A stretch of DNA of 64,000 nucleotides from NCBI RefSeq assembly GCF_000026045.1, contig NC_007426.1, forward strand, positions 2,356,001-2,420,000, in the 5' to 3' direction. This document shows positions 1 through 64,000 of the stretch, piece by piece (within the stretch, counting starts at the first letter, position 1; each line of letters starts with the position of its first letter). This stretch comes from Natronomonas pharaonis DSM 2160 (lineage in GTDB: Archaea > Halobacteriota > Halobacteria > Halobacteriales > Haloarculaceae). Under the pieces are notes generated by a model that made no database searches, had not been told where the DNA came from, and saw only the letters and a list, made by a program, of their open reading frames with translations. The position numbers and the translations under genes were made by a program.

Positions 1-42
1 GACGTAGCGTGCCACCGCGGCTCTGGTTCGGGCGTCGTACAT
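1..42 (-). CDS. N-terminal start of an unidentified protein (partial)
   Basis: An ATG on the minus strand at 42 opens a frame (MYDARTRAAVARYV) that runs off the window edge. An AT-rich stretch near 86-96 could be its TATA element. Only 14 residues are visible, so no product can be named. Confidence 0.3.
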   Translation of the reverse strand, partial: MYDARTRAAVARYV

Positions 43-151
43 ATCCCTCGAAAGCCGATACGCGGTTATCGAATGTAAGGCTTTTTCTAAATATCACACA
101 TGTATGGACAGTCAAAGAGGAAATGGCGTTAGTAACAGACTATTTTCCACA

Positions 152-718
152 TTAACCTTCGAAGTCTCGACGCATTGCGATTTCGAACCACGGGCAGAGC
201 CGTAGCTGTCGGTACCAGCGCTGATTCTCATAGAGGCGTTCGTAGGGAGCCCAAAGCACTCCGGCCACCTCTTCTTCGTCAGGGTCGAGCGAGACGTCGT
301 CGAGCGTGCACTGCAGGACCGAACAGACCTCCCATTCGAGGCCTGCATCCAGATAATACCGCTTGTACTCGAACTTGTCTGTCACCCGGAGGTCACTGTA
401 CTGGTCGGGGGTGACTCCCAGTTCCTCTTCGAGCCGTTCTCGGGTTGCTTCGAGTTGCGTCTGTCCCTCGACGGGATGCGAGGCCACGGTGCCGTCCCAA
501 TGGGTGTCCCACAGGCGCTTTGTCGGCGCACGCTGAGCGAGCAGAACGTTGCCGTCGCCATCGAAAACGAGCACCGTAAACGCCCGGTGGCGGATGCCGT
601 CGCCAGTGTGAGCGTCGAGGCGGTTGACAGTCCCTGCGGCGTTGTCGTCGCTGTCGACAGCGATGACATCTTGCCCGGCGTTCGGGTGGTCGGCCGTCTC
701 GGCGTCGGTCGTATCCAT
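152..718 (-). CDS. idi: Isopentenyl-diphosphate isomerase-like NUDIX protein
   Basis: A 188-aa NUDIX protein resembling type 1 isopentenyl-diphosphate isomerase, which interconverts IPP and DMAPP for archaeal lipids. It shows the Nudix-like helix (GQTQLEATRERLEEELG) and an EVC motif corresponding to the active-site glutamate region of the bacterial enzyme. The usual catalytic-cysteine motif (NSVCGHP in E. coli) reads GTVASHP here, so alanine sits where cysteine is expected; isomerase activity is therefore uncertain and it may be another NUDIX hydrolase. The start at 718 gives a clean N-terminus (MDTTDAE); an in-frame start at 745 would add nine residues. It follows the lrp gene on the same strand by 57 bp. 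Confidence 0.75.
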   Translation of the reverse strand: MDTTDAETADHPNAGQDVIAVDSDDNAAGTVNRLDAHTGDGIRHRAFTVLVFDGDGNVLLAQRAPTKRLWDTHWDGTVASHPVEGQTQLEATRERLEEELGVTPDQYSDLRVTDKFEYKRYYLDAGLEWEVCSVLQCTLDDVSLDPDEEEVAGVLWAPYERLYENQRWYRQLRLCPWFEIAMRRDFEG

Positions 719-775
719 GCCCCATCCGACGGGCGGGGCCACCAAGGGCGCTTCGGCTTCATGGGTGGCGTGCCG

Positions 776-1189
776 CTATCCGCGGCGCTCGGCGAGAATG
801 AGTCGGGTCTTCGTCGAGACGACCTCGTCGAGTTCGCGGGCACGAGTAATGAGGTCATTCAGTGTGCCCGTGTCCGTCGTGTCGACGACGACGACGACGT
901 CTTCCTCACCGGAAACCTGCCAAACGAAGTCGACCTCGCGCCACTCGGTCATCCGGTCGGCGATGTCGCCGGTATCGACATCCACAGCGACGCTGATTTC
1001 TATCATCGCCTTCACGTTCCCGGTACGGGTTGCGATGGTGAACCGCTCGATAATTCCCTCTTCGAGCAGTCGCTCGACGCGGTTGCGAACCGTCCCCTCC
1101 GACGTGCCGACCTGTTCGGCGATTTCGGTGTAGGGGGTCCGGGAGTCGCGCCGGAGGATGGCGAGTATCTCTCTGTCGAGGTCGTCCAT
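776..1189 (-). CDS. Lrp/AsnC-family transcription regulator
   Basis: A 137-aa regulator. Residues 1-50 form the AsnC helix-turn-helix (MDDLDREILAILRRDSR... TEIAEQVGTSEGTVRNRVERL), and residues 60-130 look like the ligand-binding RAM domain. It is divergent from carA, with a near-perfect 17-nt palindrome in the shared 102-bp intergenic region, suggesting autoregulation and control of carA. The effector is unknown; an amino acid or nucleotide-related ligand is inferred from the family and the neighbour. Confidence 0.9.
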   Translation of the reverse strand: MDDLDREILAILRRDSRTPYTEIAEQVGTSEGTVRNRVERLLEEGIIERFTIATRTGNVKAMIEISVAVDVDTGDIADRMTEWREVDFVWQVSGEEDVVVVVDTTDTGTLNDLITRARELDEVVSTKTRLILAERRG

Positions 1190-1224
1190 CGAGATTCGTG
1201 GGTTGCGGCCGCCGGCACTTACCG

Positions 1225-1241
1225 ATTACGAATTTCGTAAT
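1225..1241. promoter_or_regulatory. Palindromic operator candidate between lrp and carA
   Basis: ATTACGAA-T-TTCGTAAT is a perfect 8-bp inverted repeat around one base, 36 bp upstream of the lrp start and 51 bp upstream of the carA start. A half-site-like CTCGTAAT recurs at 1286-1293, touching the carA ATG. This is typical of Lrp-family operators; binding is inferred. Confidence 0.6.
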
Positions 1242-1257
1242 GAGGCTTCGAACACAA

Positions 1258-1267
1258 GCGTTAATGC
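1258..1267 (+). promoter_or_regulatory. TATA element of carA
   Basis: The AT-rich GCGTTAATGC lies about 27 bp before the carA ATG, the spacing expected for a leaderless haloarchaeal transcript. Confidence 0.45.
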
Positions 1268-1291
1268 GGGGTATAGCATACGCATCTCGTA

Positions 1292-2350
1292 ATGACGGAC
1301 GCCTACGTGGCACTGGAAGACGGGCGTGTCGTGGAGGCACGCGCCCGTGCTCCCGGCCGCACGCGCGGTGAACTGGTTTTCACGACCGCCTACACCGGCT
1401 ACGAGGAATCGCTCACGGATCCGAGCTACGAGGAGCAGATTCTGACCTTCTCGTACCCGCTCATCGGCAACTACGGGGTTCGAGAGGAACGGTTCGAGTC
1501 CGACCGCGTCCACCCCCGTGGCGTCGTCGCCCGCGAGCTAACCGAGGATGTCGCCGAGTGGCTCGAAGACGAAGGCGTGCCGGCCGTCGACGCCCTCGAC
1601 ACGCGCGACCTCGTCACCGGCATCCGAGAGCAGGGAGCGATGAAATGCGGCATCGCTGCCGGCCCGGACGCGACCCCCGAAGACGCGGAGGCCGAACTGG
1701 CTGAGTGCAAGGGGATGAGCGAGCATACGGACATCGGCGGTCAGGTGTCCGTCGACGAACAGCTTACGTTCAACGCCGACGGTGACGGGCCGACTGTCGC
1801 GCTCGTCGACTGCGGGGCGAAAGGCTCCATCATCGACTCGCTCGTCGACCGCGGTGCTACTGTCGAGATGCTACCCTACGACGCGACGGCCGATGATGTC
1901 AAGGCTGTCGACCCCGACGTGCTGTTCATCTCCAACGGCCCGGGCGACCCCAAGAACTTCGAGGCAGCGGCCGACCTCGTCGACGAATACGCCGGTAACC
2001 TGCCGCTTGCAGGCATCTGTCTCGGCCAGCAGGTCATCGCTAACGCCCTCGGCGGCGAAACCGAGAAGATGGAGTTCGGCCACCGCGGCGTCAACCAGCC
2101 GGTCATGGACCTCCGGACCGAAAAAGTCGTCATGACGACCCAAAACCACGGCTACACCGTCTCCGAGCCGGGCGAGCTTGATGTCACGCAGGTCAACGTC
2201 AACGACGAGACGCCCGAGGGTCTCGAAAGCGACGAACTCGACATCATCACCCGCCAGTACCACCCCGAAGCCAACCCCGGTCCCCACGACACCCTCGGGT
2301 TCTTCGACGACGTTCTCGGAATGGTCGAGGAGCCGGCGGCAACCCAGTAG
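1292..2350 (+). CDS. carA: Carbamoyl-phosphate synthase small (glutaminase) subunit
   Basis: A 352-aa protein that supplies ammonia from glutamine to the CarB subunit for arginine and pyrimidine synthesis. The N-terminal CPSase small-chain domain (about 1-130; TAYTGYEESLTDPSY) is followed by a class I glutamine amidotransferase domain with the nucleophile motif GICLGQQ and the His/Glu motif YHPEANPGP. The length is normal for the family. It is a single gene here; carB is not in the window. The ATG appears leaderless and lies next to a probable Lrp operator. Confidence 0.97.
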   Translation: MTDAYVALEDGRVVEARARAPGRTRGELVFTTAYTGYEESLTDPSYEEQILTFSYPLIGNYGVREERFESDRVHPRGVVARELTEDVAEWLEDEGVPAVDALDTRDLVTGIREQGAMKCGIAAGPDATPEDAEAELAECKGMSEHTDIGGQVSVDEQLTFNADGDGPTVALVDCGAKGSIIDSLVDRGATVEMLPYDATADDVKAVDPDVLFISNGPGDPKNFEAAADLVDEYAGNLPLAGICLGQQVIANALGGETEKMEFGHRGVNQPVMDLRTEKVVMTTQNHGYTVSEPGELDVTQVNVNDETPEGLESDELDIITRQYHPEANPGPHDTLGFFDDVLGMVEEPAATQ

Positions 2351-2452
2351 CGCCACGGGACGTCTGTTTGGCATCATTTAACAAGAAAAAGAGCTTATTA
2401 GCGCTTTCTATCTATAGATTACGGTCGTTTCGCTCCGGCGATTCGGTTTCGG

Positions 2453-2461
2453 GTTTTTATG
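2453..2461 (+). promoter_or_regulatory. TATA element of the htrII-sop2 operon
   Basis: GTTTTTATG lies about 28 bp before the htrII ATG and is followed by no obvious Shine-Dalgarno sequence, fitting a leaderless message for the two-gene operon. Confidence 0.5.
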
Positions 2462-2484
2462 TGCAGTCGCGTCAATAACGTGCT

Positions 2485-4089
2485 ATGTCGCTGAACGTAT
2501 CACGGCTCCTTCTCCCCGGCCGTGTCCGGCACAGTTATACGGGGAAAATGGGTGCCACCTTCGCCTTTGTCGGCGCGTTAACGGTGCTCTTCGGAGCCAT
2601 CGCATACGGTGAGGTAACCGCCGCCGCCGCGACCGGCGATGCCGCAGCCGTACAGGAGGCGGCAGTATCGGCCATTCTCGGGCTCATCATCCTGCTCGGG
2701 ATCAACCTCGGGCTCGTTGCTGCCACGCTGGGCGGTGACACCGCCGCCTCGCTTTCAACGCTGGCCGCGAAGGCCTCGCGGATGGGCGACGGCGACCTCG
2801 ATGTCGAGCTTGAGACCCGTCGCGAGGACGAAATCGGCGACCTCTATGCGGCCTTCGACGAGATGCGCCAGTCGGTGCGGACATCGCTGGAGGACGCCAA
2901 GAACGCTCGCGAGGACGCAGAGCAGGCACAAAAGCGGGCAGAGGAGATCAACACGGAACTACAGGCCGAAGCCGAGCGCTTCGGCGAGGTGATGGACCGC
3001 TGTGCCGACGGCGACTTTACCCAGCGGCTCGACGCCGAAACGGACAACGAAGCAATGCAGTCCATCGAGGGGTCATTTAACGAGATGATGGACGGCATCG
3101 AGGCGCTTGTCGGGCGCATCGAGCGCTTCGCCGACGCAGTCTCCGAAGACGCAGAAGCCGTCCGTGCGAACGCCGAATCGGTCATGGAGGCCAGCGAGGA
3201 CGTAAACCGCGCCGTCCAGAACATCTCCGATGCGGCCGGCGACCAGACCGAAACCGTCCAGCAGATCGCACTGGAGATGGACGATGTCTCGGCGACAACC
3301 GAAGAGGTCGCCGCCAGTGCCGACGACATCGCCAAGACGGCTCGGCAGGCCGCCGAAACGGGCGAAGCCGGGCGGGAGACCGCCGAGACGGCCATCACCG
3401 AGATGAACGAGGTCGAGTCGAGGACCGAACAGGCAGTCGCGTCAATGGAAGAGCTCAACGAAGACGTCCGCGAGATCGGCGAGGTCTCCGAGATGATTGC
3501 GGATATCGCCGAGCAGACGAACATCCTCGCGCTGAACGCCTCTATCGAGGCAGCACGGGCGGACGGCAACAGCGAGGGCTTCGCGGTCGTCGCCGACGAG
3601 GTCAAGGCGCTCGCCGAGGAGACGAAGGCAGCGACCGAGGAAATCGACGACCTCATCGGGACCGTCCAAGACAGAACACAGACGACGGTCGACGACATCC
3701 GCGAGACAAGCGACCAAGTTTCGGAGGGCGTCGAGACGGTCGAAGATACCGTCGACGCTCTCGAACGTATTGTCGACAGCGTCGAGCGGACCAACGACGG
3801 GATTCAAGAGATCAACCAGTCGACAGACGCACAGGCTGACGCCGCACAGAAGGCAACAACGATGGTCGAAGATATGGCTGCGACATCCGAACAGACTGCA
3901 AGCGACGCCGAGACGGCCGCAGAAACGACGGAGACACAGGCCGAGTCTGTCAAAGAGGTCTTCGACCTCATCGATGGCCTCTCCGAGCAGGCCGACACGC
4001 TCAGCGAGACGCTCCGTCGGACTGACACCGAAGAGGCGTCAGCAGCCGACCTCGATGACCAGCCGACGCTCGCGGCGGGGGATGATTAA
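2485..4089 (+). CDS. htrII: Sensory rhodopsin II transducer HtrII
   Basis: A 534-aa methyl-accepting transducer that forms a 2:2 membrane complex with sensory rhodopsin II and relays blue-light signals to CheA for photophobic responses. Two transmembrane helices lie near residues 22-44 and 60-83, followed by HAMP repeats (about 84-220), coiled coil and the signalling hairpin tip ([19 protein letters not shown]). Length and sequence agree with the known N. pharaonis HtrII as I recall it. Its stop is two bases before the sop2 start, so the two are co-transcribed, transducer first. Confidence 0.98.
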
Positions 4090-4091
4090 CG

Positions 4092-4811
4092 ATGGTGGGA
4101 CTTACGACCCTCTTTTGGCTCGGCGCAATCGGCATGCTCGTCGGCACGCTCGCGTTCGCGTGGGCCGGCCGTGACGCCGGAAGCGGCGAGCGACGGTACT
4201 ACGTGACACTTGTCGGCATCAGTGGTATCGCAGCAGTCGCCTACGCCGTTATGGCGCTGGGTGTCGGCTGGGTTCCCGTGGCCGAACGGACTGTTTTCGT
4301 CCCCCGGTACATCGACTGGATTCTCACAACCCCGCTCATCGTCTACTTCCTCGGGCTGCTTGCGGGGCTTGATAGTCGGGAGTTCGGCATCGTCATCACG
4401 CTCAACACCGTGGTCATGCTCGCCGGCTTCGCCGGGGCGATGGTGCCCGGTATCGAGCGCTACGCGCTGTTCGGCATGGGGGCGGTCGCATTCATCGGAC
4501 TGGTCTACTACCTCGTCGGGCCGATGACCGAAAGCGCCAGCCAGCGGTCCTCCGGAATCAAGTCGCTGTACGTCCGCCTCCGAAACCTGACGGTCGTCCT
4601 CTGGGCGATTTATCCGTTCATCTGGCTGCTTGGACCGCCGGGCGTGGCGCTGCTGACACCGACTGTCGACGTGGCGCTTATCGTCTACCTTGACCTCGTC
4701 ACGAAGGTCGGGTTCGGCTTCATCGCACTCGATGCTGCGGCGACACTTCGGGCCGAACACGGCGAATCGCTCGCTGGCGTCGATACTGACACGCCTGCGG
4801 TCGCCGACTAA
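4092..4811 (+). CDS. sop2: Sensory rhodopsin II
   Basis: A 239-aa seven-helix retinal protein, the receptor for photophobic phototaxis in blue-green light. The sequence agrees with the N. pharaonis SRII known from crystallography: the counterion D75 lies in RYIDWILTTP, and the retinal Schiff-base lysine K205 in LDLVTKVGFG, preceded by T204. It is the second gene of the htrII operon, two bases after the transducer stop. Confidence 0.98.
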   Translation: MVGLTTLFWLGAIGMLVGTLAFAWAGRDAGSGERRYYVTLVGISGIAAVAYAVMALGVGWVPVAERTVFVPRYIDWILTTPLIVYFLGLLAGLDSREFGIVITLNTVVMLAGFAGAMVPGIERYALFGMGAVAFIGLVYYLVGPMTESASQRSSGIKSLYVRLRNLTVVLWAIYPFIWLLGPPGVALLTPTVDVALIVYLDLVTKVGFGFIALDAAATLRAEHGESLAGVDTDTPAVAD

Positions 4812-4958
4812 AAAGCGCCTGTTTTTCCGCGAACGTCCCGTCGTTATAGGCTGAGCAGGCGCAATACCACGTCGTTCACGGCGTGGATACGCGCCGTCGC
4901 TCTGGGAATCATCTCCATTCAAACACTTGCTCTGAGTTTCCCACAGTAACGTTTTATT

Positions 4959-5035
4959 GACAGGCCGCCTTACCAAACAGTAGGAATCGGTCGGAACGGA
5001 GCGGATTCCGTCCCGTCCTACAGAGGCGGCCTGTC
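4959..5035. repeat. 77-nt inverted-repeat structure
   Basis: GACAGGCCGCCT at 4959-4970 is exactly complementary to AGGCGGCCTGTC at 5024-5035. TAGGA/TCCTA (4981/5016) and GGAA-type blocks inside can extend the fold. It lies within the 549-bp gene-free stretch between sop2 and hmgB, and may be the outer end of the decayed transposon whose other end is at 5180-5363, or a terminator-like fold downstream of sop2. Confidence 0.55.
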
Positions 5036-5179
5036 CGCCCACATCAATGAGACAATATCTGGAACGTGGTCACGAACATCGGATGCTCGAAACGTCCGAT
5101 CCATGGTGACTGCGGTTGCAGAATTTCCGCTACCGTGAATTCCGGTGACGCCTGCTGGCGTCCCCACGGCAAAAACAAC

Positions 5180-5363
5180 GTTGGGACGCCAAATATGACT
5201 GAGGATACACGTAACGGCGGCTTGGCACTGCCCGCAGTCCAGCCCGCTTCAGATCGTGAGCATCCCGCCGGATTCGTACCGGGATGATGCTCGGTTGGAC
5301 TGCAAACCTGAAACTCCCAACTGCGGTCGGGATTCCTCCGCCTTCACGCGGAGGAGGATGTCA
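5180..5363 (+). mobile_element. Relic of an IS200/IS605 (TnpB-type) element end
   Basis: The segment contains a TnpB C-terminus-like remnant (frame reading LDCKPETPNCGRDSSAF) and ends in a hairpin (CCTCCGC/GCGGAGG, about 5334-5355) followed by AGGATGTCAA. The minus-strand segment at 62037-62180 shares blocks in the same order (ACGGCGGCTTGGC, GACTGCAAACCTGAAAC, GGGATTCC, terminal hairpin, GTCAA). This layout matches the 3' end of haloarchaeal tnpB genes, where the guide RNA is encoded. No intact tnpA or tnpB is present. Confidence 0.6.
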
Positions 5364-6698
5364 ATCTACGTAGCGGTACTGCCGTTCGCCCATTCGCCCC
5401 CAGCCGTCGAAGACGAACTCCGAGTCAGGGGCCGTGAACTCCTCGACGGCCGTCTCCTCGTCGTAGTTGTGGGCGTCGTGGACGTCCTCGTACTCCTCGA
5501 AATCGAGGTCGTAGCGGGAGTCGAGCTGCTCGTCGATGTTCAGCGCATCGAGCTCAGCCTCCCAGCCGTCCTGTATCGTCTCGACGTGAATCTCCGCCTG
5601 CGCGCCGGAGCCGTAGGAGCCGACGAGTAGCTGGTCGCCGACGGCGTCCTCGCCGGCCTCGGCAAGGGCCTTCAGTCCCGACACACGGGCGACGTGGACG
5701 GAGCCGGTGTACCAGTTGCCGACCTGCCGGGAAATCGAAAGGGTCGGGTTGATAGTCCGGTCGTACCACTCCTGATACCGGTCGGTTTCCTTGAGCGCGT
5801 CGGTGTACTCCGACAGCGCCTCGCGGTATTGTTCCTCGTCGTCGAAGCCCTCCGGCCGCGGCTGGCGACCGATGTCGTCAGCGAGTGCGTCTTCGATGTC
5901 CGTGTCGCGGATGATGTGCCGGTAGGCGAGCACTGCCGCCTTCCGGACCATCCCGGGGAACGGCGTGTGGAACGGCCCGAGTCGGAAGTCGTCGGGGTGG
6001 ATGTCGCCGCCGACGCGCTGGTAATCAATCATCGCCTCGCGCATCCGGGCGAGATAGACGTTCACCGAGCGCTTGCCGTCAACGCTGGGGAACTGCTGTT
6101 GTGGCTTGAGGAAGTCAGTCTCGTCGGCCGAGCCGAAGCCCTGTGCCTTCGACAGTTCGACTAAGTCCGGGTCCTCGTCGATGAGCATCGCGACCGCGCC
6201 AGCGCCCTGTGTCGACTCGCCGGGGTCGTCACGAGCGTACAGCGCCGTATCAGTCGCGACGACAATCGCCGCCCGTCCGCGGTTGCGGCCCGCGCGAATC
6301 CAGTTGTAAGCGTCGTCGATGCTCTGTGTGCCGGCCACGCAGGCGAACTTGCGCTCGCCCTTGTTGGCGTGATGGAAGTCGCCCTCGAAGACCTGTTCGA
6401 GACAGCCCGCGATATACGTCGAGACGGGCTTGGAGTGGTCGAAGGCCGACTCAGTGGCGACGTCGATACGGCCGATGTCGTCCGGTTCCAACTCTTTCCG
6501 CTCCATCAGCCGATGGGCGGCGTTGGCCCCCATCGTCACGATGTCCTCGTACGTATCGGGGAACGAACTGGCGTGGAGGCCGAGCCCCTTCGTGTACTTT
6601 TCCGGCGCGTCGTCCATCGCCGGCGCGAACGTCTCCGCGAGGTCGAGTTTGAGCTTCCCGGTGTGAATCTCGATGGCGTCGATGCCTACGCTCGTCAT
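5361..6698 (-). CDS. hmgB: Hydroxymethylglutaryl-CoA synthase
   Basis: A 445-aa thiolase-fold enzyme that condenses acetyl-CoA with acetoacetyl-CoA, the first committed step of the mevalonate route to isoprenoid lipids. Visible motifs include the acyl-cysteine region FACVAGTQS, the FHTPFPGM histidine motif and GNWYTGSVHVA. The start at 6698 (MTSVGIDAIEIHTG) matches the usual archaeal N-terminus; the longer frame to 6803 adds an unrelated leader and would include the promoter. The stop codon (5361-5363) overlaps the terminal bases of a transposon relic on the other strand. Confidence 0.96.
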   Translation of the reverse strand: MTSVGIDAIEIHTGKLKLDLAETFAPAMDDAPEKYTKGLGLHASSFPDTYEDIVTMGANAAHRLMERKELEPDDIGRIDVATESAFDHSKPVSTYIAGCLEQVFEGDFHHANKGERKFACVAGTQSIDDAYNWIRAGRNRGRAAIVVATDTALYARDDPGESTQGAGAVAMLIDEDPDLVELSKAQGFGSADETDFLKPQQQFPSVDGKRSVNVYLARMREAMIDYQRVGGDIHPDDFRLGPFHTPFPGMVRKAAVLAYRHIIRDTDIEDALADDIGRQPRPEGFDDEEQYREALSEYTDALKETDRYQEWYDRTINPTLSISRQVGNWYTGSVHVARVSGLKALAEAGEDAVGDQLLVGSYGSGAQAEIHVETIQDGWEAELDALNIDEQLDSRYDLDFEEYEDVHDAHNYDEETAVEEFTAPDSEFVFDGWGRMGERQYRYVD

Positions 6699-6719
6699 AC
6701 CTGCCGTGTCGTACCGGTG

Positions 6720-6734
6720 GTATAATATTTTGTC
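6720..6734 (-). promoter_or_regulatory. TATA element of hmgB
   Basis: On the minus strand AAAATATTATACC centres about 27 bp before the 6698 start and supports that start over the longer frame. Confidence 0.5.
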
Positions 6735-6774
6735 GATGGGTACTTCGACGATTGACGAATTAGTGGGCCGAACG

Positions 6775-6795
6775 TTTGTATGCGAAGAATACAAA
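6775..6795. promoter_or_regulatory. Inverted repeat, possible antitoxin operator
   Basis: TTTGTAT and ATACAAA flank a 7-nt centre directly upstream of the ATG at 6804. RHH antitoxins usually bind such repeats to repress their own operon; this use is inferred from position only. Confidence 0.4.
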
Positions 6796-6803
6796 GTAAA
6801 CAT

Positions 6804-7094
6804 ATGGGGACGATATCAGCCAGAGTGCCGGACGAGCTAGAATCCGAGCTTGAGGCATACCTCGAATCCGAGACACTCGACCGGAGTACGGCAGTCAGAA
6901 AGCTCCTCTCGGAAGGACTCGAGCAGTGGCGACGCGAGCAAGCACTCGAAGCGCTCGAAGCCGGCGAGATGACGGTCAGTGCCGCTGCCGAGCAGGCTGG
7001 CCTCTCAGTCTGGGAACTAGCCCGGCTTGCCGAGGAACATGACATCACGTGGGTCGACAGCGACCACCTCGAAGCGGACCTCGAATCGCTGTAG
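6804..7094 (+). CDS. Antitoxin-like protein (ribbon-helix-helix plus UPF0175-like)
   Basis: A 96-aa protein. The first ~45 residues look like a ribbon-helix-helix DNA-binding domain (MGTISARVPDELESELEAY). The second half (MTVSAAAEQAGLSVWELARL) is the predicted helix-turn-helix of UPF0175 proteins, which pair with DUF3368 PIN proteins. The start at 6804 is preferred to 6780 because the RHH strand begins there and an inverted repeat occupies the intervening bases. The next gene starts immediately after its stop. The likely role is the antitoxin of a toxin-antitoxin pair. Confidence 0.75.
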   Translation: MGTISARVPDELESELEAYLESETLDRSTAVRKLLSEGLEQWRREQALEALEAGEMTVSAAAEQAGLSVWELARLAEEHDITWVDSDHLEADLESL

Positions 7095-7604
7095 ATGTGG
7101 GTCTTCGATGCGACGCCGCTCATCTACCTCGCGAAGGCAGAGCAGTTGGAGATGGTAGCGGCGCTCGAAAAACGGTGTGTACTTCCTGGCTCAGTCTATG
7201 AGGAAGTCGTCGAGGCTGGAATCGAACAGGGCTACCCCGACGCCTGTCGAGTTGAACACGCCGTCACGGACGGCACACTGGCCGTCGTCGAAGGAGAGGA
7301 GACACCGCTTTTGGGCCGCCTCAGGGAAGCAGACGGGCTGACTACAGCCGATGCATCGGTGCTTGCCTGTGCCGCCACCCACGATGGCGTTGCCGTAATG
7401 GACGAGTCATATGGTCGGAATATCGCCGCCGCCGAGGGCATCGAGACACGAGGAACGGCGTATCTGGTGCTGTTGGCAGTCAAACGCGGGACCATCGACG
7501 CTGAAGCGGGGCGGGAAGCGATTGATTCGATGCTGGACGCCGGGTGGTACTGTTCGCCCGACGTGTATGGGAAGGTGGTGCGGAAGTTGGAGTCGTTCGA
7601 GTGA
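7095..7604 (+). CDS. PIN-domain protein (DUF3368-like), putative toxin nuclease
   Basis: A 169-aa PIN-domain protein. Acidic residues expected for metal-dependent RNase activity are visible: D5 in MWVFDATPLIYLAK, the glutamates of EEVVEAG, and aspartates in TTADASVLACA and AVMDESYGRN. Its ATG directly follows the antitoxin stop (TAG-ATG), so it is translationally coupled. It resembles DUF3368 proteins associated with UPF0175 partners; the RNA target is unknown. Confidence 0.75.
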   Translation: MWVFDATPLIYLAKAEQLEMVAALEKRCVLPGSVYEEVVEAGIEQGYPDACRVEHAVTDGTLAVVEGEETPLLGRLREADGLTTADASVLACAATHDGVAVMDESYGRNIAAAEGIETRGTAYLVLLAVKRGTIDAEAGREAIDSMLDAGWYCSPDVYGKVVRKLESFE

Positions 7605-7635
7605 GCTATCGACCGGTTCAAATCGATTGCCAATA

Positions 7636-9369
7636 TCAGCCGTCTACTTGGATAGGGTATGTATCTCTGCTTCCGTCTCCGAAGACCAGCGTTACATCGA
7701 AGACGTCTTGGCTTACATCAACCTCCGGGCGGCCAGATCCGTCGCTTTCAAATTCGGCTAACGTCATGTCGGTGGTCCCTTCCGGCAGGTCAGCATACTC
7801 GCCATCAGCGCCATCATCTTCGAAGTCAACCGGGTCATCTCCGAGGTTGATGCCTTGTTGACCACCACCAGCGTCAAAACGCCCGTCACTGCCGCTGAAT
7901 ACGACCTCGTCGTTTCCACCGTTATTGACACGGTCTGCATCTCCCTCGCCAGTTTCGTAGTCGATACCGAGCCCAGTCACAACCACGCCATCATCCGGTG
8001 TTTCGATTGTGAAATCAACTATCGACCCGGCTTCGTTTGTCGTTTCCGCGTCTATTATATCCGTTCTATCAGCCATTGGGTCGCCGCTTTCGTCGACCTC
8101 AACGGTTACGCTGTCGGTGTCTTCACCCCATATCCCGCGGCTGTCCTGACCACGTATTATAAGCGTGTTCTCGCCTTCGTCGAGTAGCGTAGCCGATACT
8201 TCGTCGTCTATGACGTCGACTTCAACATCTTCGAGGAATTCACCATCACTAGTTTCCATCGGGTAAGCATTCCCCTCACCGGGGTCGTCACCCTGTAGGT
8301 ACCATTCAGCGGCTTGAATGGTCGTGCCGCCCCGCTCGTCGCTGATTTGACCGATATTCGAGACGGTCGCTGTAAGTTCGAAATCATCATCCGCGCCCAG
8401 CGGCTCATCGCCTTCATCGGGACCGTCCGCATCGAAAACTCTCGGGCCGGGAAGCGGATCGCCTCCATTTCCAACTCCGACTTCGCGTGACAGCTGTATC
8501 GGAGTGAGTGTGTCATCCTCAGTGCCCCCATCGAACCCGACCCGTGTCACTCGGAGGTCGTATTCGTTCTCAAGTTCTACCGTTATACTGTCGTCTTCAG
8601 CATTGACATTCACACCGGGCGAGCCGGCCAACTCGTCCTCCCATATTTCAGGCTTTCGGGTCGGAAGCTGTATTCGCATTTCATCACCAGCGGGCTCAAG
8701 CGGAATCGTACCGGTCGGGCCGTCAAGTGTTTCGGGATCAAGTGTTACTGCTTGCGAACTCGAACGGGAGATATCACCGCTGAATAGAACCAGATTGATC
8801 CGATTGGTTTCAGGGCGGATGACGGTCTGTCCACGAACAGTGAGTTCAGCGTTCCGAAATTCATTGTACAGTAGCGAGTGCTCAATAACAGTATCAGGCG
8901 GATCCTGGAACTCGTTGTAGTTGGGCCGGTATCGAAGGAACGTTGTATCGAGATCGCGGTCGAGGAGAACCTCAGGTGAGCTTTCGAATTCCCCGCCAGC
9001 GACGGCGGCGTCTTCAATACGGACCGGTTCTACAGGGTCGATGGTTTCAATAGTTCCAGCGGGTGAGGGTGGATTCACGGCAACAATCCGAGCTGGGTAC
9101 TCTGTCCCAAGCTGGACCCTGACGGGTCGGTGCTCAGAGACGGGGCGAAACTCCCCGTTAGTATCTTCAACTGACCGGAGGTCAAGCAACGAGTTCCGCA
9201 AATCTTGCATATCGCTTTGCACCTCGCTGTTGTGGTTAAATTCAACCTCGGCGTTCTGGTTCGGGACGACAAACGCCTGATAACTGGAGAAGGCGATAAT
9301 CAGTATGCCGAACAACAGTATCGTCCCGACGAGGACGGATTGACCGCGCTCGTCGGCCGCAAATGTCAT
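7636..9369 (-). CDS. Large pilin-like secreted surface protein
   Basis: A 577-aa protein beginning with an archaeal pilin-type signal: a short charged stretch (ADERGQ) before a hydrophobic segment (SVLVGTILLFGILIIAFSS). The rest is acidic, Asp/Gly/Thr-rich and beta-like, with Ig-like repeats suggested by regular VTVEV-type strands. It probably lies on the cell surface, anchored or assembled through its N-terminus. The start at 9369 lies about 25 bp after a TATA-like element; the frame continues upstream without meaning. The specific function is not recognised. Confidence 0.75.
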   Translation of the reverse strand: MTFAADERGQSVLVGTILLFGILIIAFSSYQAFVVPNQNAEVEFNHNSEVQSDMQDLRNSLLDLRSVEDTNGEFRPVSEHRPVRVQLGTEYPARIVAVNPPSPAGTIETIDPVEPVRIEDAAVAGGEFESSPEVLLDRDLDTTFLRYRPNYNEFQDPPDTVIEHSLLYNEFRNAELTVRGQTVIRPETNRINLVLFSGDISRSSSQAVTLDPETLDGPTGTIPLEPAGDEMRIQLPTRKPEIWEDELAGSPGVNVNAEDDSITVELENEYDLRVTRVGFDGGTEDDTLTPIQLSREVGVGNGGDPLPGPRVFDADGPDEGDEPLGADDDFELTATVSNIGQISDERGGTTIQAAEWYLQGDDPGEGNAYPMETSDGEFLEDVEVDVIDDEVSATLLDEGENTLIIRGQDSRGIWGEDTDSVTVEVDESGDPMADRTDIIDAETTNEAGSIVDFTIETPDDGVVVTGLGIDYETGEGDADRVNNGGNDEVVFSGSDGRFDAGGGQQGINLGDDPVDFEDDGADGEYADLPEGTTDMTLAEFESDGSGRPEVDVSQDVFDVTLVFGDGSRDTYPIQVDG

Positions 9370-9388
9370 ACTCGAACCACGTCGGTCG

Positions 9389-9399
9389 CAGATAAAAGC
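9389..9399 (-). promoter_or_regulatory. TATA element of the 577-aa surface protein gene
   Basis: Minus-strand GCTTTTATCTG lies about 25 bp before the 9369 ATG, overlapping the short gap after the upstream gene. It suggests independent transcription rather than read-through. Confidence 0.45.
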
Positions 9400-9406
9400 G
9401 TGTTCC

Positions 9407-9988
9407 CTATTCCTCTTCGACGAGTTCGGGGTCCGAAAGCGCCCGTCCCAGCGAGTCGAGGCCGTTGACCCAGTCGGCAACGAAGCCGTACTCGATGTCT
9501 TCGGCAACGTCGAGACCGATGTCGTCGCCCTCGATGACGAGCGTGCCGGCCTGAACGCAGTGTGCGAGGGCGGTGTCGAGGTCTTCCTCTTCGGCTTCGG
9601 CCGCCGCAGCGGCGTCGATGTACTGCTCGATGGTGCCTTCCTCGGCGGGACCGCCGACGATGTACTCCTCGGCGGCATACAGCGCACAGACGAGCGACGT
9701 CTGGATGCCGTCGACCAGCGTGAGCTTTTCTTCGTCGTCGATGTCGACCTCTTCGAGGACGATTGCCCGGATGTTGTCGATCTCGGCGGCGGCGGCCTCG
9801 GCGTCTTCGAACTCGCCGTCCTCGTAGTCGGTGATGACCTTCGCGATGGCGATAGTCGCATCGTCGAGGAGGTTGAAGAACAGCCGCGCGGAGTCGTCGC
9901 TTTCGGGGTCGATTTCCTCCTCGCGAAGTCTGTCTAACCAGTTGTTCCACCGTTCTGCCGTGTAATACTCGCCGGGAGGCGTGCTCAT
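9407..9988 (-). CDS. DUF2150-like conserved haloarchaeal protein
   Basis: A 193-aa, very acidic, mainly helical soluble protein (YYTAERWNNWLDRLREEEID at the N-terminus; LTLVDGIQTSLVCALYAAEE in the middle). I recognise it as a DUF2150-type protein, a family of unknown function conserved in haloarchaea. It sits between two pilin-like surface-protein genes on the same strand, but nothing in it suggests a role in surface structures. Confidence 0.8.
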   Translation of the reverse strand: MSTPPGEYYTAERWNNWLDRLREEEIDPESDDSARLFFNLLDDATIAIAKVITDYEDGEFEDAEAAAAEIDNIRAIVLEEVDIDDEEKLTLVDGIQTSLVCALYAAEEYIVGGPAEEGTIEQYIDAAAAAEAEEEDLDTALAHCVQAGTLVIEGDDIGLDVAEDIEYGFVADWVNGLDSLGRALSDPELVEEE

Positions 9989-10047
9989 GCCCGAAGGTAC
10001 GCGGGGCGGGGGATATGCCTTTTCCTTGGCGGTCTGTCCGAAGTCGA

Positions 10048-11631
10048 CTACTCCGGAATCTCAGGGTCGTCACCGTCGGCGGTGTCTTCGATGACGACGC
10101 GTTCGGATTCGACTTCGCCCTGCTGGTCGTAAAGGGAGATCGTGATTTCGTAGTCACTACCATAGCTGTACCAGTCACGGTACTCCAGGGAGTCGGTTGG
10201 TGCGCCTGAGCTTCGTGACTGAGCGCTGCCTTCCTTTTCGAAGTCAACCTCAACTGACTCGAACTGGTCATCCGGGTCGGCAACCGCGTAGTCGACGGTG
10301 TATCCCTCACGAAAGACGATGAGAGCAAAAAACGAATCGTCGGACACCGAGAGGTCGGAAAAGCTCGGCCGCTCGGGTTCCCGAACCTCCGTACTGTCGC
10401 TGGCGAGTGCAACATCTCGGTCGTCGGATTCATAGAACGTCGCCGACACGTCGTCACCGGCCGTGAGCCCGCCGACATCGGCAGCAGCAACGGTCACCGT
10501 TTCGTCGCTGTCGGCCGCTGTCTCGTACTCGGAGCCGTCGTGGGTGACAACCAACCAGCCGTCAGTACCGGTATCGAGTGCAATATCGAAGCTGTCCATC
10601 CCCGCGTGGATATCCGGTTGGACCGTCAGGGCTCCCGCAGCAGAGACTGTGGTCGCATCGGTTGCCAGTTCGGCACCGCCGTCTGCTTCGGAGAGAGTCG
10701 CAGTGATTGTTTCATCGGCGATAGGTACGTCGTCGGCGTCGATATTCTCCGTTCCCGAACCGTCCGGGTCATCGACGTTGAGTTCGAACTCGTCGCCGGC
10801 TTCGTTTTCGACTCGAAGGAAGGCACTTTCGAGGTGCTCAAACTCGTATGCTACCTCGAATTCGTCTTGGCCGTCGAAGATCGGCGACTCGACGGTGACA
10901 GAGCCGGTGGGGTCCGGTGAATCTTCAATCGAAACTGTCTCTGTCGCTGCATCGTCGTCGGTAGCGACAGTCACCTCGGCAGTAGGAACGTAGCCGTCAG
11001 TTATCTCGTAGGATTCGATTTCGGTGGTCCCTTCGTCAGCATCGAGCTGGAGGTCGTCCGCAACCACGTCGTCGATGAGAGTGTTGCCGTCTGCATCCTC
11101 GATAGTGAGCGTGATGTCTTGGGTATCGGCTTCTATATCGACATTCTGGACCGAATACTCGACAGTGAGGTCCTCACCGACCGCGCCACTATCGAGGTCC
11201 AGTATAGCCACCTGAAAACCGCTCGGGAGCTGTAGCGTCTCTTCTGCGACGACAGCGTTGTCGGCCGTATCGATGACGATGACCGTTGTCTCGCCGACGC
11301 CGCCGTCGAGGGTGGCGCGCTCGCCCGGGCGGAATTGGCTCTCAAGCGTCTCGACAGTCCGGTCCTCAATGCTTCCGCGCTGTTCGCCGCCGTTCCGCGT
11401 GACGATGTCAACCGACGCTGTGTCGAGGGGTTCACCACCGGCGTGGACGAGTACTGCTTCCCCATCGACCGCCTCGATTTCGATGTCAGCCAGCGGACCG
11501 TCCGGCTGCTGTTGGTCGAGAACGCTCGGGACGGTGTAGGCACCGACCGCTGTTGCCGAAACCAGAAAGACAGCGACGAGCAGCAGGCTTCCGAGGCTCT
11601 CGGACTGTCCCCTGTCGTCGCGTCGCCACAT
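10048..11631 (-). CDS. Pilin-like secreted protein with repeated beta domains
   Basis: A 527-aa protein with an archaeal type IV pilin-like N-terminus (RRDDRGQSESLGSLLLVAVFLVSATAVGAY) and an extremely acidic remainder of repeated strand-rich segments (TVEYSVQNVD, FEVAYEFEHLE, FDIALDTGTDGW), resembling surface-exposed adhesin or CARDB-type repeats. A processing site after the glycine of RGQS is likely. The ATG at 11631 is used; an in-frame TTG sits just before it. Together with the 577-aa gene downstream it may form a small surface-structure locus; no pilus ATPase or membrane-platform gene is nearby. Confidence 0.7.
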   Translation of the reverse strand: MWRRDDRGQSESLGSLLLVAVFLVSATAVGAYTVPSVLDQQQPDGPLADIEIEAVDGEAVLVHAGGEPLDTASVDIVTRNGGEQRGSIEDRTVETLESQFRPGERATLDGGVGETTVIVIDTADNAVVAEETLQLPSGFQVAILDLDSGAVGEDLTVEYSVQNVDIEADTQDITLTIEDADGNTLIDDVVADDLQLDADEGTTEIESYEITDGYVPTAEVTVATDDDAATETVSIEDSPDPTGSVTVESPIFDGQDEFEVAYEFEHLESAFLRVENEAGDEFELNVDDPDGSGTENIDADDVPIADETITATLSEADGGAELATDATTVSAAGALTVQPDIHAGMDSFDIALDTGTDGWLVVTHDGSEYETAADSDETVTVAAADVGGLTAGDDVSATFYESDDRDVALASDSTEVREPERPSFSDLSVSDDSFFALIVFREGYTVDYAVADPDDQFESVEVDFEKEGSAQSRSSGAPTDSLEYRDWYSYGSDYEITISLYDQQGEVESERVVIEDTADGDDPEIPE

Positions 11632-11676
11632 CAACGGTTGTACCTGCGTAACGAGGCAGTATAATCCCTCGGCTGA

Positions 11677-11985
11677 CTACTCGCCTTTCGGCTCCCGTCC
11701 GAGCTCCGCTTCGACTGCCTCTACCTTCTCGCGTGCGCGCTGGTCGGTCGTCCGCTTGTCGTCGACTTTCAGGAACGTGCTCACGCGGTCGGCATCGACA
11801 GCCTTGTGGGCGGCACCGACCGCCGCCAGTAGCGTGTCGATGTCGTCGGCTTCGATAACGGTGCCCATTGGGTTCGTCTCGTAGGTCACATCGAAGTCAT
11901 CGAGGGCCGCGACGGCGTCAGCGACATCGCTCGCCATGCTGTCTTCGATGACCGGTGCGACGCTTAGGAGTGCAACGACAGACAT
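11677..11985 (-). CDS. Thiamine-binding-like (MTH1187/YkoF) protein
   Basis: A 102-aa protein of the MTH1187/DUF77 family (MSVVALLSVAPVIEDSMASDVADAV; ETNPMGTVIEADDIDTLLAAV), a small ferredoxin-like fold related to thiamine-binding YkoF domains. The start at 11985 gives the canonical N-terminus; upstream codons of the longer frame do not fit the family. It is a monocistronic-looking gene downstream of nothing related. Ligand binding is inferred from the family. Confidence 0.85.
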   Translation of the reverse strand: MSVVALLSVAPVIEDSMASDVADAVAALDDFDVTYETNPMGTVIEADDIDTLLAAVGAAHKAVDADRVSTFLKVDDKRTTDQRAREKVEAVEAELGREPKGE

Positions 11986-12192
11986 ACACGGCCGTTCGAG
12001 CGGGAACGGCAAATAACCGACTGCCGAGGCCACATGCACGCCCGCAGCGAGGAATCGCGGGGTCCGAAAAGTGACCGCCGCTGATTGATGTACGACGTGT
12101 TTGTGCCCATTGTACAGTACAGATGCTACTTCCGCATCGTGAAAGTTGCCCGATTGAAAACTGTGGAGTAGCTACCCGAGTGGTGTCCCTGT

Positions 12193-12651
12193 ATGGACGA
12201 AAGACGATGCACGCGACGGCAGGTCGGCGCAGGTGTGATTGGCGGCCTATCGGTGCTCGTCGCTGGCTGTCTCGGAAACGGCGACGGAAACAGCAGTCAC
12301 GGCGACGGCAGTTACAGCGTCGACATCATCGACAGAGACACCGACAAAGCGGTCGCCGACTACCACGGCCACTGGCACGGCGACCTGCCATCCGTACCGG
12401 TCGGAGAACACATCTCTTTGGGTGCTGTCGCCGAAGACGACGAGGGCAACGAAGTCACGCTCGGCGACGACGGGCTTCAGCTCGCTGCTCGGGAAGTCGG
12501 CGACGGCGGGATACTCAGCACGGACTCCCACGGCAACCACGTTCACATCAATGGAGACGCAGCCGGAGAGACAGCCGTTGTCGTTGCGTTACACGATGGA
12601 GACCACGTCGAGTGGGAATCGTCAGCGCCCATCGACGTCGTCGTCGAGTAA
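12193..12651 (+). CDS. His-rich Tat-exported lipoprotein
   Basis: A 152-aa protein with a twin-arginine signal (TRRQVGAG) and lipobox (LVAGC, Cys26), so it is probably exported folded and lipid-anchored outside the membrane. The mature part carries histidine clusters HGHWHG and HGNHVH plus LHDGDHVEW, suggesting transition-metal binding such as zinc or copper. The structure appears mainly beta. No transporter gene is adjacent, so the metal and role are open. Confidence 0.75.
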   Translation: MDERRCTRRQVGAGVIGGLSVLVAGCLGNGDGNSSHGDGSYSVDIIDRDTDKAVADYHGHWHGDLPSVPVGEHISLGAVAEDDEGNEVTLGDDGLQLAAREVGDGGILSTDSHGNHVHINGDAAGETAVVVALHDGDHVEWESSAPIDVVVE

Positions 12652-12690
12652 ACACGCAGGCGTTGCTCGTCGGGTAGTTCAGTAGAGAAA

Positions 12691-12761
12691 TGCGCTGGCC
12701 GAGATTTGAACTCGGGTTGTGACCATGGCAAGGTCACGTGATACCACTACACTACCAGCGC
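12691..12761 (-). tRNA. tRNA-Gly(GCC)
   Basis: The minus strand folds as a complete cloverleaf: acceptor GCGCTGG/CCAGCGC, D-arm, anticodon loop TTGCCAT with anticodon GCC, T-arm CCGAG-TTCAAAT-CTCGG, and discriminator A. CCA is not encoded. Confidence 0.95.
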
Positions 12762-12898
12762 GCCTTCGCATCTCACCGTACCGGCGAGATGAATAAAAGG
12801 CTTGCGAAAGCGCCGCCGGCATGCGACACTGGCGTCTGGGAGAGGGACACACGGCTGAAACCCCTGTGAACGCGGTGCACGACCGCCACATACCGCGA

Positions 12899-12908
12899 TA
12901 CTTTTATG
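12899..12908 (+). promoter_or_regulatory. TATA element upstream of the ribosomal supercluster
   Basis: TACTTTTATG lies about 60 bp before the SPOUT methyltransferase start, so a leader of roughly 35 nt is expected. It is the best promoter candidate for the long ribosomal operon. Confidence 0.45.
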
Positions 12909-12963
12909 GGTGGATTCGGTAGGACCGGCACAGTCTCGTGAACGGACGAGGAAGCGTTACGGC

Positions 12964-13800
12964 ATGACACGCAGCGTGCTCGTGCCGTCGTCTCTGACCC
13001 GGGAAGCCGAGGACAAACGCGAGGCGACTCGCAAACTCGGCTACGTCGCCCGTGCGGCGACGGTCTTCCGGGTCGACCGCCTCGTCGTCTATCCCGACCG
13101 GGATGGCGACGACGGCCGGTTCGGCGACGGGTTCGTCAGCACCGTGCTGGAATATGCCGCCACGCCCGCATACCTCCGAAAAGAGGTTTGGGACAGGCGG
13201 GGCGAACTGGAGTACGCTGGCATCCTGCCACCGCTCCGCGTGCGTTCACAGACCGGCTCCGGATCGGACGGTTCGGGGTCGTTAAGACAGGGAATCGTGA
13301 CCGAGGTCGGACCTGACGGGCGCGTCCGGGTCAATTGCGGAATGCAACACCCGATCTCTCTCCCCGTCCCTCCCTCGATGGAGGTCGGGAAGGGAGAGCG
13401 CGTCACCATCAGGGTCTCTTCGCGAGAGCCGGTTCGCGCAAAGCTCGTCGACGAATCCCCACCGGGATTCGCCGTCGACTGTGCGACCATCGAAGCCAGT
13501 CTCGCCCGCCCGGACGCCGGCGTCCGTATCGCCGCGTCCCGGCATGGGGAGACGCTTTCGGTCGACCGTCTCGACGGTATCGTCGGTCGGACGACCGCCA
13601 ACGGATTCACGGTCGCCTTCGGCGCCCCCGAACGGGGGCTGCCGGAGATACTCGGCTGTGAGCCTCGCGAGGAGGCTATCGGCGATGAGCCCGAAGCGCG
13701 GTTCGACCTTTGGCTCAATACGGTTCCGAACCAGGGTAGTGAGGTTGTGCGAACGGAAGAAGCGTTGTTCGCCACCCTCGCGCCCCTCACACTGGAGTGA
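12964..13800 (+). CDS. SPOUT-class RNA methyltransferase (DUF171-like)
   Basis: A 278-aa protein of the SPOUT superfamily found directly upstream of L3 in archaea. The N-terminus (MTRSVLVPSSLTREAEDKREA) and the C-terminal knot region (FTVAFGAPERGLPEIL, near residues 215-230) fit a SAM-binding trefoil-knot methyltransferase, with an OB-like insert around 90-160 (GIVTEVGPDGRVRVNCG). A role in rRNA modification is inferred from its place at the head of the ribosomal operon; L3 starts five bases after its stop. Confidence 0.88.
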   Translation: MTRSVLVPSSLTREAEDKREATRKLGYVARAATVFRVDRLVVYPDRDGDDGRFGDGFVSTVLEYAATPAYLRKEVWDRRGELEYAGILPPLRVRSQTGSGSDGSGSLRQGIVTEVGPDGRVRVNCGMQHPISLPVPPSMEVGKGERVTIRVSSREPVRAKLVDESPPGFAVDCATIEASLARPDAGVRIAASRHGETLSVDRLDGIVGRTTANGFTVAFGAPERGLPEILGCEPREEAIGDEPEARFDLWLNTVPNQGSEVVRTEEALFATLAPLTLE

Positions 13801-13805
13801 GATAA

Positions 13806-14816
13806 ATGCCACAACCAAGCAGACCACGAAAAGGCTCGATGGGCTTCAGCCCCCGTAGCCGTGCGGCCAGTGAGGTACCGCGCTTTAACTCCTGGCCGGA
13901 CGACGAAGGACAGCCCGGTCTTCAGGGCTTCGCCGGCTACAAGGCCGGCATGAGTCACGTCGTTGCGATCAACGACGAGCCCAACTCCCCCCGAGAGGGA
14001 CAGGAGGAGACCGTCCCGGTGACCGTCGTCGAGACGCCACCGATGCGGGCTGTCGCCGTTAGAGCCTACGAAGACACACCGTACGGAAAGCGACCACTGA
14101 CCGAGGTTTGGACCGACGAGGTCCACGAGGACCTCGAGCGGTCCCTTTCCGTCCCAGAGGAACAGTCCGGAGACATCGAAGGCGACATCCGAACGGCACT
14201 CGACGAGGGTGCCCTCGCGGACGTGCGGGTCATCACCCACACCGTCCCCGGTGCGCTTTCGAGCGTCCCGAAAAAGGAACCCGACGTGATGGAGACACGC
14301 GTCGGCGGCGGCTCGCTGTCCGACCGCGTCGACTTCGCGCTCGATCTGGTCGACGACGGCGGCGAACACACCGTCACCGACGTCTTCCGCGCCGGCGAGT
14401 ACACCGACGTCGCTGGCATCACGAAGGGCAAGGGGACCCAAGGTCCCGTCAAGCGCTGGGGCGTCCAGAAGCGAAAGGGCAAACACGCCCGACAGGGCTG
14501 GCGCCGACGCATCGGCAACCTCGGCCCATGGAACCCCTCGCGGGTCCGCTCGACGGTCCCCCAGCAGGGACAGACCGGTTACCACCAGCGCACCGAACTG
14601 AACAAGCGGCTTATCGACCTCGGCGACGACGATGTCTCCCCGGATGGCGGCTTCGTCAACTACGGCGAGGTCGACGGCCCCTACGCCCTCGTGAAGGGCT
14701 CCGTTCCCGGCCCGGACAAGCGCCTCGTGCGCTTCCGGCCGGCGGTGCGACCCGGCGACCAGCCGCGCCTCGACCCCGAGGTCCGGTATGTCTCCACCGC
14801 TTCGAATCAGGGATAA
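13806..14816 (+). CDS. rpl3: 50S ribosomal protein L3
   Basis: 336 aa, normal for haloarchaea. Typical L3 features include FAGYKAGMSHV near the N-terminus, GKGTQGPVKRWG in the peptidyl-transferase-reaching loop, and HARQGWRRRIGNLGPWNPSRV. It follows the SPOUT methyltransferase by five bases and L4 by three, in the S10-type operon. Confidence 0.98.
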   Translation: MPQPSRPRKGSMGFSPRSRAASEVPRFNSWPDDEGQPGLQGFAGYKAGMSHVVAINDEPNSPREGQEETVPVTVVETPPMRAVAVRAYEDTPYGKRPLTEVWTDEVHEDLERSLSVPEEQSGDIEGDIRTALDEGALADVRVITHTVPGALSSVPKKEPDVMETRVGGGSLSDRVDFALDLVDDGGEHTVTDVFRAGEYTDVAGITKGKGTQGPVKRWGVQKRKGKHARQGWRRRIGNLGPWNPSRVRSTVPQQGQTGYHQRTELNKRLIDLGDDDVSPDGGFVNYGEVDGPYALVKGSVPGPDKRLVRFRPAVRPGDQPRLDPEVRYVSTASNQG

Positions 14817-14819
14817 TCC

Positions 14820-15566
14820 ATGAAGGCAACAGTACGCGACCTGGACGGCGACGACGCGGGCGAGGTCGAGCTCCCGGCGGTCTTCGAGACCGACTACCGG
14901 CCCGACCTCATCAAGCGCGCGGTGCTCGCCGCACAGGCCAACCGAATTCAGGACACAGGTACCGACGAGTACGCGGGCCTTCGGACCCCGGCAGAATCCC
15001 CCGGCAGCGGCCGCGGGATGGCGCACGTCCCACGACAGAACGGTCGTGCGCGTGAGGTGCCGCAGGCCGTCTCCGGCCGCCCGGCACACCCGCCGAAGGC
15101 CGAGAAGGACCGCGGACTCGACATCAACACGAAAGAGCGCAAGCTCGCAACGCGCAGCGCCATCGCCGCGACGGCTAACGCCGACCGCGTCGAGGAGCGC
15201 GGCCACGAGTTCGACGAGGAGACCGACCTCCCGCTCGTCGTGAGCGACGAGTTCGAAGACCTCGTCAAGACGCAGGAGGCCGTCGACGTGCTGGAGGCCC
15301 TCGGCGTCTACGACGACATCGAGCGCGCCGAGGACGGCAAGACGGTACGCGCCGGCCGCGGGACGACCCGTGGACGGAAGTACACCGAGCCGAAGTCGGT
15401 GCTCGTCGTGACCAGCGACGACCAGTCGCTTGCGGCACGGAACCTCGCTGGCTCCGACGTAGCAACGGCCGACGAGGTCAACGTCGAAGACCTCGCACCC
15501 GGCACGCAGGCCGGCCGGCTCACGCTGTGGACCGAAAGCGCCCTTGCGGAGGTGGCCGAGCGATGA
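14820..15566 (+). CDS. rpl4: 50S ribosomal protein L4
   Basis: 248 aa (archaeal L4/L4e form). The long internal loop is recognisable (GRGMAHVPRQNGRAREVP), followed by RPAHPPKAEK. Its stop overlaps the L23 start (ATGA), indicating coupled translation. Confidence 0.98.
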   Translation: MKATVRDLDGDDAGEVELPAVFETDYRPDLIKRAVLAAQANRIQDTGTDEYAGLRTPAESPGSGRGMAHVPRQNGRAREVPQAVSGRPAHPPKAEKDRGLDINTKERKLATRSAIAATANADRVEERGHEFDEETDLPLVVSDEFEDLVKTQEAVDVLEALGVYDDIERAEDGKTVRAGRGTTRGRKYTEPKSVLVVTSDDQSLAARNLAGSDVATADEVNVEDLAPGTQAGRLTLWTESALAEVAER

Positions 15567-15811
15567 CGATCAAGCACCCGCTCGTCACCGAGAAGGCGAT
15601 GAATGACATGGACTTCGAGAACAAGCTGCAGTTCGTCTGCCACCCCGAGGCCACGAAAGGCGACATCGCGGCGGCAGTCGAATCGCAGTTCGACGTCGAA
15701 GTCGATTCGATCAACACGCAGGTCCGCATGGACGGCGACAAGAAGGCTATCGTTGAGCTGTCGGCCGACGACGACGCGCAGGAAGTCGCTTCCCGAATCG
15801 GGGTGTTCTAA
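15563..15811 (+). CDS. rpl23: 50S ribosomal protein L23
   Basis: 82 aa. MTIKHPLVTEKAMNDMDFENK and the central NKLQFVCHPEATK are characteristic of L23, which lies at the exit tunnel and docks SRP. The ATG overlaps the L4 stop. A longer frame upstream (from 15527) is not used. Confidence 0.97.
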   Translation: MTIKHPLVTEKAMNDMDFENKLQFVCHPEATKGDIAAAVESQFDVEVDSINTQVRMDGDKKAIVELSADDDAQEVASRIGVF

Positions 15812-15813
15812 GA

Positions 15814-16545
15814 ATGGGACGCAGAATCCTCGGACAACGACGCGGCCGCGGGACCTCGACGTTCCGCGCCCCGTCGCACCGATACAAGGCAGACCTGTCG
15901 CACCGGAACGTCGAAGAGTCCGACCTCGTCACCGGCGAGGTCGTCGACATCGAGCACGACCCGGCGCGGTCGGCACCGCTCGCCGACGTGCAGTTCGACG
16001 ACGGCGACCGCCGACTCGTCCTCGCACCTGAGGGCGTCACCGTCGGCGACGAGATTCAGATCGGCGTCTCGGCCGAAATCGCCCCCGGCAACACGATGCC
16101 GCTGGCGGAGATTCCGGAAGGCGTCCCGGTCTGTAACGTCGAACGGCAGCCCGGCGACGGTGGGAAGTTCGCCCGCGCCTCCGGCGTGAGCGCGACGCTT
16201 CTCACCCACGACCGCAACGCAGCGGTCGTCCAGCTGCCGAGCGGCGAGATGCGCCGGCTGTCGCCGGAGTGTCGCGCCACCATCGGCGTCGTTGCCGGCG
16301 GCGGACGAACGGAGAAGCCGTTCGTCAAGGCCGGCAACAAGCACCACAAGATGAAATCGCGGGGCGGCAAGTGGCCCCGCGTGCGTGGGGTCGCGATGAA
16401 CGCCGTCGACCACCCGTTCGGTGGCGGCGGCCGACAGCACCCCGGCAAACCCAAAAGCGTCTCCCGTGACACGCCGCCGGGCCGTAAGGTGGGCGACATC
16501 GCCTCCAAGCGGACCGGCCGTGGCGGCAAAGGAGGACAAGAATGA
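15814..16545 (+). CDS. rpl2: 50S ribosomal protein L2
   Basis: 243 aa. The signature near the peptidyl-transferase contact ([21 protein letters not shown]) is intact. Its stop overlaps the S19 start by four bases. Confidence 0.98.
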
Positions 16546-16964
16546 GCTCGGAATACCAGATCGGCCACGAAGGGGAGTTCACCTACCGTGGTCACACGCT
16601 CGACGAGCTGCAGGAGATGGAGCTCGACGAGGTCGCGGAACTGCTTCCCGCCCGACAGCGGCGAACCATCAAGCGGGGTCTCTCCGTCGAGCAGGAGAAG
16701 CTGCTCGACGAGGCACGCGAGGCCGGCGAAGAAGAGACCGCAAACAACCCGATTCGAACCCACCTGCGGGATATGCCCATCCTGCCAAGGTTCGTCGGGC
16801 TGACGTTTGCGGTCTACAACGGCCAGAGCTTCGAACGCGTTGAGGTAGAGCCTGAGATGATCGGCCACTACCTCGGCGAATTCCAGCTCACCCGAACGTC
16901 GGTCGAACACGGACAGGCCGGCATCGGTGCGACCCGCTCCTCGAAGTTCGTACCGCTCAAATAA
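16542..16964 (+). CDS. rps19: 30S ribosomal protein S19
   Basis: 140 aa, archaeal length with an N-terminal extension. [15 protein letters not shown] and [23 protein letters not shown] are S19 hallmarks. The start overlaps the L2 stop, and the next gene follows two bases later. Confidence 0.98.
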
Positions 16965-16966
16965 CC

Positions 16967-17431
16967 ATGGGAATCAGCTACAGTGTCGACGTCGACCCGG
17001 ACGAGACGGCAAAAGCGATGCTCCGGGAGCGTCACATGAGTCACAAGCACAGCAAGGAAATCGCCCGGGAAATCAAGGGCAAGACGGCCGGCGAGGCTGT
17101 CGACTACCTCGAAGCCGTCATCGACGGCGATCGGTCGGTGCCCTTCAAGTCCCACAACACCGGTGTCGGTCACCGAAACGACATCGAGGGCTGGGACGCC
17201 GGACGGTATCCGGAAAAGGCCTCCGAGGCGTTCCTCGACCTGCTGGAGAACGGCATCAACAACGCCGACCATCAGGGCTTCGAGGGCGAGGAGATGGTCA
17301 TCGAACACGTCGCGGCACACAAGGTCGGCGAATCCCCCGGCCAGAAGCCGCGCGCGTTCGGCCGTGCCTCGCCGTGGAACACCCCGCAGGTCGACGTCGA
17401 ACTCGTACTCAGAACGGAGGACGACGAATAA
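16967..17431 (+). CDS. rpl22: 50S ribosomal protein L22
   Basis: 154 aa. RERHMSHKHSKEIAREIKG and the tunnel-lining hairpin region KPRAFGRASPWNTPQVDVEL identify L22. The last base of its TAA is the first base of the S3 ATG. Confidence 0.98.
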   Translation: MGISYSVDVDPDETAKAMLRERHMSHKHSKEIAREIKGKTAGEAVDYLEAVIDGDRSVPFKSHNTGVGHRNDIEGWDAGRYPEKASEAFLDLLENGINNADHQGFEGEEMVIEHVAAHKVGESPGQKPRAFGRASPWNTPQVDVELVLRTEDDE

Positions 17432-18348
17432 TGGCAGACGAACACCAGTTCATCCACGACGGGCTTCAGCGAACCCAGATTGACGAGTTCTTCTCCGAAG
17501 AGCTCTCCCGTGCCGGCTACGGCGGCATGGAGGTCGCGAAGACGCCGATGGGCACCCAGATCGTACTCAAGGCTGAGAAGCCGGGGATGGTCATCGGCAA
17601 GGGCGGAAAGAACATCCGAAAGATCACGACGACGCTCGAAGAGGAGTTCGGCCTCGAAGACCCCCAAGTCGACGTTCAGGAGGTCGACGAGCCGGACCTC
17701 AACGCCCAGATCGTCGCCGACCGGCTGGCCAACGCGCTCGAGCGTGGCTGGTACTTCCGGAAGGCCGGTCACACGACCATCGACCGCATCATGGAGTCCG
17801 GCGCCCTCGGTGCCGAGATCATCCTGAGCGGAAAGGTCACCGGCGCACGCTCGCGCGTCGAGAAGTTCAACCGCGGCTACATCAAGCACAACGGCGAACC
17901 CGCCGAGAGCATCGTCGACAGCGGTGTCGGCACCGCGGTCATGAAGCTCGGCACCATCGGCGTGCAGGTGAAGATCATCCCGCCGGAGGCCGAGCTGCCG
18001 GACGACTTCGAGGTCTACGAGGACATCGAGGTCGAGGACTTCGTCGAGGAGCCGGAGGGCGACGTCGAGGAGCTGCTCGAAGCGCCCGAGGACGCCGAGG
18101 CCGAATCGGTCGGCGCTGACCCTGAAGAGGTCATCGAAGAAGAAACCGAGGCGGAAGCCGTCGAGGAGGTCGCCGAGGAAGAAATCATCGACGAGGAAGG
18201 CGTCGAGGCCGAGACCGGCGACGCGCCGACCTCGCCGCCGGACGCCGCCGAGGAGCCGGACGAAGCGCTCGACGAGGACGTCGAGGCGGAAGCCGAAGAG
18301 CTCCTCGACGAGATGGAAGACGAGACGACAGACGAGGAGGAGACATAG
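17431..18348 (+). CDS. rps3: 30S ribosomal protein S3 with acidic tail
   Basis: 305 aa. The KH domain is clear ([23 protein letters not shown]), followed by the S3 C-domain to about residue 190. The last ~110 residues are a Glu/Asp/Ala-rich disordered tail, a haloarchaeal extension absent from most other S3 proteins. The start at 17431 is fixed by the KH N-terminus and by coupling to L22. Confidence 0.97.
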
Positions 18349-18349
18349 T

Positions 18350-18559
18350 ATGGCCATCCTGCACGTCGACGAGATCCGCGACATGACAGCCGCCGAGCGA
18401 GAGGTGGAACTCGAACAGCTCGAAACCGAGCTGCTCAACGAAAAGGCCGTACTAGCTGCCGGTGGCGCGCCCGAGAACCCGGGCCGTATCGGCGAGCTGA
18501 AGCGAACGATCGCCCGCGTGAAGACGATTCAGCGCGAGGAGGGCGACTTCGACGAATGA
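18350..18559 (+). CDS. rpl29: 50S ribosomal protein L29
   Basis: 69 aa. [20 protein letters not shown] and the C-terminal [19 protein letters not shown] are typical of L29, near the tunnel exit. It overlaps the RNase P protein gene by four bases. Confidence 0.96.
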
Positions 18560-18852
18560 ACCCCGAGACGCTCGTCCGCCACGAACTCGTCGGCCTCGAC
18601 GTCGAGGTCACTGACGCGCCCAACCCCGACCTCGTCGGGATAGCCGGGCGTGTCCACGACGAGACGATGCGAACGCTGCTCGTGGCGACGGGCGACGGGG
18701 TTAAACAGGTGCCGAAGGCGGAGACGACGTTCCGGTTCGAACTCGACGAGGCGGCTGACAACGGGTCGGTCGCGGTTGTCGTCGAGGGCGAACGGCTCGT
18801 CGCACGACCCGCCCTCCGCACCGAAACCAAAGGAGGTTCACTATGGCAATAG
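18556..18852 (+). CDS. rnp1: Ribonuclease P protein component 1 (Rpp29)
   Basis: 98 aa, Sm-like Rpp29/POP4 fold that joins RNase P RNA for tRNA 5' maturation. [33 protein letters not shown] and KTFRF-type [12 protein letters not shown] support the family. Its position between L29 and S17 is the standard archaeal one, with overlaps to both neighbours. Confidence 0.93.
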
Positions 18853-19187
18853 GACTCGACGTAACACAGCCTCCGGAACCCGAAAATCCGGAGGAGTACG
18901 ACTACGAGACATGTCCTTTCTACGGTGAGCTGCCCGTCCGCGGGCAGGTCATCGAGGGGACCGTCGTCTCGACCGACATGGAACGTACCGTCATCGTCGA
19001 GCGAGAGTACGACGTGAACGTACCCAAGTATGACCGTCTCATGAAGCGACGGTCCCGCATTCCGGCACACGTGCCGGAGGTACTGGAGCCGCTCTCGGTC
19101 GACGACGAAGTAAAGATTGCAGAGACCCGACCGCTCTCGAAGACGAAGAGCCACGTGGTCGTCGAAGTCACGGAGGGTGATGCCTAA
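18843..19187 (+). CDS. rps17: 30S ribosomal protein S17
   Basis: 114 aa. [20 protein letters not shown] and [18 protein letters not shown] are archaeal S17 motifs. The start overlaps the rnp1 end by ten bases, and its stop shares a base with the L14 start. Confidence 0.97.
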
Positions 19188-19585
19188 TGGAGGCACTCAA
19201 CGCTGACGTGACACAGGGCCTCGAAAAGGGCTCGCTCATCACGTGTGCCGACAACACTGGCGCACGCGAGCTGAAGGTCACCTCGATTTCCGGCTACTCC
19301 GGCACCAAGAACCGCCATCCGAAGGCGGGACTCGGTGACAAGATAACCGTCTCGGTCACCAAAGGGACCCCTGAGATGCGACGACAGGTCCTTGAGGCGG
19401 TTGTCATCCGCCAGCGCAAGCCCATCCGTCGTCCGGACGGCACGCGCGTGAAGTTCGAGGACAACGCGGCGGTCATCGTCGACGAAAACGAAGACCCCCG
19501 CGGGACCGAACTCAAAGGCCCCATCGCTCGTGAAGTCGCAGAGCGGTTCGGGAGCATCGCCTCGACGGCGACTATCATCGTATAG
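19187..19585 (+). CDS. rpl14: 50S ribosomal protein L14
   Basis: 132 aa. [40 protein letters not shown] and the C-terminal [11 protein letters not shown] are typical of L14, a subunit-interface protein. Confidence 0.98.
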
Positions 19586-19587
19586 CT

Positions 19588-19950
19588 ATGACACGACAAC
19601 CACACAAACAGCGCAACCGACAGGAGCGCGCCGCGCTGCACGAAAAGCAAAAGCAGGTTCGCGCGCCGCTGTCGCCGGAGCTCCGCGAGGAGTACGGCCA
19701 GCGGAACGTCCGCGTCAACGCGGGCGATACGGTCGAGGTCCAGCGCGGCGACTTTGCCGGCGAGTCCGGCGAAGTCGTCACTGTCGACCTCCGTGCGGCC
19801 GAGATTCACGTCGAGGACGTAACACAGGAGACGGCGGACGGCGAGGAAGTGCCGCGTCCGCTGGAAGCCAGCAACGTCCAAGTGACCGAACTCGACCTCG
19901 AAGACGAGGTCCGCGAGGCGCGCCTCGAAAGCGAGGAGGATAACGAATGA
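19588..19950 (+). CDS. rpl24: 50S ribosomal protein L24
   Basis: 120 aa with a KOW motif ([21 protein letters not shown]) and the archaeal basic N-terminus ([20 protein letters not shown]). It overlaps the S4e gene by four bases. Confidence 0.97.
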
Positions 19951-20660
19951 CGAACCATCAGAAACGACTGGCCGTCCCGAAGTCGTGGCCGGTCGAACGG
20001 AAAGAAGAGGCCTACACGACGAAGGCCGCAGCAGGTCCGCACGGCGAAGAGGGCGTTCCGCTCCTCATCGTCCTGCGTGACGTGCTCGGCTACGTCGATT
20101 CGAAGAAGGAAGCACGCTACGCGCTCGAACAGGACAGCATCCTCATCAACGGGACGGCTGTCTCCGACGAGCGTCGACCGGTCGGGATGTTCGACATTCT
20201 GGCCTTCGACGAGCGTGAGGAGTACTACCGCATCTTCCCCGACGAGGGCGGTCGGCTTTCGCTGACGCCCATCGACGAGGACGCGGCGGGCTCGAAGCTC
20301 GGCAAAATCGTCGGCAAGACGCAGGTCGCCGGCGGCGACACGCAGCTGTCGCTTCACGACGGCGAGACGCTGCTCGTCGAGGACGCCACCGCCTACGACA
20401 CCAACGACTCCATCGTCGTCTCCAACGACGGCGAGGAAATCGTCGCGCACTTCACCTACGAGGAGGGTGCGCTGGTGACGGCGGTCAGCGGGGCCCACGC
20501 GGGCCGCATCGGCACCATCGACGAGATTCAGGTCACGCCCGGGTCGTCGGCCAACAACGTGCTCATCGACGCCGAAAACGACGACGAGCGCTTCGAGACC
20601 GTCGAAGAGTACGTCGTCGTTATCGACGAGAACTTCACTGACGGAGGTGACGACGAATGA
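19947..20660 (+). CDS. rps4e: 30S ribosomal protein S4e
   Basis: 237 aa, archaeal/eukaryotic S4e. [16 protein letters not shown] at the N-terminus, an S4-like segment ([20 protein letters not shown]) and a KOW segment ([16 protein letters not shown]) are all present. It overlaps L5. Confidence 0.97.
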
Positions 20661-21187
20661 GCTCCGAACCAGACGCTGGCGAGTTCCACGAGATGCGTGA
20701 GCCGACAGTCGAGAAGGTCGTCGTCCACATGGGCGTCGGCCGCGGCGGTGAGCCGCTGGCGCAAGCCGAGGAAATCCTCGAAGAGATCGTCGAACAGCAG
20801 CCGGTCCGGACGACCGCCCAGAAGACGATTCAGGACTTCGAGGTCCGGGAGGGCGACCCCATCGGTACGAAGGCGACCCTCCGCGGTGAGGACGCCGAGG
20901 AGTTCCTCGAGACGGCGCTGCCGCTGGCGGACATCGACCGCAAGCAGTTCGATGAGACCGGCAACTTCAGCTTCGGCGTCGAGGAACACACCGAGTTCCC
21001 GAGCCAGGAGTACGACCCACAGATAGGCATCTACGGCCTCGACGTGACGGTCAACCTGGTTCGGCCGGGGTACCGAGTGCACAAGCGAGACAAGGTCAGC
21101 CGGTCGATTCCGTCGAATCACCGGCTTACCGCCGAGGACGCAGTGACGTTCCTCGAATCCAACTTCGACGTGGAGGTCTCCGAATGA
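20657..21187 (+). CDS. rpl5: 50S ribosomal protein L5
   Basis: 176 aa. [20 protein letters not shown] and the Ile-Gly-Ile-Tyr-Gly motif [10 protein letters not shown] identify L5, the 5S-rRNA and P-tRNA contact protein. The stop overlaps the S14 start. Confidence 0.97.
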
Positions 21188-21354
21188 GCGACTCAGAACA
21201 AACAGGCGAGCAGGCCGCAAAGCGAACCGGCCAGCTCGAAACGTGTCAGCGCTGCGGGCGCAAGCAAGGTCTCGTCGGTAAATACGATATCTGGCTGTGT
21301 CGACAGTGCTTCCGAGAGGTTGCCCGCGGCATGGGCTTCAAAAAGTACAGCTAA
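21184..21354 (+). CDS. rps14: 30S ribosomal protein S14 (zinc-ribbon form)
   Basis: A short gene of 56 aa, [16 protein letters not shown] then a four-cysteine zinc ribbon (CQRCGRK...CRQCFREVA) ending GMGFKKYS. The ATG overlaps the L5 stop (ATGA), and S8 starts two bases after its stop. Size and position are those of archaeal S14. Confidence 0.97.
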
Positions 21355-21356
21355 CA

Positions 21357-21749
21357 ATGGCGGACAACGACCCCCTGGCCAGCGCGCTGTCGGGACTGGA
21401 CAACGCCGAGAGCGTCGGCCATCTGGAACAGACGATACAGCCCGCCTCGAACGAAATCGGCTCCGTACTCGAGGTCTTCTACGACCGCGGGTACGTCGAC
21501 GGCTTCCAGTTCGTCGACGACGGCAAGGCCGGACGTTTCGAGGTTGAACTGAAAGGCGCCATCAACGAATGTGGTGCGGTCAAGCCCCGCTACTCGGCGG
21601 GTGCAGACGAGTTCGAAAAGTGGGAAAAGCGATTCCTCCCCGCCCGTGACTACGGGACCCTCATCGTCACGACCAGCCACGGCGTCATGAGCCACTACGA
21701 GGCCCGCGAACAGGGCATCGGTGGACAGGTAATCGCATACGTCTACTGA
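21357..21749 (+). CDS. rps8: 30S ribosomal protein S8
   Basis: 130 aa. [17 protein letters not shown] near the start and the C-terminal [20 protein letters not shown] are typical. The start at 21357 follows the S14 stop; an earlier in-frame GTG lies inside S14 and is unlikely. Confidence 0.97.
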
Positions 21750-21752
21750 ACC

Positions 21753-22286
21753 ATGCGCACAGAAATCGAGATTCCGGACGAGGTCACGGCGACGATGGAC
21801 CACCTCGAGGTGACCGTCGAGGGACCGAACGGAAGCGTCACGCGACGCCTCTGGTATCCCGACATCACGGTCGACGTCGAGGACGGTGCCGTCGTCATCG
21901 AGACCGACGACGACAACGCCAAGACCCGCTCTACGGTCGGCACCTTCGAGAGCCATGTCACCAACATGTTCCACGGTGTCACCGAGGGCTGGGAGTACAG
22001 TATGGAAGTATTCTATTCACACTTCCCGATGCAGGTCTCCGTCGAAGGTGGAGACATCGTCATCGAGAACTTCCTCGGCGAGAAGGCCCCGCGGAAGACG
22101 CCAGTCCGTGGCGACACCAGCGTCGAGGTCGACGGTGAGGAACTCACCGTCAGCGGCCCGAGCATCGAAGACGTCGGCCAGACGGCGGCCGACATCGAAC
22201 AGCTGACGCGTGTCTCCGACAAGGACACCCGCGTCTTCCAAGACGGCGTCTACATCACGGAGACGCCCGACCGAGGTGATGTCTGA
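21753..22286 (+). CDS. rpl6: 50S ribosomal protein L6
   Basis: 177 aa with the two tandem L6 domains. [20 protein letters not shown] and [19 protein letters not shown] are recognisable. The stop shares a base with the L32e ATG. Confidence 0.97.
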
Positions 22287-23008
22287 TGAGCGATGATGCT
22301 GCCGACGAATACGAGGAACTGACCGACATCAGCGGCGTCGGAGAGGCGAAAGCCGAGACGCTCCGGGAGGCCGGCATCGAGACCGTCGATGACCTTCGGG
22401 AGAAGAGCCAGGACGAACTGGCCGACATCGACGGCGTCGGTAACGCGCTCGCAGCGCGTATCAAGGCCGACGTCGGCGACCTCGAAGTCGACGCCGAGAC
22501 CGACACCGAAGTCGAAGACGAGACGCCGGAAGAAGCCGACGACGAAGCGGAAGCCGAAGACGTCGAGACGGAACTCCAGCCGCGCGGGCTGGCCGACAAG
22601 ACGCCGGAGCTTTCCGACGAAGAGGAGCGACTCCTCACGGAGCGAAAGCGCGTCGGCAAGCCGCAGTTCAACCGGCAAGACTACCACAAGGACAAGCGGA
22701 CCCCGACCTCGTGGCGTCGCCCCCGTGGCACGCTCTCAAAGCAGCGCCGCGGTATCAAGGGCAAAGGCCCGACGGTCGAGGCCGGCTTCCGGACGCCGAA
22801 GGAAGTTCGGGGCAAGCACCCGAGCGGCTTCGAGGAAGTCTACGTCGAAAACGTCGACGACCTCGAAGGCGTCGACGGCGACCGCGAAGCCGCCCGCATC
22901 GGCTCGACGGTCGGCGCTCGCAAGCGCGAGCGCATCGAAGAGGTCGCAGAAGAAGAGGGCATTCGCGTGCTCAACCCGACCTACGTCGAAGTGGAGGTCG
23001 AAGAATAA
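22286..23008 (+). CDS. rpl32e: 50S ribosomal protein L32e with N-terminal HhH domain
   Basis: 240 aa, longer than non-halophilic L32e. Residues 1-60 form a tandem helix-hairpin-helix module ([34 protein letters not shown]), then an acidic linker (about 65-95), then L32e proper ([36 protein letters not shown]). The extension is known in haloarchaea; its role is not evident. Confidence 0.96.
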
Positions 23009-23009
23009 G

Positions 23010-23459
23010 ATGACTGACCTGAAAGCACAAAAGCGGCTCGCGGCCGACATCCTCGATGTTGGCGAGAACCGCGTCCGGTTCGACCCGGACGCACAGGCGG
23101 AAATCGCCGACGCGATTACCCGAGAGGACATCCGCGAACTCATCGAGGACGGTACCATCGAAGCGAAGACGGCCAAGGGCAACTCCCGTGGCCGTGCCCG
23201 GAAGCGACAGCAGAAGCGCGCCTACGGCCACAAGAAGGGACACGGCTCCCGGAAGGGTCGTTCTGGCGGGCGACAAAACGAGAAGGAAGACTGGCAGAGC
23301 CGGATTCGCGCCCAGCGGCGCGAGCTGCGCGAGCTGCGCGACGCCGGCGACATCAGTCGCGAGCAGTACCGCGAGCTGTACGACATGGCCAGCGGTGGCG
23401 AATTCGACAGCGTCGCGGACCTGAACCGATATATCGACGACAAACACGGTGAACAATAA
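23010..23459 (+). CDS. rpl19e: 50S ribosomal protein L19e
   Basis: 149 aa. MTDLKAQKRLAADILDVGEN, then GHKKGHGSRKGRSGGRQNEK, are diagnostic. The start one base after the L32e stop is used; the frame extends upstream out of phase with L32e and is not coding there. The stop overlaps L18. Confidence 0.97.
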   Translation: MTDLKAQKRLAADILDVGENRVRFDPDAQAEIADAITREDIRELIEDGTIEAKTAKGNSRGRARKRQQKRAYGHKKGHGSRKGRSGGRQNEKEDWQSRIRAQRRELRELRDAGDISREQYRELYDMASGGEFDSVADLNRYIDDKHGEQ

Positions 23460-24013
23460 TGGCGACAGGACCACGATACACGGTGCCGATGCGGCGTCGC
23501 CGCGAGGCCCGAACGAACTACCATCAGAGGTTGCGCCTGCTGAAATCAGGCAAGCCACGACTGGTCGCTCGCAAGAGCAACAACCAAACCAAGGCGCAGC
23601 TGGTCGTTACGGGTCCGCAGGGAGACGAGACCGTCGCGAGTGCCACCTCGGCCGACCTTGAAGCGTTCGGCTGGGAGGCTCCGACGGGGAACCTGCCTGC
23701 GGCGTATCTGACCGGCCTGCTGGCCGGCAAGCGAGCCATCGAGGCAGGCCTCGACGAGGCCGTCCTCGACATCGGGCTCAACACGGCGACGCCCGGCAAC
23801 AAGGTGTTTGCAGTACAGGAAGGTGTAATCGACGCAGGGCTGGAGGTTCCCCACAACGAGGATGTCTTCGCCGACTGGCAGCGGACCCGCGGAGCACACA
23901 TCGCGGAGTACGCCGAGCAGCTCGAAGACGGCCTCTACAGCGGCGACTTCGACGCGACGGAGCTTCCGGACCACTTTGACGAAGTGCGAGAGCGCGTGGA
24001 GGATGAACTATGA
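23459..24013 (+). CDS. rpl18: 50S ribosomal protein L18
   Basis: 184 aa, L18/L5e archaeal form that binds 5S r[23 protein letters not shown] and [20 protein letters not shown] are characteristic. It overlaps S5 by four bases. Confidence 0.97.
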
Positions 24014-24645
24014 GTAACGGATGGGAGCCGCGAACGCGGCTCGGACGGAAAGTAGCGGACGGGGAGATAACCTCGATGCAGGACGCCCTGCAGTCGGGAC
24101 TCCCGCTGAAGGAACCCGAGCTCGTCGACCAGCTCCTGCCGGGGCTGGAAGACGAGGTACTGGACATCAACATGGTCCAGCGGATGACCGACTCCGGCCG
24201 GCGCGTGAAGTTCCGCTGTGTCGTCGTCATCGGCAACCGCGACGGCTACGTCGGCTACGCACAGGGCCGCGACGACCAGGTCGGCGGCGCAATCCAGAAG
24301 GCCATCGATGTCGCGAAGCTCAACATCATCGACGTGCCGCTCGGCTCCGGCTCTTGGGAGGACCGCCCCGGCGGTCGTAACTCCCTGATGCGCCGGACGA
24401 CCGGCAAGGCCGGCTCCGTCGAGGTCGAACTCAAGCCCGCACCGCGCGGGCTCGGCCTGGCGGCCGCGCCGACGGTCCGGCACGTCCTCGAGCTCGCTGG
24501 CGTCGAGGACGCCTGGACGAAGTGTCACGGCAACACGCGGACGACGCTGAACCTCGCGAAGGCGACGTACAACGCGCTCCGGAACGCTTCGGAGTCGCGA
24601 ACGCCCGAACACACGCGACAGGTTCGACAGGAGGCACAAGAATGA
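24010..24645 (+). CDS. rps5: 30S ribosomal protein S5
   Basis: 211 aa. The double-stranded-RNA-binding-like N-domain ([20 protein letters not shown]) and C-domain ([19 protein letters not shown]) are intact. It overlaps L30. Confidence 0.97.
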
Positions 24646-25106
24646 AGGCCATCGTCCAAGTTCGCGGTGAGGTAAACCAGGAACAAGGCGTCCGTGACAC
24701 CCTCGAGATGCTCAATCTCGACCGGGTCAACCACGCGACGCTTGTCCCGGAAACGGACGCCTACGACGGTATGGTCACGAAGGTAAACGACTGGGTCGCC
24801 CACGGCGAACCCTCGGCCGATGTCGTCGCGACGCTCATTGAGCGTCGCGCCGAGCCGGCTGCGGGCGAGGGCGACATCGACGACGAGTGGGTCGCCGACA
24901 ACACCGACTACGACGGCGTCGAAGCACTCGCCGAGGCACTGGTCGATGAGGAGACGACGCTGCAGGAAGCGGGGGTCTCGCCGACGCTTCGGCTCCACCC
25001 GCCACGCGGCGGCCACGACGGTATCAAACACCCCACCAAGGAGGGGGGCCAACTCGGCAAGCACACGACCGAGGAGATCGACACGCTCCTGGAGGCGATG
25101 CGATAA
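24642..25106 (+). CDS. rpl30: 50S ribosomal protein L30
   Basis: 154 aa, archaeal L30/L7e type. [20 protein letters not shown] starts the domain, and [20 protein letters not shown] is the conserved archaeal extension. The start at 24642 overlaps the S5 stop. Confidence 0.96.
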
Positions 25107-25597
25107 TGTCAAAAAAACGTAGACAGCGCGGGTCCCGCACCCACGGCGGCGGTAGCCACAAGAACCGGCGCGGTGCCGGCCACCGTGGCGGCCGCGGCAA
25201 CGCGGGCCGCGACAAACACGAGTTCCACAACCACGAACCGCTCGGCAAGTCCGGTTTCAAGCGTCCCCAGAAGACACGGCGGGACGTCGAGACCGTCAAC
25301 CTCCGTGAGCTCGACGAGGACATCGCTGTGCTCGTCGAGGACGGCATCGCAGAGGAGTCCGACGACGGCTACGTCGTCGACGCCCGCGACGTCGTCGAGG
25401 ACGGCTACGAGGCCGACGTCGTGAAGGTCCTCGGAGCCGGCACGGTGTACAACGAGCTCGAAATCGTCGCCGATGCGTTCTCCGAAAGCGCCGAGCAGGC
25501 GCTTGAAGTCGCTGACGGCGAGGCCGTGCTCTCCGAGCGCGGCGAGGAGCTTGAAGCCGAAAAAGATTCAACCGACGAGGAAGACGAGGAATCGTAA
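25106..25597 (+). CDS. rpl15: 50S ribosomal protein L15
   Basis: 163 aa. The Gly/Arg-rich N-terminus (RQRGSRTHGGGSHKNRRGAG) and the L27e/L15e-like domain (VVDARDVVEDGYEADVVKVL) fit L15. The tail is Glu-rich. SecY starts at the base after its stop. Confidence 0.97.
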   Translation: MSKKRRQRGSRTHGGGSHKNRRGAGHRGGRGNAGRDKHEFHNHEPLGKSGFKRPQKTRRDVETVNLRELDEDIAVLVEDGIAEESDDGYVVDARDVVEDGYEADVVKVLGAGTVYNELEIVADAFSESAEQALEVADGEAVLSERGEELEAEKDSTDEEDEES

Positions 25598-27073
25598 ATG
25601 AGCTGGAAGGAAGCCGCCGAACCGGTGCTCACACGACTACCCGCAGTCAAGCGGCCGGACCGGCACGTGCCGTTCAAGCGAAAGCTCGGCTGGACAGCGG
25701 GTGTGCTCGTGCTGTACTTCTTCCTGACGAACGTCGGGATATACGGCCTCGGGCAAGGCGAGGACATCTTCGGACAGTTCCGGACCATCCTCGCGGGCGA
25801 ACAGGGTTCACTGCTACAGGTCGGTATCGGTCCCATCGTCACCGCATCCATCGTGCTCCAGTTGCTCGGTGGGGCGAACCTGTTGGGGCTGAACACCGAC
25901 GAGAACCCCCGTGACCAAGCGCTCTACCAGGGTCTTCAGAAGACGCTCGTCATCGTGATGACGGCGCTGACGGCCTTCCCGATGGTGTTCGCCGGCTTCC
26001 TTCAGCCAAGCCAAGCGGTCGCGGATTCGCTCGGCATCTCGACCGGCGCGCTGGGCTGGATCATGTTCCTCCAGATCTTCCTGGGCGGAATGTTGATCCT
26101 CTACATGGACGAGGTCATCTCCAAGTGGGGCGTCGGCTCCGGTATTGGCCTGTTCATTATCGCCGGCGTGAGCCAGCGGCTCATCGGTGGCTTCATCGCC
26201 TGGAGCGGCCTCGACGCCGGCTACGTGGGCTTTTTCCCACGGTGGTATGGAATCCTGACCGGACAGGTAGAAATGGGGCCAGTACTCACCCAGACAGGGC
26301 TGTTTGACCTGTTCCTCGGCCCCGGCGAACTACTGGCGCTGATTACGACGCTGCTCATCTTCGGCATTGTCGTCTACGCCGAGTCGGTTCGCGTCGAGAT
26401 TCCGCTCTCGCACTCGCGGGTGAAGGGTGCGCGCGGCCGCTTCCCGGTGAAGCTCATCTACGCCAGCGTCCTGCCGATGATTCTCGTCCGGGCGCTGCAG
26501 GCCAACATCCAGTTCCTTGGCCGAATCCTCAACAACCAGTGGGCCGGTATGCCCGCAGTCATCGGCGAATACAGCGGCTCGGAGCAAGGCTTTGCCGAGC
26601 CGACCGGCGGCCTGTTCTACTATCTGGCCCCCATCTACTCGCCCGAAGACTGGATGTGGTGGCTCGGTGAGACGGCCGCCGCGCCGTGGCAAATCATGCT
26701 TCGCGTCGGGGTCGACCTGACGTTCATGATCGTCGGTGGCGGCATCTTCGCCATCTTCTGGGTCGAAACGACCGGGATGGGGCCGCGAGCGACTGCCGAA
26801 CAGATTCAGCGCTCCGGGATGCAGATTCCGGGCTTCCGACAGAACCCCGGTACGACCGAGAAGGTCCTTGAGCGATACATCCCGCAGGTGACTGTCATCG
26901 GCGGCGCGCTCGTCGGATTGCTGGCTGTCATGGCAAACATGCTCGGCACAATCGGACAGGTGACAGGGACCGGACTCCTGCTCACCGTCTCCATTACCTA
27001 CAAGCTCTACGAGGAAATCGCCGAAGAGCAGCTGATGGAGATGCATCCGATGATGCGCGAGATGTTCGGCTAA
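25598..27073 (+). CDS. secY: Preprotein translocase subunit SecY
   Basis: 491 aa with about ten transmembrane helices, forming the protein-conducting channel with SecE and Sbh. The plug region after TM1 (LTNVGIYGLGQGEDIFGQF), VGIGPIVTASIVLQLLGG in TM2, and the conserved cytosolic loop SHSRVKGARGRFPVKLIY are visible. It is the last gene of the spc-like operon in this window. Confidence 0.98.
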   Translation: MSWKEAAEPVLTRLPAVKRPDRHVPFKRKLGWTAGVLVLYFFLTNVGIYGLGQGEDIFGQFRTILAGEQGSLLQVGIGPIVTASIVLQLLGGANLLGLNTDENPRDQALYQGLQKTLVIVMTALTAFPMVFAGFLQPSQAVADSLGISTGALGWIMFLQIFLGGMLILYMDEVISKWGVGSGIGLFIIAGVSQRLIGGFIAWSGLDAGYVGFFPRWYGILTGQVEMGPVLTQTGLFDLFLGPGELLALITTLLIFGIVVYAESVRVEIPLSHSRVKGARGRFPVKLIYASVLPMILVRALQANIQFLGRILNNQWAGMPAVIGEYSGSEQGFAEPTGGLFYYLAPIYSPEDWMWWLGETAAAPWQIMLRVGVDLTFMIVGGGIFAIFWVETTGMGPRATAEQIQRSGMQIPGFRQNPGTTEKVLERYIPQVTVIGGALVGLLAVMANMLGTIGQVTGTGLLLTVSITYKLYEEIAEEQLMEMHPMMREMFG

Positions 27074-27132
27074 CACCGAGACGCCAATTTTCCGATAGTA
27101 ACCGATTTGAGGCTCCCGCGAATCGAACCGGT

Positions 27133-28470
27133 ATGCGTATCGTCATCGTCGGTGCCGGCGAGGTCGGAACCTCGATCGCAGACAGCCTCGCCGCAGACCA
27201 CGATGTCGTCGTCGTTGATATCGACGAGGACCGCGCCGAGACGCTCAAATACGACATCGACGTGATGACACTGGCCGGCGACGGCACGGCGCTTTCGACG
27301 CTGCAGACCGCCGACGTCGGCTCTGCTGACCTCTTTATCGCCAGCACGGACGACGACCGCGCTAATCTCGTCGCGTGTGGGACGGCCAAAACCATCGGCG
27401 ACCCGTTCACCATCGCCCGGACAAACAGCGTTGAGTACCTCCGGACGTGGGAGCTGACCGAGTCAGCGTTCGGCGTCGACTTCATGGTCTGTTCGGACCT
27501 GCTGACCGCCGAGGACATCGTCCGCGTCGTCGGGCTGCCGTCGGCGGTTGATGTTGACCCTTTCGCGGGGGGCCTTGTGCAGATGGCGGAGTTCGAAATC
27601 TGTGCGGGAAGTCCAGTCGCCGGGCAGACAGTCGCCGAGGCCGACCGCTTCGAGTCGCTAACGTTTGCCGGGCTGTTCAGGGACGGCGAGATGGTGCTTC
27701 CGCAGGGGGACACCGTGGTCAAGCCCGGCGACCGTGCGGTCGTCATCGGCAGTCCCGAAAGCGTACAGGCGTTCGCCAGCGACCTCGCGCCGGAGGCCAC
27801 CCCGGGCGGCGCCGACGAGATTGTCATCATCGGCGGCTCCGAAATCGGCTACCAGACCGCCCGGCTGCTCGAAGAACGAGGTCTAAAGCCTCGGCTCATC
27901 GAACAGGACCACGACCGGGCGCGAAAGCTCGCCGAGGAGTTGCCGGAGACGCTCGTGATGGAACACGACGCCACGGATACCGAATTCCTCGCCCGCGAGC
28001 ACGTCGACGAGGCTGACATCGTCGTCGCGGCGCTGGACAGCGACGAGCGCAACCTGCTTGTCTCGATACTGGCGAGCCGGCTGGGAACAGAACGTATCGT
28101 CGCCGTCGTCGACAGTGCCGAATACGTGGACCTGTTTGAAGAGATCGGCATCGATGTCGCAGTCAACCCCCGGCAGGTTACCGCCGAGGAGATAACGCGG
28201 TTCACTCACGGTGGTGTCGCCGAGAACATCGCCGTCCTCGAAAACGACCAGGCGGAGGTGCTCGAACTGGAGCTGACCGACAGCGGTTCCCTCACCGGAC
28301 AGACGGTCCAAGAGGTCGCCGACGGCCTCGACGCCGAGTTGGTCTTCGGGGCAATAACGCGAGGACGAACGCTTATCGCACCACGGGGTGACACCGAATT
28401 GCTCCCCGGCGACCACATCGTCGTCTTCGTCGAGACGGCGTTTGTCGATGAGCTGACGAGGATGGCATAA
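27133..28470 (+). CDS. trkA: Trk potassium uptake regulatory protein TrkA
   Basis: 445 aa with two RCK_N/RCK_C units. The nucleotide-binding fingerprints are VIVGAGEVGTSIADSL (residues 4-19) and IVIIGGSEIGYQTARLL (near 237). It sits on the cytosolic face of TrkH and gates it by NAD(H)/ATP binding. trkH follows seven bases later. Potassium uptake is central to the haloarchaeal salt-in strategy. Confidence 0.95.
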   Translation: MRIVIVGAGEVGTSIADSLAADHDVVVVDIDEDRAETLKYDIDVMTLAGDGTALSTLQTADVGSADLFIASTDDDRANLVACGTAKTIGDPFTIARTNSVEYLRTWELTESAFGVDFMVCSDLLTAEDIVRVVGLPSAVDVDPFAGGLVQMAEFEICAGSPVAGQTVAEADRFESLTFAGLFRDGEMVLPQGDTVVKPGDRAVVIGSPESVQAFASDLAPEATPGGADEIVIIGGSEIGYQTARLLEERGLKPRLIEQDHDRARKLAEELPETLVMEHDATDTEFLAREHVDEADIVVAALDSDERNLLVSILASRLGTERIVAVVDSAEYVDLFEEIGIDVAVNPRQVTAEEITRFTHGGVAENIAVLENDQAEVLELELTDSGSLTGQTVQEVADGLDAELVFGAITRGRTLIAPRGDTELLPGDHIVVFVETAFVDELTRMA

Positions 28471-28477
28471 TCGACCG

Positions 28478-29980
28478 ATGGTCAGGATACGCGTCGATTG
28501 GCGTGCGAGTCTCGACCTCACGGGCCGGGTACTGCTGTATCTTGCTGCGCCGCTGTGTTTCCCACTCGTGTTGGCGGTGTGGTACGGCGAAGCGCTCGTG
28601 CCGTTTCTTGCCGCCATTGCAGTGACGCTGGCGCTCGGAGCCAGCCTCCGGACGCTACCCGGCGACCCGGGGAACCTCGGTCCCAGAGAGGCGTTTCTCG
28701 CCGTTGCGCTCATCTGGCTGCTCGTGGCGGCGGTCGGAGCGATACCATTCATCGTCGCTGGTGTTGGAACCATCGCCCACCCGGTGAACGCGATGTTCGA
28801 GTCGATGAGCGGGTTGACGACGACCGGGGCGACGGTGCTACAGGAGTTCGACCACCACAGCCGCTCGGTGCTGATGTGGCGACAGCTCATCCAGTGGCTC
28901 GGCGGGCTCGGGATTCTCGTACTCGCGACGGCGATTCTCTCGGAGATCGGGGTCGGTGGGGCGCAACTGATGGAACGGGAGAGCCAGACAAAAAACGTCA
29001 GCAAGCTGACGCCGCGCATCTCCGACACCGCCAAGCTCATCTGGGGGCTGTACGTCGGAATAACACTGCTCGCGGTGGGTGTCTACTATGGGCTCCATCT
29101 CGCCGGGGTCGCCCCCGAGATGGACCTGTATAACGCTATCGCCCACGCGTTTACCTCGGTCGCGACCGCCGGGTTCTCACCGGAACCGCTGAGTATCGGG
29201 GCTTTCGAGCCGATTGTCCAGTGGGCCATCATTCCGTTTATGATCGCAGGGTCGACGAGTTTCGTGCTCATGTATATCGCCATCAACGGCGAGCCGATGC
29301 GACTGCTGCGAAACGACGAGTTCCACTTCTATTTGGGTACGCTGGGGCTCTTTTCGGCCATCGTCGTCGCAGTCCTCGTCTTCGACGGGACCATCGATTT
29401 CAGCTCCGAGGAGACGATTCGGCACGCCCTGTTCAATGTGACCTCGATTGTGACGACAACCGGGTATGCGAGCACCGACTTCGAGCTATGGTCGGCGGCC
29501 GCGAAGTACGTCCTCTTTCTCTCCATGTTCACCGGTGGGATGGTCGGGTCGACGACCTGTTCGGTCAAGTCGCTCCGGTGGCTTGTTGCGCTGAAATCGT
29601 TCCGGCGGAACCTCTTTACCAGCGTCCATCCCGAGGCGGTCCGACCGGTCCGGCTTTCGGGCAGTCCTGTCGACGAAGAGACCATCCGCGACATCTACGC
29701 GTACCTCCTCTTGGTCGTCGTCATCTTTGCGGTATTCGCCGTCTTCGTCGCTGTCGACGCCGACCGGGCCGGCATCGGGCTGTCAGCGTTTGAGTCGATG
29801 GGGGCAGCCGCCTCGACGTTTCTGAACATCGGTCCCGCGTTCGGCGAGGCCGGGCCATACGGAACCTACGACATCTTCCCGATGTCGACGAAGGTAGCGA
29901 TGATACTGCTGATGTGGATCGGTCGCATCGAGATTATTCCGGTGCTTGTGCTGCTTACCGCCGCCTTCTGGCGGTCGTGA
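28478..29980 (+). CDS. trkH: TrkH-family potassium transporter (first copy)
   Basis: 500 aa, multi-pass channel subunit with four P-loop repeats: TTTGATVL, SVATAGFSPE, VTTTGYASTDF and LNIGPAFGEAG. It is preceded by trkA and followed by a second trkH. The usual Gly-rich intramembrane loop (GSAGSTGGGIK in the second copy) reads GMVGSTTCSVK here, so its gating may differ. Confidence 0.93.
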   Translation: MVRIRVDWRASLDLTGRVLLYLAAPLCFPLVLAVWYGEALVPFLAAIAVTLALGASLRTLPGDPGNLGPREAFLAVALIWLLVAAVGAIPFIVAGVGTIAHPVNAMFESMSGLTTTGATVLQEFDHHSRSVLMWRQLIQWLGGLGILVLATAILSEIGVGGAQLMERESQTKNVSKLTPRISDTAKLIWGLYVGITLLAVGVYYGLHLAGVAPEMDLYNAIAHAFTSVATAGFSPEPLSIGAFEPIVQWAIIPFMIAGSTSFVLMYIAINGEPMRLLRNDEFHFYLGTLGLFSAIVVAVLVFDGTIDFSSEETIRHALFNVTSIVTTTGYASTDFELWSAAAKYVLFLSMFTGGMVGSTTCSVKSLRWLVALKSFRRNLFTSVHPEAVRPVRLSGSPVDEETIRDIYAYLLLVVVIFAVFAVFVAVDADRAGIGLSAFESMGAAASTFLNIGPAFGEAGPYGTYDIFPMSTKVAMILLMWIGRIEIIPVLVLLTAAFWRS

Positions 29981-30025
29981 CCGGACCCGTCGGATTTATC
30001 CGAAGAGCTGTTGAACACCAAGCGA

Positions 30026-31570
30026 ATGCGGTCAATCCGTCTCCGTGTCGACTGGCGAGCCACGGCGAGCCTCCTCGGGACCGTCCTGAAATATCTCGCG
30101 GTCGCCCTGCTCGTCCCGCTAACTGTCGCAGTCATATACTGGGAGGACATCTGGGTCTTCGCTGTCGCTATCGCTATCACGGTCACGCTCGGTTTCACGC
30201 TGGAACGACTTGACCCGGAGCCGGACATGGGGCCCGCAGAAGCGCTGTTGCTTGTCACGGTGTCGTGGCTGGCTGTCGCCATGGTGGGGTCGGTGCCGTA
30301 CCTGCTGGCCGGCTATGGGACGGCGTCGACGCTTGCAAACCCCGTCAACGCCCTTTTTGAGTCGATGTCGGGCTTTACGACGACCGGGGCAACGGTAATG
30401 GGAGAGATATCGACCGACCAGCACTCACACGCGCTTTTGCTCTGGCGACAGCTCACCCAGTGGCTCGGCGGGATGGGCATTATCGTTCTAATGATTGCGA
30501 TTCTGCCGGAACTGGCGGTCAACGGTGCCCAGTTGATGAAGACCGAGGCACCGGGACCGGAGCTCCAGAAGCTCACCCCTCGGATCGCCGAAACTGCCCG
30601 CGTGCTGTGGCTCGTCTACTTCGGCTTCACCGTACTGCTTGCGGCGTTGCTGTACGGACTCCATCTGGCCGGCTTCGCGCCGAATATGCACCTCTACAAC
30701 GCTGTCGCCCACGCCTTTACAACGCTACCGACCGGCGGGTTCTCGCCGGAAAGCGACAGCATCGCCGCCTTCTCCGCGGTCGTCCAGTGGGTTATCATCC
30801 CGTTCATGGTCATTGCAGGAACGAACTTCGCGCTCTTTTGGCACCTACTTGACGGGGACATTCGGACGCTGCTGAACGATGCTGAGTTCCGGGTCTACGC
30901 TGGAGCGATTGCGGTGCTGTCCGCAATACTGGCTGCGTTGCTATACGGCGGTGCGGCACCGGCACAGGAACTCGGCGGCACGACGGCCGGCAACACCGAA
31001 AACGCGCTTCGGCAGGCCGCCTTCCAAGTTGGCTCGCTGATGAACTCGACGGGCTTTGCGACCAGCGACTTCGCCCAGTGGGGCCCGACGGCCCAAGCGC
31101 TGCTGTTGTTCACGATGTTCGTCGGTGGGTCGGCCGGCTCGACCGGCGGTGGTATCAAGGTCATCCGCTGGCTCGTCGTCATGAAGGCGATACGTCGGGA
31201 GCTTTCGGTGACGGCGCGGCCTGAAGCGGTCAAGCCGGTCCGGCTCGGCGGTTACGTCGTCGACGAGGACGTCGTTCGTGGCATCATGGTCTTTACGCTG
31301 CTGTATCTGGCGCTTTTCGGCGCCGCAACGGTATTTTTCGCCGTAGATTCGCTCCGGGTCGGCTACGAGTTGAGCGTCCTTGAGGCGATGTCGGCTTCGA
31401 TTGCCACGTTGGGGAACATCGGTCCCGGCTTCGGAATGTTGGGGCCGTTCGGCAGCTATCTCGGGTTCCCGCCGGAGACGAAGATCGTCATGGTGTTTCT
31501 GATGTGGGTCGGGAGGCTAGAAATCATCCCGGTCCTTGCGGTGTTCACCGGCGCATTCTGGAAGCGATGA
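30026..31570 (+). CDS. trkH: TrkH-family potassium transporter (second copy)
   Basis: 514 aa paralogue of the preceding gene, with the canonical intramembrane loop GGSAGSTGGGIKVIRW and filter segments TTTGATVM, TLPTGGFSPE, MNSTGFATSDF and LGNIGPGFGML. The ATG at 30026 (MRSIRLRVDWRA) aligns with the start of the first copy (MVRIRVDWRA), supporting it over a TTG 15 bases upstream. It probably shares TrkA with its neighbour. Confidence 0.93.
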   Translation: MRSIRLRVDWRATASLLGTVLKYLAVALLVPLTVAVIYWEDIWVFAVAIAITVTLGFTLERLDPEPDMGPAEALLLVTVSWLAVAMVGSVPYLLAGYGTASTLANPVNALFESMSGFTTTGATVMGEISTDQHSHALLLWRQLTQWLGGMGIIVLMIAILPELAVNGAQLMKTEAPGPELQKLTPRIAETARVLWLVYFGFTVLLAALLYGLHLAGFAPNMHLYNAVAHAFTTLPTGGFSPESDSIAAFSAVVQWVIIPFMVIAGTNFALFWHLLDGDIRTLLNDAEFRVYAGAIAVLSAILAALLYGGAAPAQELGGTTAGNTENALRQAAFQVGSLMNSTGFATSDFAQWGPTAQALLLFTMFVGGSAGSTGGGIKVIRWLVVMKAIRRELSVTARPEAVKPVRLGGYVVDEDVVRGIMVFTLLYLALFGAATVFFAVDSLRVGYELSVLEAMSASIATLGNIGPGFGMLGPFGSYLGFPPETKIVMVFLMWVGRLEIIPVLAVFTGAFWKR

Positions 31571-31571
31571 G

Positions 31572-31925
31572 TCACTCGACCCGAAGCTCGTAGTCCTCGT
31601 CGGCACCGTAGACGGTCCGGAACAGCGCCTCGACAAAATCGGCGGCGTGTTTCGCGTCGGTGACGGCCGAGAGATAGACGACGCCGTCGTCGGCCGTCCG
31701 AGTCTCGGGCTGTTTGATTTTGAACACGTGGTACTCCGAAAGCAGCGTCGCAAGCCGCTCTCGCTCGTCGGCGGCGGCGTCGAGCCGGAGCCGCCGGTCT
31801 TCGTAGCCCACACGGGTGTCCCCTGCCACGAAGGTCACCGTGCCGCCGTCACGCCTGACAGCGAGGATGTGTTCGACGAGTAAGCGGCGGCGACCCTCGG
31901 CGTCGGTCGCTCCCATCGTAGCCAT
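31572..31925 (-). CDS. Conserved hypothetical protein
   Basis: A 117-aa acidic soluble protein ([40 protein letters not shown]) that ends one base from the convergent trkH stop. I do not recognise the family. The start at 31925 is chosen over 31973 because the extra codons read as low-complexity non-acidic sequence. It is divergent from adk. Confidence 0.65.
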
Positions 31926-31973
31926 GTCGGGGCGGCCGGCACATGAAGCCGGCGCTCGGCGGCATTCAGACAA

Positions 31974-31984
31974 CTCTTTTAGGG
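31974..31984 (+). promoter_or_regulatory. TATA element of adk
   Basis: CTCTTTTAGGG lies about 27 bp before the adk ATG at 32005, fitting leaderless transcription in the 79-bp divergent region. Confidence 0.45.
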
Positions 31985-32004
31985 GTCGGTTTGAACGGGC
32001 GAGT

Positions 32005-32625
32005 ATGAGTCAGCCGAAGATTCTGCTGCTCGGAGCACCGGGGGCAGGCAAGGGGACACAGTCGAGCAACATCGTCGACGAGTACGGCGTCGACCACATC
32101 ACGACGGGGGACGCGCTGCGAGCGAACAAGGACATGGAAACCGAACACGGGACGCCACGGGAGTTCATGGAAGCCGGCGAGCTCGTTCCCGACCCGGTGG
32201 TCAACGAAATCGTCCAGGCAGCCATCGACGAGGCCGACGGCTTCGTCCTCGATGGCTACCCGCGGAACCTCTCGCAGGCGGAGTATCTCTCCGACATCAC
32301 CGACGTCGACGTTGTCGCGCTGCTGGATGTGGGCCGCGATGAACTCGTCGACCGGCTGACCGGCCGGCGGATGGACCCCGAGACCGGTGACATCTACCAC
32401 ACGGAGTTCAACATGCCCGACGACGAAGAGGTTCGTGAGCGACTCGTCCAGCGCGACGACGACACAGAAGAAACGGTCAACGAGCGTCTCGACGTCTTTG
32501 ACGAAAACACCCAGCCGGTCATCGACTACTACGAAGACGAGGGCGAACTCGTCCGCATCGACGGCGAGGCGAGCCCGGACGAAGTCTGGGACGACCTCCA
32601 AGCCGCCATCGACGACGCGCTGTAG
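32005..32625 (+). CDS. adk: Adenylate kinase
   Basis: 206 aa, bacterial-type short-lid adenylate kinase converting ATP + AMP to 2 ADP. It shows the P-loop [13 protein letters not shown]-site TTGDALRAN, the [11 protein letters not shown] motif and the LID region [13 protein letters not shown]. The start at 32005 begins just before the P-loop strand; the frame upstream is non-coding. Confidence 0.97.
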
Positions 32626-32732
32626 ACAGCAGCGAAACCCGGCCGGCAACAGCGACGCTTTTTTCGAGACTGCGTGTCGAGCGGCGCATCGAAGGTAAAA
32701 GGTTGATTACCCACGCTTCGTTAGGGGCGGTA

Positions 32733-33629
32733 ATGGCACGTACAGCGTCGAAGGTACAGAGCCTCGTCAAAGAGGACGCGGAGATGGAGGAGGCCCTCGA
32801 GTACGTCCTCGAAACGGCCGACGAGGGGAGCGTCTCGTGGGGCGATGTCTCCGACGAGCTAACCAGCGGCCAGTGGGGCCGCCTCATCGAAAAGGGGATT
32901 CTCGTCGACTCCGACGGCGAGGGGTTCGATGTCGACGACCCCGACGGCGTCCGCGAGGCCCTCGAAGACGACGACCTCGAGTTCCCCGACCCGCCGGATG
33001 CGGATTCGTCGTGGACGAAGTGGGATAAGGGAGCCGCCGTGGGTTCGGTGGCGATGTTCGCCGGCTACATGTTCGACTCCGTCCGGGAGCCGCTGGCCGA
33101 CGCACTCAACCTGCTTTTGGGCCCGCTTTTGGACCTGCTGCCCTTCTTTGCCGTCGTGATGGTGCTCGCGCTGTTTACCGGGCTCTACTCGACGCTGCTG
33201 CAGTCGAACCTGATGGACATGGAGGTCATGGGCAAATACCAGGGCCGGATGAAAGAGATTCAGGAGCGCCGCAAGGAGGCCAAAGAACGCGGCGACGACG
33301 AGGCGCTCGAACGCATCCAAGAAGAGCAGATGGAGGCGATGGCCGACAACCTCGGGATGTTCAAAGAGCAGTTCCGGCCGATGGTGTGGATTATGCTGCT
33401 CACCATCCCAGTGTTCCTGTGGATGTACGCCGTCGTCGGCTTCCGTGGAGCGCCGCTGTATCCCGAGATCGAACTCGTCCCGGTTGTCATGCCCATTGCC
33501 GGCGAAGTCGACTGGACCCACGGCCTGCTCGGCCCGATACAGGTCTGGATTGTCTGGTACTTCGTCTGCTCGATGTGCTTTACGCAGGTGCTTCGAAAGG
33601 CACTGAACATCCAGACGACGCCGACGTGA
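32733..33629 (+). CDS. DUF106 membrane protein (EMC3/Get1/YidC-like insertase)
   Basis: 298 aa with an N-terminal cytosolic helical domain (about 1-95), three to four transmembrane helices (near 103-120, 135-155, 228-250, 270-290) and a charged coiled coil between TM2 and TM3 (GKYQGRMKEIQERRKEAKER). This is the DUF106 arrangement of archaeal Oxa1-superfamily insertases. Its position near secY and between adk and cmk is conserved in haloarchaea as far as I know. Confidence 0.88.
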   Translation: MARTASKVQSLVKEDAEMEEALEYVLETADEGSVSWGDVSDELTSGQWGRLIEKGILVDSDGEGFDVDDPDGVREALEDDDLEFPDPPDADSSWTKWDKGAAVGSVAMFAGYMFDSVREPLADALNLLLGPLLDLLPFFAVVMVLALFTGLYSTLLQSNLMDMEVMGKYQGRMKEIQERRKEAKERGDDEALERIQEEQMEAMADNLGMFKEQFRPMVWIMLLTIPVFLWMYAVVGFRGAPLYPEIELVPVVMPIAGEVDWTHGLLGPIQVWIVWYFVCSMCFTQVLRKALNIQTTPT

Positions 33630-33686
33630 CCGCACGCCCTCGCCGCGAAGGGTAACGTCTTTCAACGCCAGCGGCGGAGTACTGAT

Positions 33687-34265
33687 ATGTTGATAACCAT
33701 CTCCGGGCCCGCCGGCAGCGGCAAGAGCACCGTTGCCGCCGGGCTAGCGGAGTCGCTCGGGTACGAACACGTGAGCGGCGGTGACATCTTTCGCGACCTC
33801 GCCGACGACCGCGGGCTGACGCCGTTAGAATTGAACAAACGCGCCGAGGAAGACGACCAGATAGACCGCGACCTCGACCGGAAACAGCGGGACATCGCCG
33901 AATCGCGGGACGATATCGTGCTCGAATCCCGGCTGGCCGGCTGGATGGCCGGCGAACACGCCGATTTCCGCATCTGGTTGGACGCACCGCTCAGCGTTCG
34001 CGCAGAGCGCATCGCCGACCGCGAGGACAAATCTGTCGAACTCGCCCACAACGAGACGAAAGAGCGCGGCAAAAGCGAGGCGCTCCGCTATCGGGAGTAC
34101 TACAACATCGACATCGAGGACCGGTCGATTTACGATTTGGCGCTCAACACCGCACGCCTGTCGCCGGACGGCGTCCGTGCTGTCGTCGAATCGGCCGTCA
34201 ACGCCTACGCGCCCGACGACGACGAAGGACAGACCCCCGTCGAAGGCGTCACCTACGAGTTCTAA
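33687..34265 (+). CDS. cmk: Cytidylate kinase
   Basis: 192 aa, archaeal CMP kinase. P-loop [16 protein letters not shown] at residues 7-22, [15 protein letters not shown], and the LID-like [27 protein letters not shown] region. It catalyses CMP/dCMP phosphorylation. TruB/Cbf5 follows three bases after its stop. Confidence 0.96.
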
Positions 34266-34268
34266 ACG

Positions 34269-35147
34269 ATGCGTGAACGTGGCCCACCGGCCGACCGTGA
34301 CCCCGAGACGCTGCTGGAGTTCGGCGTCATCAACCTCGACAAGCCCCCCGGCCCCTCGGCACACCAGGTCGCTGCGTGGGTGCGGGACATGGCCGGCGTC
34401 GAGCAAGCCGCACACGCCGGCACGCTGGACCCCAAAGTCACCGGCTGTCTGCCGGTGCTGACCGGAACGGCGACCCGTGCCGCACAGGTCTTCGACGAGA
34501 GCCGCAAAGGCTACGTGGCTGTCCTCGAACTCCACGGCACCGCACCGTCAGACCTCGAATCGACTGTCGCGGAGTTCGAAGGACCGCTCTACCAGAAGCC
34601 GCCGCGGAAGTCAGCCGTGGCCCGCCGGCTCCGTACCCGCACTGTCCACCGGCTCGACGTACTGGAGTCCGAAGCCCGGCGCGTGCTGCTCTCAGTCGAG
34701 TGTGAAAGCGGCACCTACATCCGAAAGCTCTGCCACGACATCGGCCTCGCTGTCGGAACCGGCGGCCATATGGGGCCACTGCGTCGGACGAAAACCGGCG
34801 GCTTCGACGACCGGACGCTCGTGACCTTCGAGGACTTCGCTGATGGGCTGGCGTTCTGGCGGGACCACGACGACCCCGAACTGCTCTGTGACGTCGTTGC
34901 TCCGGCCGAGCGGGCGCTTGAGGGACTCCCGCGTCTGACTGTCGCCTTCTCGGCGGCGTCAGAGATAGCCAACGGCGCGCCGGTCTACGCGCCCGGCGTG
35001 TTGGCCCACGAGCTCGACGGAGCCGATGAGGGCTCGCTTGTCGCCTGTTACACCCCCGATGGTGCAGCGGTCTGTCTCGGCTGGCTGGTCGGCGACCCCG
35101 ACGCTGCCGACGGTACCGTCGCCGAACTCGAACGTGTCCTCGTTTAA
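34269..35147 (+). CDS. truB: tRNA/rRNA pseudouridine synthase Cbf5/TruB
   Basis: 292 aa. The catalytic aspartate lies in HAGTLDPKVTG (about residue 59), with KPPGPSAHQVAAWV before it and a PUA domain after about residue 215. It is the catalytic subunit of archaeal H/ACA snoRNPs and also acts on tRNA U55. It forms an operon with cmk. Confidence 0.96.
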   Translation: MRERGPPADRDPETLLEFGVINLDKPPGPSAHQVAAWVRDMAGVEQAAHAGTLDPKVTGCLPVLTGTATRAAQVFDESRKGYVAVLELHGTAPSDLESTVAEFEGPLYQKPPRKSAVARRLRTRTVHRLDVLESEARRVLLSVECESGTYIRKLCHDIGLAVGTGGHMGPLRRTKTGGFDDRTLVTFEDFADGLAFWRDHDDPELLCDVVAPAERALEGLPRLTVAFSAASEIANGAPVYAPGVLAHELDGADEGSLVACYTPDGAAVCLGWLVGDPDAADGTVAELERVLV

Positions 35148-35204
35148 CACGTCCACGGCGAAACGAAGAGGTTAAACGTTCCAGCGCCGTCCCTCGAAAT
35201 GCAA

Positions 35205-35275
35205 GGGACCGTGGGGTAGTGGTATCCTCTGCGCATGGGGTGCGTTGGACCCGTGTTCGAATCACGGCGGTCCCA
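35205..35275 (+). tRNA. tRNA-Pro(GGG)
   Basis: Cloverleaf with acceptor GGGACCG/CGGTCCC, D-arm GGGT/ATCC, anticodon loop ATGGGGT (anticodon GGG, G37 as usual for proline), T-arm CCGTG-TTCGAAT-CACGG and discriminator A. The last pair of the anticodon stem (27-43) is a T-T mismatch in this reading. Confidence 0.93.
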
Positions 35276-35390
35276 TTTTTCCCCGTACAACAGGAAGTCA
35301 GTAGACGTTTCAGCGTCTCTATGGCAGGTTAGCGGGCTGAGTATAACGATAACCAGCATCTGAGCACACGCCTGGACCTGCTTGGTCGGC

Positions 35391-35720
35391 CTACTCGCTT
35401 TCGCACCGGGTGTGTTGTCCCCAGAATCCGGGATATTTTGTAACCGTCACATCGCCGAGCACCCGCGTCTGGCAGGCGAGCCGGAGGCCGGATTCCGGGT
35501 CGTGGGGCGGAACGGCGAGCCGCGACCGCTCGCGCCGACCGATGTTGCTTACCGCACCGTCGATTTCGACCGCACACGTCCCACAGGTACCAAGTCCACG
35601 GCAGTTAAGCAGGTCCGAACGACCGTTGTGTGGAGAGAGGCCGGCGTTTAGCAGGATATCGCGGAGTATCGCTCCCTCCTCACACTCGATTTCCCGGCCG
35701 AAGGCGGTGACCGTTGGCAT
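35391..35720 (-). CDS. 2Fe-2S ferredoxin
   Basis: 109-aa plant-type 2Fe-2S ferredoxin. Cluster ligands are visible as LNCRGLGTCGTCAV plus a later LACQTRV. The start at 35720 (MPTVTAFGREIECEEGAIL) fits the beta-grasp fold; the longer frame upstream is non-coding. It is an electron carrier, distinct in length from the larger abundant haloarchaeal ferredoxin. Confidence 0.9.
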   Translation of the reverse strand: MPTVTAFGREIECEEGAILRDILLNAGLSPHNGRSDLLNCRGLGTCGTCAVEIDGAVSNIGRRERSRLAVPPHDPESGLRLACQTRVLGDVTVTKYPGFWGQHTRCESE

Positions 35721-35864
35721 ACGACATGTTGCTTTGGAAAGGGCAAAAACACTCCGACGATGTCGGCTACGGGTTTTGTAGGCGGCACCAACAGCCATCG
35801 GGACGGTGTTGACTGAGTAGAGCGACCGACATCGTTTACTTCTCCGATGACGATTGCGAGCTAA

Positions 35865-36155
35865 ATGCAGCGCGTGACCGAAATCATCGACACAATGCAC
35901 GACGCCAACTCGGGGTCTTCCATCCGGGTTGAAACGGAGGCCGATGTCTACCACGGAACGGTCACCGAGACGGAGTACACGCCACCCGGAGCCGACGAGA
36001 CAGGACACGTTCGCGTCGAGTTTCAGACCGCAGCGGACGAAACGTTCGTCGTCCGAACAGCCGCGAGCGACGCCGCCCGGAAGTTTTCACGACCGGAGGT
36101 ACAGCCGGCTACGGGCGGGGAAGCTGCCCCCGTCGGCGCGTTCGACTTCGAGTAG
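35865..36155 (+). CDS. Small conserved hypothetical protein
   Basis: 96 aa, acidic, predicted mostly beta (SSIRVETEADVYHGTVTETE; GHVRVEFQTAADETFVVRTA). A TATA-like CGTTTACTT about 30 bp upstream supports expression. The family is not recognised. Confidence 0.6.
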   Translation: MQRVTEIIDTMHDANSGSSIRVETEADVYHGTVTETEYTPPGADETGHVRVEFQTAADETFVVRTAASDAARKFSRPEVQPATGGEAAPVGAFDFE

Positions 36156-36210
36156 CGGCGACGAAAGCCAAAGGACGGGAGGAGGAGTCGGTGGGAGAGG
36201 CCGGGCGTAT

Positions 36211-36228
36211 CCGACTCGCCCGAGTCGG
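36211..36228. terminator. Hairpin in the 36156-36373 intergenic stretch
   Basis: CCGACTC/GAGTCGG form a perfect 7-bp stem with a 4-nt loop; GAGTCGG at 36185-36191 could pair alternatively with the same arm. It could terminate the upstream gene or belong to a small RNA; no T-run follows. Confidence 0.3.
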
Positions 36229-36373
36229 GATGCCCACTTGGGGTCTTGTCCGCGGTGAGAATAGCCCCTATGGCGGCAATTTGCGGTGGGTTCAAAAGCA
36301 GCCTGCGCACGGTTGGCAACCGCCCAGCGGGCACGTCCGGAGGCTTTTATATCGTCGCGGTTGAACGTCTGGT

Positions 36374-36721
36374 GTGGCAGATTCCTTCGACAGCGACACC
36401 CGCCCGCCGGACGATGTCGACGACACGCCGACAGTGTCGTGTTCGCGGTGCGGTGATGAGTGGGACCTCGACTACGAACTGGACACCCTCCGAGTCGGCA
36501 ACCAGGCCGTCGAGCGGTTCGCACTCGACCACAAGCGCCACACCGGCCATTTCCCCGACGACGTAACGCCGTGGGTCGCAGCCTGCGAACAGTGTCCGGA
36601 CGGCGACGAGTTCCTCCGCGAGCGGCCCGCACAGCGGTGGGCTGAGATTCACGCCCGCCACACCGGTCATGCGGTGTCACTCAAGGGGTCCGACGACGAG
36701 ACGGCGACGGTTGACAGGTAG
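36374..36721 (+). CDS. Hypothetical protein with zinc-ligand-like Cys/His motifs
   Basis: 115 aa with a GTG start. A CSRCGDEW knuckle near residue 23 and two similar segments (DHKRHTGH near 51; HARHTGH near 95) plus CEQC suggest a zinc-binding fold with an internal repeat. A TATA-like CTTTTATA lies about 27 bp upstream. The family is not recognised. Confidence 0.6.
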   Translation: MADSFDSDTRPPDDVDDTPTVSCSRCGDEWDLDYELDTLRVGNQAVERFALDHKRHTGHFPDDVTPWVAACEQCPDGDEFLRERPAQRWAEIHARHTGHAVSLKGSDDETATVDR

Positions 36722-36727
36722 CGCAAG

Positions 36728-37156
36728 CTACTCGTCTGCCATCTCCTGCAGCCGTTTTCCCTCTTCAGTCTCGACGTCCAGTTCCGGTACCTCGACCGGT
36801 CGCAGGTCCTCATTGACCGCGACGAAGACGAAGTACGATTCGGTCGTTACCTCACGGTCACCGTTCAGCGGGTCCTCGCCGTAGGCCCGGACGCGAACGC
36901 GGACGCTTGTCCGACCCGCCTCGTAGGCGTAGGCCTCGACAAGCGCTATTTCACCGATTTCGAGCGGTCGTTCGAAGTCGACGGAGTTGATGTGGGCAGT
37001 CACGCATGGACTGCCGGCAAACCGCATCGCGCTCATCGCACCGGCTTCGTCCATCCAATTGAGCACGTTCCCCCCGTGGGCGGTTCCGAGATTGTTCGCA
37101 TGGTGGGGTTGGATGCGGTTCCGGTCTTCGATGAACGTCTCCAGCAGTTCGACCAT
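36728..37156 (-). CDS. Hotdog-fold acyl-CoA thioesterase
   Basis: 142 aa. The N-terminal IQPHHANNLGTAHGGNVLNWMDEAG is the conserved substrate/catalytic loop of YciA/BACH-type acyl-CoA thioesterases. The start at 37156 (MVELLETFIEDRNR) matches the fold; the upstream 21 codons do not. The natural acyl-CoA is unknown. Confidence 0.9.
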   Translation of the reverse strand: MVELLETFIEDRNRIQPHHANNLGTAHGGNVLNWMDEAGAMSAMRFAGSPCVTAHINSVDFERPLEIGEIALVEAYAYEAGRTSVRVRVRAYGEDPLNGDREVTTESYFVFVAVNEDLRPVEVPELDVETEEGKRLQEMADE

Positions 37157-37245
37157 GGAACACGGTTGCGGACGGGGAGGGCATAAACCCGTTCCCGGTA
37201 GGACCCGGCATCGGAGCAACGGGAACCGAAAGACGGGAGCAGGGG

Positions 37246-39027
37246 CTAGTGCTGGTCGTTGTGGAGTCCGGGGTTCGTGACCGCGCCATTGGCGGCCGAG
37301 CCGAAGAGGCTCCCGTACTTGGCGACAACGCCGTTCGTGTAGGCCGGTTCGGGGTCGTCGCGCTCGTCGAGACGCCGTTCGAGCTCCGAATCAGAGAGGT
37401 CGACCTCGATGGTTCGGTCGGGGATGTCGACGGTGATGTGGTCACCGTCTTCGAGCGCGCCGATAGGGCCGCCGACAAACGCCTCCGGGGCGATGTGACC
37501 GATCATCGGCCCGCGGGTCCCGCCGGAGAAGCGGCCGTCGGTGAGCAGCGCCACATCGTCTTCATGGCCAGCACCGACGACGGCGGCGGTGACACCCAGC
37601 ATCTCCCGCATGCCGGGGCCGCCCTCCGGCCCCTCGTTGCGGATGACGATGACGTCGCCGGACTCGATGTGGCCCTCCTGGACGTACTTCATCGCGTCCT
37701 CTTCGTTTTCGAAGACGCGAGCGGGGCCTTCGTGGTAGAACTCATCGTCGCCGGTGACCTTCAGCACCGCACCGTCCGGCGCGAGGTTACCGGTGAGAAT
37801 CTTGATAGCGCCTTCGGCTTCCTTCGGGTCGTCGACGGGATAGAGGAAGTCAGCGTCAATTTCGTCGTCGGTGGGGAGCCCGTGTTCCGATTCGAGATGA
37901 GCAAGCTCCTCTTCGATAGTGCGGCCGGTGACGGTCAGCTGGCTGCCATCGAAGAGGTCTGCCTCCATGAGCCGCCGAATGACGACGGGGACGCCGCCGA
38001 TTTCGTGGAGGTCGTTCATCACACGGTCGCCGCCGGGCTGGAGGTCAGCGATCTTCGGTGTCCGACGGGAAATCGCATCGAAGTCCTCGATATCGAGGTC
38101 AATGCCGGCCTCTGCTGCCAGCGCGAGCAGGTGGAGGACGGCGTTCGTCGAGCCGCCCATCGCCGTCTGGAGGGCGATGGCGTTCTCGAAGGACGTACGG
38201 GTCAGGATGTCCGAGGGATGTCGGTCTTCTTCGACGACTTCGACGGCGAGTTCGCCGGCGCGTCGGGCGACGGCGTACCGCTCGTGGTTCTCAGCGGGCG
38301 GGGAAGCGCTGCCGAGCGGTGCGAGCCCGAGCGCCTCGGACAGCGAAGCCATCGTGTTGGCGGTGAACATTCCGCCACAGGAGCCTGCGCCGGGGCAGGC
38401 GTTGCGTTCGAGGTCATCCAACTCGTCGCCGCTCATTTCGCCCTGTGCGTAGGCGCCGACGCCTTCGAAAACCTGCACGATGGTCACGTCTCGGCCCTCG
38501 TGTTGGCCAGGCATGATGGAGCCACCGTAGAGAAAGACCGAAGGGAGGTCTGTCCGGATGGCAGCCATCATCATTCCGGGAAGGTTCTTGTCACAACCGG
38601 CGACGGTCACAAGCGCATCCATCCGTTCGCCGAACGAAACCAGCTCAACGCTGTCGGCGATGACTTCGCGGCTGATGAGCGAGGCCTTCATTCCCTCGGT
38701 GCCCATCGAGATAGCGTCGGAGATGGTTATCGTCCCGAACTCGATGGGCATTCCGCCGGCCTCGTCGATACCCTCAAGGGCCGATTCAGCCACGTCGTCG
38801 AGATGAACGTTACAGGGCGTGATATCCGCCGCCGGGTTCGGCACACCGATGAGTGGTGACGAGAGGTCCTCGTCGTCGTATCCCATCGCCCGGAACATCG
38901 CCCGGTGGGGCGCACGCTCCGGTCCTTCGGTGACCTCGCGGCTTCGAAGCCGCTCGTCTTTGCCGTAGGCCCCCGGTTCGTCGCCGTCGAGGGCCGCGTC
39001 GTCGTCTGGCTCGGTCTGCTGGCTCAT
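37246..39027 (-). CDS. ilvD: Dihydroxy-acid dehydratase
   Basis: 593 aa. It dehydrates 2,3-dihydroxy acids in isoleucine, leucine and valine synthesis, using an FeS cluster with ligands in [15 protein letters not shown] and [30 protein letters not shown] is also conserved. The start at 39027 follows a TATA-like GGTTAAGTTAC about 27 bp upstream, indicating a leaderless, monocistronic gene. Confidence 0.97.
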
Positions 39028-39211
39028 ATTCGGGGGGTGGTGGTCGAGTAACTTAACCACCGGTGTCCCGGTGGCCGATATGGGGCAGTTGAAGATGCAA
39101 ATAATTGTCGGCTAAAATAGTACATCCAGTTACCGTGTCGACAGACAGTCAGAAATACGTATTACTATATTAGGGTAGCGCTTAATTACCATCACTCGAA
39201 TCCCACGGTGT

Positions 39212-39349
39212 ATGAGACCAATAAGCACGGCCTCGAAGGCGGACATCTACGAGTGTTTCGACTGCGGTGTGCGCATTGAGACGACGGTTGCGGGGCGCTG
39301 TGACTGTGGTGGTGAGTTCGTCCATCTCGGCCGAAGCCGAGACCTGTAG
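39212..39349 (+). CDS. 45-aa zinc-ribbon protein (rubrerythrin-like)
   Basis: A very short gene, MRPISTASKADIYECFDCGV... with two CxxC-type knuckles (CFDCG, CDCGG), resembling the small rubrerythrin-like zinc-ribbon proteins of haloarchaea. A TATA-like GCTTAATTAC sits 27 bp upstream of the ATG, strong support for a leaderless real gene. Function unknown. Confidence 0.7.
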   Translation: MRPISTASKADIYECFDCGVRIETTVAGRCDCGGEFVHLGRSRDL

Positions 39350-39409
39350 CCAGCGGCGAAACGTGGCCGGGGCGAAACCGACAACACGGCCAGCCACGAA
39401 GGACCGGCA

Positions 39410-40381
39410 ATGCGAGTCCGTGTCGAAACCGGCGGACGGGTTCACATCGGGTTCCAGAACCTCTCGCTGGCCCACGAACGGCTTTACGGCGGCGTCGGCC
39501 TCGCTATCGACGAGCCACGCGCCGTTGTTGAGGCGGAGCCAGCGTCGACCGTTGAGTGTGACGACGCTGTCGTTGCGACGTACGCCGAACGGGCCTGCAG
39601 CGAACTCGGCGTCAACGGCGCACGCGTCGAGGTCTGCGAGCGGCTCCCCCGTCACGTTGGCCTCGGCAGCGGGACACAACTGGCGCTAGCGACCCTTACT
39701 GCGGTCGCCCGCGCTCACGATGTGGCCCTCACTGTTCGGAAACGAGCGCCGGCGCTGGGCCGTGGCGGCCGCAGCGGCGTTGGCGTCGCGACGTTCGAGG
39801 CCGGCGGATTCGTCGTCGACGCAGGACACCCAACAGAGCGATTCACGACCGACCCACCCGCCGCCGGCTCGTGGACGGTACCTGAAGTGGTCGCCCGACG
39901 GCGGGTCCCCGACGACTGGCGGCTCCTGCTGGTGCTGCCGGACGCCGCCCCCGGCCGTAGCGGCGACGACGAAGACGAGAGTATCCGCGCTGTCGTCGAA
40001 GACGCCGACCCGGGTGTCGCCGACGAACTTGCTGGCGTCTTGGTTCGCCGGCTCCTGCCCGCCGTCGCGGAAGGGCGGCTCGATGCGTTCGGCGATGCCG
40101 TCGGCGCGTTCGGCCGGCTCAACGGCGCGTGGTACGCCGACCAGCAGGGTGGCGTGTATCGCCCGCCCGCCGGCCGAATTATCGATAGGTTGTCCGACTG
40201 CCCCGCGGTTCGCGGGCTCGGTCAATCGTCGTGGGGACCGGCGGTCTACGGCGTCACGGACGCATCGATGGCGGCGGACGCGACAGCGGACGCGAGGGCG
40301 GCGCTCTCGGAGCTCGGCGTCGACGCCCGGGTACAGGTCGTCGAACCGCGTAACGAAGGAGCCCGCGTCGAGACGCTCTGA
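39410..40381 (+). CDS. GHMP-family beta-RFAP synthase-like protein
   Basis: 323 aa, resembling beta-ribofuranosylaminobenzene 5'-phosphate synthase, which joins p-aminobenzoate and PRPP in methanopterin synthesis. It has the N-terminal GGRVHIGFQNLS, the GHMP loop PRHVGLGSGTQLALA, and GRGGRSGVGVATFEAGGFVVD. Haloarchaea are not methanogens, so the pterin product is uncertain. It stands alone, with no other pterin genes adjacent. Confidence 0.82.
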   Translation: MRVRVETGGRVHIGFQNLSLAHERLYGGVGLAIDEPRAVVEAEPASTVECDDAVVATYAERACSELGVNGARVEVCERLPRHVGLGSGTQLALATLTAVARAHDVALTVRKRAPALGRGGRSGVGVATFEAGGFVVDAGHPTERFTTDPPAAGSWTVPEVVARRRVPDDWRLLLVLPDAAPGRSGDDEDESIRAVVEDADPGVADELAGVLVRRLLPAVAEGRLDAFGDAVGAFGRLNGAWYADQQGGVYRPPAGRIIDRLSDCPAVRGLGQSSWGPAVYGVTDASMAADATADARAALSELGVDARVQVVEPRNEGARVETL

Positions 40382-40477
40382 GGAACACGCCGGCGTCTCG
40401 CTCGGTGTGTGTCACGGGGGCACTGACCGCTGCCCGGCGGGCAAACGCTTTATTCACCCGGCGACCAACGGAAGCGT

Positions 40478-41314
40478 ATGGACCGTATCCCGTTCGGGAT
40501 TCGTCGTCTGGACACGACAGTCGGCGGCGGCGCACCGCCCGGTAGCGTCGTCCTGCTCTCGGGAGAAGCCGGGGCGGGTGCTCGCGAGTTCATGTACACC
40601 AGCGCACTGCTCAACGGGCTCGCACGGAGCAACCCGGACCTGTTTGAACTCTACTACGGTGGCGTCGATGACCGCTCGACGCCACCCGACAGAGTCCACT
40701 ACGTCTCCTTTACCGACGGCGAGCGAAAGCTCCGTAGCGAGATGTCGCTGGCTGTCGACGACGAGATAGTCGACGAGGCAGTCGGCAACATCACGTTCCA
40801 CGACCTCTCGCCGGAGTTCTTCCGCCTCAGCCCCGTTCCACGGGAGTGGTACGCTGAACGGACCCAGTCGATTACCGAACTCGGCGGCTCCGAGAGCCGA
40901 AAGAGTGTTCCAGAGGCGCTCGGCGACCGACTGACGGAACACGCTGCCGGTAACCTTGTCGTCATCGACTCTATCGGCGACCTCATAAGCACGTCAACGG
41001 GCGACCTCACGTGGGGCGACGTACCCGTGTTACTGAAAGGGCTCTCCCGGGCGGCGTACAACTGGGGTGGACTGATTATCGCCCACGTTAGTCAGGAAGC
41101 ACTGACCGACCAACGGCACGGGGAACTCGTCGATGCCACTGACGGGACATTGCTCTTCGAGTGGGAAAGCGGCGGCTCTGCCCGGGCGAGAACGATGGTC
41201 GTCAAGCAGTTCCGCGGCGTTCTCTCGCGCATCGAGGCCGAGGACATCGTCCGCTTCGAGACCGAAATCGGCGACGCTGGCTTCGATATCAGCGACGTTC
41301 GGAAAATCCGGTAA
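40478..41314 (+). CDS. RecA-superfamily ATPase-like (HTR-like) protein with degenerate P-loop
   Basis: 278 aa, a RAD55/KaiC-like core (GIRRLDTTVGGGAPPGSVVL at the start; LVVIDSIGDLISTST as a Walker B-like strand; GGLIIAHVSQEAL). The Walker A equivalent at residues 29-36 reads GEAGAGAR, lacking the lysine and the Ser/Thr, so ATP hydrolysis is doubtful. Haloarchaeal HTR-like proteins of this type are of unknown function. The next gene follows after 42 bp. Confidence 0.8.
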   Translation: MDRIPFGIRRLDTTVGGGAPPGSVVLLSGEAGAGAREFMYTSALLNGLARSNPDLFELYYGGVDDRSTPPDRVHYVSFTDGERKLRSEMSLAVDDEIVDEAVGNITFHDLSPEFFRLSPVPREWYAERTQSITELGGSESRKSVPEALGDRLTEHAAGNLVVIDSIGDLISTSTGDLTWGDVPVLLKGLSRAAYNWGGLIIAHVSQEALTDQRHGELVDATDGTLLFEWESGGSARARTMVVKQFRGVLSRIEAEDIVRFETEIGDAGFDISDVRKIR

Positions 41315-41356
41315 TCTGCCGAACGCTTAACTGGATGTCGGCCCTAACAACACCTG

Positions 41357-42160
41357 ATGGCTACTGAGCCGGCAGGTGGGGCCGAATTCTCCGTCTCGCT
41401 GCCACCCTCGCTCGCCGAGTGGCTCGACGAACGAGCGGCAACGCTCGGTATGGACCGCGAGGAGCTTCTCGTCCAACTTGTCGGCTCGTACCGTACCGCC
41501 GCCGAAATCGGTGACGAAGAAACCAAAGAGCTCATGCAGAGCCTCGATATCGAGGCGGTAGTCGATGAGGCGGTTGCCGACCGTCTGGAGGCGGCTGATG
41601 ACCTCGGCGAAATTGAAGGCCGCCTCGAGGCCGTCGAAACGGGGCTGGCAGACAACGTCGAGGACCTCCGCAGCCGTGTCCTCCAGCTCCGCGACCTCGT
41701 CCAAGACCGCGCCCACGCCGACCACGGCCACGAGGAGTTCGACCAACTCGCCACTCGCACAGAAGACCTCGCAGGCGAGCTTGAGACGGTTCGTCGGGAC
41801 ATCGAAGACCTCTCCCAAGAGCTAACGACCGTCGACGACCGGTTCGAGGATGTCGAGGGGAAGCTCGACCGGCTGGCGCGGGTCGTGCTCGCGCTCCGCC
41901 GTGAAATCGAGTCGATATCGACCACGGACGCGGAGATATTAGCACATCTCAGACAGCGAGCCAACAGGAACGGAACGACCGACGCCGTCTGTGCGTCCTG
42001 TGGCGAGCGAGTCAGCATCGGCCTGCTCGGCGAGCCGCTGTGTCCGTACTGTGATGTCGAGTTCCGCGACATCGAGTACGCCGACGGCCGCCTGCGGTGG
42101 TTCTCGACGCCGCGGCTTGTTGGCCCGGATACCCCGAAGGCGGAGCATGACGATGAGTGA
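41357..42160 (+). CDS. Coiled-coil protein with RHH-like N-terminus and zinc ribbon
   Basis: 267 aa. Residues 8-40 look like a ribbon-helix-helix segment (FSVSLPPSLAEWLDERAATL), about 70-205 are heptad-rich coiled coil, and residues about 212-240 form a zinc ribbon (CASCGE...CPYC). This combination suggests an oligomeric nucleic-acid- or protein-binding factor. It overlaps the next gene by a few bases, so the pair are probably translated together. Confidence 0.75.
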   Translation: MATEPAGGAEFSVSLPPSLAEWLDERAATLGMDREELLVQLVGSYRTAAEIGDEETKELMQSLDIEAVVDEAVADRLEAADDLGEIEGRLEAVETGLADNVEDLRSRVLQLRDLVQDRAHADHGHEEFDQLATRTEDLAGELETVRRDIEDLSQELTTVDDRFEDVEGKLDRLARVVLALRREIESISTTDAEILAHLRQRANRNGTTDAVCASCGERVSIGLLGEPLCPYCDVEFRDIEYADGRLRWFSTPRLVGPDTPKAEHDDE

Positions 42161-42674
42161 AGATGCCGACGACGCCGCTGCCGGGACGGCTGACGAGAGC
42201 GATGACGCCCCAGAAGCGGCTGTGGAGGAGAATGACGACCCGGAAGCGGCTGTGGAGGAGAATGACGACCCGGCTGTCGCTGTCGACGAATCGCTTGCTG
42301 AATTCGAATTAGAGCCTGCCGACGACGAGTCGCTCGAAGAGCTATTTACCGAGGTCGAAACGCCGGACGTCGACGGTGAGGAGCTCTGGGAGGAGGTGCT
42401 TGCTGACCCGGCAGAGGCGACTTCGGAGCCGGCCGAGGCGGCGGAAGCGGCGGTTGCCGGCGAGGGAGCGGCAGTCGATTCCGGCGAGACGGTCGTTCAA
42501 AAGGACAAGTACTGCCAGCGATGTGAGTACTTTGCGGCACCGCCGGAACTCGCATGTGAACACCCGGGGACCGAAATCGCCGCCGTCCTCGATAGCAAGC
42601 AGTTCCGCGTCGTCGACTGTCCGATAGTGGCCCGTCGGGAGCACGCCAAGGCGCTCTTTCCGGACGAAGAATAG
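42153..42674 (+). CDS. Acidic protein with C-terminal Cys motif
   Basis: 173 aa. The first ~110 residues are Glu/Ala/Asp-rich and likely disordered, including a perfect tandem repeat of EAAVEENDDP. The C-terminal ~60 residues carry CQRCEYF, ACEHPG and DCPIVA, a probable zinc site. Starts at 42147 and 42153 are both possible; both overlap the upstream stop. Confidence 0.7.
   Translation: MSEDADDAAAGTADESDDAPEAAVEENDDPEAAVEENDDPAVAVDESLAEFELEPADDESLEELFTEVETPDVDGEELWEEVLADPAEATSEPAEAAEAAVAGEGAAVDSGETVVQKDKYCQRCEYFAAPPELACEHPGTEIAAVLDSKQFRVVDCPIVARREHAKALFPDEE
42213..42272 (+). repeat. Perfect 30-nt tandem duplication in a CDS
   Basis: The 30-nt unit at 42213-42242 is repeated exactly at 42243-42272, in frame. 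Identity at the nucleotide level indicates a recent duplication. Confidence 0.85.
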
Positions 42675-42715
42675 GGGACCGCAGACTTTTGCGTTCGCCC
42701 CAGCTACGAACACGT

Positions 42716-43039
42716 ATGCAGTTCTGTGACGACTGCGGTTCGATGATGCACGCCCAGGGCGAGGCGATGGTCTGTTCGTCCTGTGGCGCAACGACGGAAA
42801 AAGACGAAGCCAAAGCCGCCGAGTTCGTCAGCACCGACGCACAGACCGACGACGATGTCATCGAATCATCCCCCGACGCCGATTTCGAGGGGAAGCCGAC
42901 GGCCGATGACATCATCTGCGACGAGTGCGGCCACGGCGAAGCGTGGTATACAATAAAACAGACCGGGGCCGCCGACGAGCCACCGACGCGCTTTTTTAAG
43001 TGCAAGGAGTGCGGCCACCGCTGGCGCGGCTACAGCTAA
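42716..43039 (+). CDS. tfs: Transcription factor S (TFS), RNA polymerase cleavage factor
   Basis: 107 aa with two zinc ribbons: CDDCGSMM...CSSCG near the N-terminus and CDECGHGEAWYTIKQTGAADEPPTRFFKCKECGHRW-type ribbon at the C-terminus (positions about 66-104). The C-terminal loop usually carries the acidic pair that stimulates RNA cleavage (DE in related proteins); here AADEPPT is intact. The stop abuts the convergent mrp gene with no gap. Confidence 0.93.
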   Translation: MQFCDDCGSMMHAQGEAMVCSSCGATTEKDEAKAAEFVSTDAQTDDDVIESSPDADFEGKPTADDIICDECGHGEAWYTIKQTGAADEPPTRFFKCKECGHRWRGYS

Positions 43040-44158
43040 CTACAGCTTCGGTCCCGACTGTGACTGCGGCGACTCGTCAACCGGACTCTTGTCCTCCTCA
43101 CGGCCAAGCTCAAGCATGTCGGCGACTTTGAGACGGTTAACCTCGCCGAGTCGGTCGGCAATGTCGGTCATGACCGACTGTGCAGCGTCCTGAACGGGGC
43201 TTGCATCCAGCTTGACTGCCGGAAGTTCGCTCCCGTCGGCACCGAAGTCCTCGTGAATCGGGAGCTGACCGAGCAGTTCGACATCGTAGCTTTCGACCAT
43301 CTCCTCGGCCCCGCCGCGGCCGAACGGGTCGTGTTCGTCGCCACAGCTCGGACAGTGGTAGCGGCTCATGTTCTCGACAATGCCGAGGACAGGCGTCTCG
43401 TGCTTCTCGAAGAGCCGCAGCCCTTTCCGCGCGTCGTCGACGGCCATCTCCTGTGGCGTCGTGACGATGACGACACCGGCAACCGGCAGTGTCTGAACGA
43501 GGTCAAGCGAGGCGTCGCCGGTCCCGGGCGGCAGGTCAACGACCAGATAGTCGAGCGCGCCCCATTCGACGTTCTCGAAGAAGTGAGTCATCACGTTGTT
43601 GACCATCGGCCCACGGAGGATGGCCGGGTCGTCTTCCTCTTCGAGGAGAAAGCCCATGCTCATGACCTTCACGCCGTCGGCGGTCGGCGGGACGATTTTC
43701 TCATCGGGGGTGACACCGGGCTGTTCCTCGACCGGCAGGACGCGGGGCGCGTTCGGGCCGTGGATGTCGGCATCAAGCAGGCCGACACGGGCACCGAGCT
43801 CGTCGAGCCCGGCCGCGAGGTTCGCGGCAACGGTCGTCTTCCCGACGCCGCCCTTGCCGGAGGCGACCGCGACGACGTTCCGGACGTTCGGCATTACTTC
43901 CTCGTCGAAGCCGTGCTCGCGGCCGACCTCGGCGTAGAGGTCAGGTTCGAGGCCCACATCGGAGACTGCCGCACGGATTTCGTCGCCGAGCTCCAGCTCT
44001 GCCGGGGCGAACGGCGTGTTGAACGCCAGCGAAATCGACGCCGTCCCGTCGTCGATTTCGACGTCGTTTATCAGCTGCATCGACAGGATATCCTCGCCGA
44101 CGATCGGGTCTTCGATTTCCCGGAGCCGCGCTTCGAGTTCGTCTTCGAGTTCGGTCAT
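43040..44158 (-). CDS. mrp: Mrp/NBP35-type FeS carrier P-loop ATPase
   Basis: 372 aa. An N-terminal DUF59/MIP18-like domain (about 1-85) is fused to a P-loop ATPase with GKGGVGKTTVAANLA, DADIHGPNAPRVL and a CPSC motif (YHCPSCGDEHDPF) that holds a labile FeS cluster. It delivers FeS clusters to apoproteins; several FeS enzymes lie just downstream. It ends one base from the TFS stop. Confidence 0.95.
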   Translation of the reverse strand: MTELEDELEARLREIEDPIVGEDILSMQLINDVEIDDGTASISLAFNTPFAPAELELGDEIRAAVSDVGLEPDLYAEVGREHGFDEEVMPNVRNVVAVASGKGGVGKTTVAANLAAGLDELGARVGLLDADIHGPNAPRVLPVEEQPGVTPDEKIVPPTADGVKVMSMGFLLEEEDDPAILRGPMVNNVMTHFFENVEWGALDYLVVDLPPGTGDASLDLVQTLPVAGVVIVTTPQEMAVDDARKGLRLFEKHETPVLGIVENMSRYHCPSCGDEHDPFGRGGAEEMVESYDVELLGQLPIHEDFGADGSELPAVKLDASPVQDAAQSVMTDIADRLGEVNRLKVADMLELGREEDKSPVDESPQSQSGPKL

Positions 44159-44269
44159 CTGATTGTCCGTTTGAAGGGCTCGCGGACGTATGAGACTTTA
44201 CTTTCCGGCCACGAGAAGAAACATCGAAATCGGGTTGTTCGGCGGTCGATACGTCGTCTCAGGTGGGGG

Positions 44270-44488
44270 TCACATCGCCGGCGGAAGCACGATGCCGAGC
44301 AGTTGGGTCAGGATGTAGAGTCCGACCCACATCGAGACGATGATACCGATGAGGTAGCTGAGCCCCATCAGCGACGTCTTGATGGTGCGCGGTTTGCCGA
44401 GGAACCACGCGAGGACGACCGTATAGACCGGCAGTCCGATGACGGCGAAGATGACCCACGTGCCGGGGTAGATGAATTCCCACGTCAT
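44270..44488 (-). CDS. Small membrane protein of the ferredoxin/NrfD module
   Basis: 72 aa with two transmembrane helices (about 8-28 and 40-65), short loop GKPRTIKTS. The ATG overlaps the NrfD stop by one base (TAATG), so it is co-translated with it and probably an accessory subunit of the same membrane complex. Confidence 0.75.
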   Translation of the reverse strand: MTWEFIYPGTWVIFAVIGLPVYTVVLAWFLGKPRTIKTSLMGLSYLIGIIVSMWVGLYILTQLLGIVLPPAM

Positions 44489-45828
44489 TAGTCATCAGCC
44501 TCCGAATGACCGTGGCCGTCGCCACGGAGGTGTTCAATCGCGTGCAGTTCGATGACCGGGAACAGCTTGAGGACGGCCATGAAGAACAGGGTACACAGCG
44601 CGATAGTCCCTGCAACCGACGCCAGCTCGATGGGGCTGGGGAAGTAGTCGCCGGGCACGCTGTAGTACATCCCGAAGGTCGGATACTGCAGTCCCTCGAC
44701 GACGAAGAAGACCTTCTCGACGAGGGTGCCGACAAGCACCATGACACTCGCGATAATCGACCGGGTCGCGGTGAAGTACTTCTCAGGCTTGACCGCCTGT
44801 GCGAAGATGTACGCCAGCGCGATGATGACGAGGCCGATAGCGAACCAGTAGACCGGCGAGGTGATCTTCGCCATCGTGACGTACGCCTCGTCGACAGGGG
44901 CGGCGTAGACGCCGGTGATAATCTGCTGGAGCTGGAGCCACAGGAACAGCAGGCTGAACAGTCCGAGCCACAGAGTTAGCCCCTGAACGACCTTGTCAGT
45001 CAGGATGTGATACCAGTCGTAGCCGCGGCGGAGCACGGTCGACAGGATGATGACGCCGGCCAGCGCGGAGGTCAGCGCGATAGACAGGAACTGCGGCCCC
45101 TGCACAGCGCCGTCCCAGCCGGGCATCGACGGCACCAGCGCGAACAGCCACGGAATCACACCACCGTGGAGCAAGAGCGGCGCCATGACGATGATACCGA
45201 GCGCGAGCCACCAGACCATCCGTTCGATAATCTGGTCTTCCTTTTTCGTGTAGCCGATGGTCATCACCTTGTAGAGCGGCTCAAGCTTGTTCGGGAGGTC
45301 ATCCCGAAGCCGCGTCATGTCGTAACGAAGCGTCAGTGCCAGATACGTGGCGGTCATCACCATGTAGAGGGTGATGACGGTCACGTCCCACACGAGCGGC
45401 GACTGGTGGACAGTCACCGGGTATGAATCGACGATGCTCGTGACCATCCGGTCTGGTCGGCCCATGTGGACGACAATGTAGAAGCCGGCCATGCTCAGCG
45501 CGCCGAGCGTCAACAGCTCTGCGAGTCGGGCGACCGGCTGGTATTTTTTCATACCGAACAGCCGGACAGCCGCAGAGAGGATGATACCGCCGTGGGCGAT
45601 ACCGACCCACCAGATGAACGCGCCGATGTAGAGACCCCACGTGACGCCGCCACCGGAGCCCCAATCGGAGAGGTTCGTAACCGCGAGCCCACGGTCGACC
45701 TGATAGAGCCACAGGCCGATCCAAGCGAGCCCGACAACGGCCGCGAGGGCGAAGACGATGTAGAATTTCTTGCCCGTTGTCTGCATCGGACGGACGATAT
45801 CGTCCGTACTAGGTGTTTTCGAGGACAT
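44488..45828 (-). CDS. NrfD/PsrC-type membrane quinone-interacting subunit
   Basis: 446 aa with about ten transmembrane helices, of the polysulfide-reductase NrfD family that exchanges electrons with the quinone pool. Conserved pieces include FIWWVGIAHGGIILSA and YHILTDKVVQGL. It is coupled by overlapping start/stop codons to the ferredoxin-like protein upstream and the 72-aa protein downstream. No molybdopterin subunit is in this operon. Confidence 0.88.
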   Translation of the reverse strand: MSSKTPSTDDIVRPMQTTGKKFYIVFALAAVVGLAWIGLWLYQVDRGLAVTNLSDWGSGGGVTWGLYIGAFIWWVGIAHGGIILSAAVRLFGMKKYQPVARLAELLTLGALSMAGFYIVVHMGRPDRMVTSIVDSYPVTVHQSPLVWDVTVITLYMVMTATYLALTLRYDMTRLRDDLPNKLEPLYKVMTIGYTKKEDQIIERMVWWLALGIIVMAPLLLHGGVIPWLFALVPSMPGWDGAVQGPQFLSIALTSALAGVIILSTVLRRGYDWYHILTDKVVQGLTLWLGLFSLLFLWLQLQQIITGVYAAPVDEAYVTMAKITSPVYWFAIGLVIIALAYIFAQAVKPEKYFTATRSIIASVMVLVGTLVEKVFFVVEGLQYPTFGMYYSVPGDYFPSPIELASVAGTIALCTLFFMAVLKLFPVIELHAIEHLRGDGHGHSEADD

Positions 45829-47273
45829 CAGTCATCACCCGTCCCGAAGGTCAGCTGGTCGAGGTGCTCTTTGCGGTCGTCCTGAACGCCGATCTGCTCG
45901 TAGGTGACCGGGCCCTCAACCTGCTCGGCTTCGGGGCCGGGCTCGTTGCCGAGGTACGTGACGTTCGGCTGGGTGCCGAGGTCATCGAGCAGCTTGAACG
46001 CCGAGAGCTTGCCGCCCCACGGCGTGTTGGATTCGCCCCAGTCTTCGTCGATGTCGACGTTGTTGGTCTCGCCGTCTTCGTTTTCGAGGGCTTCCTCGGC
46101 GCGCTGCTCGAGGAACTGGTTGGGCCGGCTGTCGGGGTCGTTGACGTCGCCGAAGTGAATGGCGCTCATGCCGGCCGTGTCGCAGGCCTCCATACAGGCG
46201 ACGGTACCGACCTTCTCTTCGCCTTGGTGACCATCCTGCCGGGACGGACAGAAGGTACACTTGCCCATGGTACCCTGCGCTGGCCGCATGTCGTTCCACT
46301 GGCCGCGCTCGTCGTGGAGGTGGTCGTCAGTCTCTTTGAGGTGTTCCTGTCGTTCCTCATACGGCATCTCCTTGAGCTCGTCGTAGTCGTTTTCGGAGCC
46401 GGGGAGGTCCTCGTATGGAACGTCGGGTTCGCCCCACTGGAAGTAGTTGACACCGTACGGACAGGCGACCTGACAGTATCGGCAGCCGATACAGACCTCG
46501 TAGTTCGTCAACACGAGACCGTCCTTGTCGCGGGTGTGTCGGGCCCGAACCGGACAGACCTTCTCACACGGCGCGTTCGAACAGTGCTGGCAGGGCCGAA
46601 CGAGGAAGTTCTCCTGTTCTGTCTGCTCGTCCTCGTAGGTGAGGACGTACATCCAGTTTGCACCCTCCGAGGTCTGGTTCTCCTCGATACAACCCGTGAC
46701 ACACTCCAGACAGCCGTCACAGCGTTCGAGGTCAATGACCATCCCCATCTGGACATCGTCGTCGTCGCCCGTGTCCGATACGGGGTTGTCACCGTACTCG
46801 TCGTCGGTCGGGCTGGCGGCGCTCGCGACACCGCTGAAGCCGAGCGCCGCAGCACCGGCACCCATCTTCTTCATCGTGTCTCGACGGGTCTGGTCAGTGT
46901 CGGGGTCGAAGTCGGACAGCTTCCCGACAGTACCGTCCTCGCCAGTGAGCCGCTGGAAGAGACCTCCGTCGTCGGACTCCATCTCTTCCTCGTAGGCCTC
47001 GGCAGTCGGGCGGTCGTCGACATCGAACTCCTCGACGACCGCGTCGTTGTATCGGTCGTGGAACTCGGCTTCAGAGAGTTCGCCCTGAATGAGCCGCATG
47101 GCGTCTTCCGCCATCTCCATGCCGAGGTCCGCATCGTATTCGGTCTCCTCGAGCTTCTCTCGCATCTCCTCTTCCCATTCTTCACCCATGGGATGGAACG
47201 ATTCGTCCGTTGGTTCGTCGTTGCTCCCGCAACCGCAACTGTCGCGGTCGCAGGATGAGTCGTCACTGTTCAT
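45828..47273 (-). CDS. Four-cluster 4Fe-4S ferredoxin-like subunit with internal Tat motif
   Basis: 481 aa. Residues 8-15 are Cys-rich (CDRDSCGC). Residues 25-85 form an acidic helical domain. An internal twin-arginine-like stretch (TRRDTMKKMGAGAAALGF) lies at 129-146. The FeS domain (about 185-345) has four cysteine groups: CDGCLECVTGC, CQHCSNAPCEKVC, CIGCRYCQVAC and CTFC...CMEAC. It resembles DmsB/PsrB-type electron-transfer subunits with an unusual N-terminal extension. Confidence 0.85.
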   Translation of the reverse strand: MNSDDSSCDRDSCGCGSNDEPTDESFHPMGEEWEEEMREKLEETEYDADLGMEMAEDAMRLIQGELSEAEFHDRYNDAVVEEFDVDDRPTAEAYEEEMESDDGGLFQRLTGEDGTVGKLSDFDPDTDQTRRDTMKKMGAGAAALGFSGVASAASPTDDEYGDNPVSDTGDDDDVQMGMVIDLERCDGCLECVTGCIEENQTSEGANWMYVLTYEDEQTEQENFLVRPCQHCSNAPCEKVCPVRARHTRDKDGLVLTNYEVCIGCRYCQVACPYGVNYFQWGEPDVPYEDLPGSENDYDELKEMPYEERQEHLKETDDHLHDERGQWNDMRPAQGTMGKCTFCPSRQDGHQGEEKVGTVACMEACDTAGMSAIHFGDVNDPDSRPNQFLEQRAEEALENEDGETNNVDIDEDWGESNTPWGGKLSAFKLLDDLGTQPNVTYLGNEPGPEAEQVEGPVTYEQIGVQDDRKEHLDQLTFGTGDD

Positions 47274-47334
47274 TGATAATCACCGTAGCGTGCCATCGAA
47301 CGTCCGCGGCCGCCGGGCGTCGCCGACGGAACGG

Positions 47335-47745
47335 TCATTCGACGATCACCGCGTGTCCGCGCTGACGGTCGGCTCGTAGGTAACACAGAGAAAGTACCTC
47401 CTCGTCGAAGACGTGGTCGAATGAGACTCCTCGGCGACAGCCGGAGTCGGTGCCGCGGGTGGAGCAGGAGCTATCACCGCACCACTCCAGGACAGCCTCC
47501 GCCCCGCCGGAAACCTCGATGGCAGGAGGTCGTAGGGCGGATGCCTCGTCCGCTTCGACGAATCCGTACGGTAGTCGAACACCGGTTTCGCCCGTCGTGT
47601 CTGCGAACGGCGCTCCAGCGCCAGCGTCGCCCGAGGACGCGGGCTGGTCGTCGCCGACCAATGGGTAATGAGCCGCCGGGCCGTCGGCTGTGCTCGCCGT
47701 GGGTCCATCGGTGAACGTCCGCCTCTCGACACCGGGCGCTGCCAT
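47335..47745 (-). CDS. Cys-rich hypothetical protein, first gene of the ferredoxin/NrfD operon
   Basis: 136 aa. The start at 47745 is 27 bp after a TATA-like TTTAATAT, strong evidence for a leaderless gene; the longer frame from 47769 needs a TTG. The N-terminal half is Ala/Gly/Ser-rich, the C-terminal part carries four close cysteines (EWCGDSSCSTRGTDSGC) and LCYLRADRQRGH. The family is not recognised. It ends 61 bp before the ferredoxin-like gene. Confidence 0.6.
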   Translation of the reverse strand: MAAPGVERRTFTDGPTASTADGPAAHYPLVGDDQPASSGDAGAGAPFADTTGETGVRLPYGFVEADEASALRPPAIEVSGGAEAVLEWCGDSSCSTRGTDSGCRRGVSFDHVFDEEVLSLCYLRADRQRGHAVIVE

Positions 47746-47764
47746 CACTCGGGGTGTTTGACTG

Positions 47765-47776
47765 GACAATATTAAA
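47765..47776 (-). promoter_or_regulatory. TATA element of the ferredoxin/NrfD operon
   Basis: Minus-strand AGTATTTAATAT is centred about 27 bp before the ATG at 47745. Confidence 0.55.
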
Positions 47777-47931
47777 TACTCCCCATTCCCCGTGACTGCC
47801 GGCAGTAGACGGCCTCAGACGGGCGTTTCGACTGATTCGGCAACTTTATGTGCATATAAGAAATAGGCTGAACATTGGCGGTCGTTACTGAGACGAAGGT
47901 TCCACCAGTTCGTTCGGCGAACGAACCACAC

Positions 47932-47942
47932 TGTATATATAC
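47932..47942 (+). promoter_or_regulatory. TATA element upstream of the YkgJ-like gene
   Basis: TGTATATATAC lies about 60 bp before the GTG at 48000, so a leader of about 35 nt is implied if it serves that gene. Confidence 0.35.
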
Positions 47943-47999
47943 TACCGCCGGAACGGCCGTCTCCGACAGCCACTTTGCTCGCGGGCACGCAGCGTTCGT

Positions 48000-48497
48000 G
48001 TGCGCGTCGAAGTGTATCCCGGCAAAGAAGCTGTCGTCGACTTTGACCCCTCGCTTACCTTCGAGTGTGTCGACGACTGCACGTGGTGTTGCCACCACGG
48101 CGTGCTGCTGTACGAGCAGGACTTCCTCGAACTCGCCGACCGGGAGTCACTTGCGGCCTCGACAGCCTCGTTTCAGGGCCGGGACTTCGTCCGCCGGGAA
48201 ACCAAACCCGACGACCACCCGCACACCGGCGAGGACGGCATGGCCTGTGTCTTCCTCGGAGCCGATGGCCGCTGTCAGCTCCACGCTGAATACGACTGGA
48301 AGCCCACCCGCTGTTCGGTCTTTCCGCTGGAGGTGACTGTCGAGGACGGCGACATCCACGTCGGCATACGTGGGGAGGCCCACGACCACTGCGACGGCCT
48401 CGACGTCAGCGAGCGCCGAGTTGTCGACCATCTCGAGGCGTTCCTGCCGGAGTTGCTATGGGAGCTCGACGACCCGACGACCAAAATCGAGCTTTAG
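48000..48497 (+). CDS. YkgJ-family cysteine cluster protein
   Basis: 165 aa with a GTG start. Cysteine groups match the YkgJ/Fe-Zn-chelating pattern: CVDDCTWCCHHG near residue 23, MACVFLGADGRCQLH near 82, and RCSVFPLEV near 105. Such proteins are thought to bind an FeS cluster or zinc; the role is unknown. Confidence 0.85.
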   Translation: MRVEVYPGKEAVVDFDPSLTFECVDDCTWCCHHGVLLYEQDFLELADRESLAASTASFQGRDFVRRETKPDDHPHTGEDGMACVFLGADGRCQLHAEYDWKPTRCSVFPLEVTVEDGDIHVGIRGEAHDHCDGLDVSERRVVDHLEAFLPELLWELDDPTTKIEL

Positions 48498-48640
48498 ATG
48501 GTCGTCGTGTCGGTGCTCCCGCACTCCGGACACTGCGTCAGTTCGCCGAGCGGCGGGTGCTGGACGTTCCCCCACGCGTCGGCGTCGGGCGGCGCTTCGA
48601 AACCGCAACTTCGACAACGATGTGTGGTACTAACAGACAT
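48494..48640 (-). CDS. 48-aa zinc-ribbon protein
   Basis: A short protein MSVSTTHRCRSCGFEAPPDA with a second knuckle CPECGSTDT, forming a rubredoxin-like ribbon. The start at 48640 follows an AT-rich CTTAAGTG about 27 bp upstream (leaderless). It is convergent with and slightly overlaps the YkgJ-like gene end. Function unknown. Confidence 0.75.
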   Translation of the reverse strand: MSVSTTHRCRSCGFEAPPDADAWGNVQHPPLGELTQCPECGSTDTTTI

Positions 48641-48664
48641 GATTAATGGTGACACACCACTATC

Positions 48665-48945
48665 ACTTAAGCGTATCTCCGGGCGGAACCGACATGGCTG
48701 TCGAGCGCCTACGACCGGCCGGCCGATGACGAGGCATCCGGGCCGAGTCGGTGTAGGCAGCCGGCAGCGACGAGCCCTATGAGTGCCGAGGCCGCTACTT
48801 TTGACGGTAGACAACGTCTCTGGGAGTATCTGGTCGTGGCCGCGGTAGAGATAGGCCCCGGTCAGGTTCTCATCGGGCGAGCAGACACGGATTTATTTAT
48901 CGGTCGTCAGAGGCACCACAGCAACGGCGGAGGGCAAACCAGCGG
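48665..48945. other. Intergenic stretch without a supported gene
   Basis: Apart from the TATA-like element of the zinc-ribbon gene near 48665-48672 and an AT-rich patch at 48890-48900, I see nothing here. One plus-strand frame from 48779 runs into yqeC antisense and has no protein-like composition. Confidence 0.4.
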
Positions 48946-49668
48946 TCAAACAACATCGACGACTTCGGGTGTCGCCATCCGCGCCAGCACGATAGCCTCG
49001 ACATCGGCTCTGTCAGCAATCGCGTCGGCGATAGCGCGGGCGGTCCGTTCGTCGGCCGCGTCGTCAACCTTGTTGATAAGGGGGATGGCGCGTGCGCCGT
49101 CCGGGATATCCTTCAGACCGCCAGCCTCGTCGGCGACGACCGAGCCCACCGTCTCCGGAGTTATTTCGTCGCCGATATCGATGTCGGCCAGCGCGGCGAC
49201 TCGCTCCGGCCGGTGGACGTGTGTCTCATCCAGCGGCTTCCCGACCGCGTGGGCGCTGACGACCGGAACGACCGTTGCTGTGCTGGCCGGCAGCTGTGGC
49301 TCTCGGTTGTTCGGCGCTTTGAACTCTCGGGTGCGCGCGCCGTCTGCTTTCACCAGTACAGGACCGTCGTGGGCGTCGGCGACCGCATCGACAATTTCGG
49401 GGCCGTAGCCGCGGTAGCGGTCGCTGCGGTCGTGGCCGGCGACGAGCCCGAGCGGGTACGGCGGGGCAGCGTCGAGTTCGGCGACCGGGTCGTCGGTGAC
49501 TCGGACCGACGCAACCTCGCGGTCGAAGATGGGTATCCGAACCGTTGCCGTCACGATGGGCTGGTCGAGCAACCCTGCCAGCGCATACAGCGTCGTCTTC
49601 TTGCCGCCGGCACCGACCAGACAGGTGACACCGTCGGCGGCCGAAAGCGCCGCTACGATGTCGGTCAC
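48946..49668 (-). CDS. yqeC: YqeC-family P-loop protein, putative Mo/Se hydroxylase accessory factor
   Basis: 240 aa. The P-loop-like LVGAGGKKTTLYALAG at residues 17-32 and the central VKADGARTREFKAPNNREPQLP are YqeC hallmarks. In bacteria the family accompanies selenium-dependent molybdenum hydroxylases; its exact reaction is unknown. Here its start overlaps the TorD-like chaperone stop (ATGA), tying it to the formate-dehydrogenase-like operon. Confidence 0.85.
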   Translation of the reverse strand: MTDIVAALSAADGVTCLVGAGGKKTTLYALAGLLDQPIVTATVRIPIFDREVASVRVTDDPVAELDAAPPYPLGLVAGHDRSDRYRGYGPEIVDAVADAHDGPVLVKADGARTREFKAPNNREPQLPASTATVVPVVSAHAVGKPLDETHVHRPERVAALADIDIGDEITPETVGSVVADEAGGLKDIPDGARAIPLINKVDDAADERTARAIADAIADRADVEAIVLARMATPEVVDVV

Positions 49669-50306
49669 GGTTCAGTTCGCGGCGTCCCCGTGTCCAGATA
49701 GCTCGGTGCGAGGTCGTCGAGTTCGAGCCCGAGGAGATAGGCGTCGGCCTCGACGGCCCCCTCGGCGAGCCATCCGACTGCCTCGTAGAAGGTGTCGTCA
49801 GTGAGCTCCTTGATGTCGGCAGCGGCGGCCGGCAGCCACCAGCCGTGCGCCGAGAGGAACGCCCGCCGGTAGTCGTCGGCCCCGTCGCGGGCGAGCATTT
49901 CGAGGGCGGCGAGTTCGACCGCCACGTGGTCGGGTTCCTCACGGAGATGCTCGGAATGCTCGATGCCGAGGTCGCGGTAGGTCTGTTTGACCGCCGCCAA
50001 TGGCTCGCCCAGATAGTCGTCGGCATACCACGATTCGTGGGCCTGCATCTTCGGCCGTGGGCCGACAAAGAGCCGGGTGTGAACCCGCTTGAGGCGGTCG
50101 GCTTCTTCAGCCGGGTCACTGACAGTCGACTGCCACTTCGAGAGCAGTCGGTAGCCGTTGGCGAGCGCTTGCGGTGACGCGTCAGTCGGGAGCTGTTCAC
50201 TTGCGAGTCGGTCGACGGCCGCCTCGCTCGGTGGGTCCGCGAGGACCCCCGAGAGGAAGGCATACAGGTCGGCGAGGTCGGCCGCCGTGTCGGCTGGTTG
50301 TGTCAT
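49665..50306 (-). CDS. TorD/DmsD-family molybdoenzyme chaperone
   Basis: 213 aa, all-helical TorD-like protein (LADLYAFLSGVLADPPSEAA; RLFVGPRPKMQAHESWYADD; YLGEPLAAVKQTYRDLGI). It should bind the alpha subunit's Tat leader and help cofactor loading before export. It lies 55 bp after the NrfD-type gene and overlaps yqeC. Confidence 0.9.
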   Translation of the reverse strand: MTQPADTAADLADLYAFLSGVLADPPSEAAVDRLASEQLPTDASPQALANGYRLLSKWQSTVSDPAEEADRLKRVHTRLFVGPRPKMQAHESWYADDYLGEPLAAVKQTYRDLGIEHSEHLREEPDHVAVELAALEMLARDGADDYRRAFLSAHGWWLPAAAADIKELTDDTFYEAVGWLAEGAVEADAYLLGLELDDLAPSYLDTGTPRTEP

Positions 50307-50361
50307 AGGAGCGTTGAAATCGTGTATGGAACGCGGTGATAAACAGGTTGGCCCTGCGCCG

Positions 50362-51465
50362 CTACATCGGGAGCGGCAGCGGCGTGAACTCGGCGGCGAG
50401 GATGTAAACGAGCGCGAGCGCTATTTTGCCGGCGACCGCGAGAGCGCCGGCGAAGACGTACGATGCCGCGGTGACATCATCGGGGAGCGCTCCGGACCGC
50501 TGTGCGAGCGCACTGCCGCCGAGGAAGATGGCAGGCAGGACCATCCCGCCGACGATAGCGACGCCGATAAAGAGGCCAGCGTACGTCGTCAGCATGTTGT
50601 TGACTGCCTCTGCCGCGGCCGGGGCCTGTCCGGGCAGCATCGTCACCGTCGCAAGAACGGCCAGCAGGGAGCCCACGAGCAGCCCGGAGGCCGCAAGGGC
50701 ATACGACTGGAGCGTCCGCCCCGGCGAGCGGGTCGCAAGCGCTGTCAGCCCGACGGCCGCCGCCAGCCCGGCACCGAGGCCGCTGAGTATCTGAACGGGA
50801 ATCAGGAACGTTTTGTCCCACAACGGCACCCGGTTGGTGGCACCGGAGCCGAGCGCCATCGCCGAGTACAGCAAGACACCGGCGGCGAGTACGCCAAAGA
50901 ACGCACCGAGGCCGAGCCGTATCTTCTCGGACGGCCGGGTGATATCGGCCAGCCGGTCAAGCAGGTCAAGCAGACCGACACGGTTGGCGACGCCGCGGAC
51001 GCCACCGCCGACAGTCCGTCCGCCGGTCGCTGTCTCCGCCGTACCGCCGTCGGAGGCAATATCCGTGCCGCCGTCGGCGACCGCCGGTCGATTGGGCCGC
51101 TCCTTCCCGAAGGCCGTCCAGCCGAACATCAACAGCGCGCCAAGGCCGAACCCGGCGATGAGGTACGACCCGATAGCCATCCACGAGCCGAGGTTCGACA
51201 TCGTAAACGGGAGCGCCATCGCCCGGAACGGCGTCGCGAGGTGAGACAGCATAATCGGCGGGCTGATAGCGATGACGAGCAGGCCGGTCAGATAGCCGTA
51301 TTTGGCGAGCTGGCCGTGCTCGACTGACTCCCGTCGCTTCGAGAGCACGTCAGCGACGTAGGCGGTCAGGTACGCGCCGCCGGCAAGGCCGATGAGCGCG
51401 ACGTATTGGGCGATTTTCCAGTCCCACTGCGTGTACGGTTCGTTGAAGATTATTTCGAGTGGCAT
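50362..51465 (-). CDS. NrfD-type membrane anchor of the formate-dehydrogenase-like complex
   Basis: 367 aa with about eight to nine transmembrane helices (QYVALIGLAGGAYLTAYVAD near the N-terminus; FTMSNLGSWMAIGSYLIAG). NrfD/PsrC family, transfers electrons between the FeS subunit and menaquinone. Its start is seven bases after the FeS subunit stop. A soluble loop near residues 125-165 is Gly/Thr-rich and looks like a lineage-specific insertion. Confidence 0.9.
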   Translation of the reverse strand: MPLEIIFNEPYTQWDWKIAQYVALIGLAGGAYLTAYVADVLSKRRESVEHGQLAKYGYLTGLLVIAISPPIMLSHLATPFRAMALPFTMSNLGSWMAIGSYLIAGFGLGALLMFGWTAFGKERPNRPAVADGGTDIASDGGTAETATGGRTVGGGVRGVANRVGLLDLLDRLADITRPSEKIRLGLGAFFGVLAAGVLLYSAMALGSGATNRVPLWDKTFLIPVQILSGLGAGLAAAVGLTALATRSPGRTLQSYALAASGLLVGSLLAVLATVTMLPGQAPAAAEAVNNMLTTYAGLFIGVAIVGGMVLPAIFLGGSALAQRSGALPDDVTAASYVFAGALAVAGKIALALVYILAAEFTPLPLPM

Positions 51466-51472
51466 GGGTGAA

Positions 51473-52072
51473 TCACTCCGATATCACGCTGTCGGCGTCG
51501 TCCCCGAAGACGATGCGGGCGGCCTCCGGTTCGAACGGCGTCGAGGTGCCCTCTTCGTCGAGCTTCTCGGAGAGTTCATCCGGCGTGCCGAAAAGCAGCG
51601 CGTCGGTCGGACACTCCGAGGAGCAGGCCGGTTCGAGGTCTTCTTCCTGTCGGGGCTCGCAGGTAGTACACTTGTCCATCAGCCCGTTGCCCCGTGCGCC
51701 GAGGGGGTTCATCTCGTCGGCTTCCGGGACCTCGGCGTCGGGGTACTGCGGCGCGCCGAACGGACAGCCGACGCCGCAGTAGTGGCAGCCGATACAGAGG
51801 TCGCCCGATACCCGCACGGTGCCGTCGTCGCGGAACAGGAGGGCGTCGGTCGGACAGACATCGACACAAGGGGCCTCGGCGCAGTTGTAACACTGCATCG
51901 GCTTTTGGGCCTCGTCTTCGGTGCCATGTTCGAGGGCGACGACCTCGATGCGGTTCGTCTCCGGCGGGAGGTCCCACGTTCGCTGGCAGGCGACCTCGCA
52001 GGCGCCGCAGTCGATACAGGACTCCCAGTTGGGGATGACTCGGGCCGTGTCGTTGGATTGGTTGGTGCTCAT
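51473..52072 (-). CDS. Four-cluster FeS subunit (DmsB/FdhB-like)
   Basis: 199 aa, with four cysteine groups: CIDCGACEVACQRTWD, CYNCAEAPCVDVCP, CIGCHYCGVGCP and CTTCEPRQ...CSSECP. It links the molybdopterin subunit to the membrane anchor. No signal peptide is seen; export probably occurs as a complex with the Tat-carrying alpha subunit. Its start lies six bases after the alpha-subunit stop. Confidence 0.93.
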   Translation of the reverse strand: MSTNQSNDTARVIPNWESCIDCGACEVACQRTWDLPPETNRIEVVALEHGTEDEAQKPMQCYNCAEAPCVDVCPTDALLFRDDGTVRVSGDLCIGCHYCGVGCPFGAPQYPDAEVPEADEMNPLGARGNGLMDKCTTCEPRQEEDLEPACSSECPTDALLFGTPDELSEKLDEEGTSTPFEPEAARIVFGDDADSVISE

Positions 52073-52078
52073 TGTCGG

Positions 52079-55018
52079 TTACCGTTTGTGTCGGTTCATA
52101 CGCTGTTCCTGCCAGTCGAGCTGCGTCTGGGACAGCTCCGGAATCTCATCGTCGTCGGCGGTCCGGACGCTACAGAGCGTCGTCTTCGTCTCCTGCATCT
52201 GCGTTTCGACGTCGTAGGCCGGTGCAGTACCGGCGTTGATGGTTTCGCCGATGACGAGCGGTTCGAGCCCATCGGGGACGTTGCCCGTCACTTTCTCGCC
52301 TTCGAGGATACCGCTCCAGTGGAACGGGGCAAAGGCGTGGTCCGGTGCGACCCGCTCGGATGGCCGAGCCTGAACCATCATCTCCGCATGCGGCGTCTCG
52401 GTGACTATCCAGTCACCCTCCTCGACACCGAGTTCGTCCGCGACCGTCGGATGGATCTCCAGGTACATCATCGGCGCCCGCGAAGCGGTCCCCAGCGTAC
52501 TCCGGGTCTTCGCTCCGGCACCGGTGTGTTCGACCTGTCGGCCGGAGGTGAGCACGAGGTCGTAGTCCTCGACGGCATCGATGTTGTCCTGCTGGACCTG
52601 GTAGTTGTCAAGTTCGACCCGCCAGTGGTCCTCAACCCGGTCGTTGCAGGGATACTCCTCGACAAGGTCCGGCCGCGGCGAAACGGCCGGCTCCCGGTGA
52701 ACCGGGTACTCGTCGGTGAGATTCCACGCCTTCATTCGTGCCCGGCCGCGCCCCCACGGCGAGTCGGGCTGTGGGTTGTCGAAGTCCTCGTAGTCAGACA
52801 CGTCGATGTCGTGGCCCCGCTCGGCGAGTGCTTCGGCGGTGTCGAGTACCGACGTGTCTTCGCGTTCGGCGTACTCCATCGGGAGTGTCTTTGCGGCTGG
52901 GTTCCCGGACTCCGGAAGAACCGTCGCGAAGCCGGGATACTGTGGGACACCCTCGATTTCGCCGTCCCACCACTCCGGCTCATAGGAGTCTCTGAGCTGC
53001 CAGTTGTCATCCGGGCTTCCCCACCAGCGAGCGCGGAAGTCCATACCACCCTCCGAGGGTGGCTTCGAGGCGTCGTAGAGAATCGGCGTCCCGGGGTGGT
53101 CCTCGTGCCAACAGGGCCACGGCAGCCCGTAGTACTCGCCGTGGAACTCGTGGGCCTCGTCGACCTCGGCCTGGAGGTCCTCGACACTAAACAGGTCGGC
53201 GTTTTCCTGGTGGGCCTTCAGCCGTTCCGGCGTCTGGCCGACGTAGCCGACCGAGCGGGTCCCGAGGTTCCACTCGCGGGTGACGTCTTCGACCTCGTCG
53301 TAGTCGAAGTGTTCGCCGAGGCCGAGGCGTTCGCCGAACTCACACATCAGCTCCCAGTCTTTTCGGGCGTTGTGTCGGGGCGTCGCCGCCTGGCTCCGCC
53401 ACTGAATCTGTCGGCCGGTGTTTGTCGCGCTGCCGGCCTCTTCGAGATTCGTCGCCGCCGGCAGCAGGTAGGCGTCGGTATCCATCTCGGCGAGTTCGGC
53501 AACCTGGTTCGGGAAGATGTCGATGTTGACGATGAAGTCGAGTTCGTTCACCGCCTCGCGGACCTTCCCGTACTCGCTGAGCGAGGCGAGCCCGTGGCCC
53601 CAGAAGATAGCCGCTTGGAGCGGGTCCGGCTGGTAAATTTCCCACTCGTCGTCGAGAACACCCTCGAACCAGCGGGCGACGGTGAATCCGTCTTTTTCCA
53701 TCAGCTCTCGGGAGTGGAACCGTTCGCGGACCTCCTCGTAGCTGATTTCGCCAGGGGTGCTTTCGGTCTCCGACCAGACACTCGCCCAGTGGCGCCACGC
53801 GCTCTCGTCGAGCCCGTAGTAGCCCGGCAGTGTACTCGAATCGACGCCGAGGTCGGTCGCGCCCTGCACGTTGTCGTGGCCACGGAAAATCGGTGTGCCA
53901 CCGGCCGACTGGGCGGCGTGGCCGAGCGCGAGGTTGAGCATCGCGTAGGCACGGACGTTGCCGTTGGCGTTGTTGTGCTGGGTGCCGCCCATCGCCCACT
54001 CGACGCAACTGACGTCGGCGTCGGCGAGTTCCTCGGCGAGTTCCATGAGGTCCGATTCGGAGGTGCCACAGATGTCCGAGACGGTTTCGAGGTCGTAATC
54101 GACCAACACGTCGTCACGGAACTCCGCCCAGTCCATCACACGGCTGTCGATGAACGCCTCGTCGTGGGCGTCGAGATTGAAGACGATGTGGTACAGCAGC
54201 CCGTAGATGAACGCCACGTCCGTCCCCGACCGGAACTGATAGAATCCGTCGGCGGCGGCCGCCGTTTCGGTGTACCGCGGCTCGGCGACGATGTGCTTGC
54301 CGCCGCGCTGTTGGGCAACCTGGAAATGCTGCCAAGCGACCGGGTGGCTCTCGATGGGGTTGTGGCCGATAATCAGGTTGACATCGACGTTGCGCATGTC
54401 GTTGGAGTTGTTCGTCATCGCGCCCACCCCCCACGTGTTCGCGATGCCGGTCACGGTCGTCGAGTGACAGATACGCGCCTGGTGGTCGATGTTGTTCGTC
54501 CCGTACAGCGAGGCAAGCTTGCGGATGAGATATGCGGCCTCGTTGCTGTGACAGGCCGAGCCGACCCACATCGTCGCGTGTGGCCCCGTCTCCTCGTGGA
54601 TATCGTTGAGCCGGCCGCAGATTTCGTCGAGAATCTCGTCCCAGTCCATCCGCACCCAGTCGCCGTCCTCCAGCTTCATCGGCTCCTTGAGGCGCTGTTC
54701 GGAGTTCTCCGTCTGCGTGAGCGACGACCCCTTCGAACAGAGCCCACCCTGATTGATGGGGTTGTCCTCCCACGCCTCCTGGCCGACGATGGTGTCGTCT
54801 TCGACGGCCATCTTCAGTCCACACCCGACAGAGCAGTGGGTACAGACCGTCTTGACGAGCTCTTCGCCCGTATAAGGCGGTCCGTCGTCACCCGCCGCGT
54901 CGTCCTGTGCCCCACCGCGTTCGAGTAGCGTTCGTCCCCCGACTGCTGCAGCGAGTGTCCCTGCGGCCCCCGCCTTGAGGAACCCCCGCCGGTCAAGGTC
55001 GAGTGTTGAACGTGACAT
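52079..55018 (-). CDS. Formate dehydrogenase-like molybdopterin oxidoreductase, alpha subunit
   Basis: 979 aa. A Tat signal (DRRGFLKAGAAGTL) opens the protein, then the 4Fe-4S motif CTHCSVGCGL...GGLCSKG (about 58-95). The segment HSNEAAYLIRKLASLYGTNN, DHQARICHSTTVTGI and GHNPIESHPVAWQH closely follows formate dehydrogenases; the metal ligand is a cysteine (TGT codon) in RICHS, not selenocysteine. The C-terminal molybdopterin-dinucleotide domain is present. It heads a five-gene operon with FeS, NrfD, TorD and YqeC. Formate is the most likely substrate, but another DMSO-reductase-family substrate is possible. Confidence 0.88.
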   Translation of the reverse strand: MSRSTLDLDRRGFLKAGAAGTLAAAVGGRTLLERGGAQDDAAGDDGPPYTGEELVKTVCTHCSVGCGLKMAVEDDTIVGQEAWEDNPINQGGLCSKGSSLTQTENSEQRLKEPMKLEDGDWVRMDWDEILDEICGRLNDIHEETGPHATMWVGSACHSNEAAYLIRKLASLYGTNNIDHQARICHSTTVTGIANTWGVGAMTNNSNDMRNVDVNLIIGHNPIESHPVAWQHFQVAQQRGGKHIVAEPRYTETAAAADGFYQFRSGTDVAFIYGLLYHIVFNLDAHDEAFIDSRVMDWAEFRDDVLVDYDLETVSDICGTSESDLMELAEELADADVSCVEWAMGGTQHNNANGNVRAYAMLNLALGHAAQSAGGTPIFRGHDNVQGATDLGVDSSTLPGYYGLDESAWRHWASVWSETESTPGEISYEEVRERFHSRELMEKDGFTVARWFEGVLDDEWEIYQPDPLQAAIFWGHGLASLSEYGKVREAVNELDFIVNIDIFPNQVAELAEMDTDAYLLPAATNLEEAGSATNTGRQIQWRSQAATPRHNARKDWELMCEFGERLGLGEHFDYDEVEDVTREWNLGTRSVGYVGQTPERLKAHQENADLFSVEDLQAEVDEAHEFHGEYYGLPWPCWHEDHPGTPILYDASKPPSEGGMDFRARWWGSPDDNWQLRDSYEPEWWDGEIEGVPQYPGFATVLPESGNPAAKTLPMEYAEREDTSVLDTAEALAERGHDIDVSDYEDFDNPQPDSPWGRGRARMKAWNLTDEYPVHREPAVSPRPDLVEEYPCNDRVEDHWRVELDNYQVQQDNIDAVEDYDLVLTSGRQVEHTGAGAKTRSTLGTASRAPMMYLEIHPTVADELGVEEGDWIVTETPHAEMMVQARPSERVAPDHAFAPFHWSGILEGEKVTGNVPDGLEPLVIGETINAGTAPAYDVETQMQETKTTLCSVRTADDDEIPELSQTQLDWQEQRMNRHKR

Positions 55019-55065
55019 AGGCCACCATATGATACTATTTACAATTAATATACCGGTTCTTTACA

Positions 55066-55085
55066 TTCGATTGCAAGCAATTGAA
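55066..55085. promoter_or_regulatory. Inverted repeat between the formate-dehydrogenase-like and AOR-like genes
   Basis: TTCGATTGC and GCAATTGAA are 9-nt arms (one mismatch) around AA, in the 148-bp divergent region. AT-rich TATA-like elements for the minus-strand operon (near 55042-55052) lie beside it, so it may be an operator. Confidence 0.4.
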
Positions 55086-55166
55086 GGTCTTTTTATACGT
55101 GCTTTGCTCCGAGCTCCGAAACCACACCGTGACATTTAATCCCATGAGCGCCCCTATCGGAGTACA

Positions 55167-56936
55167 ATGCCCATCGCAGACCGGATGCTCCGGGTCGACC
55201 TCTCCGCCGGGCGCGTGGCGAGCGAGGCTGTTCCCGACGCGTGGCTCGAAAAGTACGTCGGCGGGAAGGGGCTCGGAGCCCGGTATCTCTATGAGATGGA
55301 ACCGGGCGTCGAGCCGACAGGGCCGGCAAACCGCCTGCTGTTTATGGTCGGACCGCTGACCGGCTACACACCCGGCGACCAGCGGTACGCGGCGCTGACG
55401 AAATCGCCGCTGACCGGGGCGTTCCTCGATTCCTACGGCGGCGGTACGTTCCCCGCTCGGCTCGCTGGCTCGCTCGGCCCACATCTCGGCATCGAGATAA
55501 CGGGCGCGGCCGACGAGCCGGTCGTCCTCGTCATCGAGGACGGCGAGGCGACTGTCGAGCCGGCGACATCGCTGTGGGGCCGCGACGCCGAGGCGACGTG
55601 TGAGTCGTTCCCGGACGCCGCCGTCGCCTGCATCGGCCCCGCGGGCGAACACGGCGTCCAGTATGCGACTATCGCTTCGGACGGCGGCGACCACCACGCC
55701 GGCCGCGGCGGGGCGGGAACGGTGATGGGAAGCAAGAATCTGAAAGCCGTCGTCGCCCGTGGGCCGGCCCCGGATGGCTTCGAGAAGCTCCGAGACCGCT
55801 ACGAGGCCGCGTTCAAAAACAGCAACACTGGCCAATGGCTCGCGGCCAGCGAAACGCTCGAAACCGTCGATTTCGCCGACGCCGTCGGCGTGCTCCCGAC
55901 CCGTGGCTGGCAGGACGCCGAGTTCGACGGGGCCGAGGATATCGGCATCGAGACGGCACGCGAACGCGCACACGGTCGCGAGCGGCCCGACGACCCCGTC
56001 CCCGGCGGGTTCCGTGTCGACAGCGACGCCGGCGAGAGCGTTCCTCGGGGGGCAACGCCCATCGTTTTGGGCGCGGGGCTCGGTATCGACGACTTCGACG
56101 CCGTCGCCACGCTCGGGACGGTCTGTGACCGGTTGGCGCTCGATGTCATCACCGCCGGCAACGCCGTCGCGTGGGCCGTCCGCGCCAGCCAAGAGGGACT
56201 CATCGACCGGTCGATTTCGTTCGGTGATGAAGCGGCCGCCCGCGACCTCATCGAGGAAATCGCCGAGCGGTCGACGCCGCTCGGCGACACGCTCGCCGAC
56301 GGCGTCGATGCCGCCGCCGAGCGGTACGGTGGCGAGGGGCTGATTCCGACAGTCAAGGGCATGGAGCTGTCGTCCTACGACCCGAGAGGAGCGGCGGCGA
56401 TGGCGCTTGCCTACGCAACGAGCGACCGCGGTGGCTGTCACCGCCGCGCTCGCCCCGTTGAGGCAGAGCCGATAGCGGGCGGCGACTGGAGCACCGAGCG
56501 GCGCGCAGCGACCGTCGTCGACGAGCAGGACCGCCGGGCAGTGCTGTGGAGTCTCATCGCCGATGACTTCCTCGAAGAGGTGTTCAGAGCCGACCTCGGA
56601 GCCGAGTGGCTGGAGGCCCTCGGCTACGACCACGACCCGGAGGACCTCGAAGCGGTCGGCGAGCGCGTCTGGACGCTGGTGCGGCTGTTCAACGTCCGCG
56701 AAGGCTTTTGCCGCGAGGACGACGAGCTACCGGCCGTGTTGACCGAACCCCCGGAGTCGGGCGGTGAGGGTATCGACCCGGACGCCTTCGATGCGCTCTT
56801 GGACCGCTACTACCGCCAGCGTGGCTGGGACCAACGTGGCCGGCCGACGGCCGAGTTGCTCCGCCGGCTCGACATCGCCGACCTGCCCGATTCGGCAACG
56901 CCGGTCCCAGCCGCGGCCGGAGGTGGTGACCGATGA
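55167..56936 (+). CDS. Aldehyde:ferredoxin oxidoreductase-family protein lacking cluster cysteines
   Basis: 589 aa of the tungstopterin AOR family: GGKGLGARYLY, YAALTKSPLTGAFLDSYGGG, and RGGAGTVMGSKNLKAVVA are well conserved. The segment that normally holds CxxCPxxC reads RERPDDPVPGGFR at 271-283, and the later region that usually supplies the fourth ligand (LxxSLGLCKF-type) reads LWSLIADDFLEEVF. The 4Fe-4S cluster therefore seems lost while the pterin-site motifs remain. DRGGCHRRA near 423 is kept. It starts about 30 bp after a TATA-like CATTTAATCC and overlaps the next gene. Confidence 0.88.
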   Translation: MPIADRMLRVDLSAGRVASEAVPDAWLEKYVGGKGLGARYLYEMEPGVEPTGPANRLLFMVGPLTGYTPGDQRYAALTKSPLTGAFLDSYGGGTFPARLAGSLGPHLGIEITGAADEPVVLVIEDGEATVEPATSLWGRDAEATCESFPDAAVACIGPAGEHGVQYATIASDGGDHHAGRGGAGTVMGSKNLKAVVARGPAPDGFEKLRDRYEAAFKNSNTGQWLAASETLETVDFADAVGVLPTRGWQDAEFDGAEDIGIETARERAHGRERPDDPVPGGFRVDSDAGESVPRGATPIVLGAGLGIDDFDAVATLGTVCDRLALDVITAGNAVAWAVRASQEGLIDRSISFGDEAAARDLIEEIAERSTPLGDTLADGVDAAAERYGGEGLIPTVKGMELSSYDPRGAAAMALAYATSDRGGCHRRARPVEAEPIAGGDWSTERRAATVVDEQDRRAVLWSLIADDFLEEVFRADLGAEWLEALGYDHDPEDLEAVGERVWTLVRLFNVREGFCREDDELPAVLTEPPESGGEGIDPDAFDALLDRYYRQRGWDQRGRPTAELLRRLDIADLPDSATPVPAAAGGGDR

Positions 56937-57649
56937 CCGAGCGCATCGACCTCGACGACATGGCCGTCGAGGAAAAAGCGGAAGACCCGGACGGCAACTA
57001 CGGTGACTGGCTCTGGCGGGGCGAAGGGGACCCTGACGACGAACCCAGCCCTGGCTGGACGGATGGTGATACCGAAGCGACGAGCGAAAGCGAGGAATCA
57101 ACCGGCGGCGGCCCGGACCGGCAGGCCGCTCCCGGCGTTCCGAGCACCGGCGGGGGCGGCCCGGTCGGCGTCCCGGAGGACCGGGGCGGTGCCGGCGGCG
57201 GAACGTCCGGCAGCGCCGCCGAAAACACGCCGGGCGGCGGCATCGAACAAGCCGGAACGGCCGAGACTCACGATGTCGATATCGACGATATGACCATGGC
57301 GCTTACCTACAAGGCCGCCCACCACTTCACCGAGCCACAGCGGGTCTTCGCGGAGGCCAGAGAGTGGGCCGACTGGGTCGGGGTCGTCGGCGAGGTCTCG
57401 ACGCCCGCCATCCGGAAGTTCCAGCGCGAGGCCGGCGTCGAACTGGACTTTTTCGGCGGCTCCGAGTCCGGGCCCGACGAGCGGCTTGCCGACATTGACG
57501 CCGAGTCGATGTTCTACGCCGAGCGGATGGTCGTCGTCGGCGTCGACGGCGACGAGTGGATAGCTGACGCGGCGGACTGGGAGTTCGTCCCGCTCGAACA
57601 CGCCGCCGAAAAGGCCGATTGGGAGCTCAAAGAGGAGTTCCTCGACTAG
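56933..57649 (+). CDS. Hypothetical protein with Gly-rich linker, coupled to AOR-like gene
   Basis: 238 aa. An acidic N-terminus (MTERIDLDDMAVEE), a Gly/Ser/Thr/Pro-rich linker (about 45-110), then a folded domain (MTMALTYKAAHHFTEPQRVF; FQREAGVELDFFGGSESGPD) reminiscent of a haloarchaeal domain of unknown function (DUF7124-like, tentative). The ATG overlaps the AOR stop (ATGA), suggesting a shared role. Confidence 0.75.
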   Translation: MTERIDLDDMAVEEKAEDPDGNYGDWLWRGEGDPDDEPSPGWTDGDTEATSESEESTGGGPDRQAAPGVPSTGGGGPVGVPEDRGGAGGGTSGSAAENTPGGGIEQAGTAETHDVDIDDMTMALTYKAAHHFTEPQRVFAEAREWADWVGVVGEVSTPAIRKFQREAGVELDFFGGSESGPDERLADIDAESMFYAERMVVVGVDGDEWIADAADWEFVPLEHAAEKADWELKEEFLD

Positions 57650-57654
57650 GGCGG

Positions 57655-58010
57655 CCTGTGAACTACCCCACCCTGCTCGCGCTGACGCGCTCGCTGAGGG
57701 TGGGGTTTCCTGCTTCCACGACGTTGTCAGACTGCGTCTGACAGCCAATCAGATTCCGCGGAATCTGATGAACGCGCTTTGCAGGAACCGGAGAGGTTCC
57801 CACAGGGAGCGCAGTCTCCACAGGCGTTCCTTCGGAGTGCCCCACTCCTAGTGTCTCGACGGGGTAGTTCCGTGGGACAGCGCACGCTTCTTGTCGCGTT
57901 CTAACGCTGTCCGTGGCTGGGAGCTTCGCAAGGAGCGAGCCGGTCGACGTGGAACGGCCAGCGAGTCGAAGTCCACAGGTCGGAACGCCCATCTTACACG
58001 CTGGTCGGGC
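57655..58010 (-). pseudogene. Remnant of the 3' end of a TnpB gene / IS1341-type element
   Basis: A minus-strand frame ends PVETLGVGHSEGTPVETALP ... VVEAGNPTLSERVSASRVG, recognisable as the C-terminal tail of haloarchaeal TnpB proteins, then a 10-bp stem hairpin (ACCCCACCCT/AGGGTGGGGT, 57665-57706) marks the element end. Between AKRV and VVEAG about 48 in-frame bases encode two small hairpins not expected in the family. The catalytic core is absent. The end lies about 10 bp from the stop of the convergent upstream gene. Confidence 0.6.
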
Positions 58011-58290
58011 GTTCACCGATAAAAATGCTTGCGTGGGCCTGTGAGACAGCCTCCAGAACATGCAAGGAAAGGTGAAGACGGCGTTGACGAATCGCGGAGC
58101 GATTCGTTCGCACACCAGAAATCGGAGATTTCTGGGGACGTCCTCAGAAACGTAGTTTCTGATGGGCTGCACGAGAGCTTGCTCTCGTGAACGCTGTATC
58201 CCCGCCCTACTGCGTCCTCAGAACGCAAAGCGTTCTGATGTGCGAACGAGAGCTCCGCTCTCGTTAACGCTCCTTGTCCGCTACGCGGAC
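57725..58290. repeat. Array of short perfect hairpins in two alternating families
   Basis: Perfect inverted repeats occur at 57725-57743, 57748-57769, 57784-57800, 58087-58107, 58115-58135, 58144-58162, 58170-58189, 58218-58238, 58245-58265 and 58276-58290. Most have 6-9-bp stems and 3-nt loops. From 58087 on, centres fall about 27-28 nt apart, with one gap of about twice that. Family A stems begin TCAGA (or CCAGA) and end TCTGA; family B stems begin ACGA and end TCGT. A two-hairpin unit (A then B) occurs at 58144-58195 and again at 58218-58272 with compensating stem changes. The array lies between convergent genes. Confidence 0.8.
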
Positions 58291-58332
58291 TGCGCTGCTC
58301 GTTGAGGAAGGGGGCTTAGCGCCTCAATTCAG

Positions 58333-60468
58333 CTAAGAGCCGCTATGGAGCAGTTCCGTCCGGCACTGCGGGCAGTAGTGGATGATGCTTTCTTCGGCCT
58401 CCGGCGCGAGGTCTGCGACCACGTCGCCGATTCGTTCCTCGATAGCTTCGGCGGTGGCTTCGCTCGTGTACTCCCGACCACAGCCGGCACAGGTCTGCAT
58501 CTCTCCCTCCGCGACGAGCGTCCACGCCGGGTCCGGACCCGTCTGCTGTTCGGGCAGTAACCCGAGGTCAAGCCCGGCGTCGACGGTGATGACATCCTCG
58601 ACGCAGACATCGGCACAGAGCCCGCAGTTGACACATCGCTCGTGGTTGAACTCCAACCCGGAGCCGGTGCGGCGGAGTGCATCCGTCGGACAGAACCGCG
58701 AGCAGGTCGGCGTCAACGTACAGCCCTCGGCGACATCGACGACGCCGAACGTCTCCAACCCACGGATGTGGTCGCGGTCGGGGTCGACGTGTTCGAGAAT
58801 CGTCCGGACGCTTTCGAGCGCCCACGCGTGGGTGTCGAAGGCGGGCGCATCGCGGTCCGGGTCGTCAATGCGGCCGGTCGCCTCGTGGTCGCCGGCGGGG
58901 ACGGGCGACTCGTCGAGGCCGACGACGGCGAACTGCGAAAGCGCCTCGACGAACGCCCCCGGGTCGTCGGGGTCGGGCGAAAAGAAGGCGACCCGTTCGC
59001 CGAGCCCGAGGTCGGTCGTTGCCGTGTTCAGCCGGTCGACGAGTTCGGCTTTCGGGTCGGGGCCGGAGTGCAGACAGTGGCCGCCGCAGCCGACGATGGC
59101 GACGCCATCCGCGCCCGCTGCCAGTGCGTGCAGGACGTGTGCCTCGCCGACCGTGTCGGTACAGTTGACGTCGACCGGCAGTATCGGCGGGTACTCGATG
59201 TCGTCCGTGCCGGCGGCCGCACGCCGACCGTACTCCGAGAGCGCGGCCTCGGCCCGCTCCGAACAGACGAAGGCGACAATCGGTGAGTCGATACCGGGCG
59301 AGTCGCCGCCGAGCAGCCCCGAGACGAGGCCGCCGTCATCACCGGGCGTCAGGAGTGCCTCGACCTCGCGGGCGATTCGTTCGTTCGACGGCTCTCGGAG
59401 CATCGTCGCGCCGGTCGGGCAGGCGCTGGTACAGGCACCACAGTCCTGACAGCTGTCGCGGTGAAACCCGACCTCGTCGATGGCCGTTCGTTCGACGGCC
59501 CCGTGCGGACAGGCGTCGACGCAGGCGTTACAGCCCATTTCGCCGTGGTTGCCGGACGCACAGATATCCATCTCTAGGTCGAGATAGTCGGGGCTCTCGA
59601 AGCCGCCGAGCAGCCGCTCGACGGTGTCGATGGTGAGGCTGTCGATGGGGGCCGTATGGAAGCCCCGCTGCCCACCGACGGTACCGCTGTCGCCGTCGGG
59701 ATAGACAATCTGGTCGCACTCGACGGTGCGTTCGACGCCGTCCATCTCGATAGCGTCAGTCGGACAGACATCGACCCACTCGCCGCCCTCGGCGTCGGGG
59801 GCGATGTCGACCGGGCGTCGGGTCACCTTCCCGTCCGGCCCCTCGTGGACGCATTTCATACACGAGATGCAGTCGTCGGTGACCCGCGAGCGGACGGTCA
59901 CCTCGAAGTCGCCGTAGGTTCCGGAAACGTCGACAACCCGGCCGCGCTCGACCGATACGTCATCGAGGTCGGCGTCAACGTCGGTGAGTTCCGCGCCATT
60001 AGCAAAGAGCGTCACCGTCGCCGGGCCGGCGATTGCGGCGGCGACCTCGGGCGCGCCGACGACGACGACCTCGTCGCCGGCCTGATGTATCGAGCTCCGC
60101 GGCATCGGCGTCTCCTGCCGGCCAGCGTTAGCGGCGTTGAGCAGGCGGGCGGTTTTGTCGGTCGCCGTCGGCTCGTCGTGGACCCAGCCGGCCCCCTCGC
60201 GCTGGTCGACGAACTCGATTTCCGCCGGGTGAACGCCGTGTTCCTCGGCGACGCCACGGAGCTTCTCCTGCATCTTCGGCTCCGGACAGGTGACGAGCAG
60301 TTCGCTGAGGTCGTACTCGTCGATGACGTGTTCGAACGCGCCGATTTTGTCCTGACAGAGCAGGCTCGAACTGGCCGCGACATCGACATCCTCGACGTCC
60401 TCGCGGGCGGCTTCGAGGTCGATGTCGCAGGTGTCGGCGCACGAACAGAGAAAGGCACCCGTGCTCAT
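58333..60468 (-). CDS. HdrA/MvhD-like multi-cluster FeS protein
   Basis: 711 aa. Residues 1-112 match the N-domain of heterodisulfide reductase HdrA (GAFLCSCADTCDIDLEAARE; IEFVDQREGAGWVH). Residues 133-175 retain only a stub of the Rossmann strand (EVVVVGAPEVAAAIAGPATV) without GxGxxG. Ferredoxin clusters follow at 200-240, 303-356 and 583-630, an MvhD-like domain (hydrogenase delta subunit) at 396-510 and a C-terminal zinc ribbon at 660-703. It may accept or split electrons among soluble FeS carriers, but without FAD, bifurcation is unlikely. Starts at 60468 and 60477 are both possible. Confidence 0.85.
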   Translation of the reverse strand: MSTGAFLCSCADTCDIDLEAAREDVEDVDVAASSSLLCQDKIGAFEHVIDEYDLSELLVTCPEPKMQEKLRGVAEEHGVHPAEIEFVDQREGAGWVHDEPTATDKTARLLNAANAGRQETPMPRSSIHQAGDEVVVVGAPEVAAAIAGPATVTLFANGAELTDVDADLDDVSVERGRVVDVSGTYGDFEVTVRSRVTDDCISCMKCVHEGPDGKVTRRPVDIAPDAEGGEWVDVCPTDAIEMDGVERTVECDQIVYPDGDSGTVGGQRGFHTAPIDSLTIDTVERLLGGFESPDYLDLEMDICASGNHGEMGCNACVDACPHGAVERTAIDEVGFHRDSCQDCGACTSACPTGATMLREPSNERIAREVEALLTPGDDGGLVSGLLGGDSPGIDSPIVAFVCSERAEAALSEYGRRAAAGTDDIEYPPILPVDVNCTDTVGEAHVLHALAAGADGVAIVGCGGHCLHSGPDPKAELVDRLNTATTDLGLGERVAFFSPDPDDPGAFVEALSQFAVVGLDESPVPAGDHEATGRIDDPDRDAPAFDTHAWALESVRTILEHVDPDRDHIRGLETFGVVDVAEGCTLTPTCSRFCPTDALRRTGSGLEFNHERCVNCGLCADVCVEDVITVDAGLDLGLLPEQQTGPDPAWTLVAEGEMQTCAGCGREYTSEATAEAIEERIGDVVADLAPEAEESIIHYCPQCRTELLHSGS

Positions 60469-60548
60469 TATCCCCATTCATCCATCGGACGCACCTAAAC
60501 CTGTCGCGGAGGCCCGTCCTTTGCCGGGGGGTTGATATTGACAAAGAG

Positions 60549-60947
60549 TTAGGCGACGAGTTCGGCGCCGGTCTCCGAGAGCGCGACCGAGACGTCCTGT
60601 CGGGTCCGCTGGTTAATTTGGTCGAGGTTCCGGGTCAGGACATCGAGAATGTCCGCCGGTTCCGGATAGACGAGAACGCTTTCGTCGTCGTCCTCGATGA
60701 CGAGTTGGGTATCCCGCAGCGTCACGGTGTCGCCTTCGATGCCCGCGACAACGACCGGAATGGCCTCACCACGGTCGGACCCGCCCTCTTCGACCTTGGT
60801 GATGTAGACCGATTCCAGCGATATCAGGTCCTTGTACTCCCGTATCTGTTCGGCACAGGCGACCATGTCCTGTGTGATGGCCGTCTTCTGTTCGTTCCCG
60901 TGCTCCCCGGTGTAGCAGTGTTTGCACACCCGCAGTTCCATCCGCAT
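60549..60947 (-). CDS. Conserved hypothetical protein
   Basis: 132 aa. A CKHC pair near the N-terminus (LRVCKHCYTGEHGNEQKTAI), then a region predicted as beta strands (ESVYITKVEE; IPVVVAGIEGDTVTLRD). I do not recognise it. It lies 80 bp upstream of the HdrA-like gene on the same strand, and divergent from cobA, so it could belong with either. Confidence 0.65.
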   Translation of the reverse strand: MRMELRVCKHCYTGEHGNEQKTAITQDMVACAEQIREYKDLISLESVYITKVEEGGSDRGEAIPVVVAGIEGDTVTLRDTQLVIEDDDESVLVYPEPADILDVLTRNLDQINQRTRQDVSVALSETGAELVA

Positions 60948-61056
60948 GCCGCCCTGTTTTCAGCGAGCGACCATGACGGTTGCGTCCGCGGCGGGGGCGG
61001 CCGCGGTGTGCTCCGACGGACGACAGCCACATGCCGACGGCAGCCGAAGTGAGGGT

Positions 61057-61722
61057 ATGACTGACCGACCGACGCCCGGTCGCGGGCGAACACCGACCGC
61101 GCAGGCTATCGACCCGGCGGCCCCCGACGAGTTCGGCCTCACGCAGGTGTGGTGGGGCGACGGCAAAGGCAAGACGACGGCGACACTCGGGATGGCCTTC
61201 CGCGCCGCCGGCCACGGCTTCCGCGTCCACGTCCTCCAGTTTATGAAGGGTGGCGCAGACAGCGTCGCCGACGTTCGCGGCGAATACAACGCCATCACCG
61301 CAGTGCCGGGTATCAGCTATGAGAACCTCGGCCACTACGGCTGGCACGCGATGAACGACGGCACGGAGGAACGCGACCACGCCGCCGAGGCCGAAGCCGG
61401 ACTGGACCGCGCCCACGAGCTGGTTGCGGCGGCCGACGACGCCGACCTTACGTCGCCGTTCGACCCGGACAGCGACCCCGACGACGGCGTCCACATGCTC
61501 GTCTTCGATGAGATACTCTACGCCGCCGACAGGGAACTCGTCGACCCCGAGGCGGTCGTCAGGCTCGTCGAGGAAAAACCGGAGAACCTTGAACTCGTGC
61601 TGTCAGGGAGCCACTCGCGGCCGGAGTATCTCATTGAGTCGGCCGACCTCGTCACGAACGTCCGCAAGGAGAAACACCCGATAGACGACGGACAACGGGC
61701 GCGGATGGGCACCGAATACTGA
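61057..61722 (+). CDS. cobA: Cob(I)alamin adenosyltransferase (BtuR/CobA type)
   Basis: 221 aa. The P-loop (WWGDGKGKTTATLGMAFRAAG) and HVLQFMKGG, VFDEILYA and TNVRKEKHPI motifs are those of CobA/BtuR, which adenosylates corrinoids. The start at 61057 is preferred; upstream codons are unlike the family. No other cobalamin gene lies in the window. Confidence 0.95.
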   Translation: MTDRPTPGRGRTPTAQAIDPAAPDEFGLTQVWWGDGKGKTTATLGMAFRAAGHGFRVHVLQFMKGGADSVADVRGEYNAITAVPGISYENLGHYGWHAMNDGTEERDHAAEAEAGLDRAHELVAAADDADLTSPFDPDSDPDDGVHMLVFDEILYAADRELVDPEAVVRLVEEKPENLELVLSGSHSRPEYLIESADLVTNVRKEKHPIDDGQRARMGTEY

Positions 61723-61725
61723 CGC

Positions 61726-62013
61726 TCAAGCGAGCAGCGCCGCGCCGAACGGCATGACCATCCCGGCGAAGGCGATGTCAGCATAGGCCAATATCATCAC
61801 GAGTATCGCGCCGGGGATACCGCCGACCGCACAGATGAGGACGGCGACGGGCGTGATTTCGACCCCGAGTCCGAGGGCGCTGGCGAGAAACAACACGATG
61901 ACGCCGACGACCGCGTTGACAATGAACGGCTTGACGGCCTTGATGACCGTGTATGCGCCGAAGAGCAGCGCCAAGGCGATGACGAGCAGCGTCAGTTCGA
62001 GCGTTGTGACCAT
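61726..62013 (-). CDS. BofA-like small membrane protein
   Basis: 95 aa with two to three hydrophobic helices (TLELTLLVIALALLFGAYTV; VVGVIVLFLASALGLGVEI; VAVLICAVGGIPGAILVMIL). It resembles the pro-sigma-K processing inhibitor BofA family, whose archaeal members have no known role. The start at 62013 is 24 bp from the end of a transposon relic; the longer frame reads through that relic and is not the gene. Confidence 0.8.
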   Translation of the reverse strand: MVTTLELTLLVIALALLFGAYTVIKAVKPFIVNAVVGVIVLFLASALGLGVEITPVAVLICAVGGIPGAILVMILAYADIAFAGMVMPFGAALLA

Positions 62014-62036
62014 GCACGGCGCTACATTCAGCGGAG

Positions 62037-62180
62037 TTGACCTCCTCCCACCCGTAAACGGGGTGGGATTCCCACGGTACCGCACCGCTTGGTTGGGCGT
62101 TTCAGGTTTGCAGTCCAGTCGGCATGACCAGAACTCCTGGCGGGGCCAAGCCGCCGTTACTCCTATCCCGGCATGGGATT
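62037..62180 (-). mobile_element. Relic of an IS200/IS605 (TnpB-type) element end
   Basis: On the minus strand, ACGGCGGCTTGGCCCC, GACTGCAAACCTGAAAC (reading LDCKPETPN), GGGAATCCCACCCCG and a terminal hairpin then GAGGTCAA match, in order, the plus-strand relic at 5180-5363. No intact tnpA/tnpB is present. It lies 24 bp upstream of the BofA-like gene, so it may carry that gene's promoter region. Confidence 0.6.
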
Positions 62181-62400
62181 CAGAGTTACCGTGCTGTTCG
62201 GCATCCACAGCCAGCGGCCCAAAGGGGATTCCTTCAGACGTGGCGTGGCCCGAATCCCGATATTATCCGTTTACCAGGGCGGCGAAACCGCCTCGGCGTG
62301 GTCATGGCTACGTCCCGATTGAGGATAAAACTCCGGGATGGCTCGACCTCGTGGAGAGGGTTCTAGTTGTCGGCTTCATCCACACCCGTAAACGGGTGGG
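62047..62400. repeat. Pair of CACCCGTAAACGG(G)GTGGG hairpins
   Basis: A hairpin sequence at 62048-62067 (CACCCGTAAACGGGGTGGG) recurs at 62383-62400 (CACCCGTAAACGGGTGGG) in the same orientation. They bracket about 315 bp with no recognisable gene and may be two element ends. Confidence 0.5.
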
Positions 62401-62489
62401 CTTTCGCCTCGCTACCGCTGTAAGTCCCTTGGGGCCGGCGGCGACGAGAACGAAACGTTTTCACGGGGGCTGCCGCTACAGTAAGTAGA

Positions 62490-62560
62490 GGGACCGTGGG
62501 TTAGTGGTATACTCCGGGCCTTGGGTGCCCGTGACCCCGGTTCGAATCCGGGCGGTCCCA
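62490..62560 (+). tRNA. tRNA-Pro(TGG)
   Basis: Cloverleaf with acceptor GGGACCG/CGGTCCC, anticodon stem CGGGC/GCCCG and loop CTTGGGT (anticodon TGG), T-arm CCCGG-TTCGAAT-CCGGG and discriminator A. It is paralogous to the tRNA-Pro(GGG) at 35205. Confidence 0.95.
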
Positions 62561-62633
62561 TTATCGGTTTTCGTGACGAAGAGCGGATTCGAATCCTACC
62601 GAACGCGCACAGCGAAAGCGAGCACGTTCGGGT

Positions 62634-62657
62634 CCGGTTCGAATCCGGGCGGTCCCA
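62634..62657 (+). repeat. Duplicated 3' end of tRNA-Pro(TGG), attachment-site-like
   Basis: The 24 bases covering the T-arm and acceptor 3' half (62537-62560) recur exactly at 62634-62657. Such a tRNA-3' direct repeat is typical of att sites left by integrases. Only about 73 bp lie between the two copies, so any element has gone. Confidence 0.7.
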
Positions 62658-62693
62658 CTGGCTTTCTGTTGGCTGTTGAGGGGGTAGCGCGTA

Positions 62694-63032
62694 TCAGCCA
62701 CGGCTGGGGACCGGCGGGACGACGAACAGCGAGACAGCGACGAAGGCGGCGGCGACGGCGCTACCGAGGCCGAGCCCGGCCGCAAGCGGGGCTGTCGACC
62801 ACCAGCCAGCGGCTGCCCCTCCGGCCATGGAAGCCGGCATCGCCGCCAACAACCCGTCGTACCGCGTCGGTGTGTCGGGCACAGTTCGGTGCTGTGCCGG
62901 CAGCCACTTGAGGGCGACTGCAGCAGCGTTCGTAGCCGCCCTCAGTGACGCTGTGTCGGCGGCTCCCGCGAAACCTGCCGGAGGCTCGGAGCGCGGCGCT
63001 GAACCGATGGGATAGTGCCGCCGCGTGTCCAA
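62694..63032 (-). CDS. Possible small membrane protein
   Basis: 112 aa from a TTG, with a C-terminal hydrophobic segment (APLAAGLGLGSAVAAAFVAV). It is divergent from the 112-aa membrane protein with starts only eight bases apart. Composition is less convincing than its neighbours and no family is recognised, so it may be non-coding. Confidence 0.35.
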   Translation of the reverse strand: MDTRRHYPIGSAPRSEPPAGFAGAADTASLRAATNAAAVALKWLPAQHRTVPDTPTRYDGLLAAMPASMAGGAAAGWWSTAPLAAGLGLGSAVAAAFVAVSLFVVPPVPSRG

Positions 63033-63040
63033 GCGCCGCC

Positions 63041-63379
63041 GTGACCGATACGGAGACCGACCGCGTTGCCGCCGTCCGTCGGACCGGTTTCGGGCTGGTC
63101 GCTGGCGGCATCATCTTCGCCGCGCTGTCGACAGTCGCCCCGGGCGTGCTGCTGGCCGGCGTGCTGTTGGCGGCGGCCGTCGTCATCCGATTTGAGCAGC
63201 CGCCGGGAGCCGGCGTCATCAATCTGAGTGCGGCGCTGGCGATACTCGGGGTGCTGTTGTTCCTCAACGGGGCACTCGACATCGGGCCATTCGGGCCGGC
63301 GGCCGTCGCCGGCTTCCTCGTGGTGGGCGGCGCGTTCGACATCATCGCCGCGCGGCGGCTGGCGGCGTACGTCGACTGA
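63041..63379 (+). CDS. Small multi-pass membrane protein
   Basis: 112 aa from a GTG (VTDTETDRVAAVRRTGF). Four hydrophobic helices follow (GLVAGGIIFAALSTV; LLAGVLLAAAVVIRFE; LSAALAILGVLLFLNGALDI; PAAVAGFLVVGGAFDIIAA). The earlier frame start at 62945 adds a basic, non-haloarchaeal leader. The family is not recognised. Confidence 0.65.
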   Translation: MTDTETDRVAAVRRTGFGLVAGGIIFAALSTVAPGVLLAGVLLAAAVVIRFEQPPGAGVINLSAALAILGVLLFLNGALDIGPFGPAAVAGFLVVGGAFDIIAARRLAAYVD

Positions 63380-63439
63380 TGGTAGCTACCGTAGCTAGAT
63401 CAACTGCTTCCGAGAGGGGCGGTAGTCCCGCGAGAGGCG

Positions 63440-64000
63440 CTACTTGCCCCAGAAGGGGTCCCGCTTGCGCTGCTTGTCGAGGTACATCCGCAACGCTTCG
63501 AGTTCGTCGGTCGGAATCTCGTCGGCGAGTTCCTGTTCGAGGATCTTGGCGTGTTTCTCGGGGACCTCCGCCCAGAGTTCGTCGCCTTCCTCGATCTGTC
63601 TGCCGACCGTCGGGCCGTCAATCGAGGCGGCGACCTGTTCGCCGGTGCGGGCCTCGTCGATGTCGTCGCCGGCATCCTGGAGCGATTTCAGTTCGCCGAC
63701 GCGTTCGGGCTCGTTGCCGTCCCACTTGACGACACGGGAGTTGCGCTTGAGCGTGCCCGAAAGGACTTCGACGCCGACAACGGCGGGATTGGACTGTCGA
63801 AAGACGTGGTCTTTGAGAACGCGGAACCGACAGGGCCGCTCGATTTTGTCGAGAATCTGCTCCTGTTGGGCCTCCTCGATTTCGGTGACGTAGTCGTCGT
63901 ACTCCTCGACGAGTTGGTAGATGACGTCGTCGGCGAACAGTTTGACATCTTTTTCCTCGGCCTCTCGCTCGGCGTCGTCGAGCACGTCGACGTTGAACGC
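63440..64000 (-). CDS. infB: Translation initiation factor aIF5B/IF-2 (C-terminal part)
   Basis: The last 186 residues of the gene are in the window, and it continues past 64000. LKDHVFRQSNPAVVGVEVLSG and GEQVAASIDGPTVGRQIEEGD are characteristic of the C-terminal domains of archaeal IF-2/eIF5B, the GTPase that joins ribosomal subunits. Confidence 0.95.
   Translation of the reverse strand, partial: AFNVDVLDDAEREAEEKDVKLFADDVIYQLVEEYDDYVTEIEEAQQEQILDKIERPCRFRVLKDHVFRQSNPAVVGVEVLSGTLKRNSRVVKWDGNEPERVGELKSLQDAGDDIDEARTGEQVAASIDGPTVGRQIEEGDELWAEVPEKHAKILEQELADEIPTDELEALRMYLDKQRKRDPFWGK

Follow-up and report, generated by a model that had tools for sequence, protein, structure and literature searches.

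A haloarchaeal gene module consisting of a four-cluster iron-sulfur (FeS) protein, an NrfD-type membrane subunit and a small membrane protein is probably a minimal, heme-free menaquinol:halocyanin oxidoreductase, which would take over the role of complex III in those haloarchaea that have no cytochrome bc. The fuller version of this proposal, in which the three-protein complex of bc-less haloarchaea was born when a molybdoenzyme lost its body and the leftover Tat signal and accessory domain became fused to the FeS protein, is in our judgment evenly balanced. The module was studied by computation alone in the window, a stretch of 64,000 nucleotides of Natronomonas pharaonis DSM 2160 (NC_007426.1, positions 2,356,001 to 2,420,000), and in related loci of other genomes; its features are collected in Table 1. 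Passages of PMC3403918 and PMC8305020 call the path from menaquinol to halocyanin unresolved for haloarchaea without a bc1 complex, which by one count given there make up about a third. No prior proposal of an NrfD-halocyanin oxidoreductase role in haloarchaea was found in the open-access literature, including passages of PMC6176080 and PMC10100899. If true, the proposal supplies the route from menaquinol to halocyanin in Natrialbales and Natronomonas, brings an alternative-complex-III-like enzyme into Archaea, and adds a redox enzyme that was re-purposed through loss of its catalytic subunit. We know of no simpler quinol:cupredoxin oxidoreductase, should the role be correct.

Table 1. Features of the module and its surroundings, in window coordinates
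Feature	Coordinates	Strand	Remarks
Mrp/NUBPL-type Fe-S carrier ATPase	43040..44158	-	fourth conserved gene, in 74/81 FeS-NrfD loci
Small membrane protein, 72 aa	44270..44488	-	in 81/81 FeS-NrfD loci
NrfD/ActC-like membrane subunit, 446 aa	44488..45828	-	10 predicted helices of at least 20 residues; putative quinol oxidation
Four-cluster FeS protein, 481 aa	45828..47273	-	PF16947, internal Tat signal and ActB/ArrB-like ferredoxin domain
Four [4Fe-4S] cluster ligand region of FeS protein, residues 185-364	46182..46721	-	conserved Cys
Internal Tat-like signal of FeS protein, residues 129-152, TRRDTMKKMGAGAAALGFSGVASA	46818..46889	-	RR conservation
PF16947 (Ferredoxin_N) domain of FeS protein, residues 27-91	47001..47195	-	113.7 bits; separate gene elsewhere
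Putative decaying halocyanin (blue copper) gene, earlier read as a 136-aa Cys-rich protein	47335..47769	-	ATG at 47745

There is a one-base overlap between FeS and NrfD and another between NrfD and the 72-aa gene, and the conserved order of the unit is FeS, NrfD, 2-TM protein and Mrp/NUBPL ATPase (43040-47273, minus strand). A sequence-only reading had placed the module at 44270-47745; its FeS, NrfD and 72-aa parts stand, whereas its extent omits the Mrp/NUBPL ATPase gene. That reading was right about the four clusters of the FeS protein (16 conserved Cys), the TRR motif at residue 129 (T129-R130-R131), the NrfD gene in the operon (PF03916, 90.4 bits) and the 72-aa membrane protein, which has a coding score of 0.43 per codon and lay outside the training set of that score. 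The conserved neighbors that it suggested looking for in other haloarchaea turned out to be the 72-aa protein and the ATPase. The locus set comprises 110 NrfD loci, 81 of them FeS-NrfD loci, which include two of a sister clade (L053 and L057). The neighbor count leaves out seven FeS loci without an NrfD match (L049, L050, L055, L067, L068, L071 and L072) and missed the FeS gene at L044, though it is visible in the gene-order map. NrfD has no adjoining FeS gene at 29 of the 110 loci (28 leaving L044 aside), all of which belong to family f3 and lie in genomes with at least two NrfD matches.

Among 292 Halobacteria genomes, NrfD (E<1e-140) occurs without cytochrome b (called by PF00033) in 67 and together with it in 29, while 194 genomes have cytochrome b only and two have neither; the corresponding numbers for the FeS protein (E<=1e-40) are 67, 42, 181 and 2. 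The exclusion between NrfD and cytochrome b has a Fisher value of 5e-40, uncorrected for kinship. NrfD is thus present in 67 of the 69 genomes that have no cytochrome b, and the presence of the module in nearly all bc-less haloarchaea examined indicates that through it a copper protein probably receives electrons from membrane quinol; the module is a concrete candidate that can be deleted. The two genomes with neither gave no COX2 and no halocyanin match. Haloarchaeal cytochrome bc1/b6f (PetABD) has the same job as that proposed for the module, menaquinol to halocyanin, but belongs to other protein families, and the exclusion between them is large but partial; since 29 genomes hold both, the module is more than a replacement for cytochrome b. 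In the window's genus (20 genomes), a closely related FeS protein occurs in seven genomes, all without cytochrome b (among them G302, a genome of 75% completeness); ten others have cytochrome b only, two have both with a divergent FeS protein, and one, 67% complete, has neither. Rieske (PF00355) was considered as a second bc marker and dropped, as it matched 31 of 35 genomes and did not discriminate.

COX2 was found in 26 of the 29 cytochrome-b-less genomes tested, and the full CuA motif was present at all 30 COX2 loci read from cytochrome-b-less genomes, these being best matches and biased to CuA; such ligands are to be expected if a one-electron carrier, and not quinol, feeds the oxidases. 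One genome (G128) has the module and no COX2. Halocyanin scored above the curated cutoff in 10 of 29 genomes of the cytochrome-b-less set, and in 27 of 29 at E 0.001.

The closest relative of the NrfD subunit, by PDB sequence and by fold, is ActC of alternative complex III. A PDB sequence search gave four matches, all ActC, and the top four of a fold search were again ActC (Z 38.6-40.2, TM 0.80-0.84), with ActF (Z 27.7) and PsrC (Z 20.4) at lower ranks; no family beyond ActC, ActF, PsrC and bd oxidase ranked high in that search, which excludes none. A passage of PMC8076601 lists His139, Ser164, Asp169 and Asp253 as quinone-site residues of ActC. Three of these four are kept in an alignment mapped by eye (H139, S164 and D169 correspond to H121, S143 and D148 of NrfD); Asp253 aligns with L228 and hence is not kept, and only two of the six P-side channel residues in the published passage are identical between ActC and NrfD. 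The FeS domain of the module matches the C-terminal part of ActB (6f0k_B, E 8e-41), while the best PDB match of the FeS protein is 6cz7_B, which we take to be the FeS subunit of arsenate reductase. The alternative complex III of phototrophs has reportedly been published with auracyanin, a blue copper protein, as its acceptor, and a blue copper acceptor is presumed for the module, as in Chloroflexales. Unlike alternative complex III, however, the module has no cytochrome subunits (ActA and ActE, with c-type hemes), no molybdopterin-like ActB half in the FeS protein or the operon, and no ActF partner, the window module having a single NrfD (a whole-genome count of P0002 matches at 1e-60 gave one). 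No CXXCH occurs in the translated module proteins, and a six-frame scan of the 110 NrfD loci found only two segments with two CXXCH and none with more. The small membrane protein, Mrp and the internal Tat signal are features of the module's own. Our best reading is that the module resembles alternative complex III in its working, yet is no member of that family.

The module would work as follows. Menaquinol would be oxidised at the outer face of NrfD, with H121, S143 and D148 as the candidate site residues, and the four clusters of the exported FeS protein would conduct the electrons to halocyanin, which in turn would supply CuA-type oxygen reductases or copper nitrite reductase. Cluster supply in the cytoplasm is probably the task of the Mrp ATPase, after which the FeS protein would be exported by Tat via its internal signal. 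The module had earlier been regarded as an orphan without partners; its genome profile and its neighbors point instead to menaquinol and halocyanin.

One such neighbor may survive in the window as a remnant. The 136-aa open reading frame at 47335-47745, with four Cys, had been taken for a working Cys-rich protein, a view that finds no support: its coding score is -0.04 per codon (real genes 0.33 to 0.46; other frames there -0.31 and -0.40), its match to the halocyanin model TIGR03102 is weak (E 3.6e-5, 23.8 bits, cutoff 93.8), and the type-1 copper ligands are not kept in 47335-47769, the His and the Cys-x2-His loop being absent. A second TIGR03102 search again gave a match at 47335-47769 (E 2.9e-4), and similar halocyanin remains occupy the same position at two of nine other congener loci searched. 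We read the frame as a decaying halocyanin gene. Halocyanin lies directly upstream on the same strand at 10 of the 81 FeS-NrfD loci, with one further halocyanin neighbor at L283, and does not adjoin the other 71. Seven of the ten are in genomes that also have cytochrome b (3/50 cytochrome-b-less loci vs. 7/31 others). Adjacency to halocyanin was tried as the main argument and, being confined to these ten loci, was demoted to supporting evidence.

Alternatively, the module might serve as the quinone anchor of a catalytic enzyme, a dehydrogenase or reductase, whose genes lie elsewhere, for instance in the formate-dehydrogenase-like operon just upstream (48946-55018); we regard this as unlikely. 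The FeS and NrfD pair of the module does resemble that of complex iron-sulfur molybdoenzymes (Psr, Phs, Arr, Ttr type), and in relatives (L282, L094 and L057) such pairs, related to those of the module, serve a Tat-bearing Mo subunit; at L103, NiFe hydrogenase genes adjoin an FeS-NrfD pair in divergent orientation, and an EB_dh gene lies near the pair in L053. The module differs from these molybdoenzymes in having no catalytic Mo/W subunit, and none was found in the operon, in agreement with the sequence-only reading. A search with nine Mo-subunit queries over flanks of about 4 to 10 kb, which found 19 of 19 positive control loci, matched three of the 110 NrfD loci: the window, where the match is in a separate operon, L066, at a distance of about 8 kb, and L057 from the sister clade; the window's Mo protein alone was too insensitive a query and failed to find L057 and, at the cutoff applied, the L094 and L270 genes. 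Inside the module clade, no close relative has a Mo match directly beside the module. Formate dehydrogenase was rejected as the partner because the upstream operon supplies its own FeS, NrfD and TorD and no operon of that type adjoins the clade's other modules. An anchor would also leave the near-exclusion of cytochrome b unexplained.

It is similarly improbable that cytochrome-b-less haloarchaea respire through quinol oxidases and can do without complex III, with the module feeding only copper nitrite reductase in denitrification. A passage of PMC6176080 has natronoarchaea lacking complex III and its alternatives and using quinol oxidases, which counts against our reading, and quinol oxidases are proposed there for AArc strains. 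NirK lies within 4.5 kb of 13 of the 81 FeS-NrfD loci, and it is commoner (E<1e-50) in genomes with both NrfD and cytochrome b (23/29) than in those with cytochrome b only (103/194; p 0.009, uncorrected); the bias of halocyanin adjacency to genomes with cytochrome b points the same way. However, NirK occurs in only 35 of the 67 NrfD-only genomes, and the CuA ligands of COX2, CuA-biased as that sample of best matches is, argue for oxidases of another kind. Much less probable still is a DsrOP-like unit exchanging electrons between the quinone pool and periplasmic sulfur or another redox partner. DsrO and DsrP of DsrMKJOP are the top NCBIfam models for the FeS and NrfD proteins (143.4 and 79.8 bits), but both scores are under their cutoffs (200 and 350), no DsrMKJ was seen, and the gene-order maps, with clusters annotated in part, show no conserved sulfur-metabolism neighbor.

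As for the origin of the proposed menaquinol:halocyanin oxidoreductase, the sister clade has a Mo subunit directly beside FeS-NrfD at L057 and L094, and also at L282; it is thus likely that the catalytic Mo subunit was lost rather than displaced. The ancestor may have been a molybdoenzyme operon with a PF16947 gene, a Tat-Mo subunit, FeS, NrfD, the small protein and Mrp (a composite of L282 and L094), and with loss of the Mo body, PF16947, the Tat signal and FeS would have merged into one protein. All 38 homologues, the window's included, retain the RR of the internal Tat motif, and R130 and R131 are invariant in an alignment of 16. The structure prediction of the FeS protein is poor (pLDDT 57.7), with a confident helix at residues 31-83 only. 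The TRR motif had been suggested to be left over from a domain fusion or to be an internal signal anchor, and the former gains support: at all 12 loci having a separate copy, PF16947 is a stand-alone gene (71-94 aa) that immediately precedes the gene for a Tat-bearing molybdopterin subunit, from which a fusion relic seems likely. The idea that PF16947 serves Tat only is weakened by three PF16947-FeS fusions without the RR motif. In the tree, L053, with fused PF16947-Tat-FeS, clusters with the unfused Mo complexes L057 and L094, a grouping at odds with one clean fusion and loss. A second testable lead is the occurrence of PF16947 as a gene of its own ahead of Tat molybdoenzymes.

About one-third of haloarchaea, especially Natrialbales, are described in a passage of PMC8305020 as having no complex III equivalent, with an electron path 'currently unresolved', and a passage of PMC3403918 gives bc1 as absent from Haloterrigena turkmenica, Natronomonas pharaonis and Natrialba magadii, where transfer to halocyanin 'remains unresolved'. 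We consider it fairly probable that the module of FeS protein, NrfD, 72-aa membrane protein and Mrp/NUBPL ATPase is a menaquinol:halocyanin oxidoreductase that works like alternative complex III. The ATPase gene lies 111 bases beyond the gene for the 72-aa protein.

Features of the window and gene orders of related loci (L numbers)
Feature	Position	Strand	Remarks
Mrp/NUBPL ATPase	43040-44158	-	PF10609 302 bits, PF01883 38.5 bits
72-aa membrane protein	44270-44488	-	overlaps NrfD gene by one base
NrfD	44488-45828	-	overlaps FeS and small-protein genes by one base each
FeS protein	45828-47273	-	overlaps NrfD gene by one base
Putative halocyanin relic	47335-47745	-	first gene of the sequence-only reading; 4 Cys
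Formate-dehydrogenase-like operon	48946-55018	-	Tat molybdopterin subunit, FeS, NrfD, TorD, one further gene (presumably YqeC)
C/D box sRNA sR-tMet	48721-48793	+	Rfam, 56.1 bits
L4-Archaeoglobi ribosomal protein leader	13313-13412	+	74.1 bits; host is a haloarchaeon
tRNA-Pro(ggg)	35205-35275	+	ARAGORN; not called by Rfam at gathering cutoff
L282			PF16947 gene (81 aa), Tat-Mo subunit (911 aa), FeS (285 aa), NrfD, Mrp (two ORFs)
L094			Tat-Mo, FeS, NrfD, small, TorD, Fe-S protein, Mrp; no PF16947
L057	7528-12493		Tat-Mo (944 aa, CWIGKQDC motif), FeS, NrfD
L103 (bathyarchaeal)	252-5837		Tat-FeS, NrfD, small; adjacent divergent NiFe hydrogenase genes

A profile of 15 NrfD proteins retrieved four distinct sequences from the PDB, and every one is the ActC subunit of an alternative complex III (E 4e-29 to 1e-25). 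The fold of the AlphaFold model (pLDDT 82, pTM 0.86) matched ActC at Z 38.6-40.2, ActF at 27.7 and PsrC at 20.4, and Foldseek returned four ActC, then ActF, then PsrC. The FeS profile was closest to 6cz7_B (E 2e-44), which we take to be the FeS subunit of arsenate reductase, followed by ActB (8e-41). In a profile alignment mapped by eye, three of the four ActC quinone-site residues named in a passage of PMC8076601, His139, Ser164 and Asp169, correspond to H121, S143 and D148 of the module NrfD, and Asp253 is not kept. Nine of the 13 N-side channel residues given there are identical (H79, S85, R101, E104, T107, Y155, D170, R175, D176), as are two of the six on the P side. That passage also restricts ActC and ActF to bacterial groups and labels 42 archaeal group C sequences 'DmsC'; some of these may be module NrfD. 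The module would function like alternative complex III, but without its hemes, Mo-like half and ActF; as these three membership features are missing, it is a variant and not a member.

Cytochrome b (PF00033), the marker of bc-type complex III, was found in 223 of 292 genomes and NrfD in 96 (E<1e-140; 101 at the looser 1e-60): 67 genomes have NrfD only, 29 both, 194 cytochrome b only and 2 neither (Fisher 5e-40, uncorrected for kinship). By genus (77), NrfD occurs without cytochrome b in 20 and the reverse holds in 41; 13 have cytochrome b throughout with NrfD in some or all genomes, two are mixed in cytochrome b and one has neither. Because the 67 NrfD-only genomes are spread over four families (f1, f3, f10, f11), cytochrome b was likely lost independently several times. 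Within the window's genus (20 genomes), all seven with closely related FeS, one of them 75% complete, are without cytochrome b; ten have cytochrome b only, two have both, with divergent FeS, and one, 67% complete, has neither.

COX2 was present in 26 of the 29 cytochrome-b-less genomes (27 with the module plus G007 and G093), and halocyanin-like matches in 27, above the curated cutoff in 10. G007 and G093, which have neither NrfD nor cytochrome b, gave no match in COX2 and halocyanin searches, and thus have no evident need for a complex III step; the COX2 search of genome G128 found none, though the module is present. The CuA motif C-x3-C-x3-H-x2-M was seen in all 30 COX2 loci read from cytochrome-b-less genomes, mostly best hits per genome, which show that CuA oxidases are present, not that quinol oxidases are absent. 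In a passage of PMC6176080, natronoarchaea are said to have no complex III or alternatives and to rely on quinol oxidases; the CuA result and the module argue against this view as a general rule.

FeS homologues (E<=1e-40) occur in 109 of the 292 Halobacteria genomes. Neighbourhoods (39 usable plus 77 more) were chosen from hit lists, not randomly. Conserved neighbours in other haloarchaea, for which the sequence-only reading had suggested a search, were indeed found: among the 110 NrfD loci that were scored, 81 have FeS directly upstream (including L053 and L057, which are from a sister clade), and of these 81/81 encode the small protein and 74/81 the Mrp ATPase. In 10 of the 81 a co-oriented halocyanin gene lies no more than 600 bases away (p 2e-11 at a background rate set liberally to 13 halocyanins per 2500 genes; the cases cluster in a few genera), and 13 have NirK within 4.5 kb. 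Halocyanin adjoins 3 of 50 cytochrome-b-less loci versus 7 of 31 others; for NirK nearby the counts are 8/50 versus 5/31. That reading had also described the operon as having no catalytic subunit. Nine Mo-subunit queries, over flanks of about 4 to 10 kb, matched 3/110 NrfD loci. In the window the match lies 4.8 kb upstream, in a separate operon; in L066 it is about 8 kb off, and in L057 it stands directly upstream of FeS. The description holds for the module over these flanks; among the 110 loci a Mo-subunit match directly beside FeS is confined to L057, of the sister clade, and the related loci L094 and L282 also have one.

Several further arrangements were seen. The window's genome encodes a copper nitrite reductase (C1:773232-774685, L185) with a weak halocyanin match right behind. 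In Natrialbaceae (f3), an additional NrfD copy stands apart from the genes that adjoin it in the module (L195-L249, 28 loci), and an additional FeS copy is found next to another kind of membrane protein, of 65-74 aa (L049, L050, L068, L071, L072); the two may make up a split second complex. L053 (6897-11527) holds a variant FeS-NrfD-small operon without Mrp, its FeS fused, near an EB_dh (PF09459) gene.

The ORF upstream of FeS, previously taken for a Cys-rich 136-aa protein, is better read as a decaying halocyanin gene. Its coding score is -0.04 per codon, against -0.31 and -0.40 for alternative reading frames across it; the FeS, 72-aa and flanking genes score 0.33 to 0.46, with FeS and the flanking gene among those used for training. 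The halocyanin model detects the ORF at E 3.6e-5, far below cutoff, and a profile built from 10 halocyanins encoded near modules does so at 18.9 bits, an alignment in which the copper ligands are missing. The region upstream of FeS was also searched in 9 further congener loci, one of which offers just 140 bases; those of G036 and G049 contain similar remains (31.5 and 28.7 bits by phmmer).

The FeS protein has 16 conserved Cys in four groups, T129-R130-R131, and a PF16947 domain that spans residues 27-91 (113.7 bits); RR stands at residue 82-134 in 38/38 homologues, window included, their N-termini partly shortened by choice of start. PF16947 matches occur in 23 of 60 relatives' genomes at 40 places, 13 of them short open frames in 12 loci (L270-L281; 71-94 aa). 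One per locus lies directly upstream of a Tat-bearing molybdopterin subunit gene, usually overlapping it; in L272 a second copy precedes the first in tandem. In L270 the Mo gene had been identified by eye before the queries also matched it, and in L273 it is split into two ORFs. Stand-alone PF16947 ('Ferredoxin_N') is likely an accessory protein for haloarchaeal molybdoenzymes, acting in the Tat pathway or in maturation. These 12 loci favour the earlier suggestion that the internal Tat motif is a relic of domain fusion, which we regard as quite probable. PF16947-FeS fusions without RR occur in L286, L287 and L289, followed in L286 and L289 by a Tat-bearing large subunit.

In the midpoint-rooted NrfD tree, 17 module proteins form one clade (100/100), with L282, a long branch, and L053+L094 outside, then L103, whose FeS has an N-terminal Tat signal; a quick tree placed L057 with L094 and L053. 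The FeS of L282 has no Tat and scores 319 bits to the module FeS profile, versus 94-176 in other stand-alone PF16947 loci. The simplest story is that the Mo body would have been lost and PF16947, Tat and FeS fused into one protein. Since L053 is also fused, among unfused complexes, fusion and loss happened twice, were transferred, or the tree errs there. Genome G128 holds both the intact, sister-type L057 operon and the fused module (L056).

Follow-up and report, generated by a model that had tools for sequence, protein, structure and literature searches.

The window, the whole stretch of 64,000 nucleotides that was analysed, encodes an AOR-family protein that has lost the ligands of its [4Fe-4S] cluster and the catalytic residue Glu313. 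These losses are conserved throughout one haloarchaeal clade of single origin, whose genomes nearly always encode YqeC and a formate dehydrogenase (FDH) as well, often at the same locus, and no match to FdhD was found in the 243 haloarchaeal genomes searched. We tentatively read this protein, referred to below as the ligand-less AOR, as an AOR-derived pseudo-enzyme that would handle the W- or Mo-pterin cofactor for FDH together with YqeC, a reading that we consider plausible while still somewhat short of probable.

The gene (positions 55167 to 56936, + strand) runs from ATG to TGA and specifies 589 amino acids. Both domains of the AOR/WOR family (PF02730 and PF01314) are present over the full length of the protein, which matches AFOR_N at 5.7e-62 (209 bits; cut-off 29.8) and AFOR_C at 8.6e-94 (315 bits; cut-off 27). 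The initial annotation held that residues 271-283 (55977 to 56015, + strand) read RERPDDPVPGGFR where the CxxCPxxC cluster loop is expected, and the sequence confirms this. Alignment to Pyrococcus AOR (1aor) places no four cysteines in cluster-binding positions: C288, C291, and C295 correspond to D275, V278, and F282, and the fourth ligand, C494, corresponds to D466. The same picture emerged from 87 distinct aligned rows, comprising the window protein and 86 orthologues at least 56% identical to it from haloarchaeal contigs and genomes. CxxCxxxC is absent from all 87 rows, the C494 position is Asp in 86, and the remaining ligand positions are occupied by D/E, V/S/I, and F; thus, the loss of the cluster ligands and of the later cysteine, both claimed earlier for the single protein, extends to the whole family. 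Measured between the conserved landmarks RE, GF, and PRG, the segment that replaces the cluster loop is 18-65 residues long, is free of cysteine in 86 of the 87 rows, and contains no conserved histidine. The conserved cysteines C155, C320, and C424 all lie outside this loop; the Pyrococcus AOR counterparts of C320 and C424 are C337 and C447, neither of which binds the cluster. Hence the ligand set C288/C291/C295/C494, on which catalytic AORs hold their single [4Fe-4S] cluster, has no counterpart here. Sequencing error and pseudogene formation are ruled out by the identical loss in the 86 orthologues and by dN/dS values of 0.10-0.28 between orthologue pairs, which imply that the ligand-less AOR is under purifying selection. 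In-frame stop codons were reported for some matches, many of which extend to the C terminus of the query.

The active site is altered at two further places. Residues 292-296 (56040 to 56054, + strand) read VPRGA in place of GPEYE, with loss of Glu313 (A, G, or S in 87 of 87 rows) and gain of a near-invariant Arg (E311 to R in 86 of 87). Glu313 is the proposed proton acceptor in aldehyde oxidation (PMC12096430), and recent papers treat both the [4Fe-4S] ligands and the second shell, Glu313 included, as nearly constant in aldehyde-oxidising AOR/WOR members (PMC13328260, PMC12096430). It is the only member missing from the second-shell set of catalytic AORs (Thr243, Glu313, Tyr427, and His448), and it is kept by the sister group described below and by other haloarchaeal AOR paralogues. 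The second pterin motif, D489xxGLC-L, is replaced by WSLIADD at residues 461-467 (56547 to 56567, + strand; WSLIADDF-like in the family), which puts Asp466 at the C494 position. Loss of D489 is not specific to the ligand-less AOR, because the cluster-bearing sister group lacks this residue as well. By contrast with these losses, R186, T243, D343, Y427, and H448 are identical in 87 of 87 rows and R76 is kept in 80 of 87, so that the earlier statement that the tungstopterin motifs are retained stands for these residues and does not stand for Glu313 or for the second pterin motif. An alignment of 47 rows further shows R180, G181, G182, G184, T230, Y404, H425, and R427 to be invariant. Near-invariant residues newly acquired by the family are R294, R426, and D466/D467; the alignment suggests that R294 and R426 add positive charge to what was the active site, as might suit an anionic form of the cofactor or an anionic substrate.

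An AlphaFold2 model built from the 47-row alignment (pLDDT 81, pTM 0.85) adopts the AOR fold, with whole-length matches to solved AORs such as 1aor (Z 39.8) and 9mqx (Z 42.1) and Z of 39-42 across 535-560 residues for the four best chains. Loops 239-261, 277-280, 292-307, 395-403, and 422-430 are of low confidence; they take in the PRG loop, some of the segment where the cluster loop was lost, and stretches at or beside Y404 and H425. Therefore, the model gives no proof of an intact pocket.

The nearest relatives of the ligand-less AOR are seven haloarchaeal sister proteins (L102-L108; ≈44% identical), which share with it H176/H177, Y90, R427, and the absence of D489, and which unlike it retain CxxCxxxC, C494, and GPEYE. 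CxxCxxxC is also kept by the further haloarchaeal AOR paralogues (16 rows, with one gene represented twice) and at all 20 loci fetched among the nearest AOR matches, 18 of them outside the haloarchaeal order and two of them distant paralogues inside it. This result argues against cluster-less relatives beyond the order among those 18 loci. In a tree of 88 rows, made by a quick method with SH-aLRT support and no bootstrap, the ligand-less proteins form one clade (SH-aLRT 100) and the cluster state changes once; thus, multiple independent losses are not needed. These data show reuse of the AOR fold in a conserved clade that lacks the cluster ligands and Glu313. We found neither a cluster-less AOR clade nor a link between YqeC and FDH in haloarchaea described in the literature searched, with most subscription journals outside the search.

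In the window, the ligand-less AOR gene is divergent from the gene for an FDH-like alpha subunit (52079 to 55018, - strand; molybdopterin Pfam domains and a Tat-type N terminus), from which it is separated by a 148-bp intergenic region (55019 to 55166). The FDH operon continues on the minus strand with a multi-cysteine ferredoxin-like subunit (51473 to 52072), FdhB/DmsB-like by reading, an NrfD-type membrane subunit (50362 to 51465; PF03916, 4.6e-16), a TorD/DmsD-type molybdoenzyme chaperone (49665 to 50306; PF02613, 6.2e-18; TorD model at 1.6e-07, below its cut-off), and, as its last gene, YqeC (48946 to 49668; PF19842, 6.9e-29), which overlaps torD by 4 bases. On the other side, a DUF7124 protein with a Gly-rich linker (56933 to 57649, + strand; PF23439, 1.8e-37) overlaps the ligand-less AOR stop codon in an ATGA. 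Coupling to this Gly-rich protein, proposed in the initial annotation, therefore holds in the window; elsewhere, DUF7124 adjoins just 23 of 68 loci. A PF23439 search found the domain in 241 of 243 haloarchaeal genomes, some with an extra copy beside the ligand-less AOR, and we rejected DUF7124 as a general main partner on account of this near-universal presence and the 23 loci. The recurring partners across genomes are instead YqeC and FDH: among the same 68 loci, FDH alpha is a neighbour at 39, YqeC at 37, and TorD at 23, and a ferredoxin-like subunit gene adjoins FDH alpha at several. Gene orientation varies among loci. At ≈15 loci, mostly of Halorubrum, the flanks examined contain no FDH and the genes for the ligand-less AOR and YqeC diverge, and in Haloarcula the two genes are co-directional.

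Co-occurrence was determined in 243 haloarchaeal genomes of the order, with the ligand-less AOR called at E ≤ 1e-100 and three genomes having only the sister form removed from the calls. It is present in 125 genomes, about half, and YqeC is present in 156. YqeC occurs in 124 of the 125 genomes with the ligand-less AOR compared to 32 of the 118 without it (Fisher P = 2.5e-37). Because genomes are not independent, the test was repeated within 19 mixed genera, labelled by hand from the search outputs, where the counts were 64/65 and 20/49 (permutation P ≈ 1e-5). The assembly of the sole ligand-less AOR genome that lacks YqeC is 77% complete. FDH, scored by TIGR01591 at 1e-150 or by the window FDH at 1e-100, occurs in 177 genomes, among them 123 of the 125 that have the ligand-less AOR; moreover, 22 of 23 such genomes that fell below the first FDH threshold have a TIGR01591 match over its cut-off. 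Of the two genomes with no FDH call, one (G226) is 70% complete and contains FDH fragments, and the other (G237) has an FDH-like match at 5.1e-68. The distributions are thus nested, the ligand-less AOR within YqeC and YqeC within FDH, with 30 genomes having YqeC and FDH without the ligand-less AOR and 24 having FDH alone. These 30 genomes imply that the ligand-less AOR is not obligatory for FDH maturation. Some of them encode FDHs nested among those of ligand-less AOR genomes, and since YqeC and related FDHs operate in many genomes that lack the protein, any role it has would have to be conditional or replaceable. The data do not support a general tracking of YqeC by AORs, as YqeC is absent from the three sister-only genomes (0/3) and from some genomes whose only AOR matches are more distant (e.g., G001 and G005).

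The window YqeC is an equivalog match to TIGR03172 (168.8 bits; cut-off 73.05), and an invariant GAGGKK in the YqeC alignment corresponds to a VGAGGKK-like P-loop motif. Its model (pLDDT 92) resembles SIMIBI GTPases at Z of 10-13, including FtsY/FlhF (11-13) and two proteins that serve metallocentres, MeaB (11.3) and UreG (10.5), a likeness of fold only, as the Foldseek E-values are all above 0.001. YqeC is a probable metallocentre GTPase, suspected of acting in cofactor maturation. It has been proposed to assist selenium-dependent molybdenum hydroxylases (SDMH), with a plasmid copy noted in Haloarcula marismortui (PMC2276186), and a yqeC deletion in C. difficile gave no clear phenotype (PMC11448449). 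Compared with the SDMH arrangement of selD, yqeB, and the molybdenum hydroxylase, the neighbours of yqeC in the window are torD, nrfD, and the FDH genes.

The window FDH alpha subunit scores 434 bits against TIGR01591, below the curated cut-off of 666, and is FDH-like by its motifs ARICH (ARxCH) and RGHDNVQG (RGxxNVQG). TIGR01591 matches at 1e-150 occur in 166 of the 243 haloarchaeal genomes, 164 of them over the cut-off. In the FDH tree (L122-L141), the haloarchaeal enzymes fall into types separated by deep divergence, and those adjacent to the ligand-less AOR are spread over several strongly separated clades. In a clade of 745-820 aa FDHs, all sampled rows come from genomes without the ligand-less AOR, and 11 of 13 also lack YqeC. 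FdhD, the usual sulfurtransferase of the FDH cofactor, is needed for FDH maturation in E. coli. It is likewise required in Methylorubrum (PMC13197769). However, PF02634 detected FdhD in 0 of the 243 haloarchaeal genomes, in a search that was positive for other archaea as controls and that a very divergent FdhD could escape; the genome of the window likewise gave no match. Haloarchaea thus have FDHs yet no detectable FdhD, and for the sulfuration or insertion of their cofactor the ligand-less AOR and YqeC offer specific candidates that can be deleted.

Retention of cofactor-site residues, loss of the electron exit and of Glu313, and co-occurrence with YqeC and FDH together make an accessory of the FDH cofactor the best reading. 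The ligand-less AOR would keep most of the tungstopterin pocket, minus the cluster through which electrons exit and the glutamate of aldehyde oxidation, and would most likely bind a W- or Mo-bis-pterin cofactor without turning over and be inert toward aldehydes. With the GTPase-like YqeC, it would hold, modify, or hand over cofactor for haloarchaeal FDHs, a step set in a lineage without an FdhD match. The earlier suggestion that loss of the cluster calls for another electron acceptor or a non-redox role is fully supported by these observations. A more specific version, in which a haloarchaeal AOR was converted once into a scaffold or carrier on which, with YqeC, the W/Mo-bis-pterin of FDH is matured in NifEN-like fashion, strikes us as rather unlikely as it stands; if true, the protein would be an enzyme turned into a NifEN-like assembly platform for a tungsten or molybdenum pterin.

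A serious rival, though in our estimate also rather unlikely, is that the ligand-less AOR is still an enzyme, using W-bis-MPT in a cluster-independent reaction of formate or formaldehyde metabolism beside FDH, for example by feeding it formate; the reaction might be non-redox, or redox with an acceptor docking directly on the pterin. Such an activity would fit the invariance of the aldehyde-site lining (T243, Y427, and H448), the presence of FDH in 123 of 125 genomes, and a pocket that R294, R426, and D466/D467 suggest was remodelled and made more cationic, and that could take an anionic substrate. However, the proposed proton acceptor Glu313 (PMC12096430) is lost in every row, and neither the near-strict dependence on YqeC nor the pairs of the ligand-less AOR and YqeC without FDH nearby would be explained. 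It is unlikely, in our view, that the protein is a cofactor-free structural or regulatory pseudo-enzyme, such as an assembly factor or subunit whose AOR fold serves to bind FDH, TorD, or YqeC. The low confidence of the pocket-closing loops in the model and the long, variable cluster loop of some genera, up to 65 residues, are consistent with this proposal; nevertheless, few residues in the family are as conserved as those of the cofactor site, which would be unexpected without a cofactor. Finally, an ordinary AOR electron carrier, with a cluster held by other ligands or supplied by a partner protein, is very improbable, since even if Asp466 at the C494 position recalls the three Cys and one Asp of Pyrococcus WOR5/ASOR (PMC12096430), the other three ligands are replaced in a loop without conserved Cys or His and C155, C320, and C424 lie elsewhere.

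Functional analogues of the proposed accessory role are FdhD and NifEN-type scaffolds, which hold or modify a metallocofactor for another enzyme; homology to them is not claimed. Compared to characterised AOR/WOR members (Pyrococcus AOR, 1aor; FOR, 1b25; Haloferax WOR83, 9q1t), the ligand-less AOR shares the fold along its entire length (Z 39.8 with 1aor), both Pfam domains, R76, R186, T243, Y427, and H448, and it differs in having no cluster cysteines, no Glu313, a replaced second pterin motif, and a link to YqeC and FDH. It recalls the YdhV and BamB clades, AOR/WOR members reported to be without the usual second-shell residues (PMC12096430), and its model matches BamB (4z3w) at Z 35.0. In YdhV and BamB a Cys coordinates the metal (PMC12096430); what the ligand-less AOR lacks is the cluster ligands.

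Several other genes recur at these loci. An HdrA/FlpD-like polyferredoxin, encoded in the window at 58333 to 60477 (- strand; FlpD and several Fer4 Pfam matches), is a neighbour at 21 of the 68 loci and, lying beside FDH at many, is perhaps an electron partner of FDH. Downstream of the ligand-less AOR and DUF7124 genes at L047, L055, L063, L068, and similar loci, a repeated module pairs TorD with HdrA/FlpD, in divergent orientation to an FDH alpha gene of another type. A family of ≈190-210 aa with no Pfam or NCBIfam match adjoins a 700-aa FDH type at ≈12 loci (e.g., L101:9888-10517 and L066:12015-12614, minus strand). Near the FDH operon, the window also contains a second pair of membrane-subunit and ferredoxin-like genes (44488 to 47273, - strand), NrfD/DmsB-like by reading.
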